A stretch of DNA of 64,000 bases from Herbiconiux sp. L3-i23 (GTDB taxonomy: Bacteria > Actinomycetota > Actinomycetes > Actinomycetales > Microbacteriaceae), in assembly GCF_023734115.1 (NCBI RefSeq), contig NZ_AP025737.1:434001-498000 (forward strand). Reading direction: 5' to 3'. The notes under the pieces were generated by a model that was not told the DNA's origin, made no database searches, and saw nothing but the letters and a program-made list of their open reading frames with translations. The translations under genes and the position numbers were made by a program. This document shows, piece by piece, positions 1-64,000 of the stretch; the first letter of the stretch is position 1, and every line of letters starts with the position of its first letter.

Positions 1-106
1 GCAGAGCCCGACGCCGCTCGTGATGTCCCCCCTTTATGGGCGAGACAGCAGGCGGCCGGATGCCTAGCCTGGGAGGAGGCATTCGCCGCACCCTGCTACC
101 CGAAGG
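1..106 (+). promoter_or_regulatory. Leader region of the EPS glycosyltransferase gene with C6-spacer-G3 motif
   Basis: No gene is visible in these bases. Positions 27-40 hold six C, a TTTAT spacer and GGG. This resembles motifs found ahead of three other EPS units in the window (about 5591, 10332 and 13987). TAGCCT at about 64-69 could be a -10 element, and a purine-rich GGGAGGAGG stretch lies at about 70-78. The regulatory role is inferred only from position and recurrence. Confidence 0.35.
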
Positions 107-850
107 ATGCTCAACGAGATGGTCGCCATCGGTCCCTTCGAGGTGATCGACCTTCCTCAGCGCGAGGTCATCGACCTCATCGCGTCCTCCGAGGACCCCA
201 AACCGGTCGCGTTCGCGCTGCACGTCGGCGGTCTGAACCACCGCCACGACCGCGAGTTCGTCCAGGCGATGAGTTCCACGCCCCTCGTCTACGCCGACGG
301 CGCCGCCACGGTGCTGCTCGCGAAGCTCGGCGGTGCTCGCCGAATCGAACGCGCCGCCACCACGGACATCGGCATCCCGACCATGGTCCAGCGCGCCAAG
401 CTGCTCGGCCGGTCGGCGCGGGTCGCCATCGTGGGCGGACCTCCCGGACTCGCCGAGCGCTCGGGCGATGCCCTCGAGGCCGCATCGCATCTGCTGCGCG
501 TCCCGTATGTGACGCACGGCTACCACGACGACTTCACCGAGGTCCTCGCCGAACTACGCTCCGTGCAGCCCGACATCATCGTCGTCGGACTGGGGATGCC
601 GCGCGAGGCGATCTGGGTGGAGCAGCACCTCGCCGAGCTGCCGGATTCGCTCATCATCACCTGCGGGGGATGGCTCGGCTTCCTCGCCGGGGACGAGCAG
701 CGTGCGCCGAAGGTGATGCAGAACTCGGGCACCGAGTGGGTCTACCGGCTGGCGCAGAGCCCCGGCCGCCTCGCGAAGCGGTACGGCAGCGGCCTGCTCA
801 CCGTCGCGAAGATGGCGGTCGGTCAGCTCCGCTCGCGCCGCGCCGCCTGA
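107..850 (+). CDS. WecG/TagA/CpsF family glycosyltransferase
   Basis: The 247-residue protein matches the length and style of GT26 enzymes, which transfer a sugar (ManNAc, ManNAcA or similar) onto undecaprenyl-diphosphate-linked GlcNAc at the inner face of the membrane. Features seen are an early YADGAATVLLAKL segment (the family's conserved D-G region), the RAKLLGRSARVAIVGG block, and the late VVGLGMPREAIWVEQH and CGGWLGFLAG motifs. ATG codons at 107 and 119 both fit, so the start is uncertain by four residues. The gene opens the EPS locus and converges with the next glycosyltransferase, with their stops 18 bases apart. The exact sugar cannot be read from the sequence. Confidence 0.88.
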   Translation: MLNEMVAIGPFEVIDLPQREVIDLIASSEDPKPVAFALHVGGLNHRHDREFVQAMSSTPLVYADGAATVLLAKLGGARRIERAATTDIGIPTMVQRAKLLGRSARVAIVGGPPGLAERSGDALEAASHLLRVPYVTHGYHDDFTEVLAELRSVQPDIIVVGLGMPREAIWVEQHLAELPDSLIITCGGWLGFLAGDEQRAPKVMQNSGTEWVYRLAQSPGRLAKRYGSGLLTVAKMAVGQLRSRRAA

Positions 851-868
851 GGGCGCCGGCGTCGAAAC

Positions 869-1912
869 TCAGCGCGCGCCGGCGAGCGTCTCGACGGTGC
901 GCCACCGCTCGGCCCAGGTCGGCGCGGTCCCGCCTGTCGCGGGGGCCGTTCCCGTTCGTTCGAGCACCGCGGCGACCGCCGCGTCGGCGCCCTCGGGGAG
1001 CTGCACGAGGTTCGGGGCGTCGATGCCGAGGTCGAGGCCCGACGCGATGACCCAGCGGCCGCTCGCCAGGGCGTTCCACGTCTTCGCCGGAGCCAGGGTC
1101 GCGCTCCGAGAACCGCGGTAGGGCAGCAGCACGAACTCGTGCCGGGCGACGAGGGACGCCAGCGTGGCGACGTCGACGGGCGGATGCACGGGGATGCCGG
1201 CTGCCTCGAGCGCGGCACGATCCTCAGTCGAATCGACGACGCCGACGACCTCGACCGTGACGCCGTTCGCGGCGAGGGCGGTCATCACGGTGATATCGGT
1301 CTCCGCGCGCACAGCGCCGAAGTAGATCGCCGAACGCGGGGCGGGCGCCTCATCGACGGCGGTCTCGAACGGAGCATCGGCGGCGGGCGGCACGACGGTC
1401 GCGTCGATGCCGCGCTGCTGGAGGGTCCGACGCATGCCGTCGGCGTCGGTGATGACGGCGGAGGCCGAGGCGGAGATCCGTCGTTCGGCCGACCGCCAGC
1501 CGATCGGCGGATACCAGGTCGCCGGCACCGTGGCCCAGTCGAGCACCGCGTCGTACACCACGACGGGCGCCCCGGTGCGGGCGACGTACCACTCGGTCCA
1601 GCGGTCGGGGATGTAGGCGAGCACCATGTCGTAGTCGACGGGGCGCTTCAGCCACGCCGACATCGGCAGCAGCCGCACACCGTCGGGGGTGGGCGGCGCT
1701 AGGGAGGGAGTCTCCGCATCACGGCCGAGCGCCCCACGGAGTCCGCTCATCAGGTGGGCGGCGTTGCGCGGATGCGGCGGCAGGAAGTCGACCTGCCACC
1801 CGGCCTCTGCCGCGGCGACGGTGAGGGCGTGGTGGCGCTGCCACAGGTAGTCCCAGCGCACGCTCGACGCCACGAGCAGACGCCGTGCAGGCGCGGTGCG
1901 GTCCGCCGTCAT
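869..1912 (-). CDS. Glycosyltransferase, GT-B-like
   Basis: This 347-residue protein starts ATG-ACG-GCG. Its start codon overlaps the stop of the upstream polymerase gene by four bases (ATGA), which fixes the start and shows an operon. The N-terminal half has an acceptor-type domain (SSVRWDYLWQRHHAL) like TuaH/GumK-type polysaccharide glycosyltransferases. The C-terminal half has a Rossmann-like donor domain ending in LLPYRGSRSATLAPAKTWNALASG, typical of the nucleotide-sugar site in GT-B enzymes. It probably adds one sugar to the EPS repeat unit on the cytoplasmic side. A longer open frame running to 3301 is only a frame coincidence over the neighbouring genes. Confidence 0.8.
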   Translation of the reverse strand: MTADRTAPARRLLVASSVRWDYLWQRHHALTVAAAEAGWQVDFLPPHPRNAAHLMSGLRGALGRDAETPSLAPPTPDGVRLLPMSAWLKRPVDYDMVLAYIPDRWTEWYVARTGAPVVVYDAVLDWATVPATWYPPIGWRSAERRISASASAVITDADGMRRTLQQRGIDATVVPPAADAPFETAVDEAPAPRSAIYFGAVRAETDITVMTALAANGVTVEVVGVVDSTEDRAALEAAGIPVHPPVDVATLASLVARHEFVLLPYRGSRSATLAPAKTWNALASGRWVIASGLDLGIDAPNLVQLPEGADAAVAAVLERTGTAPATGGTAPTWAERWRTVETLAGAR

Positions 1913-3192
1913 CGCGATCCGCCGACGGGTCGCGGACGGGAGCCCCACGTGCGTGCGTACACGAGGACGACGGCGAGGGGAAGCAGGTGCCCGGGGTCGA
2001 AGTCCTCGAGGGTGCACCAGATCAGCACCAGCACGGCGATCGCGACGGCGTAGCCGTCCCAGCTGCGCAGAGACCGGACCAATGCGTTGATCAACAGCCA
2101 GAAGAGGGCGATGGCCCCGAGGATGCCTGCCCTGAACAGGATCCCGAGGTAGGCGGAGTGCGTGGCGACGCTCGCCACGAGACCTTCCTCCTGGGGTTTG
2201 ATGCCGTAGCCGAGGATCGGCACCGGGAGCTGACGGACGAGCTCCCATGTGCGTGCGTAGATGTCGGACCGCGTCTCGAGAGATCCCTCCCGCTGCCCGT
2301 TGATCTCCTTGACCATCTCGAGGATCTGCTCGTTGAACAGCAGCACGACGATCACCGCGCCGATCGCGGCGACTATCGCGAGCGTGTAGAAGGCCATCCG
2401 GTTGCGTGCGCCGACCATCACCAGAATTCCGATGAGCACTGCGGCGCCCAACGCGAGCTGGGTCGATCGGCTGAGCGAGAGCACGACGGAGAGGGTTCCT
2501 GCGGCGACGCCGGCGACCGCCAGCACCCGCCACCACCCGCGCTCGGTGAGCAGGCTGACCGCGACGATGCAGGTCACAGCACCGAAGACCCCGGCCCAGG
2601 TGGGCTGGGCCATCATGCCGGCGGAGCGGAACGTCGCCTCGCCGAGCCAGTCGATCGAATAGAGACGGTTCTGGGCGAATGCGCCGAGCCCCGAGGGAAG
2701 GCGGCCGGCGATGCCCTGCAGCAACGGAATCGGAAGGGACGAGGGGTACGCGACGATGGCCGCCGTCACCACCGCCCCCTGAGCGGTCCCGATGACGAGC
2801 ACGATCCGCCTCAGCAGAACGTCGAGGTCGATCTCCTGCGAGACGGTGATGAGCGCTGCGATGCTCAACCAGACGAGGAGGTTGCCCCCGAGTGATGCCA
2901 CGCGTCCGAAGTCCAGGCCGAAGGCGAGGACGCCGATCGGCAGCGAGAACACGAGAGCCCCGAGCACGCCGATGGCGGGAAGGGCGGCGGCGACTGGTCC
3001 CCGGCGGATGAGGTAGAGGAACGCCAGCACCCCGACGAGAACCCAGTAGAAGCCGCCGAGTCCGACGAGCCACAGCAGCGGGTATGCGAAGGAGAGGATC
3101 GAGAAGCTGCGAACGAATCGCACCGCGTTGGGGCTCGCTCCCAGCGCGGCAGCAGGACCCGGGCGAAGGGCCGTCGCGACGGTGGCGTTCAC
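1909..3192 (-). CDS. O-antigen ligase/polymerase (Wzy)-like membrane protein
   Basis: The protein has 427 residues and about a dozen hydrophobic segments. A large loop in the second half contains ETRSDIYARTWELVRQLPVPILGYG, shown here only by its ends as it matches the Wzy_C/O-antigen ligase hallmark, and a serine-rich LSLSRSTQLALG segment just before it. This architecture is that of polymerases that join undecaprenyl-linked repeat units outside the membrane. The gene is coupled by four-base overlaps to the GT2 gene upstream and the GT-B gene downstream, so the three are one operon. Two further proteins of this kind lie at 16.7-19.4 kb, so which one is the polymerase and which a ligase is unresolved. 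Confidence 0.85.
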   Translation of the reverse strand: MNATVATALRPGPAAALGASPNAVRFVRSFSILSFAYPLLWLVGLGGFYWVLVGVLAFLYLIRRGPVAAALPAIGVLGALVFSLPIGVLAFGLDFGRVASLGGNLLVWLSIAALITVSQEIDLDVLLRRIVLVIGTAQGAVVTAAIVAYPSSLPIPLLQGIAGRLPSGLGAFAQNRLYSIDWLGEATFRSAGMMAQPTWAGVFGAVTCIVAVSLLTERGWWRVLAVAGVAAGTLSVVLSLSRSTQLALGAAVLIGILVMVGARNRMAFYTLAIVAAIGAVIVVLLFNEQILEMVKEINGQREGSLETRSDIYARTWELVRQLPVPILGYGIKPQEEGLVASVATHSAYLGILFRAGILGAIALFWLLINALVRSLRSWDGYAVAIAVLVLIWCTLEDFDPGHLLPLAVVLVYARTWGSRPRPVGGSR

Positions 3193-4016
3193 ACCGCTGC
3201 GGTGGCCGTGAGCAGTGACGCGCGGTGCTCGAGGAAGCGACGGTAGAGGGCGCCGCGGCTGGAGGAGATCCGCTCGGCGAGGAGCTCCTCGAATCGGTCA
3301 TCGTTCGGAGTGACGCCGAGCACGTCGTGCGCGAGGGCGGAGTACGACTCGCGGATCTGCGGCTCGGCGAGCGCCGAGCGCGCCCAATCCTCGGCGGCGG
3401 TCACCTGCGTGGCGTGGTGCCGGTAGGCCACGGTCGGGCGGCGCAGACGGGTGATCCGTTGCCCGTCAGCCGCGAGTCTGAGCCACAGGTCGTAATCCTC
3501 GGCCGCGCAGACCCGGTAACCGCCGACCGCGAGCAGCGCGCTCCGAGGCGCCAGCATCGTGGAATGGCAGAGCGGATTCCCGAAGAGCAGCGCGAGGCGC
3601 ATCCGCTCGGGCGGCAGCGCGAGCGGAATGGACGGCTTCGGAACGCGGTAGCCGCTTCCGAAGTCGATGATCCCGCTGAAGATCACGTCGGCCCGGTGAT
3701 GAACGGCACGCAGCTGCGCGCGGAATCGGCCGGGGAGCACGATGTCATCGGCGTCCATGCGGGCGACGTAGCGGCTGTCGGTCGCTTCGATGAGCTCGTT
3801 GAGGCTGTTCGCGACACCCTGCGATGTGGTGTGGGTCATGACCCGGATCCGCGAGTCGCCGATGGAGGCGATCCGTTCGGCGGTGGAGTCGGAGCTCCCG
3901 TCATCCATGACGACGATCTCCGAATCGTCCGGCAGCGCTCGCAGCGTGGAGCGCAGAGCGGTACCGATGTGGTCCTCGGCGTTGCGGGCAGGGACGATGA
4001 CGCTGAGTAGAGGCAT
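3189..4016 (-). CDS. Family 2 glycosyltransferase
   Basis: The 275-residue protein has a clear GT-A fold. SVIVPARNAEDHI opens the nucleotide-binding domain, IVVMDDGSSDST gives the first acidic motif, and RMDADDIVLPGR holds the metal-binding DxD-type motif at about residues 90-100. AEDYDLWLRLA in the acceptor domain matches the ED-x-D-L catalytic-base region of the family. It overlaps the polymerase gene by four bases and lies 24 bases downstream of the BY-kinase gene. It very likely builds the EPS repeat unit in the cytoplasm. Donor and linkage are unknown. Confidence 0.9.
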   Translation of the reverse strand: MPLLSVIVPARNAEDHIGTALRSTLRALPDDSEIVVMDDGSSDSTAERIASIGDSRIRVMTHTTSQGVANSLNELIEATDSRYVARMDADDIVLPGRFRAQLRAVHHRADVIFSGIIDFGSGYRVPKPSIPLALPPERMRLALLFGNPLCHSTMLAPRSALLAVGGYRVCAAEDYDLWLRLAADGQRITRLRRPTVAYRHHATQVTAAEDWARSALAEPQIRESYSALAHDVLGVTPNDDRFEELLAERISSSRGALYRRFLEHRASLLTATAAV

Positions 4017-4040
4017 GGCGGTCTCCTCGTCGGATCCGGG

Positions 4041-5444
4041 TCAGTCGACCGGCGCGGCGACGGCCGCGGACGTCTGAGTTCGCGCCTGCGGGCGGCGGGG
4101 TTCGGAGGTGTAGGCGCCGTAACCGTTCGCGTCGGGGCCGCTACGCGGGAGCATTCCGAGGACGACGCCGAGCACGCGTGCGCCGACCTGATCCGTGATC
4201 GCCAGGGCGCGCTTCAGCTGATCGCGGGTCACCTTACGCGCCGCTGCGACGACGATGACACCGCTCGAGCGCACCCCGAGGATCGCGGCGTCGCTGACGG
4301 GGAGCAGGGGAGGGGCGTCGATGATGATCGTGCCGAAGCGCTTCTTGAGGGTGGCGAGCATCGAGACCATGGCCGGCCCCTGCAGCAGTTCGCTGGGGTT
4401 GGGCGGGATCTGACCTGCGGGCAGCACCATCATGCGCTTGTCGCCCCATTCCTGCAGAGCCTCGTCGAGCGTGACGTCGCCGATCAGCACGTCGGTCAGT
4501 CCGATGCCGCCGTCGATCCCGAGATAGTTGGAGACCCGGGGGCGGCGGAGGTCCGCATCGATGAGCAGGGTCGAGTTGCCGGTGTCCGCGACGGTGATCG
4601 CCAGATTCGTCGCCGTCGTCGTCTTGCCTTCGCCTTCGCGGGCCGAGGTGATCACGATGGTGCGGGTGCCCCGACTGATGTCGAGGAACTGCAGATTCGT
4701 GCGGAGCGTGCGGAACGCCTCGGCGCGGACGCTGCGCGGGTTCGTCAGGGCGACCAGAGGCTGGGTGCGTGCCGATCGATCCCGCGAGATGCGTCCGAGC
4801 AGCGGCTTGTCGGTGACCCGCTCGATGTCGTGCTCGCCGCGGACGCGCACGTCGACGGCCTCGCGGACAACGGCGACGATCACTCCGAAGGCGAGCCCGA
4901 TGAGCGCACCGAGAGCCAGGTTGAGCGGCGCGTTCGGCGACGCGGGCGACAGCGGGACCGTCGCAGGCTGGATGACGGTGATGCGCACGGGCGACTGCTC
5001 CGCCTCGGCGCCGGTGAGCGTGGTGACGGCTTGTCCGAGGCTGGCGGCGACCGCGTTCGCGATCGCTGCAGCACCCTCGGCGGTGGCGTCGCTCGCCGTG
5101 ATGTCGATGACGACGGTGCCGAGCGTGCTCGTGGCTGTGACGCGTCCGGCGAGGGACTCGGCGGTCTCCTGCAGGTCCAGCTCGTCGATCACCGGGTCGA
5201 GCACCAGCGGCGTCGTCGCGACATTCGCGTAGCTCGATACGACCTGTTGCGAGTAGCTGGTGCCTTCGCTCAGCTCCGGGAGGCTTCCGCCGGTCTGCGT
5301 GGAGACGAAAACCTTGGTGGCCGATTCGTAGGACGGGTCGGAAGCCAGCGAGTAGGCGCCGCCGGCTGCGGCACCGAATACGGTGAGCAGCACGATGGCG
5401 ATCCAGCTGCGTCGGAGGACTCGGAGATAGTCGAGGAGGGACAC
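4041..5444 (-). CDS. Wzz/Wzc-like chain-length protein fused to BY-kinase
   Basis: This 467-residue protein combines a polysaccharide co-polymerase domain with a bacterial tyrosine kinase. The N-terminal Wzz part lies between membrane segments at about residues 12-32 and 175-195. The kinase has Walker A in REGEGKTTT (Lys at about 274), Walker A' in LLIDADLRRP (about 293-302) and Walker B in IIIDAPPLLP (about 373-382). The C-terminal tail has only a two-tyrosine GYGAY segment before a Pro/Arg/Thr tail, instead of the long Tyr cluster of Wzc. Such proteins control EPS chain length by cyclic autophosphorylation. The cognate phosphatase is probably the gene at 10486. It heads the leftward glycosyltransferase operon. 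Confidence 0.92.
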   Translation of the reverse strand: MSLLDYLRVLRRSWIAIVLLTVFGAAAGGAYSLASDPSYESATKVFVSTQTGGSLPELSEGTSYSQQVVSSYANVATTPLVLDPVIDELDLQETAESLAGRVTATSTLGTVVIDITASDATAEGAAAIANAVAASLGQAVTTLTGAEAEQSPVRITVIQPATVPLSPASPNAPLNLALGALIGLAFGVIVAVVREAVDVRVRGEHDIERVTDKPLLGRISRDRSARTQPLVALTNPRSVRAEAFRTLRTNLQFLDISRGTRTIVITSAREGEGKTTTATNLAITVADTGNSTLLIDADLRRPRVSNYLGIDGGIGLTDVLIGDVTLDEALQEWGDKRMMVLPAGQIPPNPSELLQGPAMVSMLATLKKRFGTIIIDAPPLLPVSDAAILGVRSSGVIVVAAARKVTRDQLKRALAITDQVGARVLGVVLGMLPRSGPDANGYGAYTSEPRRPQARTQTSAAVAAPVD

Positions 5445-5724
5445 GGGAAGTCGGGTCGCTTTCCGCCGGCTTCCTGCTCCTTCGGGTCAAGGGCGAGCGG
5501 GGTGGCTCAGAAGGGAAGCCGACACGGGTCGGGTGTTGCGCCGACGGGCGCGGAAATCCCAGTATCGCCCGAGGGCCACGCCCTGAGTAGCCCCCCGTTG
5601 GCGGGCCAGCGGGACTCAGAGGCTATTGCGTACCATCGAAGAACCCACCGAAGGGGCACCCCACCCTTCCCTGATGCGCTCGCGTGCGTGAGCGCACCGA
5701 CGTCTACCCGAACGAGGTGTTCAC
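5445..5724. promoter_or_regulatory. Divergent control region between BY-kinase and acyl-module genes
   Basis: These 280 bases separate the leftward kinase/glycosyltransferase operon from the rightward acyl carrier protein operon and must hold promoters for both. Positions 5591-5605 carry six C, a GTTGGC spacer and GGG, a member of the motif group also seen at 27, 10332 and 13987. A possible -10 (TACCAT, about 5631) follows it on the plus strand. No coding sequence was recognised. The promoter and motif assignments are inferences. Confidence 0.4.
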
Positions 5725-5946
5725 GTGGCCGACCGTGCCCAATTCCTGTCCTTCCTCGAGGAGATCCTCGAGGCCCCCGGCGGCTCCGTCGCCTTCGAAT
5801 CCGACCTCGAAGAGCTTGGGTGGGATTCTCTGTCCGACCTCGGCTTCATCGCGGGCGTCGACGAGCGCTTCGGCAAGACGGTCGACCCCGAGCGTCTCGC
5901 CGAGAGCGAGACGCCGAACGACCTCTACACGCTCGTCTTCGGCTGA
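5725..5946 (+). CDS. Stand-alone acyl carrier protein
   Basis: The 73-residue acidic protein has an acyl-carrier helix II signature, GWDSLSDLGFIAG. Ser35 in the D-S-L motif is the expected site for the 4'-phosphopantetheine arm. Size and charge suit a type II acyl carrier protein. The GTG start follows an AGGTG-type ribosome site. Two bases separate its stop from the GTG of a KAS III-like gene, which predicts a functional pair. The housekeeping fatty-acid ACP normally sits in a fab operon, so this copy is probably dedicated to a local acyl modification. The acyl group is unknown. Confidence 0.85.
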   Translation: MADRAQFLSFLEEILEAPGGSVAFESDLEELGWDSLSDLGFIAGVDERFGKTVDPERLAESETPNDLYTLVFG

Positions 5947-5948
5947 GC

Positions 5949-6953
5949 GTGGCCGCCCGCATCGCCGCCGTCAGTTACCACCTGCCCGCGGCAACACTGA
6001 GTAACGCCGACCTCGCGGCCGAGTTCCCCGAGTGGTCGGTCGAGAAGATCGGTGCGAAGACCGGCATCGTCAACCGTCACGTCGCGGCGGACGACGAGTT
6101 CGCCTCCGACCTCGCGGTGGCCGCCGCGCAGCGCCTCTTCGACGAGCACGGCATCGACCCGAATTCGATCGACTACGTGCTGCTGTGCACCCAGAGCCCC
6201 GACTACTACATGCCGACCACCGCGGTCCTCGTTCAGGAGCGTCTTGGCCTTCGCACCAGTGTCGGCGCGACCGACATCACCCTCGGCTGCTCCGGTTACG
6301 TCTACGCGCTCGGGCTGGCGAAGGGCCTCATCGAGTCGGGTCAGGTCCGCAACGTCCTCGTTCTCACGACCGACACGTACACCCGTTTCGTCAACCCGCG
6401 CGACAAGTCCGTGCGCACCCTGTTCGGCGACGGTGCCTCCGCCTCGCTCGTCACCGACGACGGGGGCGCCGACGCGCTCGGCAGCTTCGTCTACGGCAGC
6501 GACGGATCGGGCGGAGGGCAACTCGTCGTTCCGAACGGAGGGCTCAAGGGGTCGGAAGCCTATCCGGCCGCTTCCCCCGAAGCCCGGGGGTTCGAGAGCA
6601 ACGGCTACGACCTGTACATGGACGGTCCCGGCATCTTCAACTTCACGCTCGAGATCGTCCCCAAGTCGGTCGACGCTGTGCTCGCCAAGGCCGGCCTGCA
6701 GCAGGACGAGGTCGACCTCTGGGTGTTCCACCAGGCCAACGCCTTCATGCTCGAGCACCTGCGCAAGAAGCTCGGGGTGCCTTCCGAGCACTTCGTGGTC
6801 GCCATGGGCGAGTCGGGGAACACCGTCTCGTCGACCATCCCCATCGCCCTCGTCGAGGCGGAGCGTGCCGGGCAGCTGACGAGGGGCATGAAGGTCATGA
6901 TCCTCGGCTTCGGCGTCGGGCTCTCTTGGGCCGGGGCCGTCCTCGAGTGGTGA
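5949..6953 (+). CDS. 3-oxoacyl-ACP synthase III (KAS III)-like enzyme
   Basis: The 334-residue protein has the thiolase-fold KAS III catalytic set: Cys114 in TLGCSGYVYAL, His261 in WVFHQANAF and Asn291 in GESGNTVSS. Known members either start acyl-chain synthesis by condensing acyl-CoA with malonyl-ACP or, in CerJ/DpsC-type variants, handle unusual acyl transfer. The GTG start at 5949 lies two bases after the ACP stop and gives the standard family N-terminus. The longer upstream open frame is a shadow across the kinase region. Placement in an EPS locus with an ACP and two HxxxD acyltransferases argues for a dedicated acyl supply rather than bulk fatty-acid synthesis. Confidence 0.88.
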   Translation: MAARIAAVSYHLPAATLSNADLAAEFPEWSVEKIGAKTGIVNRHVAADDEFASDLAVAAAQRLFDEHGIDPNSIDYVLLCTQSPDYYMPTTAVLVQERLGLRTSVGATDITLGCSGYVYALGLAKGLIESGQVRNVLVLTTDTYTRFVNPRDKSVRTLFGDGASASLVTDDGGADALGSFVYGSDGSGGGQLVVPNGGLKGSEAYPAASPEARGFESNGYDLYMDGPGIFNFTLEIVPKSVDAVLAKAGLQQDEVDLWVFHQANAFMLEHLRKKLGVPSEHFVVAMGESGNTVSSTIPIALVEAERAGQLTRGMKVMILGFGVGLSWAGAVLEW

Positions 6954-7849
6954 TCGGCAGAGGAGCTCGCGGCGTCGTCGCGCGATTCCTGGCGGTCGGC
7001 GCGGCGGTCCTGGTTCTCGCGGGGTGTCAGGCCGCCGCAGCCGATCCGACTCCCACCCCTTCGCCCACCTATGACGTCGGCCATCCTCAGGGTCTCGGTT
7101 ACTCGGCGTCCGACGGCAGCTGGTTCGCCATCGACGCGTGCATTCCCGAGGCGGCCGGCGACGCGGTCCCCGCGGTGGTGCTCGTGCACGGTGGCTCGTT
7201 CACCGGGGGAAGTCGCACCGACCTCGCCCCGGTCTGCGACGCGCTGGCGGCGGCCGGTATGGCGGCCTTCTCCGTCGACTATCGACTGGTGCCCTGGGGG
7301 GTCTTCCCCTCGCAGGCGCAGGATGTGGCGTCAGCGATCGACTGGGTGCGCGCACCCGAGCAGGCCGACGCGTTCGGCCTCGACCCCGACCGGGTCGCGC
7401 TCCTCGGCGCCTCGGCGGGGGCGGTGATCACGGCTCAGCTGGCTACGGGCGTGACCGGGATCGGTTTCGACAACAGCGTGCTGGCGGGTGCCGTCATGCT
7501 TTCCGGCGGGTACGACTTCACCGCGCCCTCCGACGGTCTCGGACTCGACCTGATCTCCGCACTCGAGGGCTACCTCGGTTGCGACATCGCCTCGTGCGCC
7601 GCTCTCGGCACCGCGTCACCGGTGACGGCGGCCTCCGCCGATGACCCGCCGATGCTGCTCATCCACTCGGACTCCGAATTCATCCCGCTCGATCAAGCCG
7701 AGCGGTTCGCCGACCGATTGACCGAGGTCGGAGTCGACAACGAATTGCTCGTCGTGCCGGGGGAGGCTCACGCCGAATGGATCTACCAGGTTGATCCTGC
7801 TGCGGTCACCGCGACCGCCGACTTCCTGCGGACAGTGCTCGCCGGCTGA
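6950..7849 (+). CDS. Lipoprotein alpha/beta hydrolase (esterase/lipase-like)
   Basis: The GTG start overlaps the KAS III stop by four bases (GTGA), so translation is coupled. The 299-residue product has an Arg-rich N-terminus, a hydrophobic stretch and a lipobox LVLAGC with Cys26, so it is probably anchored outside the membrane. The hydrolase domain shows the oxyanion LVHGG (about 78-82), the nucleophile Ser155 in LGASAGAV, an acidic residue near HSDSEF (241-243) and His274 in GEAHAEW, as in carboxylesterases of the BD-FAE/lipase class. It may remove or transfer acyl groups on exported polysaccharide. The substrate is inferred from context only. Confidence 0.85.
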   Translation: MIGRGARGVVARFLAVGAAVLVLAGCQAAAADPTPTPSPTYDVGHPQGLGYSASDGSWFAIDACIPEAAGDAVPAVVLVHGGSFTGGSRTDLAPVCDALAAAGMAAFSVDYRLVPWGVFPSQAQDVASAIDWVRAPEQADAFGLDPDRVALLGASAGAVITAQLATGVTGIGFDNSVLAGAVMLSGGYDFTAPSDGLGLDLISALEGYLGCDIASCAALGTASPVTAASADDPPMLLIHSDSEFIPLDQAERFADRLTEVGVDNELLVVPGEAHAEWIYQVDPAAVTATADFLRTVLAG

Positions 7850-9019
7850 TCACGGGGCGAGGGCAGCCCGTGATTCGAGCTCGTCACGGAACGCCCGCTC
7901 GAACCGGGTGAGGTCGAACAGTCCCGACTCGTCCCAGACCGAGACCCGCGGGGTGCCGCCCATGGTGGCGACGAAGACGAAGGTCGCCGATGGCCACGGT
8001 CCGATGGTCGCGCACCCGAAGCTGCCCCGACCCGCCCACAGCGTCTCCGGGAGAGCGAGCTTGCTGTTCAGCAGCGAGATCGACACGGCATACCCCGGCT
8101 GGTAGGGCGCGCGTCGAAGCACCGACTTGAGGCGGTCCCTGCCACGCCGGTAGACGGCGATCAACAGTGAGACGGCCGGAGCGTTGGAGGCCGACAAAGC
8201 GGCGAGCCGGGCTGTGATCGCAGAGGGAGCCCAGTCCGTCGTCTGCAGTGAGCCGAACGGCATCACCGAGACGAAGTTGCCGCGCACCCGGCCGTCGACG
8301 AGGTGTCGGAGGTCGATGGGGATCGAGACCGGCATGTCGGCATCGCCGCGCTGCACGGCGCGCAGAGCCGAGACCCCGATGCTGGCGATGCGGGTGTTCT
8401 TACTCGAACGGCCCTTGCGGCCCCGCTCTTTGGCCCGCATGAGTGTGCGCTGATCGTCGTCGTCGAGTTCGAAAGCGACGAAGCCCGCCGATTCCGACGA
8501 GTGCGCGAGGTCCGAGTGCGGCGGGGTCACGGAGACGACCGAGTGCGCGTCGTGCTGCGCCCGGCGGAACGCGTCGAGACTCGCGCGGTTCAGAACCGTG
8601 AGCAGAGCAGCCGTCGCGCGCTTCGCCAGAGGGCGGCGATCGGGTTCCGGCGCCGGCGCACCGGCGGCGACCGCGGCGAGATGACCGATCGCCTCGATCG
8701 CACCGGAGCCGTCGAAGACGGAGTGCCGCAGCATGACGGCGATCGAGTTCCCCGACACGGTGATCGCGAGGGGCAGCCCCGCGTAGCCGCGGCGGTGCGC
8801 CTCAATGATCAGGTCTCGTTCGGAGAGACCGTCACCTGCGTCGGTGATGCTGCGGGCGACGAGCAGATCGAGATCAGCCCCACTGGGAACTCGGACGGCG
8901 TCTGAGGTGCGCAAGAGTGAGTGCAGAGCCGGACCGAGACGGCTCATCGCATCCTGCGCCAGGCCCCCGAACACGAAGACGTTGTCGTAGCCGGAGTAGA
9001 TCGCGTCCCGGGACTTCAT
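7850..9019 (-). CDS. HxxxD-type acyltransferase (condensation/PapA-like), copy 1
   Basis: The 389-residue protein is not one I can name, but it carries the HxxxDG signature of CoA- or ACP-dependent acyltransferases (condensation, PapA, wax-ester synthase fold): His99 and Asp103 in LRHSVFDGSG. A second conserved segment, IPIDLRHL followed by GNFVSVMPFG, matches the second half of that fold. It is clearly paralogous to the next gene, sharing SKNTR, the I-P-x-DLR block, GNFV and VWDESGLFD near the end. It converges with the lipoprotein hydrolase, with adjacent stops. With the nearby ACP and KAS III gene, it probably moves an acyl group to a sugar or lipid. The acceptor is unknown. Confidence 0.7.
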   Translation of the reverse strand: MKSRDAIYSGYDNVFVFGGLAQDAMSRLGPALHSLLRTSDAVRVPSGADLDLLVARSITDAGDGLSERDLIIEAHRRGYAGLPLAITVSGNSIAVMLRHSVFDGSGAIEAIGHLAAVAAGAPAPEPDRRPLAKRATAALLTVLNRASLDAFRRAQHDAHSVVSVTPPHSDLAHSSESAGFVAFELDDDDQRTLMRAKERGRKGRSSKNTRIASIGVSALRAVQRGDADMPVSIPIDLRHLVDGRVRGNFVSVMPFGSLQTTDWAPSAITARLAALSASNAPAVSLLIAVYRRGRDRLKSVLRRAPYQPGYAVSISLLNSKLALPETLWAGRGSFGCATIGPWPSATFVFVATMGGTPRVSVWDESGLFDLTRFERAFRDELESRAALAP

Positions 9020-9025
9020 GCGGGG

Positions 9026-10219
9026 TCACCCTTCGATGGCGGCATCCGCGGTGCGTGTGGCGAGGAGTGCTCGGAATCGGTTCTCGAACTCGTCGGCGTC
9101 GAACCAGCCGGACTCATCCCACAGCGAGAGCCGAACCGTTCCCCCCATCGTAGAGACCGAGATGAGGGTGGCCGAATGCCACGGGCCGAATGTGGTCGCC
9201 CCGAAGCGACGCTTCGTCGCGTGCCAGAACTCCTCGGGGAAGTCGTGGCGCATCGTCAGAAGGCTGATGGTCACGCTCGGGGTGGCGTTCGGGTCGGATT
9301 TCGCGGGTCGTATCCGTGCTTTCGCGCGGTTAACGGTGTATCGCGTGATCGACTCCGCGAAAGTGAGTACCGGTGTGCCGTTGCTCCCCGCGCGCCCGAG
9401 GCGCTCGGAGATCGCCCCGGGCGACCAGTCGCTCGTCCGCAAAGCGCCGTAGGTGTCGGTGGCGACGAAGTTCCCGGTGATGCGGGCGTCTCTGATGTAG
9501 CGGCGCAGATCGACGGGGATGAGCACGGGGCGGTCATCCTCTCGTGGCGCCATCTGGGCGAGCGCTTCGACGGCGATGCTGCACAGCCGGGTGTTCTTCG
9601 TCGACCGCAGAGCGGCGCCCGGCTCCTCACGCAGCGATCGGATCTCCTCGCGCGACAACTCGAAGCTGACGAAGTTGCCCGGGGGCGTCACTGCGGGTGC
9701 GTCGGCGACGACGGGTACAGACGTGCTCCGCTCTCGACGCCACAGTTGGAACTGCTCCCGTCCGGCGGCGGTCACCTGTCGCAGCGCCCGCAGCAGCGGC
9801 AGTCGCGCGAGTGGGCGGTCGTCGAGCGTGAATTGTTCGCCCGCCGCGACTCCGGCCAGGTATCGCACGATCTCGAGCGCGCTGGACCCGTCGAAGGCCG
9901 CGTGCGAAAGCTTGATGGTCACGGTGCGGTCGGCCGACGCGATGAGCAGCGGCAGGACGGTCAGCTCGAGGTCCCGCGTGGCGATGAGCGCCCGCTCGGA
10001 CGAGACGTCGAGGGAGTGGACCGACGCCGCAGCCCGGTCGTGGATCTCCTCGACCGGGTAGCGCCATGCGGCAGGCCAGTTGCGGCGGGCGTCGAGAACG
10101 GTGGGCTCGGCGAGGTAGCTCTCGAGAGCTCGGCGAAGACCGGCGAGAGCGCGATCGCTCACATCGGAGAAAACGGCGATGATCTCGTACGCACGGTACT
10201 GTTCGTCGCGCAGCCTCAT
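9026..10219 (-). CDS. HxxxD-type acyltransferase (condensation/PapA-like), copy 2
   Basis: The 397-residue paralogue of the downstream gene has catalytic His106 and Asp110 in LSHAAFDGSS. It also has STKNTRLCSIAVEAL, IPVDLRRYI, RITGNFVATDTYGAL and LSLWDESGWFD, each matched at the same place in copy 1. The ATG at 10219 (MRLRDEQYRAYEI) aligns with the N-terminus of copy 1 (MKSRDAIYSGYDN); the 35 residues upstream in frame look non-coding. The stop is six bases from copy 1, so they are co-transcribed. Two non-identical copies suggest two acceptors or a heteromeric enzyme. No membrane segment or signal peptide is visible, so it probably acts in the cytoplasm. Confidence 0.7.
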   Translation of the reverse strand: MRLRDEQYRAYEIIAVFSDVSDRALAGLRRALESYLAEPTVLDARRNWPAAWRYPVEEIHDRAAASVHSLDVSSERALIATRDLELTVLPLLIASADRTVTIKLSHAAFDGSSALEIVRYLAGVAAGEQFTLDDRPLARLPLLRALRQVTAAGREQFQLWRRERSTSVPVVADAPAVTPPGNFVSFELSREEIRSLREEPGAALRSTKNTRLCSIAVEALAQMAPREDDRPVLIPVDLRRYIRDARITGNFVATDTYGALRTSDWSPGAISERLGRAGSNGTPVLTFAESITRYTVNRAKARIRPAKSDPNATPSVTISLLTMRHDFPEEFWHATKRRFGATTFGPWHSATLISVSTMGGTVRLSLWDESGWFDADEFENRFRALLATRTADAAIEG

Positions 10220-10485
10220 GGGGGCCTCGGCTTCGGGTCGCTTCGGTCGTCCTCGCGGGTATCGAGGAAGGTCGCCCGCGGGTGACGGGAGATCGTCCCC
10301 ACAGTGTACGAGCGCGCCCCCCATCCGCGCGCCCCCCGATTTGGGGAGGGATCAGGGGTGTCGCCCATCGCAGACTCCTTCATAAGCTGAACGGTGCCCT
10401 GGCCGTACCCGACGGCCGGCTCGTCAGCGAGAACACCCGACTCGCGAGGCGAACACGTGCGCACGCTCACTGAAAGGGCGCCACT
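10220..10485. promoter_or_regulatory. Divergent control region with C6-GATTT-G4 motif and 11-bp direct repeat
   Basis: This gap separates the leftward acyltransferase pair from the rightward phosphatase. Positions 10332-10346 hold six C, GATTT and four G. The 11-base string GCGCGCCCCCC occurs at 10312-10322 and again at 10327-10337, and a third copy lies at 13982-13992 ahead of the PIG-L gene. TAAGCT near 10383 is a possible -10 for the rightward gene. The role as operator is an inference. Confidence 0.4.
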
Positions 10486-11118
10486 GTGGATCACTCCTCC
10501 TTTCCGGTCACCCCGGACCGGCTGCTCGTCCTCTGCCGCGCCAACGTCTGCCGCTCCGCGCTCGCCGAGTTCCGGCTGAACCGCGCCCTCGAGCGCTCCG
10601 GCGGCCACGACGGCATCGAGATCGTCAGCGCCGGCACCGACGCCCGGCCCGGTTCCCCGATCTGCGCCGACGTCGCTGCGCGGATCTCGCGCGAAGAGGG
10701 CGGCGCCCTGTTCGCGAACTCGCATGCCTCGATGGCGTTGACGGACGAGCTCATCGCATCGTCGGCGCTGGTGATCACGATGACCGCACGTCAGCGGGGC
10801 ATCGTCGCCCGCATGCTGCCGGGCAGCCAGCACAAGACCTTCACCTTGCACGAGGCCGTCGCGCTCGCCTCCGTCGTCGGCGACGGGATCACGGGACTCG
10901 ACAGCCTCGAGGCGGTCGCCGCCCGACTGCACGGCGCCCGCTGGCGCGCCGCCCGCTCGGTCGAGGACGACACGATCGAAGGGCTGCCCGTCGATGTGTT
11001 CGATGGGCACTCGCACCGGTCGCGGGATCACCGTCGCACCATCGCGGCGGTGCACTCGGCCGCCGACACCCTCGGCGTCTCACTCGGCCGTCTGGTGCCG
11101 CGCAGTGTCGCAGCCTGA
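10486..11118 (+). CDS. Low-molecular-weight protein-tyrosine phosphatase (Wzb-like)
   Basis: The 210-residue protein begins with the P-loop of LMW-PTPs: CRANVCRSA, a C-x5-R motif with Cys17 as nucleophile and Arg23. The usual xGNxCRSP is changed to RANVCRSA, so the motif's G is replaced by A and its P by A. The general-acid Asp should lie near VDVFDGHSH (170-173), where the classical DPY triad is not present. At 210 residues it is longer than the usual 150-160. It probably dephosphorylates the BY-kinase at 4041 to reset EPS assembly. The start is GTG at 10486. The atypical loops make substrate range uncertain. Confidence 0.82.
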   Translation: MDHSSFPVTPDRLLVLCRANVCRSALAEFRLNRALERSGGHDGIEIVSAGTDARPGSPICADVAARISREEGGALFANSHASMALTDELIASSALVITMTARQRGIVARMLPGSQHKTFTLHEAVALASVVGDGITGLDSLEAVAARLHGARWRAARSVEDDTIEGLPVDVFDGHSHRSRDHRRTIAAVHSAADTLGVSLGRLVPRSVAA

Positions 11119-11143
11119 GCCCGATCGAGGAGGGTCGTCGCGC

Positions 11144-11350
11144 TCAGGCGTGCGCGAGCCGGTCGATCAGATCCGCGTACCGCGTCAGCTGACGCTCGAG
11201 CGACGCCCTGACCAGCTCGGGGTGACTCGGCCACGGCGCGGCGATCTCGATCGCTTCCGCGGCGGCGAGATTCTTGCTGACCCGCAGCTGCGTGGCGAGA
11301 TCCTGCAGACGCTGGTCGCGTTCGTCGCTCAGCCTCAGAGTCATCGCCAT
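11144..11350 (-). CDS. Small ribbon-helix-helix (CopG-like) protein
   Basis: The 68-residue product opens with MAMTLRLSDERDQRLQDLA and continues with SKNLAAAEAIEIAA. This is the beta-strand/helix-turn-helix layout of RHH DNA-binding proteins that often serve as antitoxins. No toxin is adjacent: the neighbours are the rightward phosphatase and flippase. It is antisense-oriented between them, and its stop faces the phosphatase stop. It may be an orphan regulator of the EPS locus or a leftover antitoxin. The Met at position 3 is an alternative start. Confidence 0.65.
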   Translation of the reverse strand: MAMTLRLSDERDQRLQDLATQLRVSKNLAAAEAIEIAAPWPSHPELVRASLERQLTRYADLIDRLAHA

Positions 11351-11445
11351 GGCTTGAGGTTAAGGCTGAAGGTTCGTGCCGCCGATGAGGTGCGCGGGCG
11401 TGTCATCCCCGGCTCCGGTCTCTCCGAGATAGTGGTGGTCGACCG

Positions 11446-12891
11446 ATGAGCCGCGCGAAGGCGGTCGCTCGCGGAGCGCTCTGGAACTACCTGGCTCAGA
11501 TCGCGACCGTGGTGCTGCAGCTCGGTTACGCGGCAGTGACCTCACGCCTCCTCGACCCGCACCTCTTCGGTGTGTTCGGCGCTGCCCTGACCAGCGCGAC
11601 CCTCATCAACCTGCTCGCCCTCGCCGGTCTGCCGCAGATCGTGGGGCGGATGAACACCCTCGAACCGCGCCGCCTCGTCGGCCTGCTCGCCTACGCGGGC
11701 GCGGTCGGAGCGGTCGCCGCCACCGTGATGCTGCTGTCCGCTCCGCTGTGGGCGCTGCTCTGGGGCGTCCCCGAATCGGTGTCGGTCCTTCGTGTCATGG
11801 CCATCACCTCGTTCGTCTCCCCGCTCGTCGCCCTCGGCAGCGGATTGTTGCTACGGCTCGGCGAGTTCCGCCGCCTCGCCACGTTCACCTTCGTGAGCAA
11901 CGTGGTCGGCATGGCGGTCGGCGTCGCCGCCGTGTTCGTCTTCCGCAGCGCCGAGACGCTGGTGTTCAGCACGATCGTCGCCCAGTCGCTGATCGCCCTG
12001 GCGACACTCGTCACCTCTCGGAAGCACTTCGCGGCACGGTTCGACCTGAAGGCGATGCTCGAGGACGTCGGCTTCAGCGGCAAGACGGCGGTGTCGGGCA
12101 CCCTCTCCTACTGGGCGGGCACGGTCAGCAAGCTGGCCCTCACCCAGGGATTCGGCACCAGCACGCTCGGATACTGGAACCGCGCCGAAGCGATCACGAC
12201 CACTCCCTTTTATCAGCTGTACACCGCGCTCACCCAGGCGGTGTACCCGGAGTTCCGGCACGACATCGAGTCGCAGGAACGCACCCGTCGTGTCTGGACC
12301 GACATGCTCGCCATCGCCGGCTGGGTGTGCTTCCCGCTCGGCGCCGTCGTCGCGATCGCGGTGCCCACCGCAGTCGCCGTGCTGTTCGGCCCCGAATGGG
12401 AGCAGGCAGGCTACATGGCCCAAGGGCTCGCCCTCGTCGGAGGGGTGCAGCCCGTCGTGTTCCTCCTCATCAGCGGCTTCGAAGCGCTCGGCCGCTTCCC
12501 GTGGCTGTGGACGGGATACCTCATCTCGCTGGCCGTCAACCTCACCGGCGGCATCACCGGCGTGCTCACGGGCTCGATCCTGCCGATCATCGCGGGCATC
12601 TTCCTCGCCCTCGTGATCATGCACTCCTTCCACCTCGTCGTCGGATCGCGCAGCGGGCTCGTCGATGTGCGTCGCCTCCTCGGCCATTACGCGGGCATCG
12701 TGCTGTTCGCGGGCGCGCTCGGCGGAGTGCTCTGGGTCGCTCTGAACGTCGCCGCGGTGTGGTCGATCACCCCGTGGCTTCTCGCCGGAGCGGTCGCCGT
12801 CACCGCGGCTCTCGTGCTCCTGCTCTGGAGGCGCCGCAACGTCTTCCCACCCCTCGCGCTCGCGAGGGCGTACGGTCTGCTGAAAGGCTGA
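11446..12891 (+). CDS. Wzx-like oligosaccharide flippase (MOP superfamily)
   Basis: The 481-residue protein has about 12-14 hydrophobic segments and the MOP N-terminus RGALWNYLAQIATVVLQLGY, followed by TSRLLDPHLFGVFG. Length and layout match Wzx proteins that flip undecaprenyl-linked oligosaccharide repeats across the membrane. KAVARGALWNY and FYQLYTALTQAVYPEF are typical family segments. Its stop is one base from the ATG of the GT4 gene, so the two are co-transcribed. It would act after the glycosyltransferases and before the Wzy-like polymerases. Confidence 0.9.
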   Translation: MSRAKAVARGALWNYLAQIATVVLQLGYAAVTSRLLDPHLFGVFGAALTSATLINLLALAGLPQIVGRMNTLEPRRLVGLLAYAGAVGAVAATVMLLSAPLWALLWGVPESVSVLRVMAITSFVSPLVALGSGLLLRLGEFRRLATFTFVSNVVGMAVGVAAVFVFRSAETLVFSTIVAQSLIALATLVTSRKHFAARFDLKAMLEDVGFSGKTAVSGTLSYWAGTVSKLALTQGFGTSTLGYWNRAEAITTTPFYQLYTALTQAVYPEFRHDIESQERTRRVWTDMLAIAGWVCFPLGAVVAIAVPTAVAVLFGPEWEQAGYMAQGLALVGGVQPVVFLLISGFEALGRFPWLWTGYLISLAVNLTGGITGVLTGSILPIIAGIFLALVIMHSFHLVVGSRSGLVDVRRLLGHYAGIVLFAGALGGVLWVALNVAAVWSITPWLLAGAVAVTAALVLLLWRRRNVFPPLALARAYGLLKG

Positions 12892-12892
12892 G

Positions 12893-14041
12893 ATGCGAAT
12901 CCTGACCGGAGTCCTGATCCTCGCGCCCGCCGGCGGCATAGAACTGTGCACCTACCAGGACGGCGGCGTGCTGGTCGAGCGCGGGCACGAGCTCGACATC
13001 CAGTACCAGGTCGACGGTCCTCAGCACGCCGACTACGAAACGGCCGGCATGAGCGTCGTCGGCCCGGTGGAGTTGATCGCCGAAACACGGCGGCCGGTGA
13101 AGACGCTGCGCGCGTTCCTCCACGCGTGGCGTCTGGCGCGCAGACGGAAGCCCGACGTGCTGTGGCTCAACCGCTCGGAGCACATCATCTGGGCCCAGTT
13201 CCTCTCCACCCTGCTTCGCGTGCCGATCGTCACCCATCTCCATCACGCCCCCAACTTCCGCCAGACGAACCGGCTTTACCGCGGCGTCTCGAGCTTCATC
13301 TCGGTTTCCGAGCACACTCGGCAGCAGTGGATCGATGCGGGGATCCCTGCCGAGAAGATCGCCGTCGTGCACAACTCCATCCCGCTCGAGGCGTACCCGG
13401 TCGGTGATCTGCCCGAGCGGCAGGTCGCTCGTGCGCGGCTCGGGCTCGACGATGGGGCACGAGTCGCGCTGTACTGCGGTCGACTCACCCGTGAGAAGGG
13501 CGTCGACACTCTGGTCGAAGCGTGGCGACGTCGATCCGATCCCAACGCCGTGCTGGTGCTCGTCGGCCGCGCCGAGACCGACACGTCGTGGTTGCCGGAA
13601 GCACTCGACCGCCTGCCCGCCGGCTCGTGGCGGATGTTCGACGAGACCCGCGACATCGTGCCGTTCCTGCATGCCGCCGATGTCGTCGTCGTGCCGACAC
13701 CCGAACACGAGGCTTTCGGTCGCGTCGTCCTCGAGGGACTCGCGTCGGGCCGCCCGGTGCTGGCCAGTCGAGTGGGAGGGATCCCCGAGATCCTCACCGG
13801 CGCGATGGAACGCTTCCTCGTGCCGCCGGCCGACGCTGGCGCCCTGGCCGACGCTCTCGATGCGACGCTCGATTGGCGGACGCAGGAGCCGACCCTCGGC
13901 GCCGACGCCCGACGCTGGGTGGAGGAGCGCTTCCCGTACGACGCCCACGTCGACGCGGTGGAGGCCGCCTTGTCGAGTGTTGCGCGCCCCCCGTTCGGGG
14001 CTAAACGGTTGACGCCGGCCGCCTCGGCGGGTCAGTCTTAG
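12893..14041 (+). CDS. Family 4 glycosyltransferase
   Basis: The 382-residue GT-B enzyme has the C-terminal donor site of GT4: YCGRLTREKGVDTLVEAW, then PTPEHEAFGRVVLEGLASG with the E-x7-E motif and SRVGGIPEIL. The N-terminal half contains the acceptor-side glycine-rich start (APAGGIELCTYQDGGVL) and THLHHAPNF. The ATG is one base after the flippase stop. It probably adds a sugar to the EPS repeat. The end of the gene (about 13982-14000) overlaps a C6-GTTC-G4 motif that may control the next gene. Confidence 0.9.
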   Translation: MRILTGVLILAPAGGIELCTYQDGGVLVERGHELDIQYQVDGPQHADYETAGMSVVGPVELIAETRRPVKTLRAFLHAWRLARRRKPDVLWLNRSEHIIWAQFLSTLLRVPIVTHLHHAPNFRQTNRLYRGVSSFISVSEHTRQQWIDAGIPAEKIAVVHNSIPLEAYPVGDLPERQVARARLGLDDGARVALYCGRLTREKGVDTLVEAWRRRSDPNAVLVLVGRAETDTSWLPEALDRLPAGSWRMFDETRDIVPFLHAADVVVVPTPEHEAFGRVVLEGLASGRPVLASRVGGIPEILTGAMERFLVPPADAGALADALDATLDWRTQEPTLGADARRWVEERFPYDAHVDAVEAALSSVARPPFGAKRLTPAASAGQS

Positions 14042-14156
14042 CGAACCCCTAGGCGGACCACCCCTCCGCTCATCACGTTCTCACCCGCGCGGCGACCCAA
14101 CCGCGCTTCCCGTCACCCGTACCCACCGACGGTCCACCCGAACCCCAGGAACCCCC
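13982..14156 (+). promoter_or_regulatory. Candidate control region of the PIG-L gene
   Basis: Positions 13987-14000 read six C, GTTC, four G. They are preceded by the 11-base GCGCGCCCCCC also found twice at 10312-10337. TCTTAG near 14036 could serve as a -10. It lies 157 bases ahead of the PIG-L start and partly inside the GT4 coding end. Function is inferred from recurrence only. Confidence 0.3.
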
Positions 14157-16682
14157 GTGACCTCCCGACGCCCCCTTCGTCTCGTCCTTGCCGCCATGCT
14201 GCCCGTCGCCATCTTCGGTGCCGTGCTCTCTGCGCCGACGGCCGCCATCGCGGCGCCCGACTGCTCAGCCGGCAGCACCCTCAGCGTCGTCGCTCATCAG
14301 GACGACGACATCCTCTTCCAGGCGCCCGACCTCGCCGCCGACCTCGCCTCCGACCGGTGCGTGCAGACCGTCTACGTCACGGCCGGCGACGCGGGCGACT
14401 CCGTCTGGTACTGGCAGTCGCGCGAAGCCGGAGTCAAGGCGGCACACGCCCTGATGTCCGGACACGCGAACTCGTGGACCGATTCGGTGCAGCGAGTCGC
14501 CGGCGCCGACGTCGCGGTGAGCACGCTGAACGGCGACGAGCGCGTTTCGCTGGTGTTCCTCCGCCTCCCGGACGGCGGCATGACCGGTGGCGGCACGGGG
14601 GTCAACGATTTCGAGAGTCTCGAGAAGCTCGAGCGCTCTCTCAGCGCCGAGATCCACACCATCGACGACGGTGAAGCATATTCGCGTGCCGACCTCGTCG
14701 ACACGCTCCTCGAGCTCATGACGCGCAGCGGCGCCGACGACGTGAAGACTCTCGACTTCGCCGGAGAATACGGCGACGGCGACCACAGCGATCACCACGC
14801 GGTCGGCTACTTCACCGCTGAAGCGTCGGCGCGCTACGCCGCGACTCACGACCTGAAGGGGTACACGGGATACGGGATATCGAGCAGCCCGTCGAACGTC
14901 TCGGGTGCTGATCTGACGAACAAGAAGGCGGCCTTCTACGCGTACGCCGCGTACGACTGGAAGACCTGCGCGAGCGACAGCGCCTGCGGTTCGCGACCCG
15001 AGTCGTCGTGGCTCAGCAGGCAGTATCCGGTGAGCGCGCCGCCGGTCGACCCGACCGATCCCACCGATCCGACCGACCCCGCGGGGGCCGTGAACGTGGC
15101 CTTGACCGCGTCCGTCGTGGCGAGCTCGCAGAACACCGCCGACGGACAGGGAGCGACGTCCGCCATCGACGGCTTCGTGGACGGCTATCCGGGCGACTAC
15201 ACCCGTGAGTGGGCGACGGTGCGCGGGGGTGCCGGGAGCACCATCACGCTGTCCTGGCCGACCGCGCAGACCATCGACCGCGTCGTGCTGTTCGACCGTC
15301 CCAACGCCGACGACCGCATCTCGGCGGCGACATTGACCTTCTCGGACGGTTCCAGTGTCGCCGTGCCTGGACTGGCGAACGATGGAGCGGCCACCACCGT
15401 GTCCTTCGCGGCGCGGACGACCACGAGTGTTCGACTGACCGTCAATTCCGTCAGCGCGACCACCCTCAATGTCGGACTCGCAGAGTTCGAGGTCTGGACC
15501 CCAGCGACCGGTGACCCCACGGATCCGACGGACCCGACCGACCCCACCGACCCGACCGATCCCACCGACCCGACGGACCCGACCGAGCCGACCTCGCCGG
15601 ACAACGTGGCCGCGGACGCCTCGGTCGTCGCGAGCTCCGAGAACCCGAACGACGGTCAGGAGGCCTCGGGGGCGATCGACGGCATCGTCGACGGCTATCC
15701 CGGTGACTACACCCGTGAATGGGCGACCGCCGGCGGCCGTGCCGGAAGCTGGCTGACTCTCAACTGGTCGAGCGCCGTGACCACCGACCGCGTCGTGCTC
15801 TACGACCGGCCGAACAGCGACGACCAGATCACCTCGGCGACCCTCACCTTCTCCGACGGATCGACGGTGTCGGTTCCCGCCCTCGCGAACGGCGGCGCGG
15901 CCACCACGGTCACGTTCCCGCAGCGGAGCACGGCGTGGATCCGACTCGACATCACCGGGGTGAGCTCCACCACGCTGAACGTCGGCCTCGCCGAGTTCGA
16001 GGTGTGGACGCCGGCATCGACGACTCCGACGCCGACCGACCCGACGCCGACCAACCCGACGACTCCGACGGAACCGACGGACCCGACGCCGACCGAGCCC
16101 ACGGAGCCAACGACGCCGACGGAGCCAACTGAGCCGACTGAGCCGACGAATCCTACGGAGCCGACCACTCCGACGGAGCCGACCACTCCGACGGAGCCGA
16201 CCACTCCGACGGAGCCGACCGAGCCGACGACTCCGACCGAGCCTTCGACCCCGGCGCAGCCGGCGAACGTGGCGGCGCTCGCCGCGACGTCCGCGAGCTC
16301 CGAGTCGTGGGGTTCCGGCCAGTCCTCGTGGGCGACGATCGACGGAACCGTCGACGGCTACAGCGGCGTCGACGTCACCAAGGAGTGGTCCTCGATCGGT
16401 GAGGGAGCGGGGGCCTGGCTCCAGCTGAACTGGTCGGAGCCCGTCCTGCTCGGACGCGTCGTCCTGCACGACCGCATCAACGCCGACGACCAGATCCTCG
16501 CCGCGACGCTCACCTTCAGCGACGGCAGCGTCGTCGAGGTCGGCGAACTCGACAACTCGGGTGCCGGCCTGGTGCTCGACTTCGCCCCTCGGGCGACGAC
16601 GAGCCTGCGCCTGACGATCACCACGGTCAGCGGCACGACCCTCAACGTCGGCCTCGCCGAGATCGAGGCGTGGACCGTCTGA
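14157..16682 (+). CDS. Secreted PIG-L deacetylase with three discoidin-like modules
   Basis: The 841-residue protein has a signal peptide (Arg-rich start, hydrophobic core, cleavage near AIAAPDC). The PIG-L/LmbE deacetylase domain follows, with VVAHQDDDIL at about 46-53 (AHPDDE-type zinc motif, Pro replaced by Gln) and a DHSDHHAVGY zinc segment at about 203-212. After it come three homologous F5/8C-like modules (about 311-448, 482-620, 700-841), each ending in TLNVGLAE(F/I)E. They are joined by DPT-rich and TPTEPT-rich linkers. Family enzymes remove N-acetyl groups from amino sugars. Here it probably trims or binds exported polysaccharide at the cell surface. The GTG start is 157 bases after the C6-G4 motif. 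Confidence 0.87.
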   Translation: MTSRRPLRLVLAAMLPVAIFGAVLSAPTAAIAAPDCSAGSTLSVVAHQDDDILFQAPDLAADLASDRCVQTVYVTAGDAGDSVWYWQSREAGVKAAHALMSGHANSWTDSVQRVAGADVAVSTLNGDERVSLVFLRLPDGGMTGGGTGVNDFESLEKLERSLSAEIHTIDDGEAYSRADLVDTLLELMTRSGADDVKTLDFAGEYGDGDHSDHHAVGYFTAEASARYAATHDLKGYTGYGISSSPSNVSGADLTNKKAAFYAYAAYDWKTCASDSACGSRPESSWLSRQYPVSAPPVDPTDPTDPTDPAGAVNVALTASVVASSQNTADGQGATSAIDGFVDGYPGDYTREWATVRGGAGSTITLSWPTAQTIDRVVLFDRPNADDRISAATLTFSDGSSVAVPGLANDGAATTVSFAARTTTSVRLTVNSVSATTLNVGLAEFEVWTPATGDPTDPTDPTDPTDPTDPTDPTDPTEPTSPDNVAADASVVASSENPNDGQEASGAIDGIVDGYPGDYTREWATAGGRAGSWLTLNWSSAVTTDRVVLYDRPNSDDQITSATLTFSDGSTVSVPALANGGAATTVTFPQRSTAWIRLDITGVSSTTLNVGLAEFEVWTPASTTPTPTDPTPTNPTTPTEPTDPTPTEPTEPTTPTEPTEPTEPTNPTEPTTPTEPTTPTEPTTPTEPTEPTTPTEPSTPAQPANVAALAATSASSESWGSGQSSWATIDGTVDGYSGVDVTKEWSSIGEGAGAWLQLNWSEPVLLGRVVLHDRINADDQILAATLTFSDGSVVEVGELDNSGAGLVLDFAPRATTSLRLTITTVSGTTLNVGLAEIEAWTV
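15504..15598 (+). repeat. DPT-linker coding repeat
   Basis: Near-tandem GACCCGACC/GATCCCACC units encode a (D-P-T)n linker between the first and second discoidin-like modules of the PIG-L protein. Unit length is nine bases with synonymous changes. Such repeats are prone to length change by slippage. Confidence 0.7.
16155..16208 (+). repeat. Three perfect 18-bp tandem repeats in PIG-L linker
   Basis: The unit beginning ACGGAGCCGACCACTCCG occurs at 16155, 16173 and 16191 without change and then decays. It codes for T-E-P-T-T-P and lengthens the linker between modules 2 and 3 of the PIG-L protein. Perfect identity suggests recent expansion. Confidence 0.75.
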
Positions 16683-16692
16683 TCGGGTTGCC

Positions 16693-18033
16693 TCAGCGCC
16701 GCGTTCCGCGCTCCTTCGGGGAGACGGGACGTGGCGCTGTCGTGTCTGCGCCGTCCTCGCGCGGCAGCGTCGCGAACGCGCCGACCGCGAGGAGCACGAG
16801 CAGCGCCCAGTTGCCCTCGTAGAGCAGGCGGCTCTCGGCGAGCGCTTGGACGACGAGGGCCGTCAGCAGCAGCACGGGGACGAGGGTCTGTCGGGTGGCG
16901 CGCAGAGCCCGTGCCGCCGTCGTGACGAGGAGCGCGAGGAAGAAGAGGAGCCCGATCGTGCCGACCTGGAATGCGACGTCGAGGTACGCGTCGTGCGCCT
17001 GTAGGTAGACGACGCCGCGTCGTTCGGCGAGGTCGTCGAACAGGGGGATCCACGGCTGCCAGTAGCCGATCCAGCCCCACCCGGCCACCGGACGGTCGCC
17101 GAAGAGGCCGAGCACCGCGGCCCAGATGTCGAGGCGTCCGGTGAGGTCGGGGCTCTTGCCGATGGCGGCGAGCAGCGGGCGGGCGAACAGGGCGCCGACG
17201 GCAGCGCCGACGACCAGCACGGCGACGAGAGCCCAGCCGACCCGTCGCCGGAGCGAGGCGGATCGCCCGGCTCGGAAGCACACGACGAGTGCGGCGACGA
17301 CGGCGACGGCGGCCGCGGCGACGAGCACGGTGGACGACCGGGTGAGCACGAGCACCAGGGCGCCGAGGACGGCCGTCGCGACGGCTACCCACCGAGGGAC
17401 GACGTGTGTCCGCACCGTGGCGACGCCCACCACGGCGCCGAGCAGCGCGATGAATCCGAGGAGGTTCGCGTTGCCGACGATGCCCTGGATCCGTCCGCCT
17501 TCGAGCAGGAGCGCGCGCGACCAGTAGAACGCGTCGGGGATTTCTCTGCCGGGGACGACGTCGATGGGGAAGACGGGCAGGATCGGGGCACGGACGACGA
17601 CGGCGACGACGAGTTCGAACACGATCGAGGCGGCGAGGATCGCGCCGAGTGCGAACGTCAGCGCGCGGAGGGGCAGGGCGCGGTCGTTCCGCGCGAGGCG
17701 CGCGACGGCAAGTGCCGCGATGGTCGTCACGGTGAGGATCAACAGCCCGAGCGCGGTGCCGAGGGGGTAGTACGACCAGGCGATGGACGCCATGCACCAA
17801 ACGAGGAACACGGTCAGCCAGGTGATGGGGGAGCGGAACACAGTGCGAAGCGCGGCGGGCCGCGGGAGGGCGGAGCCGCGCGACCGGATGAGAACGACGA
17901 CCGACACGGCGGCGACGAACACCGCCCAGCCGGCGAAACCCCACCAGCCGATGCTGTTACGAATCGCCTCGCCGGCGAAGAGCGTGAAGAGGACGACGCT
18001 CGCGAACACGGTGCGAGCGGCGGTCGAGGTCAT
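16693..18033 (-). CDS. O-antigen ligase family membrane protein, copy A
   Basis: The 446-residue protein has about 12 hydrophobic segments. A large periplasm-type loop contains GWGWIGYWQPWIPLF, then VVYLQAHDAYLDVAFQVGTIG with the conserved AHDxYLD-type His motif of Wzy_C ligases. RSSTVLVAAAAV lies before the loop. It is clearly paralogous to the next gene upstream: LFTLFAGEAIRNSIGWWGFAG corresponds to LFGFAFGGQAVRNLIGWPGF. Its start at 18033 overlaps the end of that gene by 77 bases on the same strand; alignment of the N-termini supports this start. It converges with the PIG-L gene. Role: polymerisation of EPS or its transfer to an acceptor. Confidence 0.85.
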   Translation of the reverse strand: MTSTAARTVFASVVLFTLFAGEAIRNSIGWWGFAGWAVFVAAVSVVVLIRSRGSALPRPAALRTVFRSPITWLTVFLVWCMASIAWSYYPLGTALGLLILTVTTIAALAVARLARNDRALPLRALTFALGAILAASIVFELVVAVVVRAPILPVFPIDVVPGREIPDAFYWSRALLLEGGRIQGIVGNANLLGFIALLGAVVGVATVRTHVVPRWVAVATAVLGALVLVLTRSSTVLVAAAAVAVVAALVVCFRAGRSASLRRRVGWALVAVLVVGAAVGALFARPLLAAIGKSPDLTGRLDIWAAVLGLFGDRPVAGWGWIGYWQPWIPLFDDLAERRGVVYLQAHDAYLDVAFQVGTIGLLFFLALLVTTAARALRATRQTLVPVLLLTALVVQALAESRLLYEGNWALLVLLAVGAFATLPREDGADTTAPRPVSPKERGTRR

Positions 18034-19357
18034 GGGACGAGCGTAGAAGCTCGGTGGCCTCCGCGCCCGCCGCCAGGTCGTCGCGCCGCGTCGCGATGCA
18101 GCAGAGGACGACGAAGAGCATCCAGTTGCCCTCGATCAGCAGCCGGCTCTCGGTCAGGCTCTGGAACAGCAGCGCGGTGAGCAGCAGCGCGGGAAGCGCG
18201 GTGCGCACGATGGCGTGCGGGTCGGTCGCCATCCGCCAGGTGCCGAGGGTCGCGGCGACTGCGGCGACGAGTGCGATCGCCACACCGACGAGACCCAGCT
18301 GCAGCCAGATGTCGAGCAGCGCGTTGTGGGCCTGGAGGTATTCGACCCCGTCGATGACGATGAGGTCGTTGAAGGGCGGCACCCAAGGGGCCCAGTAGCT
18401 GATCCATCCCCAGCCGACCAGGGGTTGTTGTTCGGCGAGCCAGGCGACGGTCATCCAGATCGTGCGCCGCCCGGTCATGTCGCCGCGGCCGAGGAGCGCG
18501 AGGACGGTGTGCGCGGAGGTGGCGCAGAAGGCCACCGCGATCGCGAGCAGGGCGATGGCGGCGCCGTACACGGCCGCTCGGTGGTGGGCCGGTGCCCTTC
18601 GGACGGCGATCGCGACGACGGCGACGATCGCGACCGCCGCCGCGGCGAGGATCACCGTTGCCGACCGGGTCAGCACGAGGGTCACCACCGCCAGGGCGAC
18701 GAGGGCGAGCCCAAACCTTGAGATCCGGGCGCTCTCGATCGCGGTCGTGAGCACGACGATGAGGGCGAGCAGAGCGAGGAAGGCGAGCAGGTTGCGGTTT
18801 CCGACCACGCCTTGGATCGGCCCGAATTCGAGCAGATGGTTCTCGCTCCACCAGAACGCGCCGGGCGACGAGCCGTCGAGGTCGAGATAGACCGGGGCGA
18901 CCGGCCGCCGCAGCACGAACGACACGAACGCTTCGAAGGCGAGGCTCGCCGCGAGGAGCCCGGTGAGCGCTTGAGACAGGGAGCGGACGATGGTGGGCCA
19001 CGGCAGAGTCGCCGCGACGGCGATCCCGGCGAGCGCCGTCGACCACTGCGCCGCCAATCCGATCGAGGTCGCCCACTGATACTGGCTCCAGAGCAATGAC
19101 AGTGCGCTGAAGACGAGGAAGGCGACGAGCGACAGGGGAGGGGTGCGCGTCACCACGACGAACCGGTGGCGCCACAGCGTCACGAGCACCACCGCGAACA
19201 GCGCGACGGCGACCGTCACGAAGCCCGGCCAGCCGATCAGGTTGCGCACGGCCTGCCCGCCGAAGGCGAAGCCGAACAGAGCGGTCGCCAGCATCGAGGT
19301 GGCCGCGGGAGTCGCCCGCGGCCGCGTCGGCGCCGGGGTGAGGAGCGGGGCGGTCAC
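17957..19357 (-). CDS. O-antigen ligase family membrane protein, copy B
   Basis: The 466-residue protein shares the fold of copy A. It has multiple membrane segments, VGWGWISYWAPWVPPF, and EYLQAHNALLDIWLQLGLVG with the conserved His. It ends in an Arg-rich cytoplasmic tail that overlaps the start of copy A. The two genes look like a local duplication. With the protein at 1909 there are three Wzy_C-type proteins in the EPS locus, which would allow one polymerase plus one or two ligases. ATG at 19357 is preceded by a cytosolic Pro/Arg-rich N-terminus. Confidence 0.85.
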   Translation of the reverse strand: MTAPLLTPAPTRPRATPAATSMLATALFGFAFGGQAVRNLIGWPGFVTVAVALFAVVLVTLWRHRFVVVTRTPPLSLVAFLVFSALSLLWSQYQWATSIGLAAQWSTALAGIAVAATLPWPTIVRSLSQALTGLLAASLAFEAFVSFVLRRPVAPVYLDLDGSSPGAFWWSENHLLEFGPIQGVVGNRNLLAFLALLALIVVLTTAIESARISRFGLALVALAVVTLVLTRSATVILAAAAVAIVAVVAIAVRRAPAHHRAAVYGAAIALLAIAVAFCATSAHTVLALLGRGDMTGRRTIWMTVAWLAEQQPLVGWGWISYWAPWVPPFNDLIVIDGVEYLQAHNALLDIWLQLGLVGVAIALVAAVAATLGTWRMATDPHAIVRTALPALLLTALLFQSLTESRLLIEGNWMLFVVLCCIATRRDDLAAGAEATELLRSSHDLDRRSHRVRERRPLHALRRRGDS

Positions 19358-19484
19358 ATGCGAACGCTAAGAGCGCTTCCCCGGGACCCGGCTCGGAGTG
19401 GCGAAGGGTTCACCGGGCGTTCGAGAGGAGTTCCCGTGACCCCCGCCGGAATCCCGTCGTGAGGTCGTCGGGCAAGATGGAGGC

Positions 19485-20297
19485 ATGAGTTCTTCCGACG
19501 CCGCCGCTTCGACTCCCGCCGACGCGTGGAGCGGCACCTGGATGCCCGAGCTCGTGGCGTTCGATCTCGACGACACCCTCGCGCCGTCGAAGTCGCCGGT
19601 CGACCCGCGGATGCTCGAGCTGTTCTCGGAGCTGCTCGACGTCGCCCAGGTGTGCGTGATCTCGGGCGGTCAGATCGGCCAGTTCCGCGCCCAGCTGCTC
19701 GACCGCCTGTCGGGCATCGATGAGGCGAAGCTCGCCCGCCTCCACCTCATGCCGACCTGCGGCACCCAGTACTGGCGCTTCGGCCCCGGCGGGTGGACGC
19801 AGGTCTACGCCGAGAACCTCACCTCCGAGCAGATCGCGGACGCGTTCGCGTCGCTCGAGCGCCGCGCGAAGGAGCTCGGCTACTGGGAGAGCGAGACGTG
19901 GGGTCCGATCCTCGAAGACCGCGGCTCGCAGGTCACCTTCTCGGCCCTCGGCCAGGAAGCGCCGGTCGACATCAAGAGGGCATGGGACCCGACGGGGGAG
20001 AAGAAGAACACGCTACGCGCCGCCGTGCAGGACGACCTGCCCGAGCTCGAGGCTCGCTCCGGGGGATCCACCTCGATCGACATCACGCGCAGCGGCATCG
20101 ACAAGGCGTACGGCATGGAGAAGCTCGTGCAGTTGGTCGGCATCCCGATCGAGCGGATGCTCTTCATCGGCGACCGCCTCGACCCCGAGGGCAACGACTA
20201 CCCGGTGAAGTCGACGGGCGTGGCCACCCACGCGGTCGACGGCTGGCAGGACACGGCCGCGGTCGTCGAACGCCTGGTCGCCACCGCCCGCAGCTAG
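19485..20297 (+). CDS. HAD-superfamily (IIB-type) phosphatase, phosphomannomutase/SPP-like
   Basis: The 270-residue protein has HAD motif I in LVAFDLDDTLAPS (about 24-36), motif II in CVISGGQ, a Lys in GIDKAYG and motif IV in FIGDRLDPEGNDY. The large C2-type cap between motifs II and III places it in the HAD-IIB group, which includes eukaryotic-type phosphomannomutases and sucrose-phosphate phosphatases. It sits at the edge of the EPS locus, and a manA gene lies 12 kb away, so a sugar-phosphate substrate is plausible. Divergent to copy B of the ligases. The precise reaction is unknown. Confidence 0.82.
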   Translation: MSSSDAAASTPADAWSGTWMPELVAFDLDDTLAPSKSPVDPRMLELFSELLDVAQVCVISGGQIGQFRAQLLDRLSGIDEAKLARLHLMPTCGTQYWRFGPGGWTQVYAENLTSEQIADAFASLERRAKELGYWESETWGPILEDRGSQVTFSALGQEAPVDIKRAWDPTGEKKNTLRAAVQDDLPELEARSGGSTSIDITRSGIDKAYGMEKLVQLVGIPIERMLFIGDRLDPEGNDYPVKSTGVATHAVDGWQDTAAVVERLVATARS

Positions 20298-20845
20298 GGC
20301 ATCAGACGCCTCTGCTTGTTGAATGCGGCCGCGTTCGCAGCGTGGTCGAGAGGCGACTCATTGGAACTGGTTCGAATTCTTGCCCGTCAGTGGAGTTCCC
20401 TGGACGAACCGATCACACCCGTCGGGTAGTTGGCTGCCGCTAACCGCACCGTGATCACGAAGTCTGGCTTCTGCCCGCTCGCCCGCGCGACGCACCTACA
20501 GCTCTTCCCAGAGGAGTGGAGAGTGGCAACCGCCAAATCAAGAGCTCCGTCGAAGGCATCCGACCCGATGGTCAAATCGATATAAGAAACACGACCGGCC
20601 TCGTCTCGCGTGGGTCGCCAGAGGGTACGCGGCCCGCGAGCACCGCCGGACAGCGGCTGCCGACGGTCGTCTCTTGTCCGGCCCCGGTGAAGCGGAGGGG
20701 GCACGGAGCTGGCACTGTCTACGGTGCGCTTTGCCAAGAAACTGGGGGTTGCTGAGATGTCAATAAGTGTGACCAAATACACCTGACATTCTGTGCTGGA
20801 TCACAGGGGTCTTCGCTGCTCGCCCTCGTGCCCCCAGGAGTCTCT
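20298..20845. other. Gene-free 0.55-kb junction between EPS locus and accessory islet
   Basis: No convincing gene was found. A 131-codon leftward open frame at 20387-20782 has no recognisable domain and arginine-rich composition at one end. A tRNA-like string (GTGGTCGAGAGGC, then GGTTCGAATTC, about 20340-20377) lacks a paired acceptor stem. Base composition becomes more AT-rich toward 20845. It probably includes the RHS promoter and the left edge of an inserted segment. Confidence 0.4.
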
Positions 20846-23800
20846 GTGTTCCGAGCCATACTTTCGATCGCTCTTACCGGTCTGCTGGCCCTTTCGCTGA
20901 CGGTCGATCCGAACACCGCGGTGGCTGCCCTCGCAGTGTCCGAGGAAGCAAGCGAAAACATTCCGCCCGAGATTCCGCTGCCCGAGGTTCTACCGTCGGC
21001 CCCTTTGGAGCCGTCGGGCACACCTACGACTCCGCAGGGCGACTTCACACCGTTGAAGGACGAGCCTTCAGCGGGTGCGCCGCCGGCCGCACCGGTGGAG
21101 GAGGAAGCCGCATCAGAGCCGGAATCGGCGCCAGAAGCGATCTCGATCGGTGAGGACTTCGACCCGTCGGAGGCTGAAGTGGTCGACCGGGATGAGTACT
21201 CATTGACTTATGAAGGGCCGGGGGAGTCGAAGGTCACGGCGCTGTCGAAGGATCCGGTCAGCGTGCAGGTGGATGGTGAGTGGGCGCCGATTAAGACAGC
21301 CATCACACGGACGGGAGCGTTCTCGTGGCTTGGGCGGGGTGGCGCGGAGGTCGAGCAGCACCCGCTTGAGCCAGTGTTTGCCGAAAACGCGAACGAAACT
21401 CCGCTGGTGAGCATCTCCCGTGATGGCTACGAGGTGGGCTTCTCCCTCGAAGGTGCGAGAAGCTCGCTGCTGAGCCGCGACGGCGGACCACGAACCACGA
21501 CGTTGGCCAACCGCATCCAGTACCGCGATGTGTTCCCGGACACCGACCTGATCTACGACGTTGAGGCCGCGGGCGTGAAGGAGCTGTTCGCTCTGCGCAC
21601 CGCTCCAGGCGCGGATGGTCGGAACACCTGGACGTGGCGGATCGACTCCGACGGTCTCACCGTCACCGAAGCCGATAACGGCGACATCCTGTTCACCGAG
21701 GCCGATGGCACCGTGGCGTTCGTGATGCCCACGCCCACCATGTGGGACTCCGCCGGCACCCTCGGTGACCGTGCAGACGCGCAACGAAGCGTCGACGCCG
21801 ACGTCACCCGTTCCGGCTCCGACTGGCTCCTGACGCTTTCCGCCAATCGACGGTGGCTGAATAACAGTGACCGCGTGTATCCCGTGTATGTCGACCCGCA
21901 GCTCGACGTCGGACAGGATTCCACCTTCGCTTACAAGACGAACGGGCAGTTCAACCGCAACTACGGCATCCAGGTCGGAAACACCAATACCAACGGCATC
22001 TGGCGCACCCTCGTTCACCACCCCTACGAGCAGCTGTTCGGCAAGCAGGTCATCGACGCCCAGATCTACTTCTACGGGCTGTCCGGCGACAGCACCACCA
22101 CCGACAGGTACGGCAACGCATTCATCGCAACCGACTACTGCTACAGCTGCATCGGCGAACACCTCGGCGGTGTCTACTACCACGGAGACGGCGGCGAAAT
22201 CAACGATCCGCGTATGAAGAACCGCATTGTGCAGTGGGTCCGCGATGGCGTCACCCCCGGGTTCGTCACCTACACCGGCGACGAATCGAACACCTACTCC
22301 TACAAGCACATGAACTCCGTCATGTTCATCCTGTGGAAGGACTACCCCACCGCCGGCGTCCCCATCAACGGGTCCCCAACGGGCGGGCAAACAGCGTCTC
22401 AGATGCCGCGCCTCGAGATAAACGGTAGCGACCCCAGCGGTGAGGGCCTGAGGTACCTATACAAGATCAGCGAGAACCCGAACCCTGATGTGAACCCTGT
22501 GTACGTAACCCCTGGCGGCTACTCACCTCAGTCGTTCCTGCAGGTGCCAATGGGGGCCCTGCAGCCAGGTAAGACCTACTACTGGAAGGGGTACGTCAAC
22601 GATTACTACGACGGATGGTACGGAACCCCCACCGGGCGTGGGTCCGCTGTGTACTCCTTCGTCACCAACGGCGCACCACCCTCACCGGACAGAGCAGCTT
22701 CCCTGCCCGCAGACGGGGCCGTGATCACCACCACCCAGCCGACGCTGACTGCGGCGACCGTGATCGACCCGGAGGGCGATCCGGTCAAGTACGAGTTCCG
22801 CATCGTCTCCGGTCCGGACGGGAAGACCGGCGCGGTCATCAGCTCGGGCCTTCTCACCACGCCTACCTGGACCGTGCCAGCTGGCTCCCTTATCGACGGT
22901 GCCGCCTACACCTGGGTCGTACGCACATCCGACACCCGCAACACCGATGTCGAATCGTCCTGGGTCAACCGGCTCAGGGTCGATCTGCGTATCGGCTCCG
23001 CGTCTCCCGCCCCGATCGACTCAGTAGGACCCGTGGCCGTCAATCTCGCCAACGGCAACGGAAAGCTCACCTTCGCCTCCCCAACCGTGCAGACCCTCGG
23101 CGGGGCAATGGGGATGAGCTTTACCTACAACTCCCTGACCGCACCGCGTGACGGGTCCGGCCTCACCGGCACCTATTACAACGCGATCGCACCCGGCGCA
23201 ACCGCGGCAACCTGGGACTTCACCGGCAAGACGCAGCTCATGGTTCGAAACGACCCTTCAATCAGCTTCGACTGGGGCGTCGGATCTGCCTCCCCCGCAG
23301 TGCCCGAGGAGCGTTTCCTCGTGCGCTGGGAGGGATTTGTTACTCCGCCCGCGGCCGGCAGCTACACCTTCGGTGTGTACAGCGATGACGGTGCCCGCGT
23401 CGTCGTGGACAACACCACCGTGGTCGACCGGTGGGTCGACAACGCCGCAACCGCCGTCGAGTGGGGCACTCCCAAGACAATGACTGCTTCGGCCGTCCCG
23501 ATCCGGGTCGACTATTACGAGCACGCCAGCAGCGCCAAGATCCAGCTCTGGGCCCGCAACGCCGCAGGCCAGGAGTTCATCGTTCCCGCCGATTGGTTTA
23601 CCACCACGGTGCGGAGCATGCCCAAGGGGTGGTCAACCTCAACCCCGCTAGCCGGCGCCGGTGGCGCCTACGCCTCCGCCCGTGTAGACGAAGGCTCCAT
23701 TACCCTCACCGACTCCACCGGAGGCGTGCACACCTACGTCAAGAAATCGGACGGGGGTTATCAGAGCCCCGAGGGCGAGTACGGTGTGCTCTCACTCGAC

Positions 23801-26800
23801 GGCGACCGCCGGGTGACCCTCTCCGCTGAGGACGGCACCGTCTACGCCTTCACCTCCGAGGGGCGCCTCGGGTCCGCCACCACAGTGGCCGATTCGCTCA
23901 AGCCCGCGGCCCCGGTGACCATCCTCCGTGCAAACGGCCAGATCGACCGACTAGCGGACGCTTTGTCCAAGACGCCTAACAGCAATCCGGCCACCTACAC
24001 CCGCGAGGTGCGGTTCGTCTACTCCGGGGACACCGTCTCCCAGGTCGGGCTCACCGTGGTAGACGGTGACGCCAACGGCAACGCCTGCCCCGTAGAGCAA
24101 AGCTACGCAGCCCCACCCCGGGACATGCTGTGCCGGATTATCTACCCCGGCCACGTCGCCGGGACAGCCGACACCACCCGCCTGCACTACAACGCACAAG
24201 GCCAGATAGCCCTCATCGAAGATCCTGGAAACGAACGAGCCAGCTTCGCCTACGACGGCCAATCGCGAATGACCCTGATCCGGGACTCCCTCGCGAATGA
24301 CTGGATGGGCGCCGCGCCTGCGAAGCCAGCCAACGCGCCGGTGGACACGCAACTCGAGTACGACGGTACCGGCAAGGTGTATAAGGTCACGCTTCCCGCC
24401 CCGGATGGTGCGACCGAGGCATCCCGGCCCTGTAAGACCTTCACTTACGAAGCTGGCCGCACCTTCGTTGATATCGCAGGTCTCACCGTCCCTGCAACGG
24501 CTCCATCGAACGGACACGCGCTCACCGTCACCTACGACGATGCAATGAGGCAACTAACCAGCACCAGCGCAGACGGGCTCACCACCACGCAGGCCTGGAA
24601 TGCGAAGGACATGCCGCTGTCCTCCACCGACCCATGGGGACGCACATCAACTTCGATCTACGACTCCCGCGACCGCCTGACCGACAGCTACGGCCCCGCA
24701 CCCGCAACCTGCTTCAACGCAGACCGGACACCGACGAGCTCATGCGCTGCCACAACCCGTCGGTCGTCGACGGCGTACGACGAGAACTGGAAGGGCCTGC
24801 ACGCCGCGTTCTACAACAACCCAAAGATGGCCGGACAACCGTTCGCATTCCAGCTCGGCGTCGGCACCGCGACCGGACTAGTCGACGCGGGATGGGCAGC
24901 TGCGCCAATGGCAGGCATGAACGCAGACAATTGGGGACTGCGCCTCACTGGCCTTGTGACTTTCCCCACTTCGGGGCAGTACACGTTCCGCAGCTACGTC
25001 GATGGGGCGGCCCGGGTCTGGGTTGACGACGTGCTCGTCATTGACGACTGGGTCCCCCACACCGAGCGATACAACCTTGCCAACATTCCGGTTCAGGCGA
25101 CCGCCGGCCAACGCGCGAAGATCCGGTTCGAATTCTTCGACGACGCCGGCCAAGCAGGATTCCAGCTCCATTGGGTCCTTCCCAGCGGGACCCAACAAGT
25201 CATCCCGGGCACTGCCCTCAGCCCCGATTACGGCCTACCAACGAAGTCGACGTCATTCGACTCCGGTGGCGATACCCCTAGCACCGTTTCTACCTCCGAG
25301 TATGCGGTGCCGTGGTTGGGTCTCGAGACGGCGTCCATCGTGGACCCGGATGGTTTGAACCTTCGGACCGAGACAACGTACGAGGCGGCCGGCAGTGGGT
25401 ACCTACGCCGACTCAGCAAACGGCTCCCCGCTGCCGTAGCTGCAGGCCTCTCCGCCTCCACGGCGGGGTGGACCTACACGTATTGGGGAGAGCGGGACAC
25501 ACTCGCAACCGGCCTCGGGGCGTCGTCGCCGATCTGCAACGTGCCAATCAATACGCCTCAGTACGGAATGCTCCGTACAACGACGGATCCGAAACCACTG
25601 ACCTCTGCAGCGCCCACAAGTGAAGTCATTTACGACCTACAGGGTCGTGTAGCGGGTACCCGCCGCGATGGCGGACCTTGGTCATGCGTGACCTTCGATG
25701 CCCGCGGACGAACTATATCCGCGAACGACCCAGCCTACGGCGGCCAGCCTGCACGCACGTCGACGTTCTCATTCACTGCCGACAACACTGCAACCGGGGA
25801 TCCGCTGACCACCTGGGCGCAAGACGATCAAGGCGCCGGGACGACCACCAACGGGCGACTCACCACAGAGACCGACTTACTCGGCCGAACGGTATCGTCC
25901 ACAGACGTGTGGGGTGCGGTTACCACCACGCAGTATGAACTGAATGGCAGAGTATCGCAGGTCTCCACCACCATTCCAGGCGCAGCAACCTCCACGACAC
26001 AACTGCAGTACCTCCTCGGTGGCCAACTCGACAAGGTCATTCGCGACGGGTTGACATTGGCGGACCAGGATTACGCCAACGGTGAGCTGTCGATGATTAC
26101 CTATAGCAATGGCAGCAAGCTGAATTCCGTCAGTCGAGCCGCCTCGGGAAAGGTAAACGGGCTGCAATGGAGTCTCGTCGGCGCAAACCTCAACAACGGC
26201 CTCACCTTTTCGCAGTCTGGACGAATCAGACAAACGCTCACAGACGGTAGCTGGAATGCTCCGGGGAAAAATACGCCGGTCCAATCCGCATATGGTTACA
26301 CCTACGACGCTGCTGGTCGGCTTACTTTCGCCACAGGGCCGGGACACGACTTCACGTACTCCTTCGGCGCAGCAGTGGGCTGCACGGCTGGCTCGCGGGG
26401 TACAGCTGGGGCCAACGGGAACCGGACGAAGTCCATCGACCGGAACTTAGCGACCAACGTTTCCACCACCACTACCTACTGCTACGACGGCGCCGACCGC
26501 CTTCTAAGCACCGCGGTAACAAACCCGCTCGCAGGGGCCAATCCAGTCGCTGATGGCCTCCCAGCAACGGACCTCACGTACGACATTCGTGGAAATACCA
26601 CCAAGCTCGCCGATCAAGATCTCGTCTACGACGGCGGAGACCGGCATGTCTCGACAACGATGGCGGACGGGGCGAAGCTCACCGTCAGGCGTGACGTGGC
26701 TGGCCGGGTGATAGAGCGGACGGCGAAGCCGGCAACGGGAACCACCGTTGTCTCTCGTATGGTGCACGCGGACTCGAGTGACTCACCAGTTGCCGTCTTG

Positions 26801-27748
26801 ACGAGCGCGGGCACGGTGCAACAGTGGCGAGTATCTGTGCCCGGCGGAGTCAATGTCACGATCGCGGGGGCATCCCAAACCTGGGCATATCCGGACCTGC
26901 ACGGTGACGTTGTTGTTACGGCCGACCAGTCAGGCGTCCGAACCAGCGAGCTACTGACGTACGACCCCTTCGGCCAGCAAATCGACCCCGTCACCAACGA
27001 CATTGGGACCTTCGCATCCGATGACTCGGGCAGCAAAACCCTACCCGGCGACGCCGGCTACGGATGGGTTGGGCAGTTCTCGAAACGAACCGACACTCTC
27101 GGGAGCATGGCCACTATCGAAATGGGCGCTCGCCTCTATGTAGCGGCTCTCGGTCGATTCCTGCAGGTCGACTCGGTCGAGGGGGGCGTCGACAACGACT
27201 ATGTCTACCCAACCGACCCTGTCAACACGTTTGATCTAGCAGGAACCGACGGGGTCGACTGGGGGCTGGTAGCGGACATCGCGATCACAGCAGCTTCGAT
27301 AGCCCTCATGTTTGTTCCCGGCGGGGCAATTGTGTCGGCAGCAATCTGGGCAGTGAGAGCGGTCCGCGTCGCGAGTGTCGTGTCGAAAGTGGCAACTACG
27401 GTCAGAACGGCTGCAACCGCAGTCAAAGGCGCTTCGACGGTAAACCGAGTTGCGGGTATCAACGCTGGCAACATCTCTGGGATATACGTCTTTCGAGGTG
27501 TTACAGATAGACTATATGTCGGAATGTCGACCAACGTTGAGGTCAGGCTAGCTCAGCACGTCAGGGCGGGTAGAGTGACCCAGGCCGAAGCCAACGTGGC
27601 ACGGGTCATCCCGTACTCCGGGTCGAGAACCTCGATGCGCGTGGTCGAACAGAAGACGATGAACTTGCTTCGTAATAATGGTATTCAACTACAAAATAAA
27701 CGAAACGAAATAGCGCCGTGGAAGTGGGGTAGGTATGGAATCTGGTGA
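20846..27748 (+). CDS. Secreted RHS/PA14 polymorphic toxin with C-terminal GIY-YIG nuclease domain
   Basis: The GTG at 20846 follows AGGAG at 20836-20840 with five bases between, better than the in-frame GTG at 20828. The 2300-residue product has a signal peptide and a Pro/Glu-rich stretch. PA14 lectin-like modules lie at about 771-910 and 1315-1456. YD/RHS repeats (such as [11 protein letters not shown] and [10 protein letters not shown]) lead to an RHS-core end (about 2070-2133), then a hydrophobic helix (about 2141-2171). The last 100 residues match GIY-YIG nucleases: Tyr2214 in GIYVF, Tyr2224 in LYVGM, Arg2234 and His2238 in RLAQH, Glu2268 in VVEQK, and Asn2284/2287. Likely a cell-surface or delivered DNase toxin used against competitors. 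Codon use is less GC-rich than in flanking genes. Confidence 0.87.
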
Positions 27749-28898
27749 GTACGCTTCCGTGGCTTCGGCAATTCCAGACATCGATCGGCTGGGACTTGCG
27801 TATCTCGATCTATCGAACCAACAACCGCCTCGTCGACTCGATCAAGTCACCCTAGTAGTAAGACGCGGCGAAGCGTGGTGGCGGCCGATTGAAGGAAGAT
27901 TTGCGGAAGTGCGGGCGCTGTCCTTTCAGACCGCTGACTTGGTAGATCTCGGGCCGCTTGAAGAAATGCCTTCACTTCAATCCCTCGATCTGAATGCGCT
28001 AGGCGACACGAGGATAAAAAGCAAGATTGACGCTAGTGGCTTGACGCACTTGGAGCAGTTTATAGGAGATCCAAGAAAACTTGTCGGAATCGATCAATTG
28101 AGCGAAATCCGGCGCGCTCTAGTCCTACGCGGCGTTGCGCGTCGTGATTATGAGTGGCCGCTGCAGGAACTTGAATTAAGGCGAACCGCAGACATCACTG
28201 ATCTTGCACGTTTCGTCAGGGCTGACGACCTAAGAAAACTAGCGGTGACAGGTGTCAAGAATATTGACGTTTCGGAACTGCCCAGTTCGATCCGGGCCCT
28301 AAGTTTGACAAATGTTCGCCACATCACCGGAGTGACGGGTCTGGCTAACATCGAACACTTGGTATTAGAGGACTGTCCCGCCATCGATTCGTGGGAGAAG
28401 CTCTTCGACGGACGATGCGCGCGCATCACGAGCATCGGCAGGCGCCCCTTCGAGGGCGAACGGTCCTGGGTTCGAGATAAGATGCCGCCGCCCACTAGTG
28501 GAACGTCCGGCTCCCTCATGGTCCTCTTACATCCGGGCGTCAGTAGGCCGCTCTCATACCCGGACACAATCCTTGACAGTGGGGTTGATGACCTAGTCGA
28601 TGACGGGTGGGACGATCTGGACCAAGGGGAGCGGGACCTACGAATGGGGCGCCTACTTGATCGCCTGAACGCTGCGGTGATGAAGTTGGGGACCTCGGAG
28701 TTGGTGCCGATCAATGGCAGAGCCCGAAATCTGGAGGCTGGGATGTTGTCGCAAGCCTGGCAGTCGGGCGCTCTCGTAGGCGGAGAAAAGGTACTTCTGA
28801 GGGGGAGGCCCGTTGCGGAAGTGCTCGAGGACCCATGGGAGGGGATCATCGTTGACGAAACCGTAGCGGCGGAGATACGCACCAAGGAGTCGAGCTAA
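27735..28898 (+). CDS. Leucine-rich-repeat protein, probable immunity protein of the RHS toxin
   Basis: This 387-residue protein starts with ATG at 27735, 14 bases inside the end of the RHS gene. That overlap is typical of toxin-immunity coupling. Residues of about 50-220 show degenerate leucine-rich repeats ([54 protein letters not shown]). No signal peptide is visible, so it should be cytoplasmic, where a self-delivered nuclease would have to be blocked. Acidic segments ([12 protein letters not shown]) could mimic nucleic acid. No named immunity family was recognised; the function is inferred from position and layout. Confidence 0.65.
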
Positions 28899-29068
28899 CC
28901 GGGGTGTTCGAGTGCAATCACCAGGCTGACGCGGTGCTCGCACAACGTTGGCACTGGCACTTGCTCGTGGATCAGAAGCTACCCGATCGCTGAAACGCGT
29001 CACTCCCACTACAACAGGGCCCGCACTGCTCGGCGACTGTCCGTAGGAGGATCGCCTAGCGGACACCC
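28899..29068. other. Short non-coding gap after the immunity gene
   Basis: These 170 bases contain no convincing reading frame, promoter or hairpin. They separate the rightward immunity gene from the convergent lipoprotein gene. Confidence 0.5.
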
Positions 29069-29623
29069 TCAGCCGACGGTGACCACCGTGTCGATGCTGG
29101 CTACGTTGTCGCCAGTTATCTCTTCTGGCGTGACGAGCGGCCCAGATAGCTTCTCACCGGCCTCGCCTATGCACTCTTGCACCTCATCGGGCTGGTTGCG
29201 GGCGATCGGCATGGTGATCGACATGTCGTAGCTCCCGCTTAGGGGTGTCCCCTTATCTGAGAACGGCCCGAACGAGATCTTCCCGCCCGTTAGAACGCCG
29301 TCGTCCTGTGCGAAAAAGCTGCCTTCACGAAAGAAGTTTGAGTTCAACACCGTGCCGTCTGGGAGGTTGGACTGCGCGTTGACGAGGACGCCTCCGCTGG
29401 CGTTGGTGGTGAGTTGGTAGGTGATCGTCACTTCGAGCGGAGTTGGAGGGCACTCGGCGGCGGCGGTGACACTGGGGGATGGCGACGGCGAAGGTACGGG
29501 CTCGGCGCCTGACTCCGAGGCGGTAGCTATCGGTGAAGGTCCTGCTGCAGGCTGTGATGTGGAGCAAGCCGAGAGGGGCGCCAAGAGGGTCGCGCCGATG
29601 ACGAACATCGGAACCAGTCGCAT
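29069..29623 (-). CDS. Hypothetical lipoprotein
   Basis: The 184-residue protein has a signal sequence ending in a lipobox (LLAPLSACST, Cys20). A Ser/Pro/Ala-rich linker rich in PSPSPS follows, then a mostly beta-strand-like domain (VTITYQLTTNASGGVLVNAQ). Two Cys remain in the mature part (AECPPT and QECIGE) and could form a disulfide. I do not recognise the domain. It lies in the accessory islet, convergent with the immunity gene, and is probably an exported surface protein. Confidence 0.7.
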   Translation of the reverse strand: MRLVPMFVIGATLLAPLSACSTSQPAAGPSPIATASESGAEPVPSPSPSPSVTAAAECPPTPLEVTITYQLTTNASGGVLVNAQSNLPDGTVLNSNFFREGSFFAQDDGVLTGGKISFGPFSDKGTPLSGSYDMSITMPIARNQPDEVQECIGEAGEKLSGPLVTPEEITGDNVASIDTVVTVG

Positions 29624-29785
29624 CTGTCGATCATTGCATCACGCAGGCGCTCTAGTCCGCGGGTCGGGCTGGCGCGGCGTTGTCTGTCCGCTCGAGCTTC
29701 TCCATCGCGCGCTGAACGCGGATGTGCGGTGTCCGGGGCGGTCGGGGAGTGATCGCTCGAAAGACCCGTCCGAATGGGTTCTCGC

Positions 29786-30330
29786 TCAGGGTGCCCTATC
29801 TGAACCTGCTGTCGATCCCGCGAGCTCGCGTGACCGGCGGTTGAACGACGCGCGCGACATTCCGAGGTCGCGGGCCACTTGGGCTGCGGGCTCACCGCTC
29901 TCGACAAGGCGAATGGCGCTGCGGATATGGCTGTCGGTAATACGCTGCGGTCGACCGCCCAGATCCTTACCGGCCTCACGTCTTTGCTGACCGAGTCGGT
30001 GGCCCGTTCCCGTTTGATCTCGTACTCCATCTGAGCGAGCGCGGCCATGATCGTGCAGAGCATCGACCCCATGGGGGTCGAGGTGTCGACGCCGGCCTCC
30101 GCCGAGGTTGAGGACGCGGAGGCCAGCGTCGCGCGTGCGGAGCTCGTCGGCGAAAGCGAGCATGTTCTGCGTGGAGCGGCCGAGCCGGTCGAGTGTGGTG
30201 ATGACGAGGGTGTCGCCGTCGTGCAGGGCTTCGAGCGCTCGGACGAACTCCGGCCGAAACGCGCGCACCCGAGACGCCGTGATCGATATAAAGGTCGTCA
30301 CGACGTACGCCGGCAGCGACCGGGCCAGGG
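29786..30330 (-). pseudogene. Serine-recombinase (resolvase/invertase) relic with at least three frameshifts
   Basis: Pieces of one resolvase can be read in order by switching frames: DDLYIDHGVSGAR (near 30265-30300), then RPEFVRALEALHDGDTLVI and TTLDRLGRSTQNMLAFADEL, then PMGSMLCTIMAALAQMEYEIKRE, then EAGKDLGGRPQRI with a C-terminal Hin-type HTH (RDLGMSRASFNRRSRE). Shifts fall near 30265, 30090 and 29977. The N-terminal catalytic-Ser strand (RVST) is absent. The gene is therefore dead. Intact relatives act in transposons and phage or plasmid resolution, so this is a marker of past mobility in the islet. Confidence 0.8.
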
Positions 30331-30417
30331 CACAGGGGCGGGCCCCGACTGTGCAAGCGGCCTCTGGGCGCCAAACTCAGGTGGCCGTTGTACGGCAGTT
30401 CGCCGTACAGTTGCGCC

Positions 30418-30693
30418 ATGACTAGGCCGAAAAGATCCGAGCGTCTAGAGCTGCGGGTCACACCCACCCAGAAGGAAGAGATCGAGCAGGCCGCCGCCAT
30501 CGAAGGTCGTTCAGTGACCGACTTCTCGGTATCGGCTCTTGTACGCGAGGCGGAAGAGGTCATCCGAGTTGAGCGCGAGCTCCACATGACGGAGGAGTCC
30601 TGGGCCGCCTTCAATGCGATTCTGGACGGACCGCCTCGGTCAGTGTCGGGACTCGCGGATCTCCTACGGCGCCCCTCAGCCTTCGTCGATTGA
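30418..30693 (+). CDS. DUF1778 (TacA/AtaR-like) antitoxin
   Basis: The 91-residue protein has an RHH start (RSERLELRVTPTQKEEIEQAA) and the DUF1778 continuation EGRSVTDFSVSALVREAEEVI, then the C-terminal toxin-binding arm (WAAFNAILDGPPRSVSGLADLL). Such proteins neutralise GNAT toxins and repress their own operon. The ATG at 30418 is the natural start; an ATG further upstream at 30388 only adds a non-family leader. Its stop overlaps a TTG that would start the toxin (TTGA). Confidence 0.85.
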   Translation: MTRPKRSERLELRVTPTQKEEIEQAAAIEGRSVTDFSVSALVREAEEVIRVERELHMTEESWAAFNAILDGPPRSVSGLADLLRRPSAFVD

Positions 30694-31203
30694 CGAACCT
30701 TTCACCGACCCCGCCCCCTCTCGGCAGAGGTCGTCACCACTGGCTTCGACTGCGGAGAGCCGGCCCTCAATGAGTGGCTCCAGAGCAGAGCGCTCCGAAG
30801 CGAGAAGACCGGCGCTAGCCGCACCTTTGTGTCTTTGACAGAGGACGGGGGAGTTGCGGGCTACTACTGCCTATCCGCGAGCTCGCTGTCGATCGAAGAC
30901 GCGCCTGGTCGCGTTCGCCGAAACAGGCCCGATCCAATCCCGGTGATCCTCTTCGGTCGGCTGGCAGTCGACCGACGGTTCGGAGGGCAAGGTCTCGGCG
31001 GATCCTTGTTGCAGGAAGCCATGCTCAAGGGAATGGAGGCTGCCCGCTTGGTCGGTGCGCGCGCCTTCGTGGTCGACGCCCGCAACGAAGACGCGGAGAG
31101 CTTCTACCAGCGGTTCGGGTTCCAGCTGATGCCGCCCAGCAGCAAACGTGCCATGCATCTGCTGGTAGCGGACGCAGAGAAGACGGTTGCCGAGTTGGCT
31201 TAG
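30690..31203 (+). pseudogene. GNAT-family toxin (TacT/AtaT-like), start region frameshifted
   Basis: The GNAT body is intact from FDCGEPALNEWLQSRALRSEK (about 30745 on; the run is quoted in part) through GRLAVDRRFGGQGLGGSLL (acetyl-CoA loop) to ESFYQRFGFQLM. Members acetylate aminoacyl-tRNA and are blocked by DUF1778 partners. In this frame no ATG, GTG or TTG precedes GTG at 30829, which would delete about 45 residues. A TTG at 30690, overlapping the antitoxin stop as TTGA, would give the family start (LTNLSPTP...). It is one base out of frame, as if an extra C sits in the CCCCC run at 30714-30718. It is either a real inactivation or a sequencing error. Confidence 0.75.
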
Positions 31204-31246
31204 GAGCGCCCTCGCGCCGCACGGTCCCGCTTGGAGCGGTCAGATT

Positions 31247-31274
31247 TCACTCGCCGGTCAAGCGGCGAGAGTGA
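31247..31274. terminator. Candidate bidirectional terminator hairpin
   Basis: TCACTCGCCG and CGGCGAGAGTGA form an imperfect inverted repeat with a two-base bulge around a six-base loop. It lies between the convergent GNAT and acyl-CoA dehydrogenase genes. It has no strong T-run, so it is only a candidate. Confidence 0.35.
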
Positions 31275-31277
31275 CAA

Positions 31278-32459
31278 TCAGACGAACGCGGGCTTGCCCG
31301 TGATGCGGCGGCCCACGATGAGGGTGTTCATCTCGCGGGTGCCCTCGTACGAGTAGATCGCCTCGGCGTCGGCCATGTGGCGGGCGACGCCGTGGTCGAG
31401 CACGATGCCGTTGCCGCCGAGCGCCTCGCGGCAGAGTCCGACGCTTTCGCGCATCGCGGAGGTCGCATACGCCTTCGCGAGGGCGGCGTGCTCGTCGGTC
31501 TGCTTGCCCTCGTCGAGCAGCTGCGACACCCGGATGACCATGCCGAGCGACGCGGTGATGTTGCCGAGCGCTTTCACCAGCATGTTCTGCACCAGCTGGT
31601 GCGAGGCGATCGGCTTGCCGAACTGCACCCGCTCGCCGGTGTACTTGAGGGCGGCCTCGTAGGCGCCGATCGCGTTGCCGACCGCCGCCCACGCCACCTC
31701 GGCGCGGGTGAGGCGCAGCACCTTCGCGGTGTCGCGGAAGCTGTTCGCGTTCTGCAGGCGGTGGCTCTCGGGCACCCGCACATCCTCGAGGGTGATGTCG
31801 GCGTTCTGCACGATGCGCAGGCTCTGCTTGCGCTCGATCTTCGTCGCCGTGTAGCCGGGTGTCGAGGTGGGCACGATGAAGCCCTTCACCTGACCGTCGG
31901 CGGCATCCTTCGCCCAGACGACAGTGATGTCGCTCCAGGTCGCGTTGCCGATCCAGCGCTTCGAGCCGTTGATGACCCACTCGTCGCCTTCCTTGCGGGC
32001 GACGGTGCGCAGGCCCTGCGCGGAGTCGGATCCCGACAGCGGCTCCGTGAGACCGAACGCCCCGATCAGGTCGGCCGACGCGAGCTTCGGTAGCCACTCC
32101 TTGCGCTGCGTCTCGTCGCCGCCCACGCTGATCGACCCCATCGCGAGCCCGTTCTGGACTCCCACGAACGTCGCGACCGACGCGTCGACGCGGGCCAGCT
32201 CGAGGGCGACCCAGCCGCGGAACATCGCCGAGTTCTCGAACGGGCGCGTCTCCTCCCACGGCATGGCGAACAGCTTCAGGTCGGCGAGCGGCTTCACGAT
32301 CTGCGTGGGGAACTCGGCCCGCTCCCAGTAGTCGTCGACGATCGGACGCACGTCGCGCTCGAGGTAGTCGCGCAGATCTGCGAGGACGGCCTTCTCACGG
32401 TCGGCGAGCGCCTCGCCGTAACCGTAGAAGTCGCTGACGAGTGGCGTGTAGTCGGTCAT
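31278..32459 (-). CDS. Acyl-CoA dehydrogenase, glutaryl-CoA-dehydrogenase-like
   Basis: The ATG at 32459 follows GGAG by six bases and gives 393 residues, the usual size. The protein has the substrate/FAD segment FGLTEPLSGSD and the mid-domain segment WVINGSKRWIGNATWSDI. Near the end, YEGTREMNTLIVGRRITG carries the catalytic Glu of GCDH-type enzymes, and EALGGNGI binds FAD. It oxidises an acyl-CoA (possibly glutaryl-CoA in lysine or tryptophan breakdown), passing electrons to ETF. It is the first core-type gene to the right of the accessory islet. A GCDH assignment over other acyl-CoA dehydrogenases rests on the C-terminal motif. Confidence 0.88.
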   Translation of the reverse strand: MTDYTPLVSDFYGYGEALADREKAVLADLRDYLERDVRPIVDDYWERAEFPTQIVKPLADLKLFAMPWEETRPFENSAMFRGWVALELARVDASVATFVGVQNGLAMGSISVGGDETQRKEWLPKLASADLIGAFGLTEPLSGSDSAQGLRTVARKEGDEWVINGSKRWIGNATWSDITVVWAKDAADGQVKGFIVPTSTPGYTATKIERKQSLRIVQNADITLEDVRVPESHRLQNANSFRDTAKVLRLTRAEVAWAAVGNAIGAYEAALKYTGERVQFGKPIASHQLVQNMLVKALGNITASLGMVIRVSQLLDEGKQTDEHAALAKAYATSAMRESVGLCREALGGNGIVLDHGVARHMADAEAIYSYEGTREMNTLIVGRRITGKPAFV

Positions 32460-32593
32460 GTCTCGCTCCGTCGCTAGAGGCTCCATCACTGGAGAAGGCC
32501 CCGCATCGGGCCCAGGGAGACGTTAGTGAAGCCCAGAAGCCCCGCAAACTCGGTTGGTAGGTTGGCATAACCAGTCGGATGAGGAGTCGGAAC

Positions 32594-33841
32594 ATGTTTG
32601 TGGGCATCACCAACACGCCCCGTGATTACGCGTGGGGATCCACCACCGCGATCGCCGAGCTCCTCGGACGCGACCCCTCCGGCGGTCCCGAAGCCGAGCT
32701 GTGGCTCGGGGCCCACCCGGGGTCGCCGTCGCGCATCCTCGCGCCCGCCTCCGTCGGCGGACACGAGACCCTCGACGCGTGGATCGCCGCCGACCCCGCC
32801 CGGACGCTCGGCGCCCAGCGTGCCGGGGATCGCCTGCCGTTCCTGCTCAAGGTCCTCGCCGCCGACGAGCCGCTGTCCATCCAGGCGCACCCCTCAATCG
32901 AGCAGGCGCAGGCCGGATACGCCGCCGAAGACGAGGCGGGGGTCGCCGTCGACGCCGCCGACCGCAACTACAAGGACGAGCTGCACAAGCCCGAGATGAC
33001 CCTCGCGCTCAGCGAGACCTTCGACGCGCTCGCCGGATTCCGCGACCTCAGCATGACCCTCATGCTGCTCAACGAACTCGCGGCGCTCGCCGCCGGATCC
33101 GCCGACGACATCGCCGCGATCCAGGCCTTCGCCGATCAGCTCACCGGCGACGATCCGCTGCGGAACGCCGTCGGTTGGGCGTTCGGCGGCAGCGACGAGG
33201 CGGTCGCCGCCATCGAGGCCGTCGCACGGATCAGCGCCGACGCCCCCGCCGTGTCGAGCTTCACCCGCGAGTACGCGACCCTCGCCGACATCGGCCGACG
33301 CCACCCCGGCGACCCGGGAGTGCTCGTCGCCCTGCTGCTCAACCGGGTGGCCGTGCCTCAGGGCCAGGCCGTCTACCTGCCCTCCGGCAACGTGCACGCC
33401 TACCTGCGCGGGCTCGCGATCGAGATCATGGCATCGTCCGACAATGTCCTCCGCGGGGGGCTCACCGCGAAGCACGTCGACGTCGACGAGCTCCTCAAGG
33501 TGGTGAGGTGGGAGTCGCTGCCCGCGCCGTACCTCATCCCCGAAGACGGCGGGGCCGGAGTCGAGATCTTCCGACCCGACGTTCCCGACTTCGCGCTCGC
33601 ACGCGTCACCGTGGGGGAGTCGGGCTACAAGCACGGCTACCAGAACGAGGGCACCGAGCGGGCCTACTTCACTCCGTCGGGCCCCGCGATCATCCTCGTC
33701 GTCGAGGGCGAGCTGCGCATCGACGGACAGGTCTCCACCGCCACCCTGCTGCGCGGGGAATCGTCGTTCGTCACGCCCGACGAGGGCGCGCTCGAGTTCA
33801 GCGGATCGGGCATCGCGTTCGTCGCGACGACCAACGCCTGA
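32594..33841 (+). CDS. manA: Mannose-6-phosphate isomerase, class I
   Basis: The 415-residue protein matches type I phosphomannose isomerase. It has TNTPRDYAWGS at the start, zinc-site motifs SIQAHPS and DELHKPEMTLAL, and LPSGNVHAYLRGLAIEIMASSDNVLRGG (quoted in part) in the second half. It interconverts fructose-6-P and mannose-6-P, the entry to GDP-mannose. The ATG at 32594 follows AGGAG at 32582-32586 with seven bases between; an ATG at 32579 would sit on that ribosome site. It is divergent from the acyl-CoA dehydrogenase and close to two GDP-mannose-type SDR genes, which suits a supply role for EPS and cell-envelope mannans. Confidence 0.95.
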   Translation: MFVGITNTPRDYAWGSTTAIAELLGRDPSGGPEAELWLGAHPGSPSRILAPASVGGHETLDAWIAADPARTLGAQRAGDRLPFLLKVLAADEPLSIQAHPSIEQAQAGYAAEDEAGVAVDAADRNYKDELHKPEMTLALSETFDALAGFRDLSMTLMLLNELAALAAGSADDIAAIQAFADQLTGDDPLRNAVGWAFGGSDEAVAAIEAVARISADAPAVSSFTREYATLADIGRRHPGDPGVLVALLLNRVAVPQGQAVYLPSGNVHAYLRGLAIEIMASSDNVLRGGLTAKHVDVDELLKVVRWESLPAPYLIPEDGGAGVEIFRPDVPDFALARVTVGESGYKHGYQNEGTERAYFTPSGPAIILVVEGELRIDGQVSTATLLRGESSFVTPDEGALEFSGSGIAFVATTNA

Positions 33842-33886
33842 CGTTCACGCCTGACGCTTCGGGCGGGCAGCGCCGCTCCGGTCGGA

Positions 33887-34843
33887 TCAGCGGCCGGCGC
33901 GGATCTCGTCAAGGTCGTGCGCGACCATCGCGGCGACGATCCCCGCGAAGTCGTGGGTGCGACGCCAGCCGAGCGCGCGCTCGATCTTGCTCGGATCGCC
34001 GCGCTGCTCGGGCTGCTCGCTCGGCCGCATGAAGCGCGGATCGCTCGTCACGTAGGCGCGCCAGTCGGTGATGCCGACCGCGGCGAATGCGGCCTCCACG
34101 AACTCGGCCACGGTGTGCGATTCGCCCGTCGCCACGACGAAGTCGTCGGGCGTCTCCGCGCCCGCGATCAGGACGAGGGCGTCGACGTAGTCGGGCGCCC
34201 ACCCCCAGTCGCGGCGCGCATCGAGGTTCCCAAGGGTGAGCGTCTCGGCCGTGCCGGCCGCGATCTCGGCGACCCCGCGTGTGATCTTGCGAGTCACGAA
34301 CGCCGTCGGACGCCTCGTCGACTCGTGGTTGTACAGGATCGCGTTCGACGCGAACAGCCCGCGCCCGCGGTACACGCCGACGAGCGAGTGCGCCCACGCC
34401 TTCGCCGCGCCGTACGGGGACACCGGCGCGATGGGGGTGGTCTCTGACTGCGGCAGCTCCGTCGCAGCGCCGAATACTTCGGCGCTCGAGGCCTGCACGA
34501 AGCGCACCGGCGAACCAGTGCTCTCCTGCCGCCGCCACGCGGCGTCGAGCAGGGCGGCGACCGACATCCCGGTGATGCGCGCCGTGGCCAGAGGATCGGT
34601 CCATGACGCCGCAACCGAACTCAGTGCGCCGAGATTGAAGACGACGTCGGCTTCGGCGTCATCGACGATCGAGGCGAGACGCTCGGTGTCGCCGAGATCC
34701 GCGACCACCGTCCGAGCGCCGGCCGGAACGGAATCGGAGGGATCGCGAACGAGGCCCGTCACCGACCAACCGTCGGCCACCAGCCTCTCGACCAGGAAGC
34801 TGCCGTCCTGGCCGGCGGCTCCGGTGACGAGGGCTGCGGGCAT
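33887..34843 (-). CDS. GDP-mannose 4,6-dehydratase-family SDR (second copy, possibly RMD-like)
   Basis: The 318-residue extended SDR has the Rossmann motif GAAGQDGS, the catalytic SSAEVFG segment and the Tyr-x3-Lys pair in YGAAK. The family signature LYNHESTRRPTAFVTRKI matches Gmd. It starts one base after the upstream gmd stop, so both are one operon. As the partner of a Gmd it may be the reductase making GDP-rhamnose from the 4-keto sugar, or a second dehydratase. The RR-x-TAF change and shorter length make the first option attractive, but this is inference. Confidence 0.8.
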   Translation of the reverse strand: MPAALVTGAAGQDGSFLVERLVADGWSVTGLVRDPSDSVPAGARTVVADLGDTERLASIVDDAEADVVFNLGALSSVAASWTDPLATARITGMSVAALLDAAWRRQESTGSPVRFVQASSAEVFGAATELPQSETTPIAPVSPYGAAKAWAHSLVGVYRGRGLFASNAILYNHESTRRPTAFVTRKITRGVAEIAAGTAETLTLGNLDARRDWGWAPDYVDALVLIAGAETPDDFVVATGESHTVAEFVEAAFAAVGITDWRAYVTSDPRFMRPSEQPEQRGDPSKIERALGWRRTHDFAGIVAAMVAHDLDEIRAGR

Positions 34844-34844
34844 G

Positions 34845-35831
34845 TCAGAGCTTGCCGTCGCGGGCGAGAGCGAGGTCGCTCTCGACCATCATCTGCACCA
34901 GCTGCGTGAACGAGACCTCGGGCTTCCAGCCAAGCTTCGTGTGCGCCTTCGTGGCGTCGCCGATCAGCAGATCGACCTCGGCGGGGCGGAAGAACGCCGG
35001 GTCCTGTTCGACGTACTGCGACCAGTCGCCGAGCCCCGCGGCGTCGAAGGCGACCTCGAGCAGCTCCTTGATGGAGTGGGTCTCGTTCGTCGAGACGACG
35101 TAGTCGTCGGCCCGGTCCTGCTGCAGCATCGCCCACATGGCGCGCACGTAGTCGCCCGCGAAGCCCCAGTCGCGGCGGGCGTCGAGGTTGCCGAGCACGA
35201 GCTTGTCCTGCAGGCCGTGCTTGATGCGCGCGGCGGCGATGGTCACCTTGCGGGTCACGAACTCGGGTCCGCGACGCGGCGACTCGTGGTTGAAGAGGAT
35301 GCCGCTCGAGGCGTGCATGCCGTACGACTCGCGGTAGTTGATCGTCATGTAGTGGCCGAACACCTTCGCCACTCCGTAGGGGGAGCGCGGCCAGAGCAGC
35401 GTCTCCTCGGTCTGCGGCACCTGCTGCACCTTGCCGAACATCTCCGACGACGACGCCTGGTAGAACCGCACCGACGCCGGGTCGTCGCCCGCGTAGAGGC
35501 GCGTCGCCTCGAGCATGTTGAGCACGCCCTTGCCGGTGACGTCGCTGGTGAGCGACGCGTTCTCCCACGAGTACGCGACGAACGAGATGGCGCCCAGGTT
35601 GTAGACCTCGTCGGGCTTCGCGATGCCGAGCACCCGCACGAGCGAAGCGACGTCGGTCAGGTCACCGGTGACCAGCTTCACGTCGGGGACCACACGGGTG
35701 ACCAGGTCGTACTTCGGATTGTTCTGACCGCGGATCAGCCCGTAGACCTCGTACCCCTTCGACAGCAGCAGCTCGGCGAGGTAGAGGCCGTCCTGGCCGG
35801 TGATCCCGGTGATCAGTGCACGCTTCGACAA
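34845..35831 (-). CDS. gmd: GDP-mannose 4,6-dehydratase
   Basis: The start is TTG at 35831, preceded by an AGGAAG ribosome site. It gives the classic N-terminus SKRALITGITGQDGLYLAE; the longer upstream frame is non-coding. The 328-residue protein has SSSEMFG with the catalytic Ser/Glu region, YGVAK with the Tyr/Lys pair, and NHESPRRGPEFVTRKVT. It converts GDP-D-mannose to GDP-4-keto-6-deoxy-mannose, a precursor of deoxysugars. It is co-transcribed with the second SDR and divergent to the UDP-glucose dehydrogenase gene across 292 bases. Confidence 0.93.
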   Translation of the reverse strand: MSKRALITGITGQDGLYLAELLLSKGYEVYGLIRGQNNPKYDLVTRVVPDVKLVTGDLTDVASLVRVLGIAKPDEVYNLGAISFVAYSWENASLTSDVTGKGVLNMLEATRLYAGDDPASVRFYQASSSEMFGKVQQVPQTEETLLWPRSPYGVAKVFGHYMTINYRESYGMHASSGILFNHESPRRGPEFVTRKVTIAAARIKHGLQDKLVLGNLDARRDWGFAGDYVRAMWAMLQQDRADDYVVSTNETHSIKELLEVAFDAAGLGDWSQYVEQDPAFFRPAEVDLLIGDATKAHTKLGWKPEVSFTQLVQMMVESDLALARDGKL

Positions 35832-36123
35832 GGTTCTTCCTTCGTGGTCAGGTCCGTGGAGCGCCGTCCCGCGACGAAGCGGGCCGGCATCGGGCGAAGA
35901 CACGGCGTGAACCGGTCGTCGTTGCTCGCGCGGGCGAAGCGGCTCAGCGTGTGGGCCTCTCACCGACGGCGATCCCTCCCATGTAACCACTTCCCGGCCG
36001 TTAGTGCCGGACGAGCGGAACGGCTGAGGAGCAGGTTCACACCTTCGCTGGGCGGGCGTCCGCGGCGTTTCCCCCGGTCTGATATGACTTGGGCGTCCGC
36101 GAAACGCGTCGAAGGTGGTTCCC
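35832..36123. promoter_or_regulatory. Divergent promoter region between gmd and UDP-glucose dehydrogenase
   Basis: The 292 bases hold no recognisable gene. TATGAC at 36083-36088 is a plausible -10 for the rightward gene, but no good -35 is paired with it. No operator motif was recognised. Confidence 0.25.
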
Positions 36124-37440
36124 ATGCGGTTGTCGGTGATCGGTTGCGGGTACCTCGGGGCGGTGCACGCCGCGAGCATGGCGGAGCTCGGCCACGAGGT
36201 CGTGGGCGTCGACGTCGACGCGGCCAAGATCGCCGCGCTGTCCGCCGGGCGGGCGCCGTTCTTCGAGCCGGAGCTCGACGGCATCCTCGCCCGCGCGATC
36301 GAGTCCGGCCGGCTCACCTTCTCGACCGACGTCGCCGCGGTCCGGGGCGCCTCCGTGCACTTCATCGCAGTCGGCACCCCGCAGCGCCGCGGTGAGAACG
36401 CCGCCGACGTCAGCTACGTCGACGCCGCGATCGAGAGCCTCATCCCGCACCTGTCTGCCGGCGACCTCGTCGTCGGCAAGTCGACGGTGCCCGTCGGCAC
36501 CGCGCAGCGCCTCGCCACCCGCCTCGACGACGCGGGCACCGGCGCCCTGCTGGCGTGGAACCCCGAGTTCCTTCGCGAGGGATTCGCCGTGGAGGACACC
36601 ATCCACCCCGACCGGCTCGTCTACGGGCTGCCCGACGACGCCGCCGACGCGGCGACCGCGAAGGCGCGCCTCGATGAGGTCTACGCCGCGGCGCTCGCCG
36701 CCGACACCCCTCTCGTCGTCGGGGACCACGCGACCGCCGAACTCGTGAAGGTGGCGGCGAACGCGTTCCTCGCCACGAAGATCTCCTTCATCAACGCCAT
36801 GGCCGACATCGCCGAGGTCACCGGCGCCGACGTCACGACCCTCGCCGACGCGATCGGCTTCGACCAGCGCATCGGACGCCGGTTCCTCAACGCCGGCATC
36901 GGTTTCGGCGGCGGATGCCTGCCGAAGGACATCCGCGCCTTCAGCGCGCGGGCGGAGGAGCTCGGACGGGGCGAGTCCCTGCGCTTCCTGCTCGAGGTCG
37001 ACGCGATCAACATGCGGCGCCGCGAGCGGATGGTCGAGATGGTCGTCGAGGCGCTGGGCGGCAACGTCTACAAGAAGAAGGTCGCGGTGCTCGGCCTCGC
37101 CTTCAAACCCGACTCCGACGATGTGCGCGACTCACCGGCGCTCGACGTCGCCGTGCGTCTCAACGGTCTCGGAGCGCACGTGATCGCGACCGATCCGGCC
37201 GCCATCCCCAACTCCCTCCGCCTGCAGCCGCAGCTCGGCTTCGCGACCGACACGAACGATGCGCTGCACGGCGCCGACGTCGTCGTGCTCGTCACGGAGT
37301 GGAAGGAGTACCGCGAACTCGACCCCGTCGCCGCGGGCGCGCTGGTGCGCGAGAAGGTGATCATCGACGGTCGCAACATCCTCGACCCCACCTCGTGGCG
37401 GGACGCGGGCTGGAACTACCGGGGGATGGGGCGCCGCTGA
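36124..37440 (+). CDS. ugd: UDP-glucose 6-dehydrogenase family protein
   Basis: The 438-residue protein starts MRLSVIGCGYLGAVHA, an N-terminal NAD site. It has WNPEFLREGFAVED, the catalytic Cys in GFGGGCLPKD and the C-terminal AFKPDSDDVRDSPA nucleotide-sugar segment. It oxidises UDP-glucose to UDP-glucuronate with two NAD. ATG at 36124 is preceded by AAGGTGG; a GTG nine bases earlier is possible. The closest alternative is GDP-mannose dehydrogenase, which shares the fold. The product would supply uronic acid to EPS. Confidence 0.88.
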   Translation: MRLSVIGCGYLGAVHAASMAELGHEVVGVDVDAAKIAALSAGRAPFFEPELDGILARAIESGRLTFSTDVAAVRGASVHFIAVGTPQRRGENAADVSYVDAAIESLIPHLSAGDLVVGKSTVPVGTAQRLATRLDDAGTGALLAWNPEFLREGFAVEDTIHPDRLVYGLPDDAADAATAKARLDEVYAAALAADTPLVVGDHATAELVKVAANAFLATKISFINAMADIAEVTGADVTTLADAIGFDQRIGRRFLNAGIGFGGGCLPKDIRAFSARAEELGRGESLRFLLEVDAINMRRRERMVEMVVEALGGNVYKKKVAVLGLAFKPDSDDVRDSPALDVAVRLNGLGAHVIATDPAAIPNSLRLQPQLGFATDTNDALHGADVVVLVTEWKEYRELDPVAAGALVREKVIIDGRNILDPTSWRDAGWNYRGMGRR

Positions 37441-37480
37441 CCGGGATCGGCGAACGTCGGGGCCTCGGCTAGCGCCTCGA

Positions 37481-37660
37481 TCATGCGGCGGGGGCGTATC
37501 CGCTTCGTGCCCGATCGGTGCGGCCGCGAAGGATGCGGATGACCAGCAGCACGAGGGCGACGGCGGCGGCCAGAGCGGCGAGCACCCAGAAGAGCGCGAA
37601 GGCGACGACGGCGGCGACGACGCCCAGCAAGACGCCCAGCACGATGCGGGGTGCGGACAC
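37481..37660 (-). CDS. Small membrane protein
   Basis: The GTG at 37660 is preceded by GAGGAGG with nine bases between, so the product is 59 residues rather than the longer 88-codon frame. The sequence is almost wholly hydrophobic, about two short membrane helices (VLGVLLGVVAAVVAFALFW and LAALAAAVALVLLVIRI), with a basic tail (RGRTDRARSG). No family was recognised. It is isolated between the UDP-glucose dehydrogenase and a regulator gene. Confidence 0.6.
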   Translation of the reverse strand: MSAPRIVLGVLLGVVAAVVAFALFWVLAALAAAVALVLLVIRILRGRTDRARSGYAPAA

Positions 37661-37791
37661 GGCGGAACTCCTCCTCGGAAACAGCAACGAGGAGCGGCGT
37701 CGGGTCGGCGCTCGAGATGCGGCGCTTCGGGCGGACCGCTCGGACATGGTGGCACACGGACGCGCGCTGCGCCAGTGGCGGCGTGGCGACT

Positions 37792-38799
37792 TCAGGCGGA
37801 GGCGAGCGCGCCGAATGTCCGCCGGTAGGCCTGCGGGCTCGTCTGCAGCACCTTCACGAAGTGGTGCCGCATCACGGCGGCCGATCCGAACCCGGTCTGC
37901 TGGGCGATGTGCTCGAGCGGCAGGTCGCTCGACTCGAGGAGCTGCTGCGCCCGCAGCAACCGCTGCCGGTTGAGCCACGCGGCGGGCGTCGCGCCGATCT
38001 CGGCCCGGAACCGCCGCGCGAAGGTCCGCGTGGACATCAGCGCCTTCTTCGCCAGCTGGTCGATGCCGAGATCCTCGTCGAGGTTCTCGAGCATCCAGTC
38101 GACCACCTCGGCGAACGAGTCCGATCGGTACTCGGGCACGGGCTGGGCGATGTACTGCGACTGGCCGCCGTCGCGCTGCGGCGGCACGACCATGCGGCGT
38201 GCGATCACATTGGTCGCGGCGGCGCCGAGCTCCTTGCGCACGATGTGCAGCGCCGCGTCGATCCCCGCCGCCGTCCCCGCGCCGGTCACCACGTTGCCGT
38301 CCTCGACGAAGAGGACGTCCGGGTCGACGTCGATGGCGGGATAGCGGCGCGCGAGCTTGTCGGCGTACATCCAGTGAGTGGTCGCGCGGCGCCCGTCGAG
38401 CACCCCCGCCTCGGCGAGCTGGAACGCGCCGCTGCAGACGCTCAACACCCAGGCGCCGCGATCCGTGGTGTTCCGGATGAGCTCGAGCACCCGGTCGTCG
38501 AACGCCCGGACGAGCCGGTCGCCCTCGGCGGTCGTCGACTCTCCGGTCGAATGCGTGCCGCCGGTGTAGGCGGGGATGGCGATGAGATCGGCGTCGAGGG
38601 CGGCGTCGAGGCCCTCCGAGACCACCAGCTGGAGTCCGTGCGTCATCGGCACCGGCCGCGACGGATCCGCCGTCACGACGTGGAAGTCGAAGACGGGTCC
38701 GCCCATGTCGCTGCGATCGATGCCGAAGACCTCGCAGATCACACCGAACTCGAACTGCGCCATTCCGGGAATCGCGACGACGGCGACCTTTTTCAGCAA
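37792..38799 (-). CDS. GlxA/AdpA-type regulator (DJ-1/PfpI plus AraC domains)
   Basis: The 335-residue protein has an N-terminal DJ-1/PfpI domain with the nucleophile-elbow Cys in VLSVCSGAFQLAEAG. The C-terminal AraC double helix-turn-helix includes STRTFARRFRAEIG and IAQQTGFGSAAVMRHHF. The start is TTG at 38799 with GAGGAG five bases upstream. Family members such as Streptomyces AdpA bind TGGC-headed decamers. Three such decamers lie just upstream (38820-38868), suggesting autoregulation. Target genes are unknown. Confidence 0.88.
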   Translation of the reverse strand: MLKKVAVVAIPGMAQFEFGVICEVFGIDRSDMGGPVFDFHVVTADPSRPVPMTHGLQLVVSEGLDAALDADLIAIPAYTGGTHSTGESTTAEGDRLVRAFDDRVLELIRNTTDRGAWVLSVCSGAFQLAEAGVLDGRRATTHWMYADKLARRYPAIDVDPDVLFVEDGNVVTGAGTAAGIDAALHIVRKELGAAATNVIARRMVVPPQRDGGQSQYIAQPVPEYRSDSFAEVVDWMLENLDEDLGIDQLAKKALMSTRTFARRFRAEIGATPAAWLNRQRLLRAQQLLESSDLPLEHIAQQTGFGSAAVMRHHFVKVLQTSPQAYRRTFGALASA

Positions 38800-38819
38800 C
38801 GGGACTCCTCACGGCTAAG

Positions 38820-38868
38820 TGGCAGAAATGGTACGTCGACTGGCAATGCTGCCACTCGTGGCCGGAAA
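38820..38868. promoter_or_regulatory. Three TGGC-headed AdpA-like sites upstream of the regulator
   Basis: TGGCAGAAAT (38820), TGGCAATGCT (38841) and TGGCCGGAAA (38859) stand in the same orientation, 21 and 18 bases apart. The last matches nine of ten positions of the published Streptomyces AdpA consensus TGGCSNGWWY. TGGCA-N4-TGCCA at 38841-38854 and AGTGGCAG/CTGCCACT at 38818/38849 add dyad symmetry. Confidence 0.4.
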
Positions 38869-38891
38869 TCCCAAATCATAGATTTCCTGCC

Positions 38892-39017
38892 ATGATCCTG
38901 TTCCTCGTCCTCCTCCTTCTCCTTTCCACCGCGGCGATCGCGATCTCGGTGCGATCGCTCTCGTCCGATCCGAGACCGCCGTACCTCGCGCCGCCCCGAA
39001 GCCCCCGTGATGACTGA
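38892..39017 (+). CDS. Possible 41-residue membrane peptide
   Basis: ATG at 38892 opens a short frame: MILFLVLLLLLSTAAIAIS, then a polar RSLSSDPRPPYLAPP tail, ending TGA at 39015. One membrane helix is obvious. There is no strong ribosome site. A GC-rich hairpin (39001-39024) overlaps its end, 29 bases before galE. It could be a real small gene or only a hydrophobic chance frame. Confidence 0.3.
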   Translation: MILFLVLLLLLSTAAIAISVRSLSSDPRPPYLAPPRSPRDD

Positions 39018-39024
39018 CGGGGGC
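39001..39024 (+). terminator. GC-rich hairpin before galE
   Basis: GCCCCCGT and ACGGGGGC pair around GATGACTG. It has no T-run, so it could be a weak terminator or an mRNA structure in the galE leader. Confidence 0.3.
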
Positions 39025-39045
39025 GCCGCTCGATAGGCTGGCCGG

Positions 39046-40008
39046 ATGAGCTGGTTGGTCACCGGAGGCGCGGGATACATCGGATCGCACGTGGTCCGTG
39101 CCTTCCAAGCGGCCGGCATCGAGCCGATCGTGCTCGATACCCTGACGAGCGGAGTGCGCGCGTTCGTGCGCGACGACGTGCGATTCGAGCACGGCAGCAT
39201 CCTCGACGGCGCCCTGCTGCTGCGGCTCTTCACCGACTACGACGTCGAGGGCGTCGTGCATCTCGCCGGCTTCAAATACGCGGGCGTCTCGGTGCAGAAG
39301 CCGCTCCTCACCTACGAGCAGAACGTCACCGGCACCGCCACGCTGCTCGGCGCCATGGGGGAGGCGGGCGTCGACAAGATCGTCTTCTCCTCGAGCGCTG
39401 CCGTCTTCGGGACCCCCGACGTCGACCTCGTGACCGAGGAGACGGCGACGAGACCCGAGTCGCCCTACGGCGAGTCGAAGCTGATCGGCGAGTGGCTGCT
39501 GCGCGATCAGGAGAAAGCGGCCGGAGTGAAGCACACGTCGCTGCGCTACTTCAACGTGGTCGGGTCGGGATACCCCGATCTCTACGACGCGAGCCCGCAC
39601 AATCTCTTCCCGCTGGTATTCGACGCGCTGCTGCGCGGCGATGTGCCCCGCATCTACGGCGACGACTATCCGACGCCCGACGGCACCTGCGTCCGCGACT
39701 ACATCCACGTCTCCGATCTCGCCCAGGCGCACGTCGCCGCCGCCCGGCGCCTCGCGGCGGGGGAGCCGGTCGAGCGGGTGTACAACCTCGGCAGCGGCGA
39801 GGGTGTCTCCGTGCGGCAGATCATGGACGCCGTCGCGTCGGTCACCGGGATCGCGTTCGACCCCGAGATCGCGACACGCCGACCGGGCGATCCGGCGCGA
39901 ATCGTCGCCACTGGCGAGAAGGCCGCGCGCGACCTCGGCTGGACCATGCGGCACGGGCTCGACGACATGGTCCGCTCGGCGTGGGACGCTCGCCGATCCG
40001 CGGACTGA
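39046..40008 (+). CDS. galE: UDP-glucose 4-epimerase
   Basis: The 320-residue SDR has GGAGYIGSH, VVHLAGFKY, the catalytic Ser in SSSAAVFG and the Tyr-x3-Lys in YGESK, followed by RYFNVVG and DGTCVRDYIHVSDL, all GalE hallmarks. It interconverts UDP-glucose and UDP-galactose using bound NAD. It lies with ugd, gmd and manA in the sugar-nucleotide block and probably supplies UDP-galactose for EPS. ATG at 39046 follows GGCCGG, a weak ribosome site. Confidence 0.92.
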   Translation: MSWLVTGGAGYIGSHVVRAFQAAGIEPIVLDTLTSGVRAFVRDDVRFEHGSILDGALLLRLFTDYDVEGVVHLAGFKYAGVSVQKPLLTYEQNVTGTATLLGAMGEAGVDKIVFSSSAAVFGTPDVDLVTEETATRPESPYGESKLIGEWLLRDQEKAAGVKHTSLRYFNVVGSGYPDLYDASPHNLFPLVFDALLRGDVPRIYGDDYPTPDGTCVRDYIHVSDLAQAHVAAARRLAAGEPVERVYNLGSGEGVSVRQIMDAVASVTGIAFDPEIATRRPGDPARIVATGEKAARDLGWTMRHGLDDMVRSAWDARRSAD

Positions 40009-40152
40009 CGCGGCCCGCCTCCTCCAGTCTGTGAAACAGCCGTGAACGCTGCCCGGGAATTCTCGGAACCAGTCGCCGACGGGCTGTGTTTCCCGCTGGT
40101 TAACGGCGCGTCCTGATCCGATAACGATGAGGGCGGGCCTATGGTCCGCGAC

Positions 40153-40181
40153 TTGACGAACCGGAATCACACCGGTGTAAT
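40153..40181 (+). promoter_or_regulatory. Sigma-70-type promoter of whiB with overlapping palindrome
   Basis: TTGACG at 40153-40158 and TGTAAT at 40176-40181 are 17 bases apart, a near-ideal vegetative promoter for the WhiB gene 55 bases downstream. An 18-base palindrome (40165-40182, centre ACACCGGTGT, one mismatched pair) covers the spacer and the -10, a natural repressor position. Confidence 0.6.
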
Positions 40182-40235
40182 TACTTCCAGCGCACACGGG
40201 GCACCCAGCCCCCAGTGCGGATGGGGAGACTTTCG

Positions 40236-40559
40236 ATGACTATTTCCGAGTTCAGGTCAGGGGTACCTGAAGACTGGTTCGTAGACCCGGTTCGACTGGG
40301 AGTCCCCGGTGTCCGCAAGCGCGTCGACGACGAAGACGACGCGCTCGCGTGGCAGGCCGACTCCCTCTGCGCTCAGACCGACCCCGAGGCGTTCTTCCCC
40401 GAGAAGGGCGGCTCGACCCGCGAGGCGAAGAAGATCTGCGCGAGCTGCGAGGTCAAGGCCCAGTGCCTCGAGTACGCGCTGCAGAACGACGAGCGCTTCG
40501 GCATCTGGGGCGGACTCAGCGAGCGCGAGCGTCGCAAGCTCCGCAAGCAGGCGGTCTGA
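40236..40559 (+). CDS. WhiB-family iron-sulfur regulator, WhiB2/WhmD-like
   Basis: The 107-residue protein carries the four cluster Cys of WhiB proteins: one in LCAQTDP, two in ICASCEV and one in QCLEYAL. It also has the GIWGGLSERERRKLRKQ turn and basic tail. The FFPEKGGSTREAKKIC segment is typical of WhiB2/WhmD, linked to cell division and sporulation septation in actinobacteria. ATG at 40236 has GGGGAG upstream. WhiB2 and the large glycosyltransferase/DUF3499 genes are neighbours in many actinobacteria, as here. It ends 54 bases before a strong terminator. Confidence 0.9.
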   Translation: MTISEFRSGVPEDWFVDPVRLGVPGVRKRVDDEDDALAWQADSLCAQTDPEAFFPEKGGSTREAKKICASCEVKAQCLEYALQNDERFGIWGGLSERERRKLRKQAV

Positions 40560-40613
40560 CCAGCGAACGCCTACCGCTCAGTGCTCAGCCGGATGGCTGA
40601 CGAGACGGATGAA

Positions 40614-40645
40614 CCGGCTGCCTCGATCGAGGCAGCCGGTTTTTT
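40614..40645 (+). terminator. Rho-independent terminator of whiB
   Basis: CCGGCTGCCTCGA and its complement form a 26-base perfect palindrome (40614-40639), immediately followed by TTTTTT (40640-40645). It ends the whiB transcript before the large glycosyltransferase gene. Confidence 0.9.
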
Positions 40646-40718
40646 CATGCCGTCTTCACATTGACCCTCCACGGGGTGTCAGGCCGGGCACGGCCGCGGC
40701 CGCACGTACCGTGATGAG

Positions 40719-43700
40719 GTGCGAGCGCAGGTAACGGTGGTCCTCGTCGCCCGTCGGGCGGGCGAGTACCTCGATCAGACCCTCGCCGCCCTGGCGGCGC
40801 AGACCCGCCGGCCCGACCGCATCGTCTTGGTCGAACTGGGCAGCGACCCCCGTTCGGCGGCGCTGCAGAACGTGGCGGGCGTCGAGCGGATGGTCGCTCC
40901 GGACTCCCTGTCGTTCGGCGACGCCGTCGAGGCCGCCACCCGCGTGCTTCCACCCGCGCAGTCCGGAGACGAGTGGCTGTGGCTGCTCTCGGCCGACAAC
41001 GCCCCGTCTCCGGATGCTCTCGCCGCGTTGCTCGCCGAAGTCGAGATCTCTCCGTCGGTGGCCATCGCGGCGCCGAAGCAGATGCAGGCCGCCGATCCCA
41101 CCTACCTCTACTCGTTCGGCGAGACGATGACGCCGTCGGGCACCGCGGTCGAACTCGCCGAACCGGAGCTCGACCAGGCCCAGTACGACCGCGAGAGCGA
41201 CGTGCTCGGCGCCGCCGCCGGCGGTCTCCTCGTGCGCACTCGGCTCTGGCAGGAGTTGGAAGGCTTCGACCCCGGCCTGCCCGCGGTCGACGACGCCCTC
41301 GACTTCTGCGTCCGCGCGCGCCTGGCCGGGCACCGCGTCGTGCTGGTCCCGGGAGCCCGCGTGCTGTCGGCCGGGCGCCACGCTCCCGGCACGGCGCATC
41401 TCGGCGCCCGCACCTCGCGCGCCAAGAAGGCGCGCCTCGCCCGTGCCGCCGGTCTGCACCGGCGCATGGCCTACGCACCGGCGTGGGCGGTGCCGCTGCA
41501 CTGGCTGAGCCTGGTTCCCCTCGCGCTCGTCCGTGCGATCGGCCAGCTCCTCGGCAAGCGGCCAGGGCGCGTGCTCGGTGAGTTCGCCGCAGCATTCTCG
41601 GTGGCGTTCGCGCACGCCGGAAGCATCGTCGCCGCCCGCCGTCGCATCGCCCGCGGCAACGTCGCCGGGTGGAAGTCGATCGCGGCGCTCCGCCTGCCGT
41701 GGCAGGAGGTGCGACGACGTCGTGCTCTCACCCGCGACGAGGCCACGAGTGCGCGACGCGCCGACCGCTACGCGCTCGACTTCTTCTCCGGCGGCGGCGT
41801 ATGGACCGTCGTCGGCGCCGCGATCCTCGGCGTCATCGTGAGCATCCCCCTCTTCGGATTCCCGACCGTCGCCGCCCCCGGGCTGCTGCCGCTCGGCTCG
41901 GTCGGCGACCTGTGGGGCGCGGTGGGCTACGGCTGGCGGGGCGCGGGCGCCGGATTCGTCGGCGCCGCCGATCCCTTCGCCTGGGTGATCGCCGTTCTCG
42001 GCTCGCTCACCGCATGGGCTCCGTCGGCGTCGATCCTCGCCCTCTACTTCGCGGCCCTTCCGCTCGCCGCCCTCGGTGCGTGGTTCGCGGCGGCGCGGCT
42101 CACCCCGCGCCCCGGTCTGCGGCTGCTCGCCGCGGCCGCGTGGACGCTGGCGCCCACCCTGCTGGTCGCCCTCGCCGACGGTCGACTCGGCGCGGTCATC
42201 GCCCACCTGCTGCTGCCGTGGCTCGCCTTCGCCCTGAGCAGCGCACGCCGCTCATGGGCGGCGGCCGCCACGTCGGGGTTGCTCGCCGCCGCCATCGCCG
42301 CGTCGGCTCCGTCGCTGCTTCCCGCCCTGCTGGCGCTGTGGCTCGTCGCCGTCATCGGATTCGCCGCCGCAGGACGGCGCGGACGCGGCTGGCACCGCCT
42401 CGTCCCGTTGCCGCTGCCCGCCGTGGTGCTCTTCGCGCCGCTCGCCCTGCAGCAGTTCCTCCGCGGCACCCCGCTCGCGGTCTTCGCCGACCCGGGCGTC
42501 CCCGTGCCGACCCCTGCCGCCGGCTCGACGCTGCTCGAGCGCATCGCCGATGCGGTGTCCCTCCTCGCCTTGCAACCCGACGCGCTCCGCTCGGGTCTCG
42601 ACCCGCTGATCGGCGCGTTCGGTATCGAGGCGCCCACCCTGCTGCTGCCCGCCGTCCTCGCCCTGCCGCTCCTGCTCACCGCCCTCGCGGCACCATTCCT
42701 CGCCCGGCCGCTGCGTGCCGTCGGCGCACTCGGCGTCGCGGCGACCGGATTCCTGTCCGCGTCGGTCGCGGGGCACCTCGTACTCGCCACCTCCGGCGGC
42801 GACGCCGTCACGGTGTGGCCGGGGTCGGGACTCAGCCTGTACGGCTTCGGTGTCGTGGGTGCGGCCGTGATCGCGCTCGATCAGGGTTCCGCCCGCGCGG
42901 CGTCGATCGTGCGCGGCGTCGTCGGCGGGGTCGCGGCGCTCGGGGTGGTGATCGCCGCGCTTCCGCTGCTCCTCCTCTCCGTCCAGGCGGGCGGGGCCGT
43001 GGGCGGCGCCGGATCGACTGTGCCCGCCCTGGTCTCGGCGGAGGCGGCGAACGATCCGTCCATCGGCACGCTCGTGATCGACCCGGCAAAGGACGGCATC
43101 GCGGCCCGCCTCGAGCGGGGAGCGGGCGGGCTCCTCGACGAGCAGAGCACCCTGTACGCCACTTCGCGTACCGGTGCCCTCTCGGCCGCCGACGAACAGG
43201 TCGCCGTCCTCGCCGGCAACCTCGCCTCGCGCAGCGGGTACGACTCCGCGGTCGACCTCGACGCGCTCCGCATCGGCTTCGTGCTGCTCGGCCCCGCGAC
43301 GGGGGAGGACTCGGCGGTCCGCGACCGGGTCGCCGCCGCCCTCGACGCGAACAGCGCCTTCACGCCGGTGACGACGACAGCGCTCGGCACGCTGTGGCGC
43401 TACGTCGGCCTCGACGCCGGTCTGCCTCCGGCGGTCCAGCCGGTACTGACTCCCGCGCAGCACGCCGTCGGCCTGATCGTCATCGTCTCGCAGCTGCTCG
43501 TGCTCGGGTCGACCCTGCTGCTCGCCCTGCCGACGGGTGCGCTCGCCGAGCGGGTGCGCCCCGAACGCGAGGTCCGCCGCGGCTCCGGGCGGGCCCGTCG
43601 CGCGGCGGTCGCCGCCGCGACGCAGAAGTCGGACGTCACCGATGCCGACGCGACCGACGTTTTGAGGGCTCCGGCACCGGATGGCGAGCCGGCGTCCCCG

Positions 43701-43871
43701 AGTCCGTCCGGAACGCCCGCGGAGACGAAACCCGACGAGGAGACCGCCCGTGTCTCCCGCCGTGCGGAGCCCGATGACTCGGATGCCCGCTCGTTCGACG
43801 ACGTGGACCGCGAACCGCGCGGCGACGACGAGTACGCCACGATCCGGCGAGGAGGCGACCATGGCGCATAA
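40719..43871 (+). CDS. Large membrane glycosyltransferase family 2 protein
   Basis: The 1050-residue protein has an N-terminal GT-A domain (QVTVVLVARRAGEYLDQTL, then LSADNAPSPDALAALL for the acidic motif). After about residue 350, a long polytopic region of roughly a dozen helices is followed by an exported-type domain and a charged, disordered C-tail (SPSPSGTPAETKPDEETA). Its neighbourhood with WhiB, DUF5719 and DUF3499 is conserved in actinobacteria. It probably builds or modifies a lipid-linked envelope glycan. The GTG at 40719 fits, although ATG is absent nearby. Its end overlaps the DUF5719 start by 11 bases. Confidence 0.82.
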   Translation: MRAQVTVVLVARRAGEYLDQTLAALAAQTRRPDRIVLVELGSDPRSAALQNVAGVERMVAPDSLSFGDAVEAATRVLPPAQSGDEWLWLLSADNAPSPDALAALLAEVEISPSVAIAAPKQMQAADPTYLYSFGETMTPSGTAVELAEPELDQAQYDRESDVLGAAAGGLLVRTRLWQELEGFDPGLPAVDDALDFCVRARLAGHRVVLVPGARVLSAGRHAPGTAHLGARTSRAKKARLARAAGLHRRMAYAPAWAVPLHWLSLVPLALVRAIGQLLGKRPGRVLGEFAAAFSVAFAHAGSIVAARRRIARGNVAGWKSIAALRLPWQEVRRRRALTRDEATSARRADRYALDFFSGGGVWTVVGAAILGVIVSIPLFGFPTVAAPGLLPLGSVGDLWGAVGYGWRGAGAGFVGAADPFAWVIAVLGSLTAWAPSASILALYFAALPLAALGAWFAAARLTPRPGLRLLAAAAWTLAPTLLVALADGRLGAVIAHLLLPWLAFALSSARRSWAAAATSGLLAAAIAASAPSLLPALLALWLVAVIGFAAAGRRGRGWHRLVPLPLPAVVLFAPLALQQFLRGTPLAVFADPGVPVPTPAAGSTLLERIADAVSLLALQPDALRSGLDPLIGAFGIEAPTLLLPAVLALPLLLTALAAPFLARPLRAVGALGVAATGFLSASVAGHLVLATSGGDAVTVWPGSGLSLYGFGVVGAAVIALDQGSARAASIVRGVVGGVAALGVVIAALPLLLLSVQAGGAVGGAGSTVPALVSAEAANDPSIGTLVIDPAKDGIAARLERGAGGLLDEQSTLYATSRTGALSAADEQVAVLAGNLASRSGYDSAVDLDALRIGFVLLGPATGEDSAVRDRVAAALDANSAFTPVTTTALGTLWRYVGLDAGLPPAVQPVLTPAQHAVGLIVIVSQLLVLGSTLLLALPTGALAERVRPEREVRRGSGRARRAAVAAATQKSDVTDADATDVLRAPAPDGEPASPSPSGTPAETKPDEETARVSRRAEPDDSDARSFDDVDREPRGDDEYATIRRGGDHGA

Positions 43872-45366
43872 GGCGCTCCACATCGGCGGCCGCGTGCTCG
43901 CCGGTCTCGCGTCCATCGCAGCGGCCGGGGCCATCGTCGGCGCGGCCGTACTGATGCCGGCCCCGAGCGATGCGGCACCGGCGGACGTGTCGGGGCTCGC
44001 CGTCACCCCGCAGCCCATCGATCAGCAGCGGGTCTGCGCAGGGCCCTTGCTGCGCCTCGGCGATGCGAACGGGCAGGGAGCCACCACCGTCACCTCCTTC
44101 GGGGCGCCGAGCGTCATCGCCTCGAGCGGCGCGACCAGTGCCGCACTCGACGACATCGACGTCGTCGTTGCCGACGGGGGATCGTCGTCCAGCGTCATCA
44201 CCGCGCCGCCCTTGGCGGCCGATGCGGCACCGCTCGCCGCCGTGCAGGCGCAGCTCGCGGCGGAAGCCGATCAGAGCGGACTCGCCGTCGCCTCCTGCGA
44301 CGAGAGCGCGGCGGTGTCGTGGCTGGTCGCCGGAGCGACGGACACGGGACGCACGACGCTCCTCCTGCTCGAGAACCCGAGCGGCGTCGAGTCGATCGTC
44401 GACGTCGCCCTGTTCGGCACCGAGGGGCGCGTCGACGCTCCCGGCCTCACCGATCTCGTCGTCCCCCCGGCCAGCCAGCGGGTTCTCTCCCTCGCCGGCT
44501 TCGCGCCCGGAGCCGCAGCACTCGCGGTGCAGGTCGAGAGCCGGGGCGGGCTGATCGTTCCCACCCTGCAGCAGAGCATCGTGCGCGGACTCGAGCCCGG
44601 CGGGGTCGAGCTCACCGGTGCGACGGGTGCGCCGTCGGAGACGCAGGTCGTTCCCGGCGTCCGCATCACGACCGCTCAGGCGGCCGCCGAACGCTCCCAG
44701 CTCGGGGGTTCGACGGACGTCGCTACCGCCGTGCGCGTGTATGTGCCCGGAGACGAGGACGCCGAGATCAGCATCGGCGCCTCCTCCGACACTCCGGGTG
44801 TGGCCGGGGTGACGGTCGACGCGACCGCCACCGCCGGATCGGTCGTCGACATCCCCGTCGTCGGCCTGGGCGACGGCACCTACACGGTCACCGTGCAGTC
44901 CTCGGTGCCCGTTGTCGCGGCGGTGCGCGCGGCGACGGTCGCCGCCCCCGACCCCAACGCGCCCGTCCTCGACGCGGACGTCAGCTTCGAGATCGTCGGC
45001 GACGCCGGCGACGTCGACGTGGTGGCCGGGCAGCGCATCGACTTCGCCTGGTTCGTGTCGGCTCCGACGCTCGACGGCACCGTCTCGTTCGCGACCGCCG
45101 ACGCCCCGGCGCCCCGCCTCACCCTCACCGCCGCGGCGGGCGCTGCCGCCGACGTCGTCCTCACCGACGAGCAGGGCGAGCGCCGCGAGCTCTCCGTCTC
45201 CGCCGGGTCGACGGCGAGCGTCGACCTCACCGGAGCCCGCGTCTACCGGCTGGACGGTGCCACCGGCCTCACCGGCGCCGTGAGCTACGCGGCGGACGGT
45301 CAGCTCTCGGCCACCGTGCTCCGGCCGGTGAACCCGCTCGCGTCGACGATCACCGTCTACCGCTGA
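43861..45366 (+). CDS. DUF5719 exported protein
   Basis: ATG at 43861 follows GAGGAGG by five bases and overlaps the glycosyltransferase stop; the longer frame from 43681 is wrong. The 501-residue product has a membrane anchor or signal segment (AGLASIAAAGAIVGAAVLM). A long exported region of Ala/Val/Thr-rich beta-strand type follows, with repeated PA-S-x-V segments and one Cys pair candidate (RVCAGP and ASCDES). It matches DUF5719, which co-occurs with the neighbouring glycosyltransferase. Probably an envelope protein acting with it; the mechanism is unknown. Confidence 0.8.
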   Translation: MAHKALHIGGRVLAGLASIAAAGAIVGAAVLMPAPSDAAPADVSGLAVTPQPIDQQRVCAGPLLRLGDANGQGATTVTSFGAPSVIASSGATSAALDDIDVVVADGGSSSSVITAPPLAADAAPLAAVQAQLAAEADQSGLAVASCDESAAVSWLVAGATDTGRTTLLLLENPSGVESIVDVALFGTEGRVDAPGLTDLVVPPASQRVLSLAGFAPGAAALAVQVESRGGLIVPTLQQSIVRGLEPGGVELTGATGAPSETQVVPGVRITTAQAAAERSQLGGSTDVATAVRVYVPGDEDAEISIGASSDTPGVAGVTVDATATAGSVVDIPVVGLGDGTYTVTVQSSVPVVAAVRAATVAAPDPNAPVLDADVSFEIVGDAGDVDVVAGQRIDFAWFVSAPTLDGTVSFATADAPAPRLTLTAAAGAAADVVLTDEQGERRELSVSAGSTASVDLTGARVYRLDGATGLTGAVSYAADGQLSATVLRPVNPLASTITVYR

Positions 45367-45412
45367 GCGGCGCGGAGCCGCACGACGCGAGTCGGCGCAA
45401 ATCCGCTCGGAT

Positions 45413-45853
45413 TCAATGGTCGCGGAAGCGTTCGGGAGCGAGATCCCACGGGTCGCGCCCGAGGTATTCACCGGCCGCGCGCAGCACGCAGCCCTCGACG
45501 ACCATGCGCAGGTGCAGCTCGTCCTTCACGTGCAGCTTCGACATCCGCTCGATGGGCAGCCGGTAGAGGATGATGCGGTTCTGCGGCGCGATCACCCGCC
45601 AGCGGTCGAGGCGTCGGCCCGACAGCTCGGAGGGCAGCCCCGCGACCTCGAAGCTGACGACGTCGAGCTCGGGCCAGAGACTGCGCAGGTATTCGGCGGT
45701 GTCGGCGACCGCGTCGTCGAAGACGTCGATGCGTCCGCGGAGCATCGGAAGATGCGGCCCTGCGACCGAAGAGCGAAGCCCGCGGCCGTGCCGATCGAGT
45801 CCGCGAGCACGCGGTGCCCGCGGACGCCCGGCGGCGGAACGGGAGCGAGCCAT
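45413..45853 (-). CDS. Metallopeptidase-family (zincin-like) protein without HExxH
   Basis: The 146-residue protein has a basic N-terminus (RHGRGLR), PHLPMLRGRIDVFD, ILYRLPIERMSKLHVKDELHLR and DPWDLAPERFRDH. By synteny with DUF3499 and DUF5719 it is the actinobacterial 'metallopeptidase family protein'. The usual zinc motif HExxH is not present; VEGCVLRAAGEY stands in its place. It may be catalytically inactive. The ATG at 45853 is divergent from the DUF3499 gene, 48 bases apart. Confidence 0.7.
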   Translation of the reverse strand: MARSRSAAGRPRAPRARGLDRHGRGLRSSVAGPHLPMLRGRIDVFDDAVADTAEYLRSLWPELDVVSFEVAGLPSELSGRRLDRWRVIAPQNRIILYRLPIERMSKLHVKDELHLRMVVEGCVLRAAGEYLGRDPWDLAPERFRDH

Positions 45854-45901
45854 GCGGCCATGGTACTCGCAGGGGAAAGCAGGGCTATCCTGAATCCCGC
45901 G

Positions 45902-46114
45902 ATGAGCAGACGTCCGTGTTCCCGAGTGAACTGCCAGGAGGAGGCTGTCGCGACCCTGACGTACGTCTACGCCGACTCGATGGCCGTCCTCGGTCCCCTC
46001 AGCGAGAAGGCCGAACCGCACAGCTACGACCTCTGCGCCGTGCACGCCGAGCGCCTCTCGCCGCCGCAAGGCTGGACGATCCTCCGCCACGCGGCCGTCG
46101 ACCCGCTGATCTAG
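45902..46114 (+). CDS. DUF3499 protein
   Basis: The 70-residue protein begins MSRRPCSRVNCQEEAVATL, with a CS-x3-C metal-type pair, then TYVYADSMAVLGPL and YDLCAVHAERLSPPQGW with a further C-x2-H. This matches the small DUF3499 family of actinobacteria. Four ligands could bind zinc. Function is unknown; it co-occurs with the WhiB/glycosyltransferase neighbourhood. Confidence 0.8.
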   Translation: MSRRPCSRVNCQEEAVATLTYVYADSMAVLGPLSEKAEPHSYDLCAVHAERLSPPQGWTILRHAAVDPLI

Positions 46115-46150
46115 CGCCGTCCGCGAGTCGTTGGTCGGTGGTCGTGGCGG

Positions 46151-47455
46151 TCAGGACGCCTCGCGCGCCGTGATCTCGTCGAGCTCGAGGTCGGTCGCCA
46201 GGTCGCCGCGGGTCTCGACCGTCGCCCGCAACGTCGACCGCTCGTCGGCTCGGGCCGCCCGCCGCGACATGAGCCAGACGACACCGACAGCGCCTCCCAG
46301 CAGTCCGGAGAGTGCGGCGACGGCGAGCGCCGCCCGGGGGCCGAACGCGTCCGCGACGAACCCGACCGCGGGTGCTCCGATGAAGGTGGTGCCGGCGAAG
46401 AGCGCCATGTAGATCGACATGACCCGTCCTCGCACACGGCCCGGCGTCGTCGACTGCACGTAGCCGTTCGCGCTCGTCATCAGGATCATCGACGAGACGC
46501 CGACGAGCACCAGCGTCGCGGCGAAGCTCCAGTAGCCGGGCATGATGGCCGCGGCGGCCGTCGCGAGACCGAAGCCGACCGCGGCGAGGACGACGGATCG
46601 GACTCGTGGACGTTCTCGGCTGGCAGTGAAGAGCGCGCCCGTCACCGATCCGATCGCGAGGATCGACGAGAGCAGTCCGAACGCGCTCGAATCGGCCCCG
46701 AACTCGATGCGCGCCATCGTGCTCGTGTAGATCGGGAAGTTGAAGCCGAACGTGCCGACGAGGGTGACGATGACGAGCACCGTCACGATGTCCGGGCGGC
46801 TGCGCACGTAGCGCAGTCCTTCGCGCATCTGCCCGCGGCCGCGCGCAGCCTTGGTGACGGCATGCAGCTGATCGCGTCGCAGCAGCACGAGAGCGGCGAG
46901 CACCGAGGCGTAGGTGACGGCGTTGACGAGGAACACCCAGCCGGTGCCGATCGCGGCGATCGCGAGGCCCGCGACCGCGGGGCCGACGAGGCGAGCCCCG
47001 TTGAAGGACGCCGAGTTCAGCGCGACCGCGTTGGGCAGGTCGGTGCTCGGCACCAGCTCGCTGACGAACGTCTGCCGCGTCGGGTTGTCGATGGCGGTCA
47101 CGACACCGAGCAGCAGGGCGAAGCCGTAGACCATCCACAGCTCCGCAGCCCCTGACAGCACGATGGCGCCGAGCCCGACCGCGAGCACCGCCTGAGCCAG
47201 CTGGGTGCCGATCAGGAGCCGCCGGCCGGGGAGGCGGTCGACGAGGACGCCGGCGAACGGTCCGAGGACGAGGAGCGGGCCGAACTGCAATGCCATCGTG
47301 ATGCCGACGGCGACCGCGTCGTGGTCGGTCAGCTCGGTGAGCACCAGCCAGTCCTGGGCGGTGCGCTGCATCCACGTCCCGACGTTCGAGACGAGCGCCC
47401 CCGCGAACCAGATGCGGTAGTTGACGGCGCGCAGCGAGCGGAAGACCGCGCTCAC
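46151..47455 (-). CDS. MFS transporter
   Basis: The GTG at 47455 overlaps the MarR stop by four bases (GTGA), which sets the start and gives 434 residues. Twelve membrane segments are visible. GPFAGVLVDRLPGRRLLIGT is the family A-type loop and YGFALLLGVVTAIDNPTRQTF is a segment of the EntS/MFS_3 group, which exports siderophores or drugs. Co-transcription with a MarR regulator suggests inducible export of a toxic small molecule. Confidence 0.9.
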   Translation of the reverse strand: MSAVFRSLRAVNYRIWFAGALVSNVGTWMQRTAQDWLVLTELTDHDAVAVGITMALQFGPLLVLGPFAGVLVDRLPGRRLLIGTQLAQAVLAVGLGAIVLSGAAELWMVYGFALLLGVVTAIDNPTRQTFVSELVPSTDLPNAVALNSASFNGARLVGPAVAGLAIAAIGTGWVFLVNAVTYASVLAALVLLRRDQLHAVTKAARGRGQMREGLRYVRSRPDIVTVLVIVTLVGTFGFNFPIYTSTMARIEFGADSSAFGLLSSILAIGSVTGALFTASRERPRVRSVVLAAVGFGLATAAAAIMPGYWSFAATLVLVGVSSMILMTSANGYVQSTTPGRVRGRVMSIYMALFAGTTFIGAPAVGFVADAFGPRAALAVAALSGLLGGAVGVVWLMSRRAARADERSTLRATVETRGDLATDLELDEITAREAS

Positions 47456-47892
47456 GAGTCGGCGAGCTTCCGGAGGATCTCCGTGACGGCCAGCAACTGC
47501 GCCCGCTCGTGCGCGGGCAGCCTCGACAGCTGCGCGCTGAACCACTCCGCGCGCAGTCGCGCCGTCTCGGCGAGCAGGTCCCTGCCCTCGGGCGTGAGGC
47601 GCACGAGCACGCGCCGCGCGTCGTCGGGGGAGGGCTCGCGGCGCACGTAGCCCGCCTCCTCGAGCGAGTTCACGGTGCGGTTCATCGACGGCGGGCTGAC
47701 CTTCTCGGCGGCCGCCAACTCACCGGGGCTCGCCCCGTCGGCGGAGGAGAGGCGCCACAGCGCGCCCAATTGACTGTCCGTCACGTGGCCGCCGCGCTCG
47801 GCGCGGATCCGGCGCGAGACCTTCTGCAGGAGCACCCTCAGCTCGTTCTCGTCGGAACTCGCCGACTCGGGTCCGGGGTGCGCAGTGCTCAT
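47452..47892 (-). CDS. MarR-family regulator
   Basis: The 146-residue winged-helix protein has LGALWRLSSADGASPGELA, then VSPPSMNRTVNSLEEAGYVRR as recognition helix and DDARRVLVRLTPEGRDLLAE as the wing. It is probably a repressor of the downstream MFS gene, with which it is translationally coupled. Upstream (47893-47940) the sequence is relatively AT-rich, with TAGCCTAGCT-like dyads that could hold its own operator. Confidence 0.9.
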   Translation of the reverse strand: MSTAHPGPESASSDENELRVLLQKVSRRIRAERGGHVTDSQLGALWRLSSADGASPGELAAAEKVSPPSMNRTVNSLEEAGYVRREPSPDDARRVLVRLTPEGRDLLAETARLRAEWFSAQLSRLPAHERAQLLAVTEILRKLADS

Positions 47893-47965
47893 CGATCGTT
47901 AGCCTAGCTCATTAGCAAGGGTAACTAACTGGGAGTGGCTCGAGGCTTTGCAGCGATGATCCGGG

Positions 47966-48808
47966 TCAGCGGTCGGGGAAGTCGTGGGGCAGTGCCGTGA
48001 GCACGGGCTGCAACCGCGCGAGCCGTTCGGCCTCGAGTCTCAGCGCCTCCCGCTCGCGCTCGCGGCGCATTGCCGAGACGCCGGCGAGGAAGAGTTCGGG
48101 CGTGGTGCTGGGCAGCGGCGAGACGAATGGTGCGGCGGCCGCCGCGAGCGACTCGGCCAGTCGGGCTCTCGACGTCGGAGTCATCCGGTTCGCGTTGCCG
48201 AGGAACGACGAGATGCGGCGGGCGAGCGCGTCGGGCAGTGTCGCGACGTCGGCGCTGCGCGACCATTCGACGAGTTCCACCGGCACCGACCAGACCGCCG
48301 ACGTGGCCTGGGGGACCCGTTCGACCTGCGCGTATGTGCCCGCCAGGATGTCGCCGATCCGCTTCGCCCTCGGGTTCAGGAGGCCGACGACGGCGGCGAG
48401 ACCTCCCGCGGTCAGCCAGATCTCGAGGAGTCCCGACAGCGCACGGATGAAGGAGTGACGCAGGGTGATCGCACCGCCGTCGTCCCGCACCACCCGCAGG
48501 CCGAGGGCCAGTTTGCCGAGGGAGCGGCCGCGGGTTGCGAACTCGACGATCATCGGCAGCACGATCGTGACCAGCACCAGGACAGCGATCGAGACGGCGG
48601 CGAAGACCGCGGAGTCGAGCAGCTCCCAGTCGGAGAGGAAGCCCACGCCGAGGAAGAGCAGGAGCACGACCAGCAGCGACGCCAGGAAATCGATGATGAG
48701 GCTCGCGGCGCGCATCAGGACGCTCGCCGGGCGGACGTCGAGCACGACGGCTTCGCCGACGATCAGATCGTCGTCATCCGGCAGCGCCGTGGCGGATCGG
48801 TCGGCCAT
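47966..48808 (-). CDS. RDD-family membrane protein
   Basis: The protein of 280 residues (ATG at 48808; a second ATG at 48817 adds MIG) has an N-terminal RDD domain: ASLIIDFLASLLVVLLLF with the RDD-like R-x-Asp positions, GKLALGLRVVRDDGG and NPRAKRIGDILAGTYAQV. The C-terminal half is soluble and Arg/Ala/Glu-rich. It lies back-to-back with the SpoIIM-like gene with only 16 bases between the starts. It belongs to a conserved envelope cluster reaching to mtrAB. Function is unknown. Confidence 0.85.
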   Translation of the reverse strand: MADRSATALPDDDDLIVGEAVVLDVRPASVLMRAASLIIDFLASLLVVLLLFLGVGFLSDWELLDSAVFAAVSIAVLVLVTIVLPMIVEFATRGRSLGKLALGLRVVRDDGGAITLRHSFIRALSGLLEIWLTAGGLAAVVGLLNPRAKRIGDILAGTYAQVERVPQATSAVWSVPVELVEWSRSADVATLPDALARRISSFLGNANRMTPTSRARLAESLAAAAAPFVSPLPSTTPELFLAGVSAMRREREREALRLEAERLARLQPVLTALPHDFPDR

Positions 48809-48824
48809 GCCTATCATCGTAGGC

Positions 48825-49820
48825 GTGGACCTCGACGCCTACACCGACGCCCATCGGGGCGAGTGGGCGCGGCTCGACGCGCTGGCGAAGCAGCGCCGCC
48901 TCGACGGGCGGCAGGCCGACGAGCTGATCGAGGGCTACCGCGCGGGTGCCACGCAGCTGTCGGCGATCAAGACGAGCGCAGGATCCACCGCCATCGGCGA
49001 CCGCCTGTCGGTCACCCTGTCGCGTGCTCGCCTGCGCTTCACCGGCGCGACCGACAACCTGCTCGGCGCGTTGCCCGCCTTCTTCGGCGCGCAGCTGCCG
49101 GCCGCCTTCTACCGCGTGCGGTGGCTCACGGTCGTCGTGATGCTCGTGACCGTCGCGATCGGGGCGATCTACGCCACCTGGATCGCAGGCGACCCGCGGG
49201 TGCTCGCGAGCTACGGCGACGACGCCGACCTGCGGCGCTACGTCGACTCCGAGTTCACCGACTACTACAGCTCGAACCCGGCGGCGTCCTTCGCCGGACA
49301 GGTGTGGACGAACAACGCCTACATCGCCGCCCAATGCGTCGCCTTCGGCATCACCGGCATCTGGGTGCCGTACGTGATCTTCAGCAACGCGCAGAGCGTC
49401 GGTATCGCGGCCGGCGTGATGTTCTCGTACGACCGGGGCGACGTGTTCTTCGAGTACATCCTCCCGCACGGCATGCTCGAGCTCACCGCGGTCTTCGTCG
49501 CCGCGGCGGCGGGCTTGCGCATCTTCTGGGCCCTCATCGCGCCGGGCCCGCGGACGCGCGCGCAGGCGCTCGCCGAGGATGGTCGCGCACTCTTCACGGT
49601 CGCGATCGGGCTGGTGCTCGTGCTGTTCGTCTCGGGCATCATCGAGGGCTTCGTCACTCCGGCGCCGTGGCCGTGGTGGATCAAGATGACGATCGGCGGC
49701 GGCGCCCTCGCCGCGTACTGGTTCTACACGCTCTACTTCGGCCGCCGCGCCTACCGGGCGGGCCAGACGGGCGACCTCGACGAGTTCGAGGCGGGCGCCC
49801 GCCGCATCACCTCCGGCTGA
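48825..49820 (+). CDS. SpoIIM-like (DUF95) membrane protein
   Basis: The GTG at 48825 gives the standard N-terminus DLDAYTDAHRGEWARLD; an ATG at 48807 would overlap the RDD start. The 331-residue protein has about five membrane helices after residue 95 and the segments FTDYYSSNPAASFAGQVWTNNAY and ILPHGMLELTAVFVAAAAG, both typical of the SpoIIM family. Bacillus SpoIIM takes part in peptidoglycan remodelling during engulfment. The actinobacterial family sits beside DUF58/MoxR genes, as here. It ends before a long hairpin. Confidence 0.88.
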   Translation: MDLDAYTDAHRGEWARLDALAKQRRLDGRQADELIEGYRAGATQLSAIKTSAGSTAIGDRLSVTLSRARLRFTGATDNLLGALPAFFGAQLPAAFYRVRWLTVVVMLVTVAIGAIYATWIAGDPRVLASYGDDADLRRYVDSEFTDYYSSNPAASFAGQVWTNNAYIAAQCVAFGITGIWVPYVIFSNAQSVGIAAGVMFSYDRGDVFFEYILPHGMLELTAVFVAAAAGLRIFWALIAPGPRTRAQALAEDGRALFTVAIGLVLVLFVSGIIEGFVTPAPWPWWIKMTIGGGALAAYWFYTLYFGRRAYRAGQTGDLDEFEAGARRITSG

Positions 49821-49846
49821 CCCCACCCGTTTACCCCTGCGAGCGC

Positions 49847-49900
49847 GGTGTGTTGCTCCGAGCGCGCCTGTATAAACACCCGCGCTCGCAGCAACACACC
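49847..49900. repeat. Long inverted repeat between convergent genes
   Basis: GGTGTGTTGCT-C-CGAGCGCG (49847-49866) faces CGCGCTCG-C-AGCAACACACC (49881-49900) across a 14-base loop: 19 paired bases with one C.C mismatch. It lies between the convergent SpoIIM and DUF58 genes and could be a bidirectional terminator without a T-run, or a dispersed palindromic element. Confidence 0.65.
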
Positions 49901-49952
49901 TCCCTCGCGCTGAAGCGCGCGATGGGCCCAGCTCGCGGGGGTGGGGACGGGG

Positions 49953-51281
49953 TTAGAGGCGGCCGGCGGCTTTCAGGGCTAGGTAGCGGTCGGTGAGGGC
50001 GACCGGGAGGTCGGCCGGGGCGGCCGTGACCACCTCGGCGCCCTGCAGGCGGATGGCCGCGGCGACACGGTCGGTGTCGAGGAGTGAGCGCTCGGCGGCC
50101 GCGGCGCGGTAGACCTCGCTGCGCCCCGACCGTGAGCCCACCTGCGCGCGGATGTCCGGATCCGTCACCGACGCCACGATGACGACGTGCCGCTTGGTCA
50201 GCTGGGGCAGCACGCTGAGCAGGGCCCGCGACGACCCGACCGACTCGACCGTGGTGACGAGCACGACGAGGGACCGCTGCGATGACACCGACCGGACCTG
50301 GGCGGGGATCGCCGCCCAGTCGGTCTCGATCAGTTCCGGCTCGACGCCGGCGAGCGCATCGACGGTGCGCGAGAGCAGCTCGGCGCCGGTCGCCCCCTGC
50401 ACGCGGGCGCGCAGGCGCCGGTCGTAGGCGAGGACGTCGACCCGGTCGCCCGCGCGGGTGGCGAGAGCCGAGAGCAGCAGCGCGCTCTCGATCGCCGTGT
50501 CGAAGCGCGGCTCGTCGTCGACGCGCGCGGCGGCGGTGCGCCCCGAGTCGAGCACCAGAACGACCCGACGATCCCGTTCGGGACGCCAGGTGCGCACCAT
50601 CACCTCGGATCCGGCGCCGTGCGTGCTGCCGCGTCGGGCCGTCGCCCGCCAGTCGATGGAGCGGACGTCGTCGCCGCGCACGTACTCGCGCAGCGAGTCG
50701 AACTCCGTTCCCTGACCGCGCACCATCACGCTCGTGCGGCCATCCAGCTCGCGCAGGCGAGCCAGTCGCGAGGGCAGGTGCTTGCGGGAATGGAACGGAG
50801 GCAGCACCCGGATGCTGCCGGGGGAGGCGAGCGTCGCCTGTCGCGCCCACAGACCGAGCGGTCCGACCGAGCGCACCGTCACCTGATCGACACTGCGCAC
50901 TCCGCGACGGAAGGGCGTCAGCCGCACCTCGATGCGGCGCCGTTCGCCGGACGGCACCGAGACGGGCACACGCGTGGGGGAGGCGCCGGCGGACGGCTGC
51001 CACGCGTCGCGCACGATGCCGCGCAGTCGCCGCGGGCCGAGGTTCGTGAGCTCGAGGGTCGCCGCGACGGTGTCGCCGAGGCGGACTCGGGACGGGAGGG
51101 ACCGGGAGAGCGAGACGGCGCGCGGTGACGCCGCGGCGGCGAGGTCGACCGAGCCGAGTACGACGCAGAACACGAGCCAGGCCAGCAGCGTCCATCCGCC
51201 GGCGTCGGCGAGGAGACCGGCGATGAAGACGGGCACCACTCCGACGAGCACGAGCAGCACGAAGCGACCGGTGACGCTCAT
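49953..51281 (-). CDS. DUF58 protein
   Basis: The 442-residue protein has two N-terminal membrane helices, a middle beta-rich region and the DUF58 signature EFDSLREYVRGDDVRSIDWRATARR (quoted in part; about 226-250). A von Willebrand-A-like fold follows, with VVLVLDSGRTAAAR giving a MIDAS-like D-x-S motif. DUF58 proteins work with MoxR ATPases as chaperone or metal-insertion pairs. The ATG at 51281 is 49 bases from the MoxR stop, in one leftward operon. Confidence 0.92.
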   Translation of the reverse strand: MSVTGRFVLLVLVGVVPVFIAGLLADAGGWTLLAWLVFCVVLGSVDLAAAASPRAVSLSRSLPSRVRLGDTVAATLELTNLGPRRLRGIVRDAWQPSAGASPTRVPVSVPSGERRRIEVRLTPFRRGVRSVDQVTVRSVGPLGLWARQATLASPGSIRVLPPFHSRKHLPSRLARLRELDGRTSVMVRGQGTEFDSLREYVRGDDVRSIDWRATARRGSTHGAGSEVMVRTWRPERDRRVVLVLDSGRTAAARVDDEPRFDTAIESALLLSALATRAGDRVDVLAYDRRLRARVQGATGAELLSRTVDALAGVEPELIETDWAAIPAQVRSVSSQRSLVVLVTTVESVGSSRALLSVLPQLTKRHVVIVASVTDPDIRAQVGSRSGRSEVYRAAAAERSLLDTDRVAAAIRLQGAEVVTAAPADLPVALTDRYLALKAAGRL

Positions 51282-51330
51282 CGGGCGCCTCCGGCGGGTG
51301 CGGGCCGGTGGTCCGGCGAAGCGGAGACGA

Positions 51331-52284
51331 TCAGATCGGCACCTGCACCTGCGCGATGACCGACCGCAGGATCGCATCGGCCGACACGCCCTCGAGTTCG
51401 GCCTCGGGGCGCAGCTGGATGCGGTGGCGCAGCACCGGCAGCGCCATCTCCTGCACGTGGTCGGGGGTGACGGAATCGAAGCCCTGCAGCCACGCCCAGG
51501 CCTTCGACGCCGACAACAGGGCGACCGCGCCGCGGGGCGAGACGCCGAGGCCCACGGACGGGGCCTCGCGCGTCGCACGGGCCAGGTCGACCGCGTATCC
51601 GAGCACGTCCTCGGACGCGGTGACCGCGACGACCGCGCGTTGCGCCGCCTCGAGGTCGCCGGGGGAGAGGACGGGGCGGATCCCCGCGCCGCCGAGGTCG
51701 CGCGGGTCGAAGCCCGCGGCGTGGCGGCGCAGCACCTCGAACTCGGTGTCCCGCGCGGGGAGGTCGAGGACGAGCTTCAGCAGGAAGCGGTCGAGCTGCG
51801 CCTCGGGCAGCGTGTAGGTGCCCTCGTACTCCACGGGGTTCTGGGTCGCGGCGACGAGGAACGGGGCTGGCAGCCGGCGGCTCGCTCCGTCGACCGACAC
51901 CTGGCGCTCCTCCATGGCCTCGAGCAGCGCCGACTGCGTCTTCGGGGGCGTGCGGTTGATCTCGTCGGCGAGGAGGATGTTCGTGAAGACGGGGCCCTCG
52001 CGGAAGACGAACTCGCCGCGCGAGCCCTCGTAGATCATCGATCCGGTCACGTCGCCCGGCATGAGGTCGGGCGTGAACTGCACCCGCTTGGTGTCGAGTT
52101 GCAGCGCCGCCGACAGCGAGCGCACCAGCAGTGTCTTCGCGACGCCGGGTACACCCTCGAGCAGGACGTGGCCGCGCGCGAGCAGCGCGACGATCATCCC
52201 GGTGACGGCGCCGTCTTGGCCGACCACCGCCTTGCCCACCTCGGTGCGGACGTCGCGGAGCCGGGTGCGGAGGTCGTCGGTCAT
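51331..52284 (-). CDS. MoxR-family AAA+ ATPase
   Basis: The 317-residue ATPase has Walker A in LLEGVPGVAKTLLVRSL, Walker B in ILLADEINRTPPKTQSALLEAMEE (sensor and arginine region quoted in part), sensor 1 in ATQNPVEYEGTYTLPEAQLDRF and the C-terminal lid RTLP-type helix bundle. MoxR proteins remodel partner proteins, typically the adjacent DUF58 protein. ATG at 52284, with 52293 an alternative. It sits between DUF58 and DUF4350 genes. Confidence 0.93.
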   Translation of the reverse strand: MTDDLRTRLRDVRTEVGKAVVGQDGAVTGMIVALLARGHVLLEGVPGVAKTLLVRSLSAALQLDTKRVQFTPDLMPGDVTGSMIYEGSRGEFVFREGPVFTNILLADEINRTPPKTQSALLEAMEERQVSVDGASRRLPAPFLVAATQNPVEYEGTYTLPEAQLDRFLLKLVLDLPARDTEFEVLRRHAAGFDPRDLGGAGIRPVLSPGDLEAAQRAVVAVTASEDVLGYAVDLARATREAPSVGLGVSPRGAVALLSASKAWAWLQGFDSVTPDHVQEMALPVLRHRIQLRPEAELEGVSADAILRSVIAQVQVPI

Positions 52285-52337
52285 GGGATCCATTCTGGTC
52301 GGCACGGGTCGGGTGGCACGGGTCGGCACCGCCCGCG

Positions 52338-53594
52338 TCAGTGATCTCGTGCGGTGGGGGAGGACGGGTCGGGGTCGATGCGCACCGCGTCGTGCACGGC
52401 GCGTTCGAGTCGGAGCAGCTCGCCACTGAGGCGTACGAGTTCGGCGTCGTTCCCAGGCACCTGGTCGACGAGGAGCGCCGCGATCTGGCTGGTGGGCTGC
52501 TGCAGCGCGGCTGCGGTGGCCCGCACCACGGCGTCGGTCGACGCGGTGGTCGGCAGGCGGAGGGCGGCGGCGAGGCGGCCGATCGAGCCGATGCGCAGCG
52601 AATCGAGCGCGTGCAGGCGCGCGGACGACCGGCGGTACAGCCGCGCCCGGCCCTCGATCGTCTCCCCGGCACGGACGACCACGGGAAGGTCCTCCACCAC
52701 GAGGGGGCCGAGGCGGCGGCCGCGCCACAGCGCGGCGGCGACGAAGACGGCGATGAGAGTCAACAGCACCGGGGTCACCCACTCGGGAGTGAGTTCGGCG
52801 GTGGTCGGAGGCGCCCCGACGGGGAGGTCGGCGAACGTCGGCTGGTACCAGACGAGGGTCGGCCGGTCGCCGAGCAGGCCGAGGGCGAGCGCGGCGTTGC
52901 CGGCGGTCGCGATGCTCTCGTTGTCGAACGACGAGGTGCCCGCCAGGACATCGACCGCACGTCCGTCGACGTCGACCCGCGCGTACTGCGCGAGTCCCTC
53001 GCCGTCGGCGTAGCAGAACACGGCGGCCGAGTCGCCGACCGGCTGCACCGACTGGTCGGTGGCCACGATCGGTCCGGCCCGCACCGCGGCCGGCGCATCG
53101 CACCCGGGCTCGAGCGCGTCGTCCACCTCGACGCTTCCCCCCAGGGCGATACCGGGGGCGAGGGAGTCGAGCAGCGGCGTCGGCGGGGCGACCAGCACGA
53201 GGTGGGTGGCGAGAGCGCCGAGCGTCTCGATGCGCTCGGCGTCGAGGAGGCCGTCGGCGTCGTAGACCAGCACGGTGGCGGCGGCGGGATCGGCGACGGC
53301 GGCCTGCGCTTCGCCGATGGTGTCGGCGGTCATCACGTCGACGCCCTGCTGGCGCAGCACCTCGACGAGGGCCTTCGCGCCGGTGGGTCCCGGATTGCCG
53401 GCACCGAATGGGGTGGCGTCGAGCGTCGCGCTGTTCAAGGCGGTGGAGATCCCGCCGCCGGCGACGACGACCAGCACGACGACGATCCAGAACCGCCACG
53501 ACCGCAGCCGTTGCCGGAAGGTCGGAGTGAGGGTCTCGGCCGCGCGCGGCGGCGCGGCGGCGCGGTCGGCGACCGCGGAGTCCGATGCGCTCAT
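52338..53594 (-). CDS. DUF4350 membrane protein
   Basis: The 418-residue protein has a membrane helix at about 33-50 (FWIVVVLVVVAGGGIS). An exported beta/alpha domain follows, like an ABC-type accessory/glutamine-amidotransferase-like fold (GPTGAKALVEVLRQQGVDV), then a second helix at about 269-288 and a cytoplasmic C-terminal region. This matches DUF4350, which accompanies MoxR/DUF58 clusters. The start overlaps the DUF4129 stop by four bases. Confidence 0.85.
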   Translation of the reverse strand: MSASDSAVADRAAAPPRAAETLTPTFRQRLRSWRFWIVVVLVVVAGGGISTALNSATLDATPFGAGNPGPTGAKALVEVLRQQGVDVMTADTIGEAQAAVADPAAATVLVYDADGLLDAERIETLGALATHLVLVAPPTPLLDSLAPGIALGGSVEVDDALEPGCDAPAAVRAGPIVATDQSVQPVGDSAAVFCYADGEGLAQYARVDVDGRAVDVLAGTSSFDNESIATAGNAALALGLLGDRPTLVWYQPTFADLPVGAPPTTAELTPEWVTPVLLTLIAVFVAAALWRGRRLGPLVVEDLPVVVRAGETIEGRARLYRRSSARLHALDSLRIGSIGRLAAALRLPTTASTDAVVRATAAALQQPTSQIAALLVDQVPGNDAELVRLSGELLRLERAVHDAVRIDPDPSSPTARDH

Positions 53595-54232
53595 GCGACC
53601 GCCACCGTCGACGGGCGTGCGGTGGCGAGGTCGCGCCGGAGCGAGGCCATCCGCTCGAACCCGTCGGCGTCGCCGCTGCGACCGAGGTAGCGGACGTCGT
53701 CGAACGCGGCCGACGCGGCCCGCAGCCGCGCAGCGGAATCGGGGAACACGATCGAGGCCGACCGGGCGAATCCGCCCGCGGTCGTGCCCGGCGTCACATC
53801 GACCAGGGTGCGCTCCTGCAGCTGGCGGGCGAGGGCGCGGAACATCTCGGCGATCGCGGTGGTGTAGTCGCCCGCACGGGCCGCGGCCTCCGCCGACCGG
53901 GTCAACTCCGCAGCGTCGCGGGTGTCGTGCTCGCCGAACAGCGCCGACGGGCCAGCCCCACGACGCTCCAACCGAGGGCGACCGAAGACGAGGAATGCGA
54001 CGACCACGAGGGCGACGACGATGCCCACCAGGATCACGAGCCCCACCGCGCCGGGCGCGCCGCCCGCACCGGCGAACAGGGAGGCGAGCCAGTCGCCGAT
54101 CGCCTGCGAGATCAGGTCGAACAGGGTCGGCTTCGCCTCCTGGTAGACCGGTTTCGCGAGCTCGTCCGAGAGCAGACGGCGACCCTCATCGCCGTCCGGC
54201 TGCACCGGAACGAAACGCGCGAACCCGATCAC
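53591..54232 (-). CDS. DUF4129 protein
   Basis: The 213-residue protein starts at GTG 54232, coupled to the upstream gene by GTGA. It has a membrane helix (VGLVILVGIVVALVVVAFLVF at about 81-101; the quoted run is the helix core) and a C-terminal DUF4129 helix bundle (AAARAGDYTTAIAEMFRALARQL and TPGTTAGGFARSA). Partner of MoxR/DUF58 systems, of unknown function. Confidence 0.85.
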   Translation of the reverse strand: MIGFARFVPVQPDGDEGRRLLSDELAKPVYQEAKPTLFDLISQAIGDWLASLFAGAGGAPGAVGLVILVGIVVALVVVAFLVFGRPRLERRGAGPSALFGEHDTRDAAELTRSAEAAARAGDYTTAIAEMFRALARQLQERTLVDVTPGTTAGGFARSASIVFPDSAARLRAASAAFDDVRYLGRSGDADGFERMASLRRDLATARPSTVAVA

Positions 54233-55350
54233 ACGACTCCGGGAGCGAAGGGATCGTCGAGGGTGTCCTCCTCGACGTGGCGCTGCAGCACCAGGTCGAG
54301 ACCCTCCTTGCGCATGCGCAGGTCGAGGTAGATGAGCGAGATCGCTCCCGAGAGCACGACGCTGGTCACCGCGGCGATCACGACGGAGAGGACCGAGCTG
54401 AGCACGAGGCTCACGATCGTGAGCACGATGGTGGCCGTCCCGGTGCCGTTCGGATCGATGACGATGCCGAGCAGCGGGATCAGGGACACCGGGGTCGCGA
54501 TCACCTGCGCGGCCACCGAGACGATCACCGAGATCAGAAGTTGAACGCCGAGGGTGCGCCAGAAGTGGCCGTTCGTCAGACGCCACGACCGCGCCAGCGA
54601 GGCCCACAGCCTGCCGCGCTCGAGCACCAGGATGCTGGGCAGCAGCGACAGCTTCACCGACACCCAGATCGAGAGCACGATCAGACCGAGACCGAGGACG
54701 ATCGCGATCGGGATCGAGACGATGAGGCCCTCGGGGCTGACCGCGGCCCCGCTGACCGCGATGCCGATGACGATGGCGAACGCGATCGCGGTGGCGAGGA
54801 AGACGAGCGCGGTCCAGCCGATGAGCGGCAGGAGGCGACCCTTGACGGTCGCCCACAGCTGGCGCAGGGTCATCTTCTCGCCGAGCACGGCGCGGGCCGC
54901 GGCGACCACGACGAAGCCCTGCAGCAGGGCGGCGATGATGAGGTTCAGCAGGAGCACGACGACCGCGGAGAGGATGATGCCCGCGACACCGCCGGCGATG
55001 AGGGGCTGCTGGTCGGGGTCCTCGAAGTCGGTGACCCGCCCGATGCCCGCGAAGAGCGCGAACGCCGCGATGCCGCCGCCCAGGAGGAGCAGCACCAGCT
55101 GCAGACCGATCGCGAGGCCGAGGATGGCGCGCGAGCTGCGCAGGAGTCGGAACGGAGCGCCGAGGAGGGTGCCGAAACCGAGCGGACGGAGCGGGACGAG
55201 TCCGGGCTTCGGCGGAGGGGTCCACGATCCCTGCGGCGGAAGCTGTGGCGCCGCCTGAGGCGTGCCGTCCGGGGCATACGCGCCGTAGCGCGGAGGCTCG
55301 GGGGCAGGGCCGGAACCGGGGGCGTGCCAACCGCTTCGCTCGTCGCTCAC
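54229..55350 (-). CDS. Polytopic membrane protein of the MoxR cluster
   Basis: The 373-residue protein has a Pro/Gly/Ala-rich cytoplasmic N-tail (PAPEPPRYGAYAPDG), then about six membrane helices in the order of the glycerophosphodiester-phosphodiesterase membrane domain/DUF7847-type proteins (GTLLGAPFRLLRSSRAI, ARAVLGEKMTLRQLWATVKGR). The soluble C-terminus is acidic. It opens the leftward DUF4129-DUF4350-MoxR-DUF58 operon, divergent from mtrA. Function is unknown. Confidence 0.8.
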   Translation of the reverse strand: MSDERSGWHAPGSGPAPEPPRYGAYAPDGTPQAAPQLPPQGSWTPPPKPGLVPLRPLGFGTLLGAPFRLLRSSRAILGLAIGLQLVLLLLGGGIAAFALFAGIGRVTDFEDPDQQPLIAGGVAGIILSAVVVLLLNLIIAALLQGFVVVAAARAVLGEKMTLRQLWATVKGRLLPLIGWTALVFLATAIAFAIVIGIAVSGAAVSPEGLIVSIPIAIVLGLGLIVLSIWVSVKLSLLPSILVLERGRLWASLARSWRLTNGHFWRTLGVQLLISVIVSVAAQVIATPVSLIPLLGIVIDPNGTGTATIVLTIVSLVLSSVLSVVIAAVTSVVLSGAISLIYLDLRMRKEGLDLVLQRHVEEDTLDDPFAPGVV

Positions 55351-55462
55351 CGCTCCATCGTGTCATAGCGGCCCTCGCCGCACCCGGATCATCTGGCCCC
55401 CACTCTCGGGGTGCCGGTGATTTCCTGCCCGACCAGGGGTATCGGTTAGAGTTGCGGACACC

Positions 55463-56155
55463 ATGAGCGATGCCACCGAGGGCCCGAGCATCCTCGTCGT
55501 CGACGACGACCAGGCGCTGGCCGAGATGATCGGCATCGTGCTGCGCGGCGACGGGCTCGAGCCCGTGTTCTGCGCCGACGGCGCCCGCGCGGTCGAGGCA
55601 TTCCGCGCCGCTCGCCCCGATCTCGTCCTGCTCGACCTGATGCTGCCCGGCATGGACGGCATCGAGGTGTGCGAGCGCATCCGGGCCGAGTCGGGTGTTC
55701 CCATCATCATGCTGACGGCGAAGGGCGACTCCGCCGACGTGGTCAAGGGCCTCGAGACCGGAGCCGACGACTACATCGTCAAGCCCTTCGACCCGAAGGT
55801 CCTCATCGCCCGCATCCGCGCCCGCCTGCGCCCGACCTCCGCGCAGAACGGGCTGCTGCAGATCGGCGACCTCACCGTCGATGCGACGGGACACGAGGTG
55901 CGCCGCGGCGACGAGCGCATCGCCCTCACCCCGCTCGAGTTCGACCTGCTCCTCACCCTCGCGAGCACCCCGCAACAGGTGTTCACCCGCGAGATGCTGC
56001 TCGAGCAGGTGTGGGGCTACCACTACAAGGCCGACACCCGACTGGTGAACGTGCACGTGCAGCGGCTCCGCGCGAAGGTCGAACAGGACCCCGAGAATCC
56101 GCGAATCGTGATGACCGTGCGGGGCGTCGGCTACCGCGCCGGCACCGCAGTCTGA
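55463..56155 (+). CDS. mtrA: Response regulator MtrA
   Basis: The 230-residue OmpR-type regulator has DDDQALAE, the phospho-acceptor Asp58 in LVLLDLMLPGMDG, Lys in IVKPFDPKV and a C-terminal winged helix (TRLVNVHVQRLRAKVE). It is followed eight bases later by mtrB and then lpqB, the actinobacterial mtrAB-lpqB operon. MtrA controls cell-wall, division and osmotic-stress genes, often through direct GTAAC-type repeats; none is clear in this window. Confidence 0.96.
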   Translation: MSDATEGPSILVVDDDQALAEMIGIVLRGDGLEPVFCADGARAVEAFRAARPDLVLLDLMLPGMDGIEVCERIRAESGVPIIMLTAKGDSADVVKGLETGADDYIVKPFDPKVLIARIRARLRPTSAQNGLLQIGDLTVDATGHEVRRGDERIALTPLEFDLLLTLASTPQQVFTREMLLEQVWGYHYKADTRLVNVHVQRLRAKVEQDPENPRIVMTVRGVGYRAGTAV

Positions 56156-56162
56156 GCGAACC

Positions 56163-57794
56163 GTGACCGCGGCGCACGACGGCGGGGCCGCCGGACGCAC
56201 AGGGCTTCCGCTCGGCATCCGACTGGCGGGCTTCGGCCGCTCGGCCGGCGAGGTCGGCCGTTCCGTCGCCGGCGTCTTCCGTCGTTCGCTCGAGCTGCGC
56301 ATCATCGGCATCACCGTCGGACTGTCGACCCTCGCGATCCTCGCCACCGGCACCTACATGGCGCACACCATCGGCGACGGCCTGTTCGACGCGCGCGTGC
56401 TGCAGGTCGAAGAGGAGGCGGCGCGGGCGACGACGACCGCGCAGGACACCTTCAGCTCGAGCACCGCGTCGGACGACGCCTCGATCAGCGTGCTGCAGCA
56501 GGCGGTGCTCGACGACGTCAGCACCATCGCCACCTCGTCGACCGGCATCTGGTTCGTCCGCGGACCCGATACCGAGGCGACCATCGCGCTGCCCGAGGCC
56601 AGCCGCGGCCGGGTCGACGAAGTGGTCACGCAAGCGTTGCGGCAGCAGGTGTCGAGCGGCGAGGACCCGCAGCACTGGCAGTCGGTGACGATCCCCGACA
56701 GCGGCGACGAGCCCGGCATCGTCGTCGGCTCCGAGGTCGAGGTTCCGGGAGCCGGGGTCTACGAGATGTATCTGCTCTTCGACCTCTCCGACGTGCAGGA
56801 GTCGCTCGGCTTCGTGCAGGGCACCCTGCTCATCGGCGGCATCCTGCTCGTGCTGCTCATCGCCGCCGTGTCCTGGGCGGTCGTGCAGTTCGTCATCTCG
56901 CCCATCAGGGTGGCCGCCGAGACGAGCCGGAAGCTCGCCGCCGGCCAGCTGGAGGAGCGCATCCCCGTCCGCGGCGACGACGTGCTCGCCACCCTCGCCC
57001 AGTCGTTCAACGGCATGGCCGACAGCCTGCAACGCCAGATCACCCAGCTCGCCGGGCTCTCGCAGGTGCAGCAGCGGTTCGTCTCCGACGTCTCGCACGA
57101 ACTGCGCACCCCGCTCACCACCATCCGTCTCGCGGGCGACGTGCTCTACGACCGCCGCGAGCAGTTCGACCCGACGACGGCGCGCACCGCCGAGCTGCTG
57201 CACACGCAGGTCGAACGGTTCGAACTGCTGCTCGCCGACCTGCTCGAGATCAGCCGATACGACGCGCAGGCGGTCGACATCGACCGCGAGCCCGTCAACC
57301 TGGTGCGTCTCGCCGAAGACGCGATCGCGGGGGTCGAGTCGCTCGCCGAACGCAAGGGCTCCACGCTCACGCTCGTCGCCCCCGGCGGACACTTCGAGTC
57401 CGAGATGGACGCCCGCCGCATCCGCCGCATCGTGCGCAACCTGCTCTCGAACGCCATCGAGCACGGCGAGGGCCGTCCCATCGAGGTGACGGTCGACAGC
57501 AACGGCACGGCGGTCGCGCTCAGCGTCCGCGACCACGGCATCGGCATGACCCGCGCCGACGCGGCGCGCGTCTTCGACCGGTTCTGGCGCGCCGACCCGT
57601 CCCGCCAGCGCACGACGGGAGGCACCGGCCTCGGCCTCGCCATCTCGCTCGAAGACGCCGCTCTGCACGGAGGCCGACTCGACGTCTGGTCCGAGGAAGG
57701 TGCCGGCTCGTGCTTCCGACTCACCCTGCCGCGCCGGGTCGGCGCCGCGCTCGGCGAATCGCCCCTGCCGCTCGGCCCTTCGGAGGCGACATGA
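56163..57794 (+). CDS. mtrB: Sensor histidine kinase MtrB
   Basis: The 543-residue kinase has membrane helices at about 45-65 and 221-243 flanking an extracellular domain. A HAMP linker follows, then the H-box with His312 in VSDVSHELRTPL, the N-box RRIVRNLLSNAIEHG, the G1 box DHGIGM and the G2 box GGTGLGLAIS. It phosphorylates MtrA. The GTG start at 56163 leaves eight bases after the mtrA stop. It overlaps lpqB by four bases (ATGA). Confidence 0.96.
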   Translation: MTAAHDGGAAGRTGLPLGIRLAGFGRSAGEVGRSVAGVFRRSLELRIIGITVGLSTLAILATGTYMAHTIGDGLFDARVLQVEEEAARATTTAQDTFSSSTASDDASISVLQQAVLDDVSTIATSSTGIWFVRGPDTEATIALPEASRGRVDEVVTQALRQQVSSGEDPQHWQSVTIPDSGDEPGIVVGSEVEVPGAGVYEMYLLFDLSDVQESLGFVQGTLLIGGILLVLLIAAVSWAVVQFVISPIRVAAETSRKLAAGQLEERIPVRGDDVLATLAQSFNGMADSLQRQITQLAGLSQVQQRFVSDVSHELRTPLTTIRLAGDVLYDRREQFDPTTARTAELLHTQVERFELLLADLLEISRYDAQAVDIDREPVNLVRLAEDAIAGVESLAERKGSTLTLVAPGGHFESEMDARRIRRIVRNLLSNAIEHGEGRPIEVTVDSNGTAVALSVRDHGIGMTRADAARVFDRFWRADPSRQRTTGGTGLGLAISLEDAALHGGRLDVWSEEGAGSCFRLTLPRRVGAALGESPLPLGPSEAT

Positions 57795-59482
57795 GCATCT
57801 CCCGACGACTGACCCGCACGGCGCTCGCCGCGGTCGCCGCCCTGTCCGCGCTGGCGCTGGCGGCGTGCGCGAGCATCCCGCTCGGCGGGTCCGTGCACGC
57901 CGGCACCGGCGTGGTGAGCAGCGACGAGCAGCCGTTCGCCTTCCGACCCGCCGGCCCCACCGACGGCGCCACCGCCGACGAGATCCTGCGCGGCTTCATC
58001 GCCGCGGCGGTGCGACCGCAGGACCGCTATGAGACGGCGCGCGAGTTCCTCACCGGCGACCTCGTCGAGAGCTGGAATCCCGACGCGGGCGCCGTGCTGC
58101 ACGAGAGCCCGAACCTCGTGCGCGACGAGGGCAACGGCAGCTTCAAGCTCGTGGTCTCGGTGGTTGGGCAGGTCGGGCGCAACGGCGGCTACGTCGAGTA
58201 CGGCGACGGAATCGAGTCGACCCTCCCGTTCCGACTGGTCCAGGTCGACGGCCAGTGGCGCATCGCCGAGGCCCCCGACGGGGTCGTGCTGCTGCAGCAG
58301 ACCTTCGAGCGCCTGTATGCCCAGCGCACCCTCTACTTCTACGACGCCGGCTTCGACTACCTGGTGCCGGATGTTCGCTGGTTCCTGAACGGCGCCGACA
58401 CCCCGACGCGCATCGTGCAAGCGCTGCTCGCAGGGCCGACACCCGCGCTCGTCTCGCCCGTGCTCGCCTCCGCGTTCCCGTCGGGAACCGCGCTCGCCAC
58501 CGATTCCGTGCGCACCCAGTCGGGTGGCGAAGTGATCGTCGACCTCGACGCGCAGGTCGCCCGCGCCGACCAGACCACGCAACGCCTGATGAAGCTCCAG
58601 CTGACCCGCAGCCTCGTCGGAGGGTCGGTCGTCGCCGTGCAGATGCGGGCCGCCGGCGTCGTGCTCGACGTGACCGACTTCGCGGGGGGCGGCCCCGTCG
58701 TGCAGGACCAGATCGACCCGCGCGCCGCGGTGGGCGTCGACGGGTCGTTCGGCTGGGTCGTCGGCGGCGAGATCGTGCCGATCGACGACCTGAGCGCCGA
58801 AGTCGTCGCGCTGCAGCCGACGGCCGTGTCGCTCGACGCCGACGCCGGCCGCGCCGCGGTGCTCGGCACCGGCGGCGTCTCGGTGGCGATGGCGGGCGGA
58901 TCGACGCTGCTCGACCAGCGCGGAGGGCTCGTCGCCCCCGTGCTCGACAGCCGCGGGTACGTCTGGACGGTTCCATCCGCCGATCCGCGCGCGCTGCAGG
59001 CGTTCGACCTCGACGGCGCGGGTGCCGCCGTGGCGAACGGGTGGAACGATCTCACCGCGGTGGTCTCCATCGGCGTCTCCCGCGACGGCACCCGACTGCT
59101 GGTCTACGGCGACGCCGGCAGCGCTCCGGTGCTGCGCGTCTACGGCGTCGTCCGCGACGCCGACGCGCGTCCCATCGGACTTTCGGAGTCGTGGTTCGAC
59201 CTCGTCCCCCTCGACGGACAGCCGGTGCAGGCGACCTGGGTCGACGGGACCACGGTGGCGAGCCTCGCGCGCAGCGATTCGGGAGACTCGCGCGTCATCC
59301 TGCAGACCGTCGGAGGCCGCACCGAGAGCCTCAGCAGGCCCGACCGCTCGGTCGCGATCGTCGGCGCGAACGGCGAGAGCGGGCTGCGGGTCATGACCGA
59401 GACCGGTGAGCTGCAGGCGCTCCGGGGTGCCGGCTGGCAGGTCACCGCCCGCGACGTGCTCTACGTCGCCAACCAACGCTGA
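57791..59482 (+). CDS. lpqB: Lipoprotein LpqB
   Basis: The 563-residue lipoprotein has the lipobox LALAACAS (Cys26), an N-terminal GerMN-type domain (about 60-330, ASAFPSGTALATDSV and VVDLDAQVARADQTTQRLM) and a C-terminal beta-propeller-like region. LpqB interacts with MtrB in mycobacteria and influences envelope stress signalling. ATG at 57791 is coupled to mtrB. The longer frame from 57710 lies inside mtrB. Confidence 0.95.
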   Translation: MSISRRLTRTALAAVAALSALALAACASIPLGGSVHAGTGVVSSDEQPFAFRPAGPTDGATADEILRGFIAAAVRPQDRYETAREFLTGDLVESWNPDAGAVLHESPNLVRDEGNGSFKLVVSVVGQVGRNGGYVEYGDGIESTLPFRLVQVDGQWRIAEAPDGVVLLQQTFERLYAQRTLYFYDAGFDYLVPDVRWFLNGADTPTRIVQALLAGPTPALVSPVLASAFPSGTALATDSVRTQSGGEVIVDLDAQVARADQTTQRLMKLQLTRSLVGGSVVAVQMRAAGVVLDVTDFAGGGPVVQDQIDPRAAVGVDGSFGWVVGGEIVPIDDLSAEVVALQPTAVSLDADAGRAAVLGTGGVSVAMAGGSTLLDQRGGLVAPVLDSRGYVWTVPSADPRALQAFDLDGAGAAVANGWNDLTAVVSIGVSRDGTRLLVYGDAGSAPVLRVYGVVRDADARPIGLSESWFDLVPLDGQPVQATWVDGTTVASLARSDSGDSRVILQTVGGRTESLSRPDRSVAIVGANGESGLRVMTETGELQALRGAGWQVTARDVLYVANQR

Positions 59483-59571
59483 GCTCCTCCCCAGCGCTGC
59501 GTGCGGAGTCCGGTTCCCCATTCGCCCGGACATGCCGCGGAGAGCATGCTCGGGAAGGTGAGCATCGGGGG

Positions 59572-60243
59572 ATGCCGCTGCCCGCTTCGCTCTCCGACGC
59601 CGTCGCGGAGTTCGCCGCGCTCCTGCTGCCCGTCGCGTGCAGCGGATGCGGCGCCGCCGACCGCGCGGTGTGCACCGACTGCGCGAGGCGCTTCGGCCGC
59701 ACCGTGCAGACCGTCGTGGGCGGGGTGCCCGTGGTCAGCGCCGCGCCTTACGACGGCGCCGTCGCCCGCGTGCTCGGCGCGTACAAGGACGGCGGGCGCA
59801 CCGACGCTCTTCCGGCGCTGTCTCGGGCCCTGCGCGGCGTCCTCGCGGAGGCCGCGACGCTGCATCCGGCACCACCCGGCGCGTTGCTGGTGCCGGTGCC
59901 GAGCAGCGCCCGAAGCCTTCGACGCCGCGGGTACGCCCCGGTCGAGTCGATCGTGCACCGCGCCGGGCTGCGAGCCGCGCGCCGCCTGCGGGTAGCCCGC
60001 CGCGTCCGCGATCAGGGAGAGCTCGGCGCGGCCGACCGGGCGAGCAACGTGGCCGGCGCGTTCGCCGTGCGAGGCGATGTCGACGGACGGGTGTGCATCG
60101 TGGTCGACGACGTGGTGACCACGGGGGCGACCCTCCGCGAGGCGCTGCGCGCGCTCACCGCCGCCGGCGCCGACGTGCCCTTCGCGGTCACGATCGCCGC
60201 CACCCCGCTGCGTTCCGCGGACTCTCGGAGTCCGCTCCCCTGA
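59572..60243 (+). CDS. ComF-family amidophosphoribosyltransferase-like protein
   Basis: The 223-residue protein has an N-terminal four-Cys zinc motif (VACSGCGAADRAVCTDCARR) and the C-terminal PRPP-binding loop VCIVVDDVVTTGATLREAL. ComF proteins are linked to natural transformation in other bacteria. In actinobacteria they sit between lpqB and hpf, as here. ATG at 59572 is 89 bases after lpqB. Confidence 0.93.
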   Translation: MPLPASLSDAVAEFAALLLPVACSGCGAADRAVCTDCARRFGRTVQTVVGGVPVVSAAPYDGAVARVLGAYKDGGRTDALPALSRALRGVLAEAATLHPAPPGALLVPVPSSARSLRRRGYAPVESIVHRAGLRAARRLRVARRVRDQGELGAADRASNVAGAFAVRGDVDGRVCIVVDDVVTTGATLREALRALTAAGADVPFAVTIAATPLRSADSRSPLP

Positions 60244-60293
60244 GAGTCATCGGCGGAACCACGGAATATGACGAGAGCCCCATGACTTCTCAG
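60240..60293 (+). terminator. Weak hairpin at the comF end
   Basis: CTGAGAGTCAT (60240-60250) can pair with ATGACTTCTCAG (60282-60293) with one bulge around a 31-base loop. It overlaps the comF stop and may end that transcript before hpf. No T-run. Confidence 0.25.
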
Positions 60294-60415
60294 CCGCCCG
60301 GGGTTATGTTTGCCCGTCAAAGGCGTTACCGATCGCCCAGTGCAGGCCCGATCGACGTTCACCTCGAATCGGACCTCTCAGTTCGAGGGCGAGCGCCGAG
60401 ACAGGGGAGGTCAGC

Positions 60416-61132
60416 ATGGACATCACCATCACCGGACGTGGTGCGGGGATCACCGACCGGTTCCGCGGTTACGTGGAGGAGAAGGCGGAGAAGGTCGAGC
60501 AGCTCGCCGAGCGCACGCTCTCGTTCGAGGTCCGCCTCTGCCGCCACCACGCGACCAACGGCACGTCTGGAGATGACCGGGTCGAGCTGACCCTGATCGG
60601 CCCGGGGCCGATCGTCCGCGCCGAGGCCGGCGGCGGTGACAAGTACGCGGCATTCGATATCGCGTTCGACAAACTCCTCGAACGGTTGCGGCGAGCGAAG
60701 GATCGACGGAAGGTGCACAAGGGGTCCGCGCGACTCGGCACCGTGCGCGCCGTCGACCACCGCGACTTCCGCGTGGGCGACATCCAGCCCGCCGACAGCG
60801 AGGTGCTGCGCCGCGTCGACCCCGAGACCGGGTCGATCGCGCTCGTGCCCGAGGCCGAGCAGGTCGACGGGACGGTCGAGACGCGCGGCGACGACTACTC
60901 GCCCGTCGTGATCCGCCACAAGGTGTTCTCGTCGACCCCGATGAGCGTCGACGACGCCCTCTATTACATGGAGCTGGTCGGGCACGACTTCTACCTGTTC
61001 ATCGACGAGGAGACCACGCGGCCGAGCGTCGTCTACCGCCGCAAGGGCTGGGACTACGGCGTCATCCACCTCGATGAGGCGGCTGCGGAGCACCAGGAGA
61101 CGGTGACCGCCGCCCGCGCCATGGCCCGCTGA
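60416..61132 (+). CDS. hpf: Ribosome hibernation-promoting factor, long form
   Basis: The 238-residue protein has the N-terminal HPF/YfiA domain (MDITITGRGAGITDRFRGYV and KYAAFDIAFDKLLERLRRAKDR, each quoted in part), a linker and the C-terminal dimerisation domain (PMSVDDALYYMELVGHDFYLF and YRRKGWDYGVIHL). Long HPFs pair 70S ribosomes into 100S dimers in stationary phase. The ATG is preceded by GGGGAGG five bases away. It sits between comF and secA in the usual actinobacterial order, but a nucleoside hydrolase is inserted. Confidence 0.95.
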   Translation: MDITITGRGAGITDRFRGYVEEKAEKVEQLAERTLSFEVRLCRHHATNGTSGDDRVELTLIGPGPIVRAEAGGGDKYAAFDIAFDKLLERLRRAKDRRKVHKGSARLGTVRAVDHRDFRVGDIQPADSEVLRRVDPETGSIALVPEAEQVDGTVETRGDDYSPVVIRHKVFSSTPMSVDDALYYMELVGHDFYLFIDEETTRPSVVYRRKGWDYGVIHLDEAAAEHQETVTAARAMAR

Positions 61133-61188
61133 CCGACCTCGAGGGGCAGTCGACGACCGTTGACGCACCGTCGTACGGGCCCCGGTTA

Positions 61189-61276
61189 CTGACCGAATCA
61201 AGGAAAAACCGGTCCTTCGTCACACATTCATGCGGATGTGCGGCCGTGAGGGCCGGTTTTTCCTTGATTCGGTCAG
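61189..61276. terminator. 27-bp inverted repeat, probable bidirectional terminator
   Basis: Arms 61189-61215 and 61250-61276 pair over 27 bases with a single G.T-type mismatch around a 34-base loop. The inner stem is AAAAACCGG...CCGGTTTTT, giving a T-run on either strand for the convergent hpf and nucleoside hydrolase transcripts. The outer GACCGAATCAAGG/CCTTGATTCGGTC arms extend far beyond normal terminator length. Confidence 0.75.
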
Positions 61277-61311
61277 CCTTCGACCGCGGCACGTGGACGA
61301 GCGAGCAGGGT

Positions 61312-62244
61312 TCAGAGACGGCGGAGCGCCTCGACCACCCGGCCCCAGAAGCGGTCCGCGTCGATGCCGGTGACGACGAAGGTGCGGCAATCGGCGGGAG
61401 CCGGCGCCCGGAAGTCGGTGACCGTCATGCCGAGGGTGTGGGTGCCGGTCAGCTCGATCGAGACCGGGCGGCGCTCGATCGTGAAGATCGACGGGTCGGC
61501 GACCAGCGCGACCGCGCACGGGTCGTGCACCGGCGGGGCGGCGAAGCCCTGCTCGCGCTCATTGGTCGCGGCGAAGAAGTCGAGCAGTTCGTCGGCGAAA
61601 CGGGCGGGGGCGCTGTCGATCGCGCGGATCGCCTCCCGCACCGGGGGCGTGGCGAGCGCCTTGTGGGTGACGTCGAGGCCGACCATCGTCACGTCCCATC
61701 CCGCGGTGAAGACGATGTGCGCCGCCTCCGGGTCGATGACGATGTTGAACTCGGACACCGGGCCCCAGTTGCCCTCGTGGTACGCGCCGCCCATCAGCAC
61801 GACCTCGCGCACGCGGTCGACGATGCGCGGCTCCTTGCGGGCGGCGATCGCGATGTTGGTGAGGCCGCCGATCGGCACGAGGGTGATCTCGCCGGGCTCC
61901 GACGCCATGACGGTGTCGATGATGAGGTCGACCGCATGCCGCTCGTCGAGTTCGATCTGCGGCTCGGGCAGTACGGGGCCGTCGAGCCCCGACTCGCCAT
62001 GGATCGACTCGGCGTTCTCGATGGGGCGGATGAGCGGCAGACCGCAGCCCTGCGCGAACGGCACGTCGGTGATTCCGCCGACCGCCGCGACGGCGAGGGC
62101 GTTGCGGGTCACCTTCTCGATGGTCTGGTTGCCGACCACGGTCGTCACGCCGACCAGCTCGATCGCGGGGTCGCCGTGCGCGAGGAGCAGTGCGATGGCG
62201 TCGTCGTGGCCGGGGTCGCAGTCGATCAGGATCTTCCGGGGCAT
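61312..62244 (-). CDS. Nucleoside hydrolase (IUNH family)
   Basis: The 310-residue protein starts with the calcium-binding IUNH motif LIDCDPGHDDAIALLLA and has the VVGNQTIEKVTRNAL, VLMGGAYHEGN and HDPCAVALVADPSIF segments of ribonucleoside hydrolases. It splits nucleosides (often uridine/inosine) into base and ribose. DCDPGHDD replaces the common DTDPGxDD; the change is conservative. It lies alone and leftward between hpf and secA. Confidence 0.93.
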   Translation of the reverse strand: MPRKILIDCDPGHDDAIALLLAHGDPAIELVGVTTVVGNQTIEKVTRNALAVAAVGGITDVPFAQGCGLPLIRPIENAESIHGESGLDGPVLPEPQIELDERHAVDLIIDTVMASEPGEITLVPIGGLTNIAIAARKEPRIVDRVREVVLMGGAYHEGNWGPVSEFNIVIDPEAAHIVFTAGWDVTMVGLDVTHKALATPPVREAIRAIDSAPARFADELLDFFAATNEREQGFAAPPVHDPCAVALVADPSIFTIERRPVSIELTGTHTLGMTVTDFRAPAPADCRTFVVTGIDADRFWGRVVEALRRL

Positions 62245-62315
62245 CGCATCAGGTTAGGGGAGCGTGGAGGTGCCGTCCGCCTCGCGCTTACCGGTCGCTG
62301 CTACGCTGAACGGCT

Positions 62316-62337
62316 GCACGACCTGTTCTCGTCGTGC
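62316..62337 (+). promoter_or_regulatory. Hairpin in the secA leader
   Basis: GCACGAC and GTCGTGC pair around CTGTTCTC, about 47 bases before the secA start. It has no T-run, so it is more likely an mRNA structure than a terminator. No known secA regulatory RNA was recognised. Confidence 0.3.
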
Positions 62338-62383
62338 CTGGGCGAGGCGGCGACGGCCGCTCGCGACTGAGGAGGATTTTCCT

Positions 62384-64000
<1,617 letters not shown>

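Follow-up and report, generated by a model that had tools for sequence, protein, structure and literature searches.

Gene content of the locus

The window, by which is meant the whole stretch of 64,000 nucleotides that was analysed, contains near its beginning an exopolysaccharide-type (EPS) locus in which genes for acyl chemistry stand among the genes for polysaccharide assembly. The five acyl-related genes described here by the first-pass annotation (an ACP, a KAS III, a hydrolase and two HxxxD proteins, called HX1 and HX2 below) are all present, and they are listed here with their neighbours.

869..1912, minus strand: possible GT4-like glycosyltransferase (Glyco_transf_4 23.4 bits, below the cut-off of 28.5; relative in genome G127 at 47%)
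1909..3192, minus strand: Wzy-like polymerase or ligase (Wzy_C)
3189..4016, minus strand: GT2 glycosyltransferase
4041..5444, minus strand: Wzz/BY-kinase-like polysaccharide co-polymerase, a relative of which is what HxxxD genes usually have next to them
5725..5946, plus strand: stand-alone ACP, 73 aa, Ser35 in LGWDSL (PP-binding E=4.9e-9, above cut-off)
5949..6953, plus strand: KAS III of glycan-locus type, 334 aa, Cys114-His261-Asn291
6950..7849, plus strand: lipoprotein-like alpha/beta hydrolase, probable surface esterase (BD-FAE/Abhydrolase_3 above cut-off)
7850..9019, minus strand: HX1, HxxxDG acyltransferase-fold protein, 389 aa, HSVFDG, H99/D103
9026..10219, minus strand: HX2, HxxxDG acyltransferase-fold protein, 397 aa, HAAFDG, H106/D110
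10486..11118, plus strand: low molecular weight phosphatase (LMWPc)
11446..12891, plus strand: Wzx-like flippase (Polysacc_synt_3)
12893..14041, plus strand: GT4 glycosyltransferase
14157..16682, plus strand: PIG-L deacetylase with F5/8-type C/DUF7402 domains and a signal-peptide-like start
16693..18033, minus strand: second Wzy-like protein (Wzy_C)

Wzx, Wzy, Wzz and glycosyltransferases are thus found together, which identifies a Wzx/Wzy EPS locus. The GTG start of the hydrolase gene overlaps the KAS III stop, and the plus-strand group (ACP, KAS III and hydrolase) and the minus-strand group (HX1 and HX2) are convergent, with stop codons that abut at 7849/7850. The HxxxD genes therefore lie outside the ACP-KAS III operon; a promoter and terminator scan gave no signal exceeding that of shuffled sequences.

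The ACP-KAS III cassette

The full Cys/His/Asn set that had been ascribed to the KAS III is borne out by alignment: Cys114, His261 and Asn291 are common to the window protein, 12 other KAS III proteins of ACP-KAS III loci and two FabH-like proteins, and this is the triad of condensing (FabH-like) KAS III. The protein scores 283 bits against NCBIfam PRK09352 (cut-off 249) and 252 bits against TIGR00747 fabH, which is below the cut-off of 292. A housekeeping fatty-acid gene is ruled out by the identities, which are 50-66% to the 12 KAS III proteins of ACP-KAS III loci as against 30% to the genome's own FabH-like copy. KAS III-like O-acyltransferases exist, those of the CerJ type having a Cys-His-Asp triad, and their existence lends some plausibility to the idea that the sugar is acylated by the KAS III itself and that HX1 and HX2 do something else; the CerJ-type triad is absent from the window KAS III, however, which has Asn291 as in condensing KAS III rather than the Asp of the CerJ group, and we consider this explanation very improbable.

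In a sample of 398 genomes of the family Microbacteriaceae an ACP match was found in 12, and in 11 of these the ACP and a KAS III lie at most 1.5 kb apart; the twelfth match, in G103, is part of a 293-aa protein without a KAS III match. The ACP-KAS III pair is a recurrent cassette in the family, accompanied by a nearby reductase in 5 of the 11 genomes and by a hexapeptide transferase in 7. The cassettes of nine other genomes (G390, G011, G324, G302, G370, G280, G355, G381 and G297) have the same ACP and KAS III families as the window but differ in what goes with them: seven have a hexapeptide transferase (that of G011 passes TIGR03570), two an AT3 and five an SDR, the G297 cassette has none of these three, and none of the nine has an HxxxD match.

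The first-pass annotation had found in the association of these genes with an EPS cluster no pattern that it could name. As regards the ACP and KAS III this does not hold, since their occurrence in glycan loci has already been described for the viosamine island and recurs in the family. That island, in Pseudomonas syringae, consists of vioS/acp/vioR/vioB, for which transfer of 3-hydroxybutyryl to a flagellin glycan sugar has been proposed, the roles of vioS and acp resting on homology in the available text (PMC3927599). The likeness lies in the stand-alone ACP and KAS III within a glycan locus (PMC3927599, available text), and here also the pair is located in a glycan locus and the phosphopantetheine serine of the ACP is present. 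According to the same available text (PMC3927599), the viosamine island differs in that it includes a VioB transferase along with a 3-oxoacyl-ACP reductase and forms an amide, whereas the search of the window revealed neither a reductase of this kind nor a VioB-like gene, and HxxxD genes adjoin the ACP-KAS III pair.

These absences were established with phmmer at E<=1e-6, using one query for each kind of protein. No 3-oxoacyl-ACP reductase (SDR) was found among the window ORFs or in L018, L055 and L056 with an SDR query from L045, and neither a VioB/NeuD-like hexapeptide transferase (hexapeptide query from L052) nor an AT3-like transferase was found among the window ORFs or the G127 stretches. 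The ACP-KAS III half of the locus is of a known kind, and here it stands without a reductase or hexapeptide transferase that could be found, adjoined instead by HxxxD genes.

Fold and family of the HxxxD proteins

HX1 and HX2 are 38-40% identical. The HxxxDG motif is invariant in 12 of 12 aligned members, and of the 11 aligned rows other than HX2 itself, 10 are only 21-30% identical to HX2, so the motif is not a chance occurrence. The AlphaFold model of HX2 (pLDDT 67.5, pTM 0.67) matched 319 PDB chains in Foldseek at E<=0.001, the best 50 of which, with TM-scores over the query of 0.40-0.58, are condensation, heterocyclisation, epimerisation and related domains, PapA5, TRI3, SgcC5, AzeD and CmnI. 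The HX1 model is weaker (pLDDT 59.0, pTM 0.57) and matched 202 chains at the same threshold, the best 50 of them of the same kinds. Profile matches extending across the HxxxD motif were obtained to 8s6l (E=5e-4) and PapA5 (E=0.23). The condensation/PapA-type fold that had been predicted for both proteins is supported by the agreement of AlphaFold and Foldseek, well for HX2, whose model is of moderate confidence, and weakly, at low model confidence, for HX1; a fold other than that of a CoA/ACP acyltransferase, which had been named beforehand as evidence against the prediction, did not emerge.

The proteins share their predicted fold and HxxxDG motif with the PapA5/NRPS condensation/TRI3 superfamily but differ from its members in their linkage to EPS genes and in that no model of Pfam or NCBIfam matches them above its cut-off. 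In Pfam this applies to HX1, HX2 and 10 relatives, the best superfamily match being PapA_C at E=0.023 (L017), and in NCBIfam to HX1, HX2 and four relatives. No TM-like window was detected in HX1 or HX2. The family is rare (11 of 398 genomes), and HX2 had no match among the plasmids searched, a set from which near records may be missing. No HxxxD acyltransferase of EPS was among the literature matches listed, whose coverage leaves out many subscription papers. PtMAC2p, of the mannosylerythritol lipids, is like HX1 and HX2 an HxxxD-type enzyme, one that acylates a sugar; it belongs to a fungal glycolipid rather than a bacterial EPS, and the likeness is one of enzyme type as described in the available text (PMC10619693).

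Genomic setting and co-occurrence

The HxxxD genes are mostly in EPS loci. A Wzz relative lies at most 3 kb from the HX gene in 8 of the 10 loci in other genomes (the HX stretches of G692 and G702 had no Wzz match), and L025 has the order GT4-HX-Wzx-Wzy; the relative in G229 is among non-EPS genes. This setting bears on the explanation that the set makes no substituent of the EPS but an acylated lipid or a small molecule for secretion, whose chain would be started by KAS III and esterified to a lipid or glycolipid by the HxxxD enzymes. Mycobacterial PapA proteins esterify chains to lipid or glycolipid, and the fold kinship with PapA5 favours such a role, but the HX relatives are mostly beside Wzz, Wzx or Wzy genes, and the scanned window genes (107-20297) showed no additional ketosynthase or acyltransferase and no gene for chain lengthening, so that this explanation is improbable.

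The rejection of the annotated module that would have followed from a gene order unique to this genome does not arise, because a second genus (G127) also has adjacent ACP, KAS III and HxxxD genes, within an EPS locus that is homologous but rearranged. Relatives of the GT4, Wzx, Wzz and hydrolase are 9-22 kb away there, yet the HX and ACP-KAS III genes adjoin, on opposite strands as in the query genome; a relative of the PIG-L protein is 2.5 kb from KAS III, and neither of the window's two Wzy proteins was matched in the G127 stretches. As the two genomes have much of one EPS locus in common, the co-occurrence may represent one evolutionary event.

Outside the query genome the co-occurrence is at chance level, with an overlap of 1 genome as against 0.25 expected (P=0.23): an ACP match is lacking in 9 of the 11 HX genomes, and an HX match in 9 of the 11 genomes with ACP-KAS III. 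Among the 10 other HX loci, in which genes were picked mechanically and some picks overlap, 9 had no ACP or KAS III match in the stretch examined. In G321 a KAS III that lies 17 kb away from its HX gene was rejected as a cassette member, being FabH-like and 30% identical. Where no ACP accompanies them, the HX relatives must draw on a different donor, which is probably CoA, and HX1 and HX2 may therefore do so too. The chance-level overlap, the HX genomes and loci without ACP and the placement of the HX genes on the strand opposite to ACP-KAS III all favour two independent decorations, in which HX1 and HX2 would acylate the EPS from a common acyl-CoA (acetyl, succinyl or similar), in the manner presumed for their relatives without ACP-KAS III, and ACP-KAS III would supply a different transferase, whose gene may lie elsewhere in the genome. 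Against this stand the adjacency of HX to ACP-KAS III in both genomes and the absence of a VioB-like or AT3-like transferase from the searches described above, which covered the window ORFs and the G127 stretches; on balance we regard independent decorations as unlikely, though a serious competitor.

The hydrolase had been described as a coupled surface enzyme. Its gene overlaps that of KAS III, as noted above, and the start of the protein carries LVLAGC, which we take to be lipobox-like. Its coupling to the acyl genes is weaker than that description implies, and it is not specific to the module: a hydrolase match (E<=1e-25) is present in 122 of 398 genomes, its own included, and in 3 of 5 further loci, hand-chosen from the upper part of the match list, the gene has a Wzz relative next to it and the genome has neither an HX nor an ACP match (L113, L115 and L116, as opposed to L114, a 9-kb contig, and L117). 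The hydrolase is commoner than HX and adjoins Wzz in this manner, which weakens the case for a specific partnership with the acyl genes. Outside its own genome the two best matches come from G127 and G281, each of which also has an HX gene, and in G281 the hydrolase gene is downstream of the HX gene on the same strand.

A proposed route of EPS acylation

We give a probability of about one half to the reading that the ACP, KAS III, HX1/HX2 and hydrolase form a set dedicated to supplying and transferring acyl groups within the Wzx/Wzy EPS locus. Under this reading a host phosphopantetheinyl transferase would make the holo-ACP, and KAS III, for which a condensing role is suggested by its family and intact Cys-His-Asn triad, would form 3-oxoacyl-ACP by condensing malonyl-ACP with a short acyl-CoA that is probably acetyl-CoA. 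The module showed no reductase, so the group would stay 3-oxo or be converted to 3-hydroxybutyryl by the housekeeping FabG. HX1 and HX2, as presumed cytoplasmic condensation-fold acyltransferases, would then transfer the group, for which we infer the ACP as donor, to one or two positions of a lipid-linked or nucleotide-bound sugar before export by Wzx. The lipoprotein hydrolase, judged by its class and its location outside as predicted from sequence, may be an esterase that trims ester groups from the EPS.

The NodF-NodE-NodA system resembles the proposed one in that a dedicated ACP and ketosynthase serve glycan acylation, but its NodE does not belong to the KAS III enzymes, nor its NodA to the HxxxD enzymes. 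NodE and NodF are mentioned in the available text of PMC9048898. That text also describes O-(3-hydroxybutanoyl) groups on rhizobial EPS, a precedent for an ester on EPS, for which no gene link to ACP-KAS III-HxxxD was found in that text (PMC9048898).

A more far-reaching version, which we put forward tentatively and hold somewhat less probable than not, is that HX1 and HX2 are a new class of ACP-dependent condensation-fold polysaccharide acyltransferases that replace the VioB-type transferase of the ACP-KAS III cassette, so that a Wzx/Wzy EPS would be O-acylated with 3-oxo or 3-hydroxy acyl groups made on site and tuned by a surface lipoprotein esterase.

The rheology and recognition of bacterial polysaccharides are affected by their acyl groups, and the enzymes that usually attach these groups are AT3 membrane proteins and hexapeptide enzymes. 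An EPS-linked HxxxD family that has no curated model and in some loci adjoins an ACP and a KAS III of its own would extend the attaching enzymes by a soluble class. It leads one to expect that some Microbacteriaceae carry unusual acyl groups on their EPS; the cluster described here may follow a slightly new route to an acylated polysaccharide.

Gene set and surrounding EPS locus

All five genes that the first-pass annotation had grouped as an acyl module are present as it described them, in a convergent arrangement in which ACP, KAS III and hydrolase lie on the forward strand and the HX2-HX1 pair on the reverse strand, with stop codons that abut at 7849/7850. Ser35 of the ACP sits in LGWDSL, the KAS III has Cys114, His261 and Asn291, the hydrolase begins with a lipoprotein-like signal, and HxxxDG is present in both HX1 and HX2. 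The EPS locus around the set also holds glycosyltransferases and a PIG-L protein.

Five-gene set and EPS genes around it
1909-3192, first Wzy-like protein (Wzy_C)
4041-5444, Wzz
5725-5946, forward, ACP
5949-6953, forward, KAS III
6950-7849, forward, hydrolase
7850-9019, reverse, HX1
9026-10219, reverse, HX2
11446-12891, Wzx
16693-18033, second Wzy-like protein (Wzy_C)

The occurrence of two Wzy_C proteins in a single EPS locus, together with a match to the second upstream of the window (L096:11874-13919), suggests two polymers, or a polymerase and a ligase. The PIG-L deacetylase (14157-16682) has three DUF7402/F5-8 type C stretches, and short tandem repeats occur in its gene, at 15513-15593 and around 16018-16262. 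In a region where G+C is lower (about 0.59-0.64), 20828-27748 encodes a protein of 2306 aa that starts like a signal peptide and has PA14 stretches and a weak match to RHS repeats; the gene of an LRR-like protein (27735-28898) overlaps it, and the two may be a polymorphic surface protein with its partner. Because Wzx is matched at E<=1e-40 in only two of nine genomes of the genus (its own and G008, at 35%), the EPS locus is not a common feature of the genus.

The HxxxD family

Neither HX1 nor HX2 matched a Pfam or NCBIfam model above its cut-off. The same holds in Pfam for ten of their relatives, among which the best superfamily match was PapA_C (E=0.023, in the stretch L017). Positions invariant in a 12-member alignment include His106, Asp110, Gly111, Asp229, Asp237, Arg239, Gly249, Asp368 and Gly371 (HX2 numbering). 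Against PDB chains the family profile matched 8s6l, which carries the two names phthiocerol/phthiodiolone dimycocerosyl transferase and AzeD dehydratase, at E=5e-4, and PapA5 at E=0.23; between these two ranked a leucine dehydrogenase (E=0.092), presumably a chance match.

The condensation/PapA fold proposed earlier holds in the predicted structures, HX2 being the firmer case of the two. Built from five sequences, the AlphaFold model of HX2 (pLDDT 67.5, pTM 0.67) retrieved 319 PDB chains at E<=0.001 with Foldseek, the best 50 of which are condensation, heterocyclisation, epimerisation and related domains, PapA5, TRI3, SgcC5 and similar proteins, at TM-scores of 0.40-0.58 over the query. The poorer HX1 model (pLDDT 59.0, pTM 0.57) retrieved 202 chains at the same threshold, the best 50 being of the same kinds but at an rmsd of 11-15.

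HX2 is matched in 11 of the 398 genomes sampled from its family, its own included, and in none of the eight other genomes of the genus. Among 396 genomes of the phylum the profile has four positives, again including its own, and of the remaining three matches two are partial; two of seven genomes in the genus of G127 are positive, G127 and G281. In eight of ten loci from other genomes the HxxxD gene has a Wzz relative no more than 3 kb away, which in five of them (L017, L019, L021, L022, L023) overlaps it or is less than 40 bases away, and in L025 the gene order is GT4-HxxxD-Wzx-Wzy. The distance to Wzz is about 17 kb in G127; in G229 a search of 20 kb found no Wzz relative, and the four scanned neighbours are non-EPS genes. 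Within the Microbacteriaceae sample, the family consists mostly of EPS-locus genes. Wzz matches are absent from the stretches around the more distant relatives in G692 and G702.

The hydrolase

Relatives of the hydrolase are common, with matches at E<=1e-25 in 122 of 398 genomes, and the two best outside its own genome are in G127 and G281, both of which have an HX2 match; both copies start with lipoprotein-like signals, and in G281 the gene lies 3' of the HxxxD gene, in the same orientation. In three of five further loci a relative sits next to Wzz, and HX and ACP matches are absent there.

Hydrolase relative directly beside a Wzz relative
L113:5442-10083
L115:7065-9693
L116:6537-8858

These three loci belong to different genera, and the pairing is an EPS-locus association in its own right. 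The hydrolase is best seen as a probable EPS-locus surface esterase, unspecific to the acyl module.

The ACP-KAS III pair and its partners

The ACP is matched in 12 of 398 genomes, with a KAS III of the same type within 1.5 kb in 11, its own included; in the twelfth, G103, the match is a segment of a larger protein. The nearest solved structure to the window KAS III is 3gwa (E=1.6e-99). Partner genes were sought by phmmer (E<=1e-6, with an SDR query from L045) in the fetched stretches of the 11 genomes.

Partners found in the 11 ACP-KAS III genomes
L045-like SDR, 5: G390, G011, G324, G302, G370
Hexapeptide transferase, 7: the same five, G355, G381
AT3 protein, 2: G280, G370
HxxxD protein, 2: its own, G127

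None of the four was found in the G297 stretch at this threshold. Pfam confirms the SDR in L045 and L047, AT3 in L051 and the hexapeptide protein in L052; the hexapeptide protein of G011 scores above the cut-off of the NeuD/PglB/VioB model, and many SDR models, FabG included, match the L045 SDR below their cut-offs among the matches listed. As described in one account (PMC3927599), the genes for an N-(3-hydroxy-1-oxobutyl) sugar in the viosamine island of P. syringae include vioS (KAS III), acp, vioR (reductase) and vioB, in a pathway proposed in part from homology. These partners and this island make the ACP-KAS III half a known kind. Whereas vioR and vioB are described there beside the ACP and KAS III, phmmer at E<=1e-6 found neither an L045-like SDR nor such a transferase in the window or G127 stretches.

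A shared task or separate decorations

The combination recurs side by side in G127, where the HxxxD gene (34% identity to HX1) adjoins an ACP (60% over 58 residues) and a KAS III (60%). Relatives of other window proteins lie within about 25 kb (PIG-L 51%, Wzx 52%, GT4 47%, Wzz 50%, the 869-1912 protein 47%, hydrolase 42%), in an order that differs from that of the window, and neither window Wzy was matched in the G127 stretches. That the HxxxD and ACP-KAS III genes have stayed together while the others moved favours a shared task. The PIG-L relative is 2.5 kb from the KAS III, and a flavin monooxygenase-like gene (L018:11741-13222, in G127), absent among the window genes scanned, is convergent with that KAS III.

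In the main competing reading, HxxxD and ACP-KAS III serve separate decorations. Both sets occur together in only two of the 398 genomes, with 11 genomes for each. This overlap has P=0.033 if the query genome, selected because it carries both, is counted, and P=0.23 if it is left out. A functional link is plausible, and the reading in which the ACP-KAS III pair would supply an acyl group that the HxxxD enzymes transfer to the EPS is given about an even chance (0.5). What is new here is an EPS-linked HxxxD family that has no curated model and that is paired with an ACP-KAS III cassette from which the usual partners are missing.
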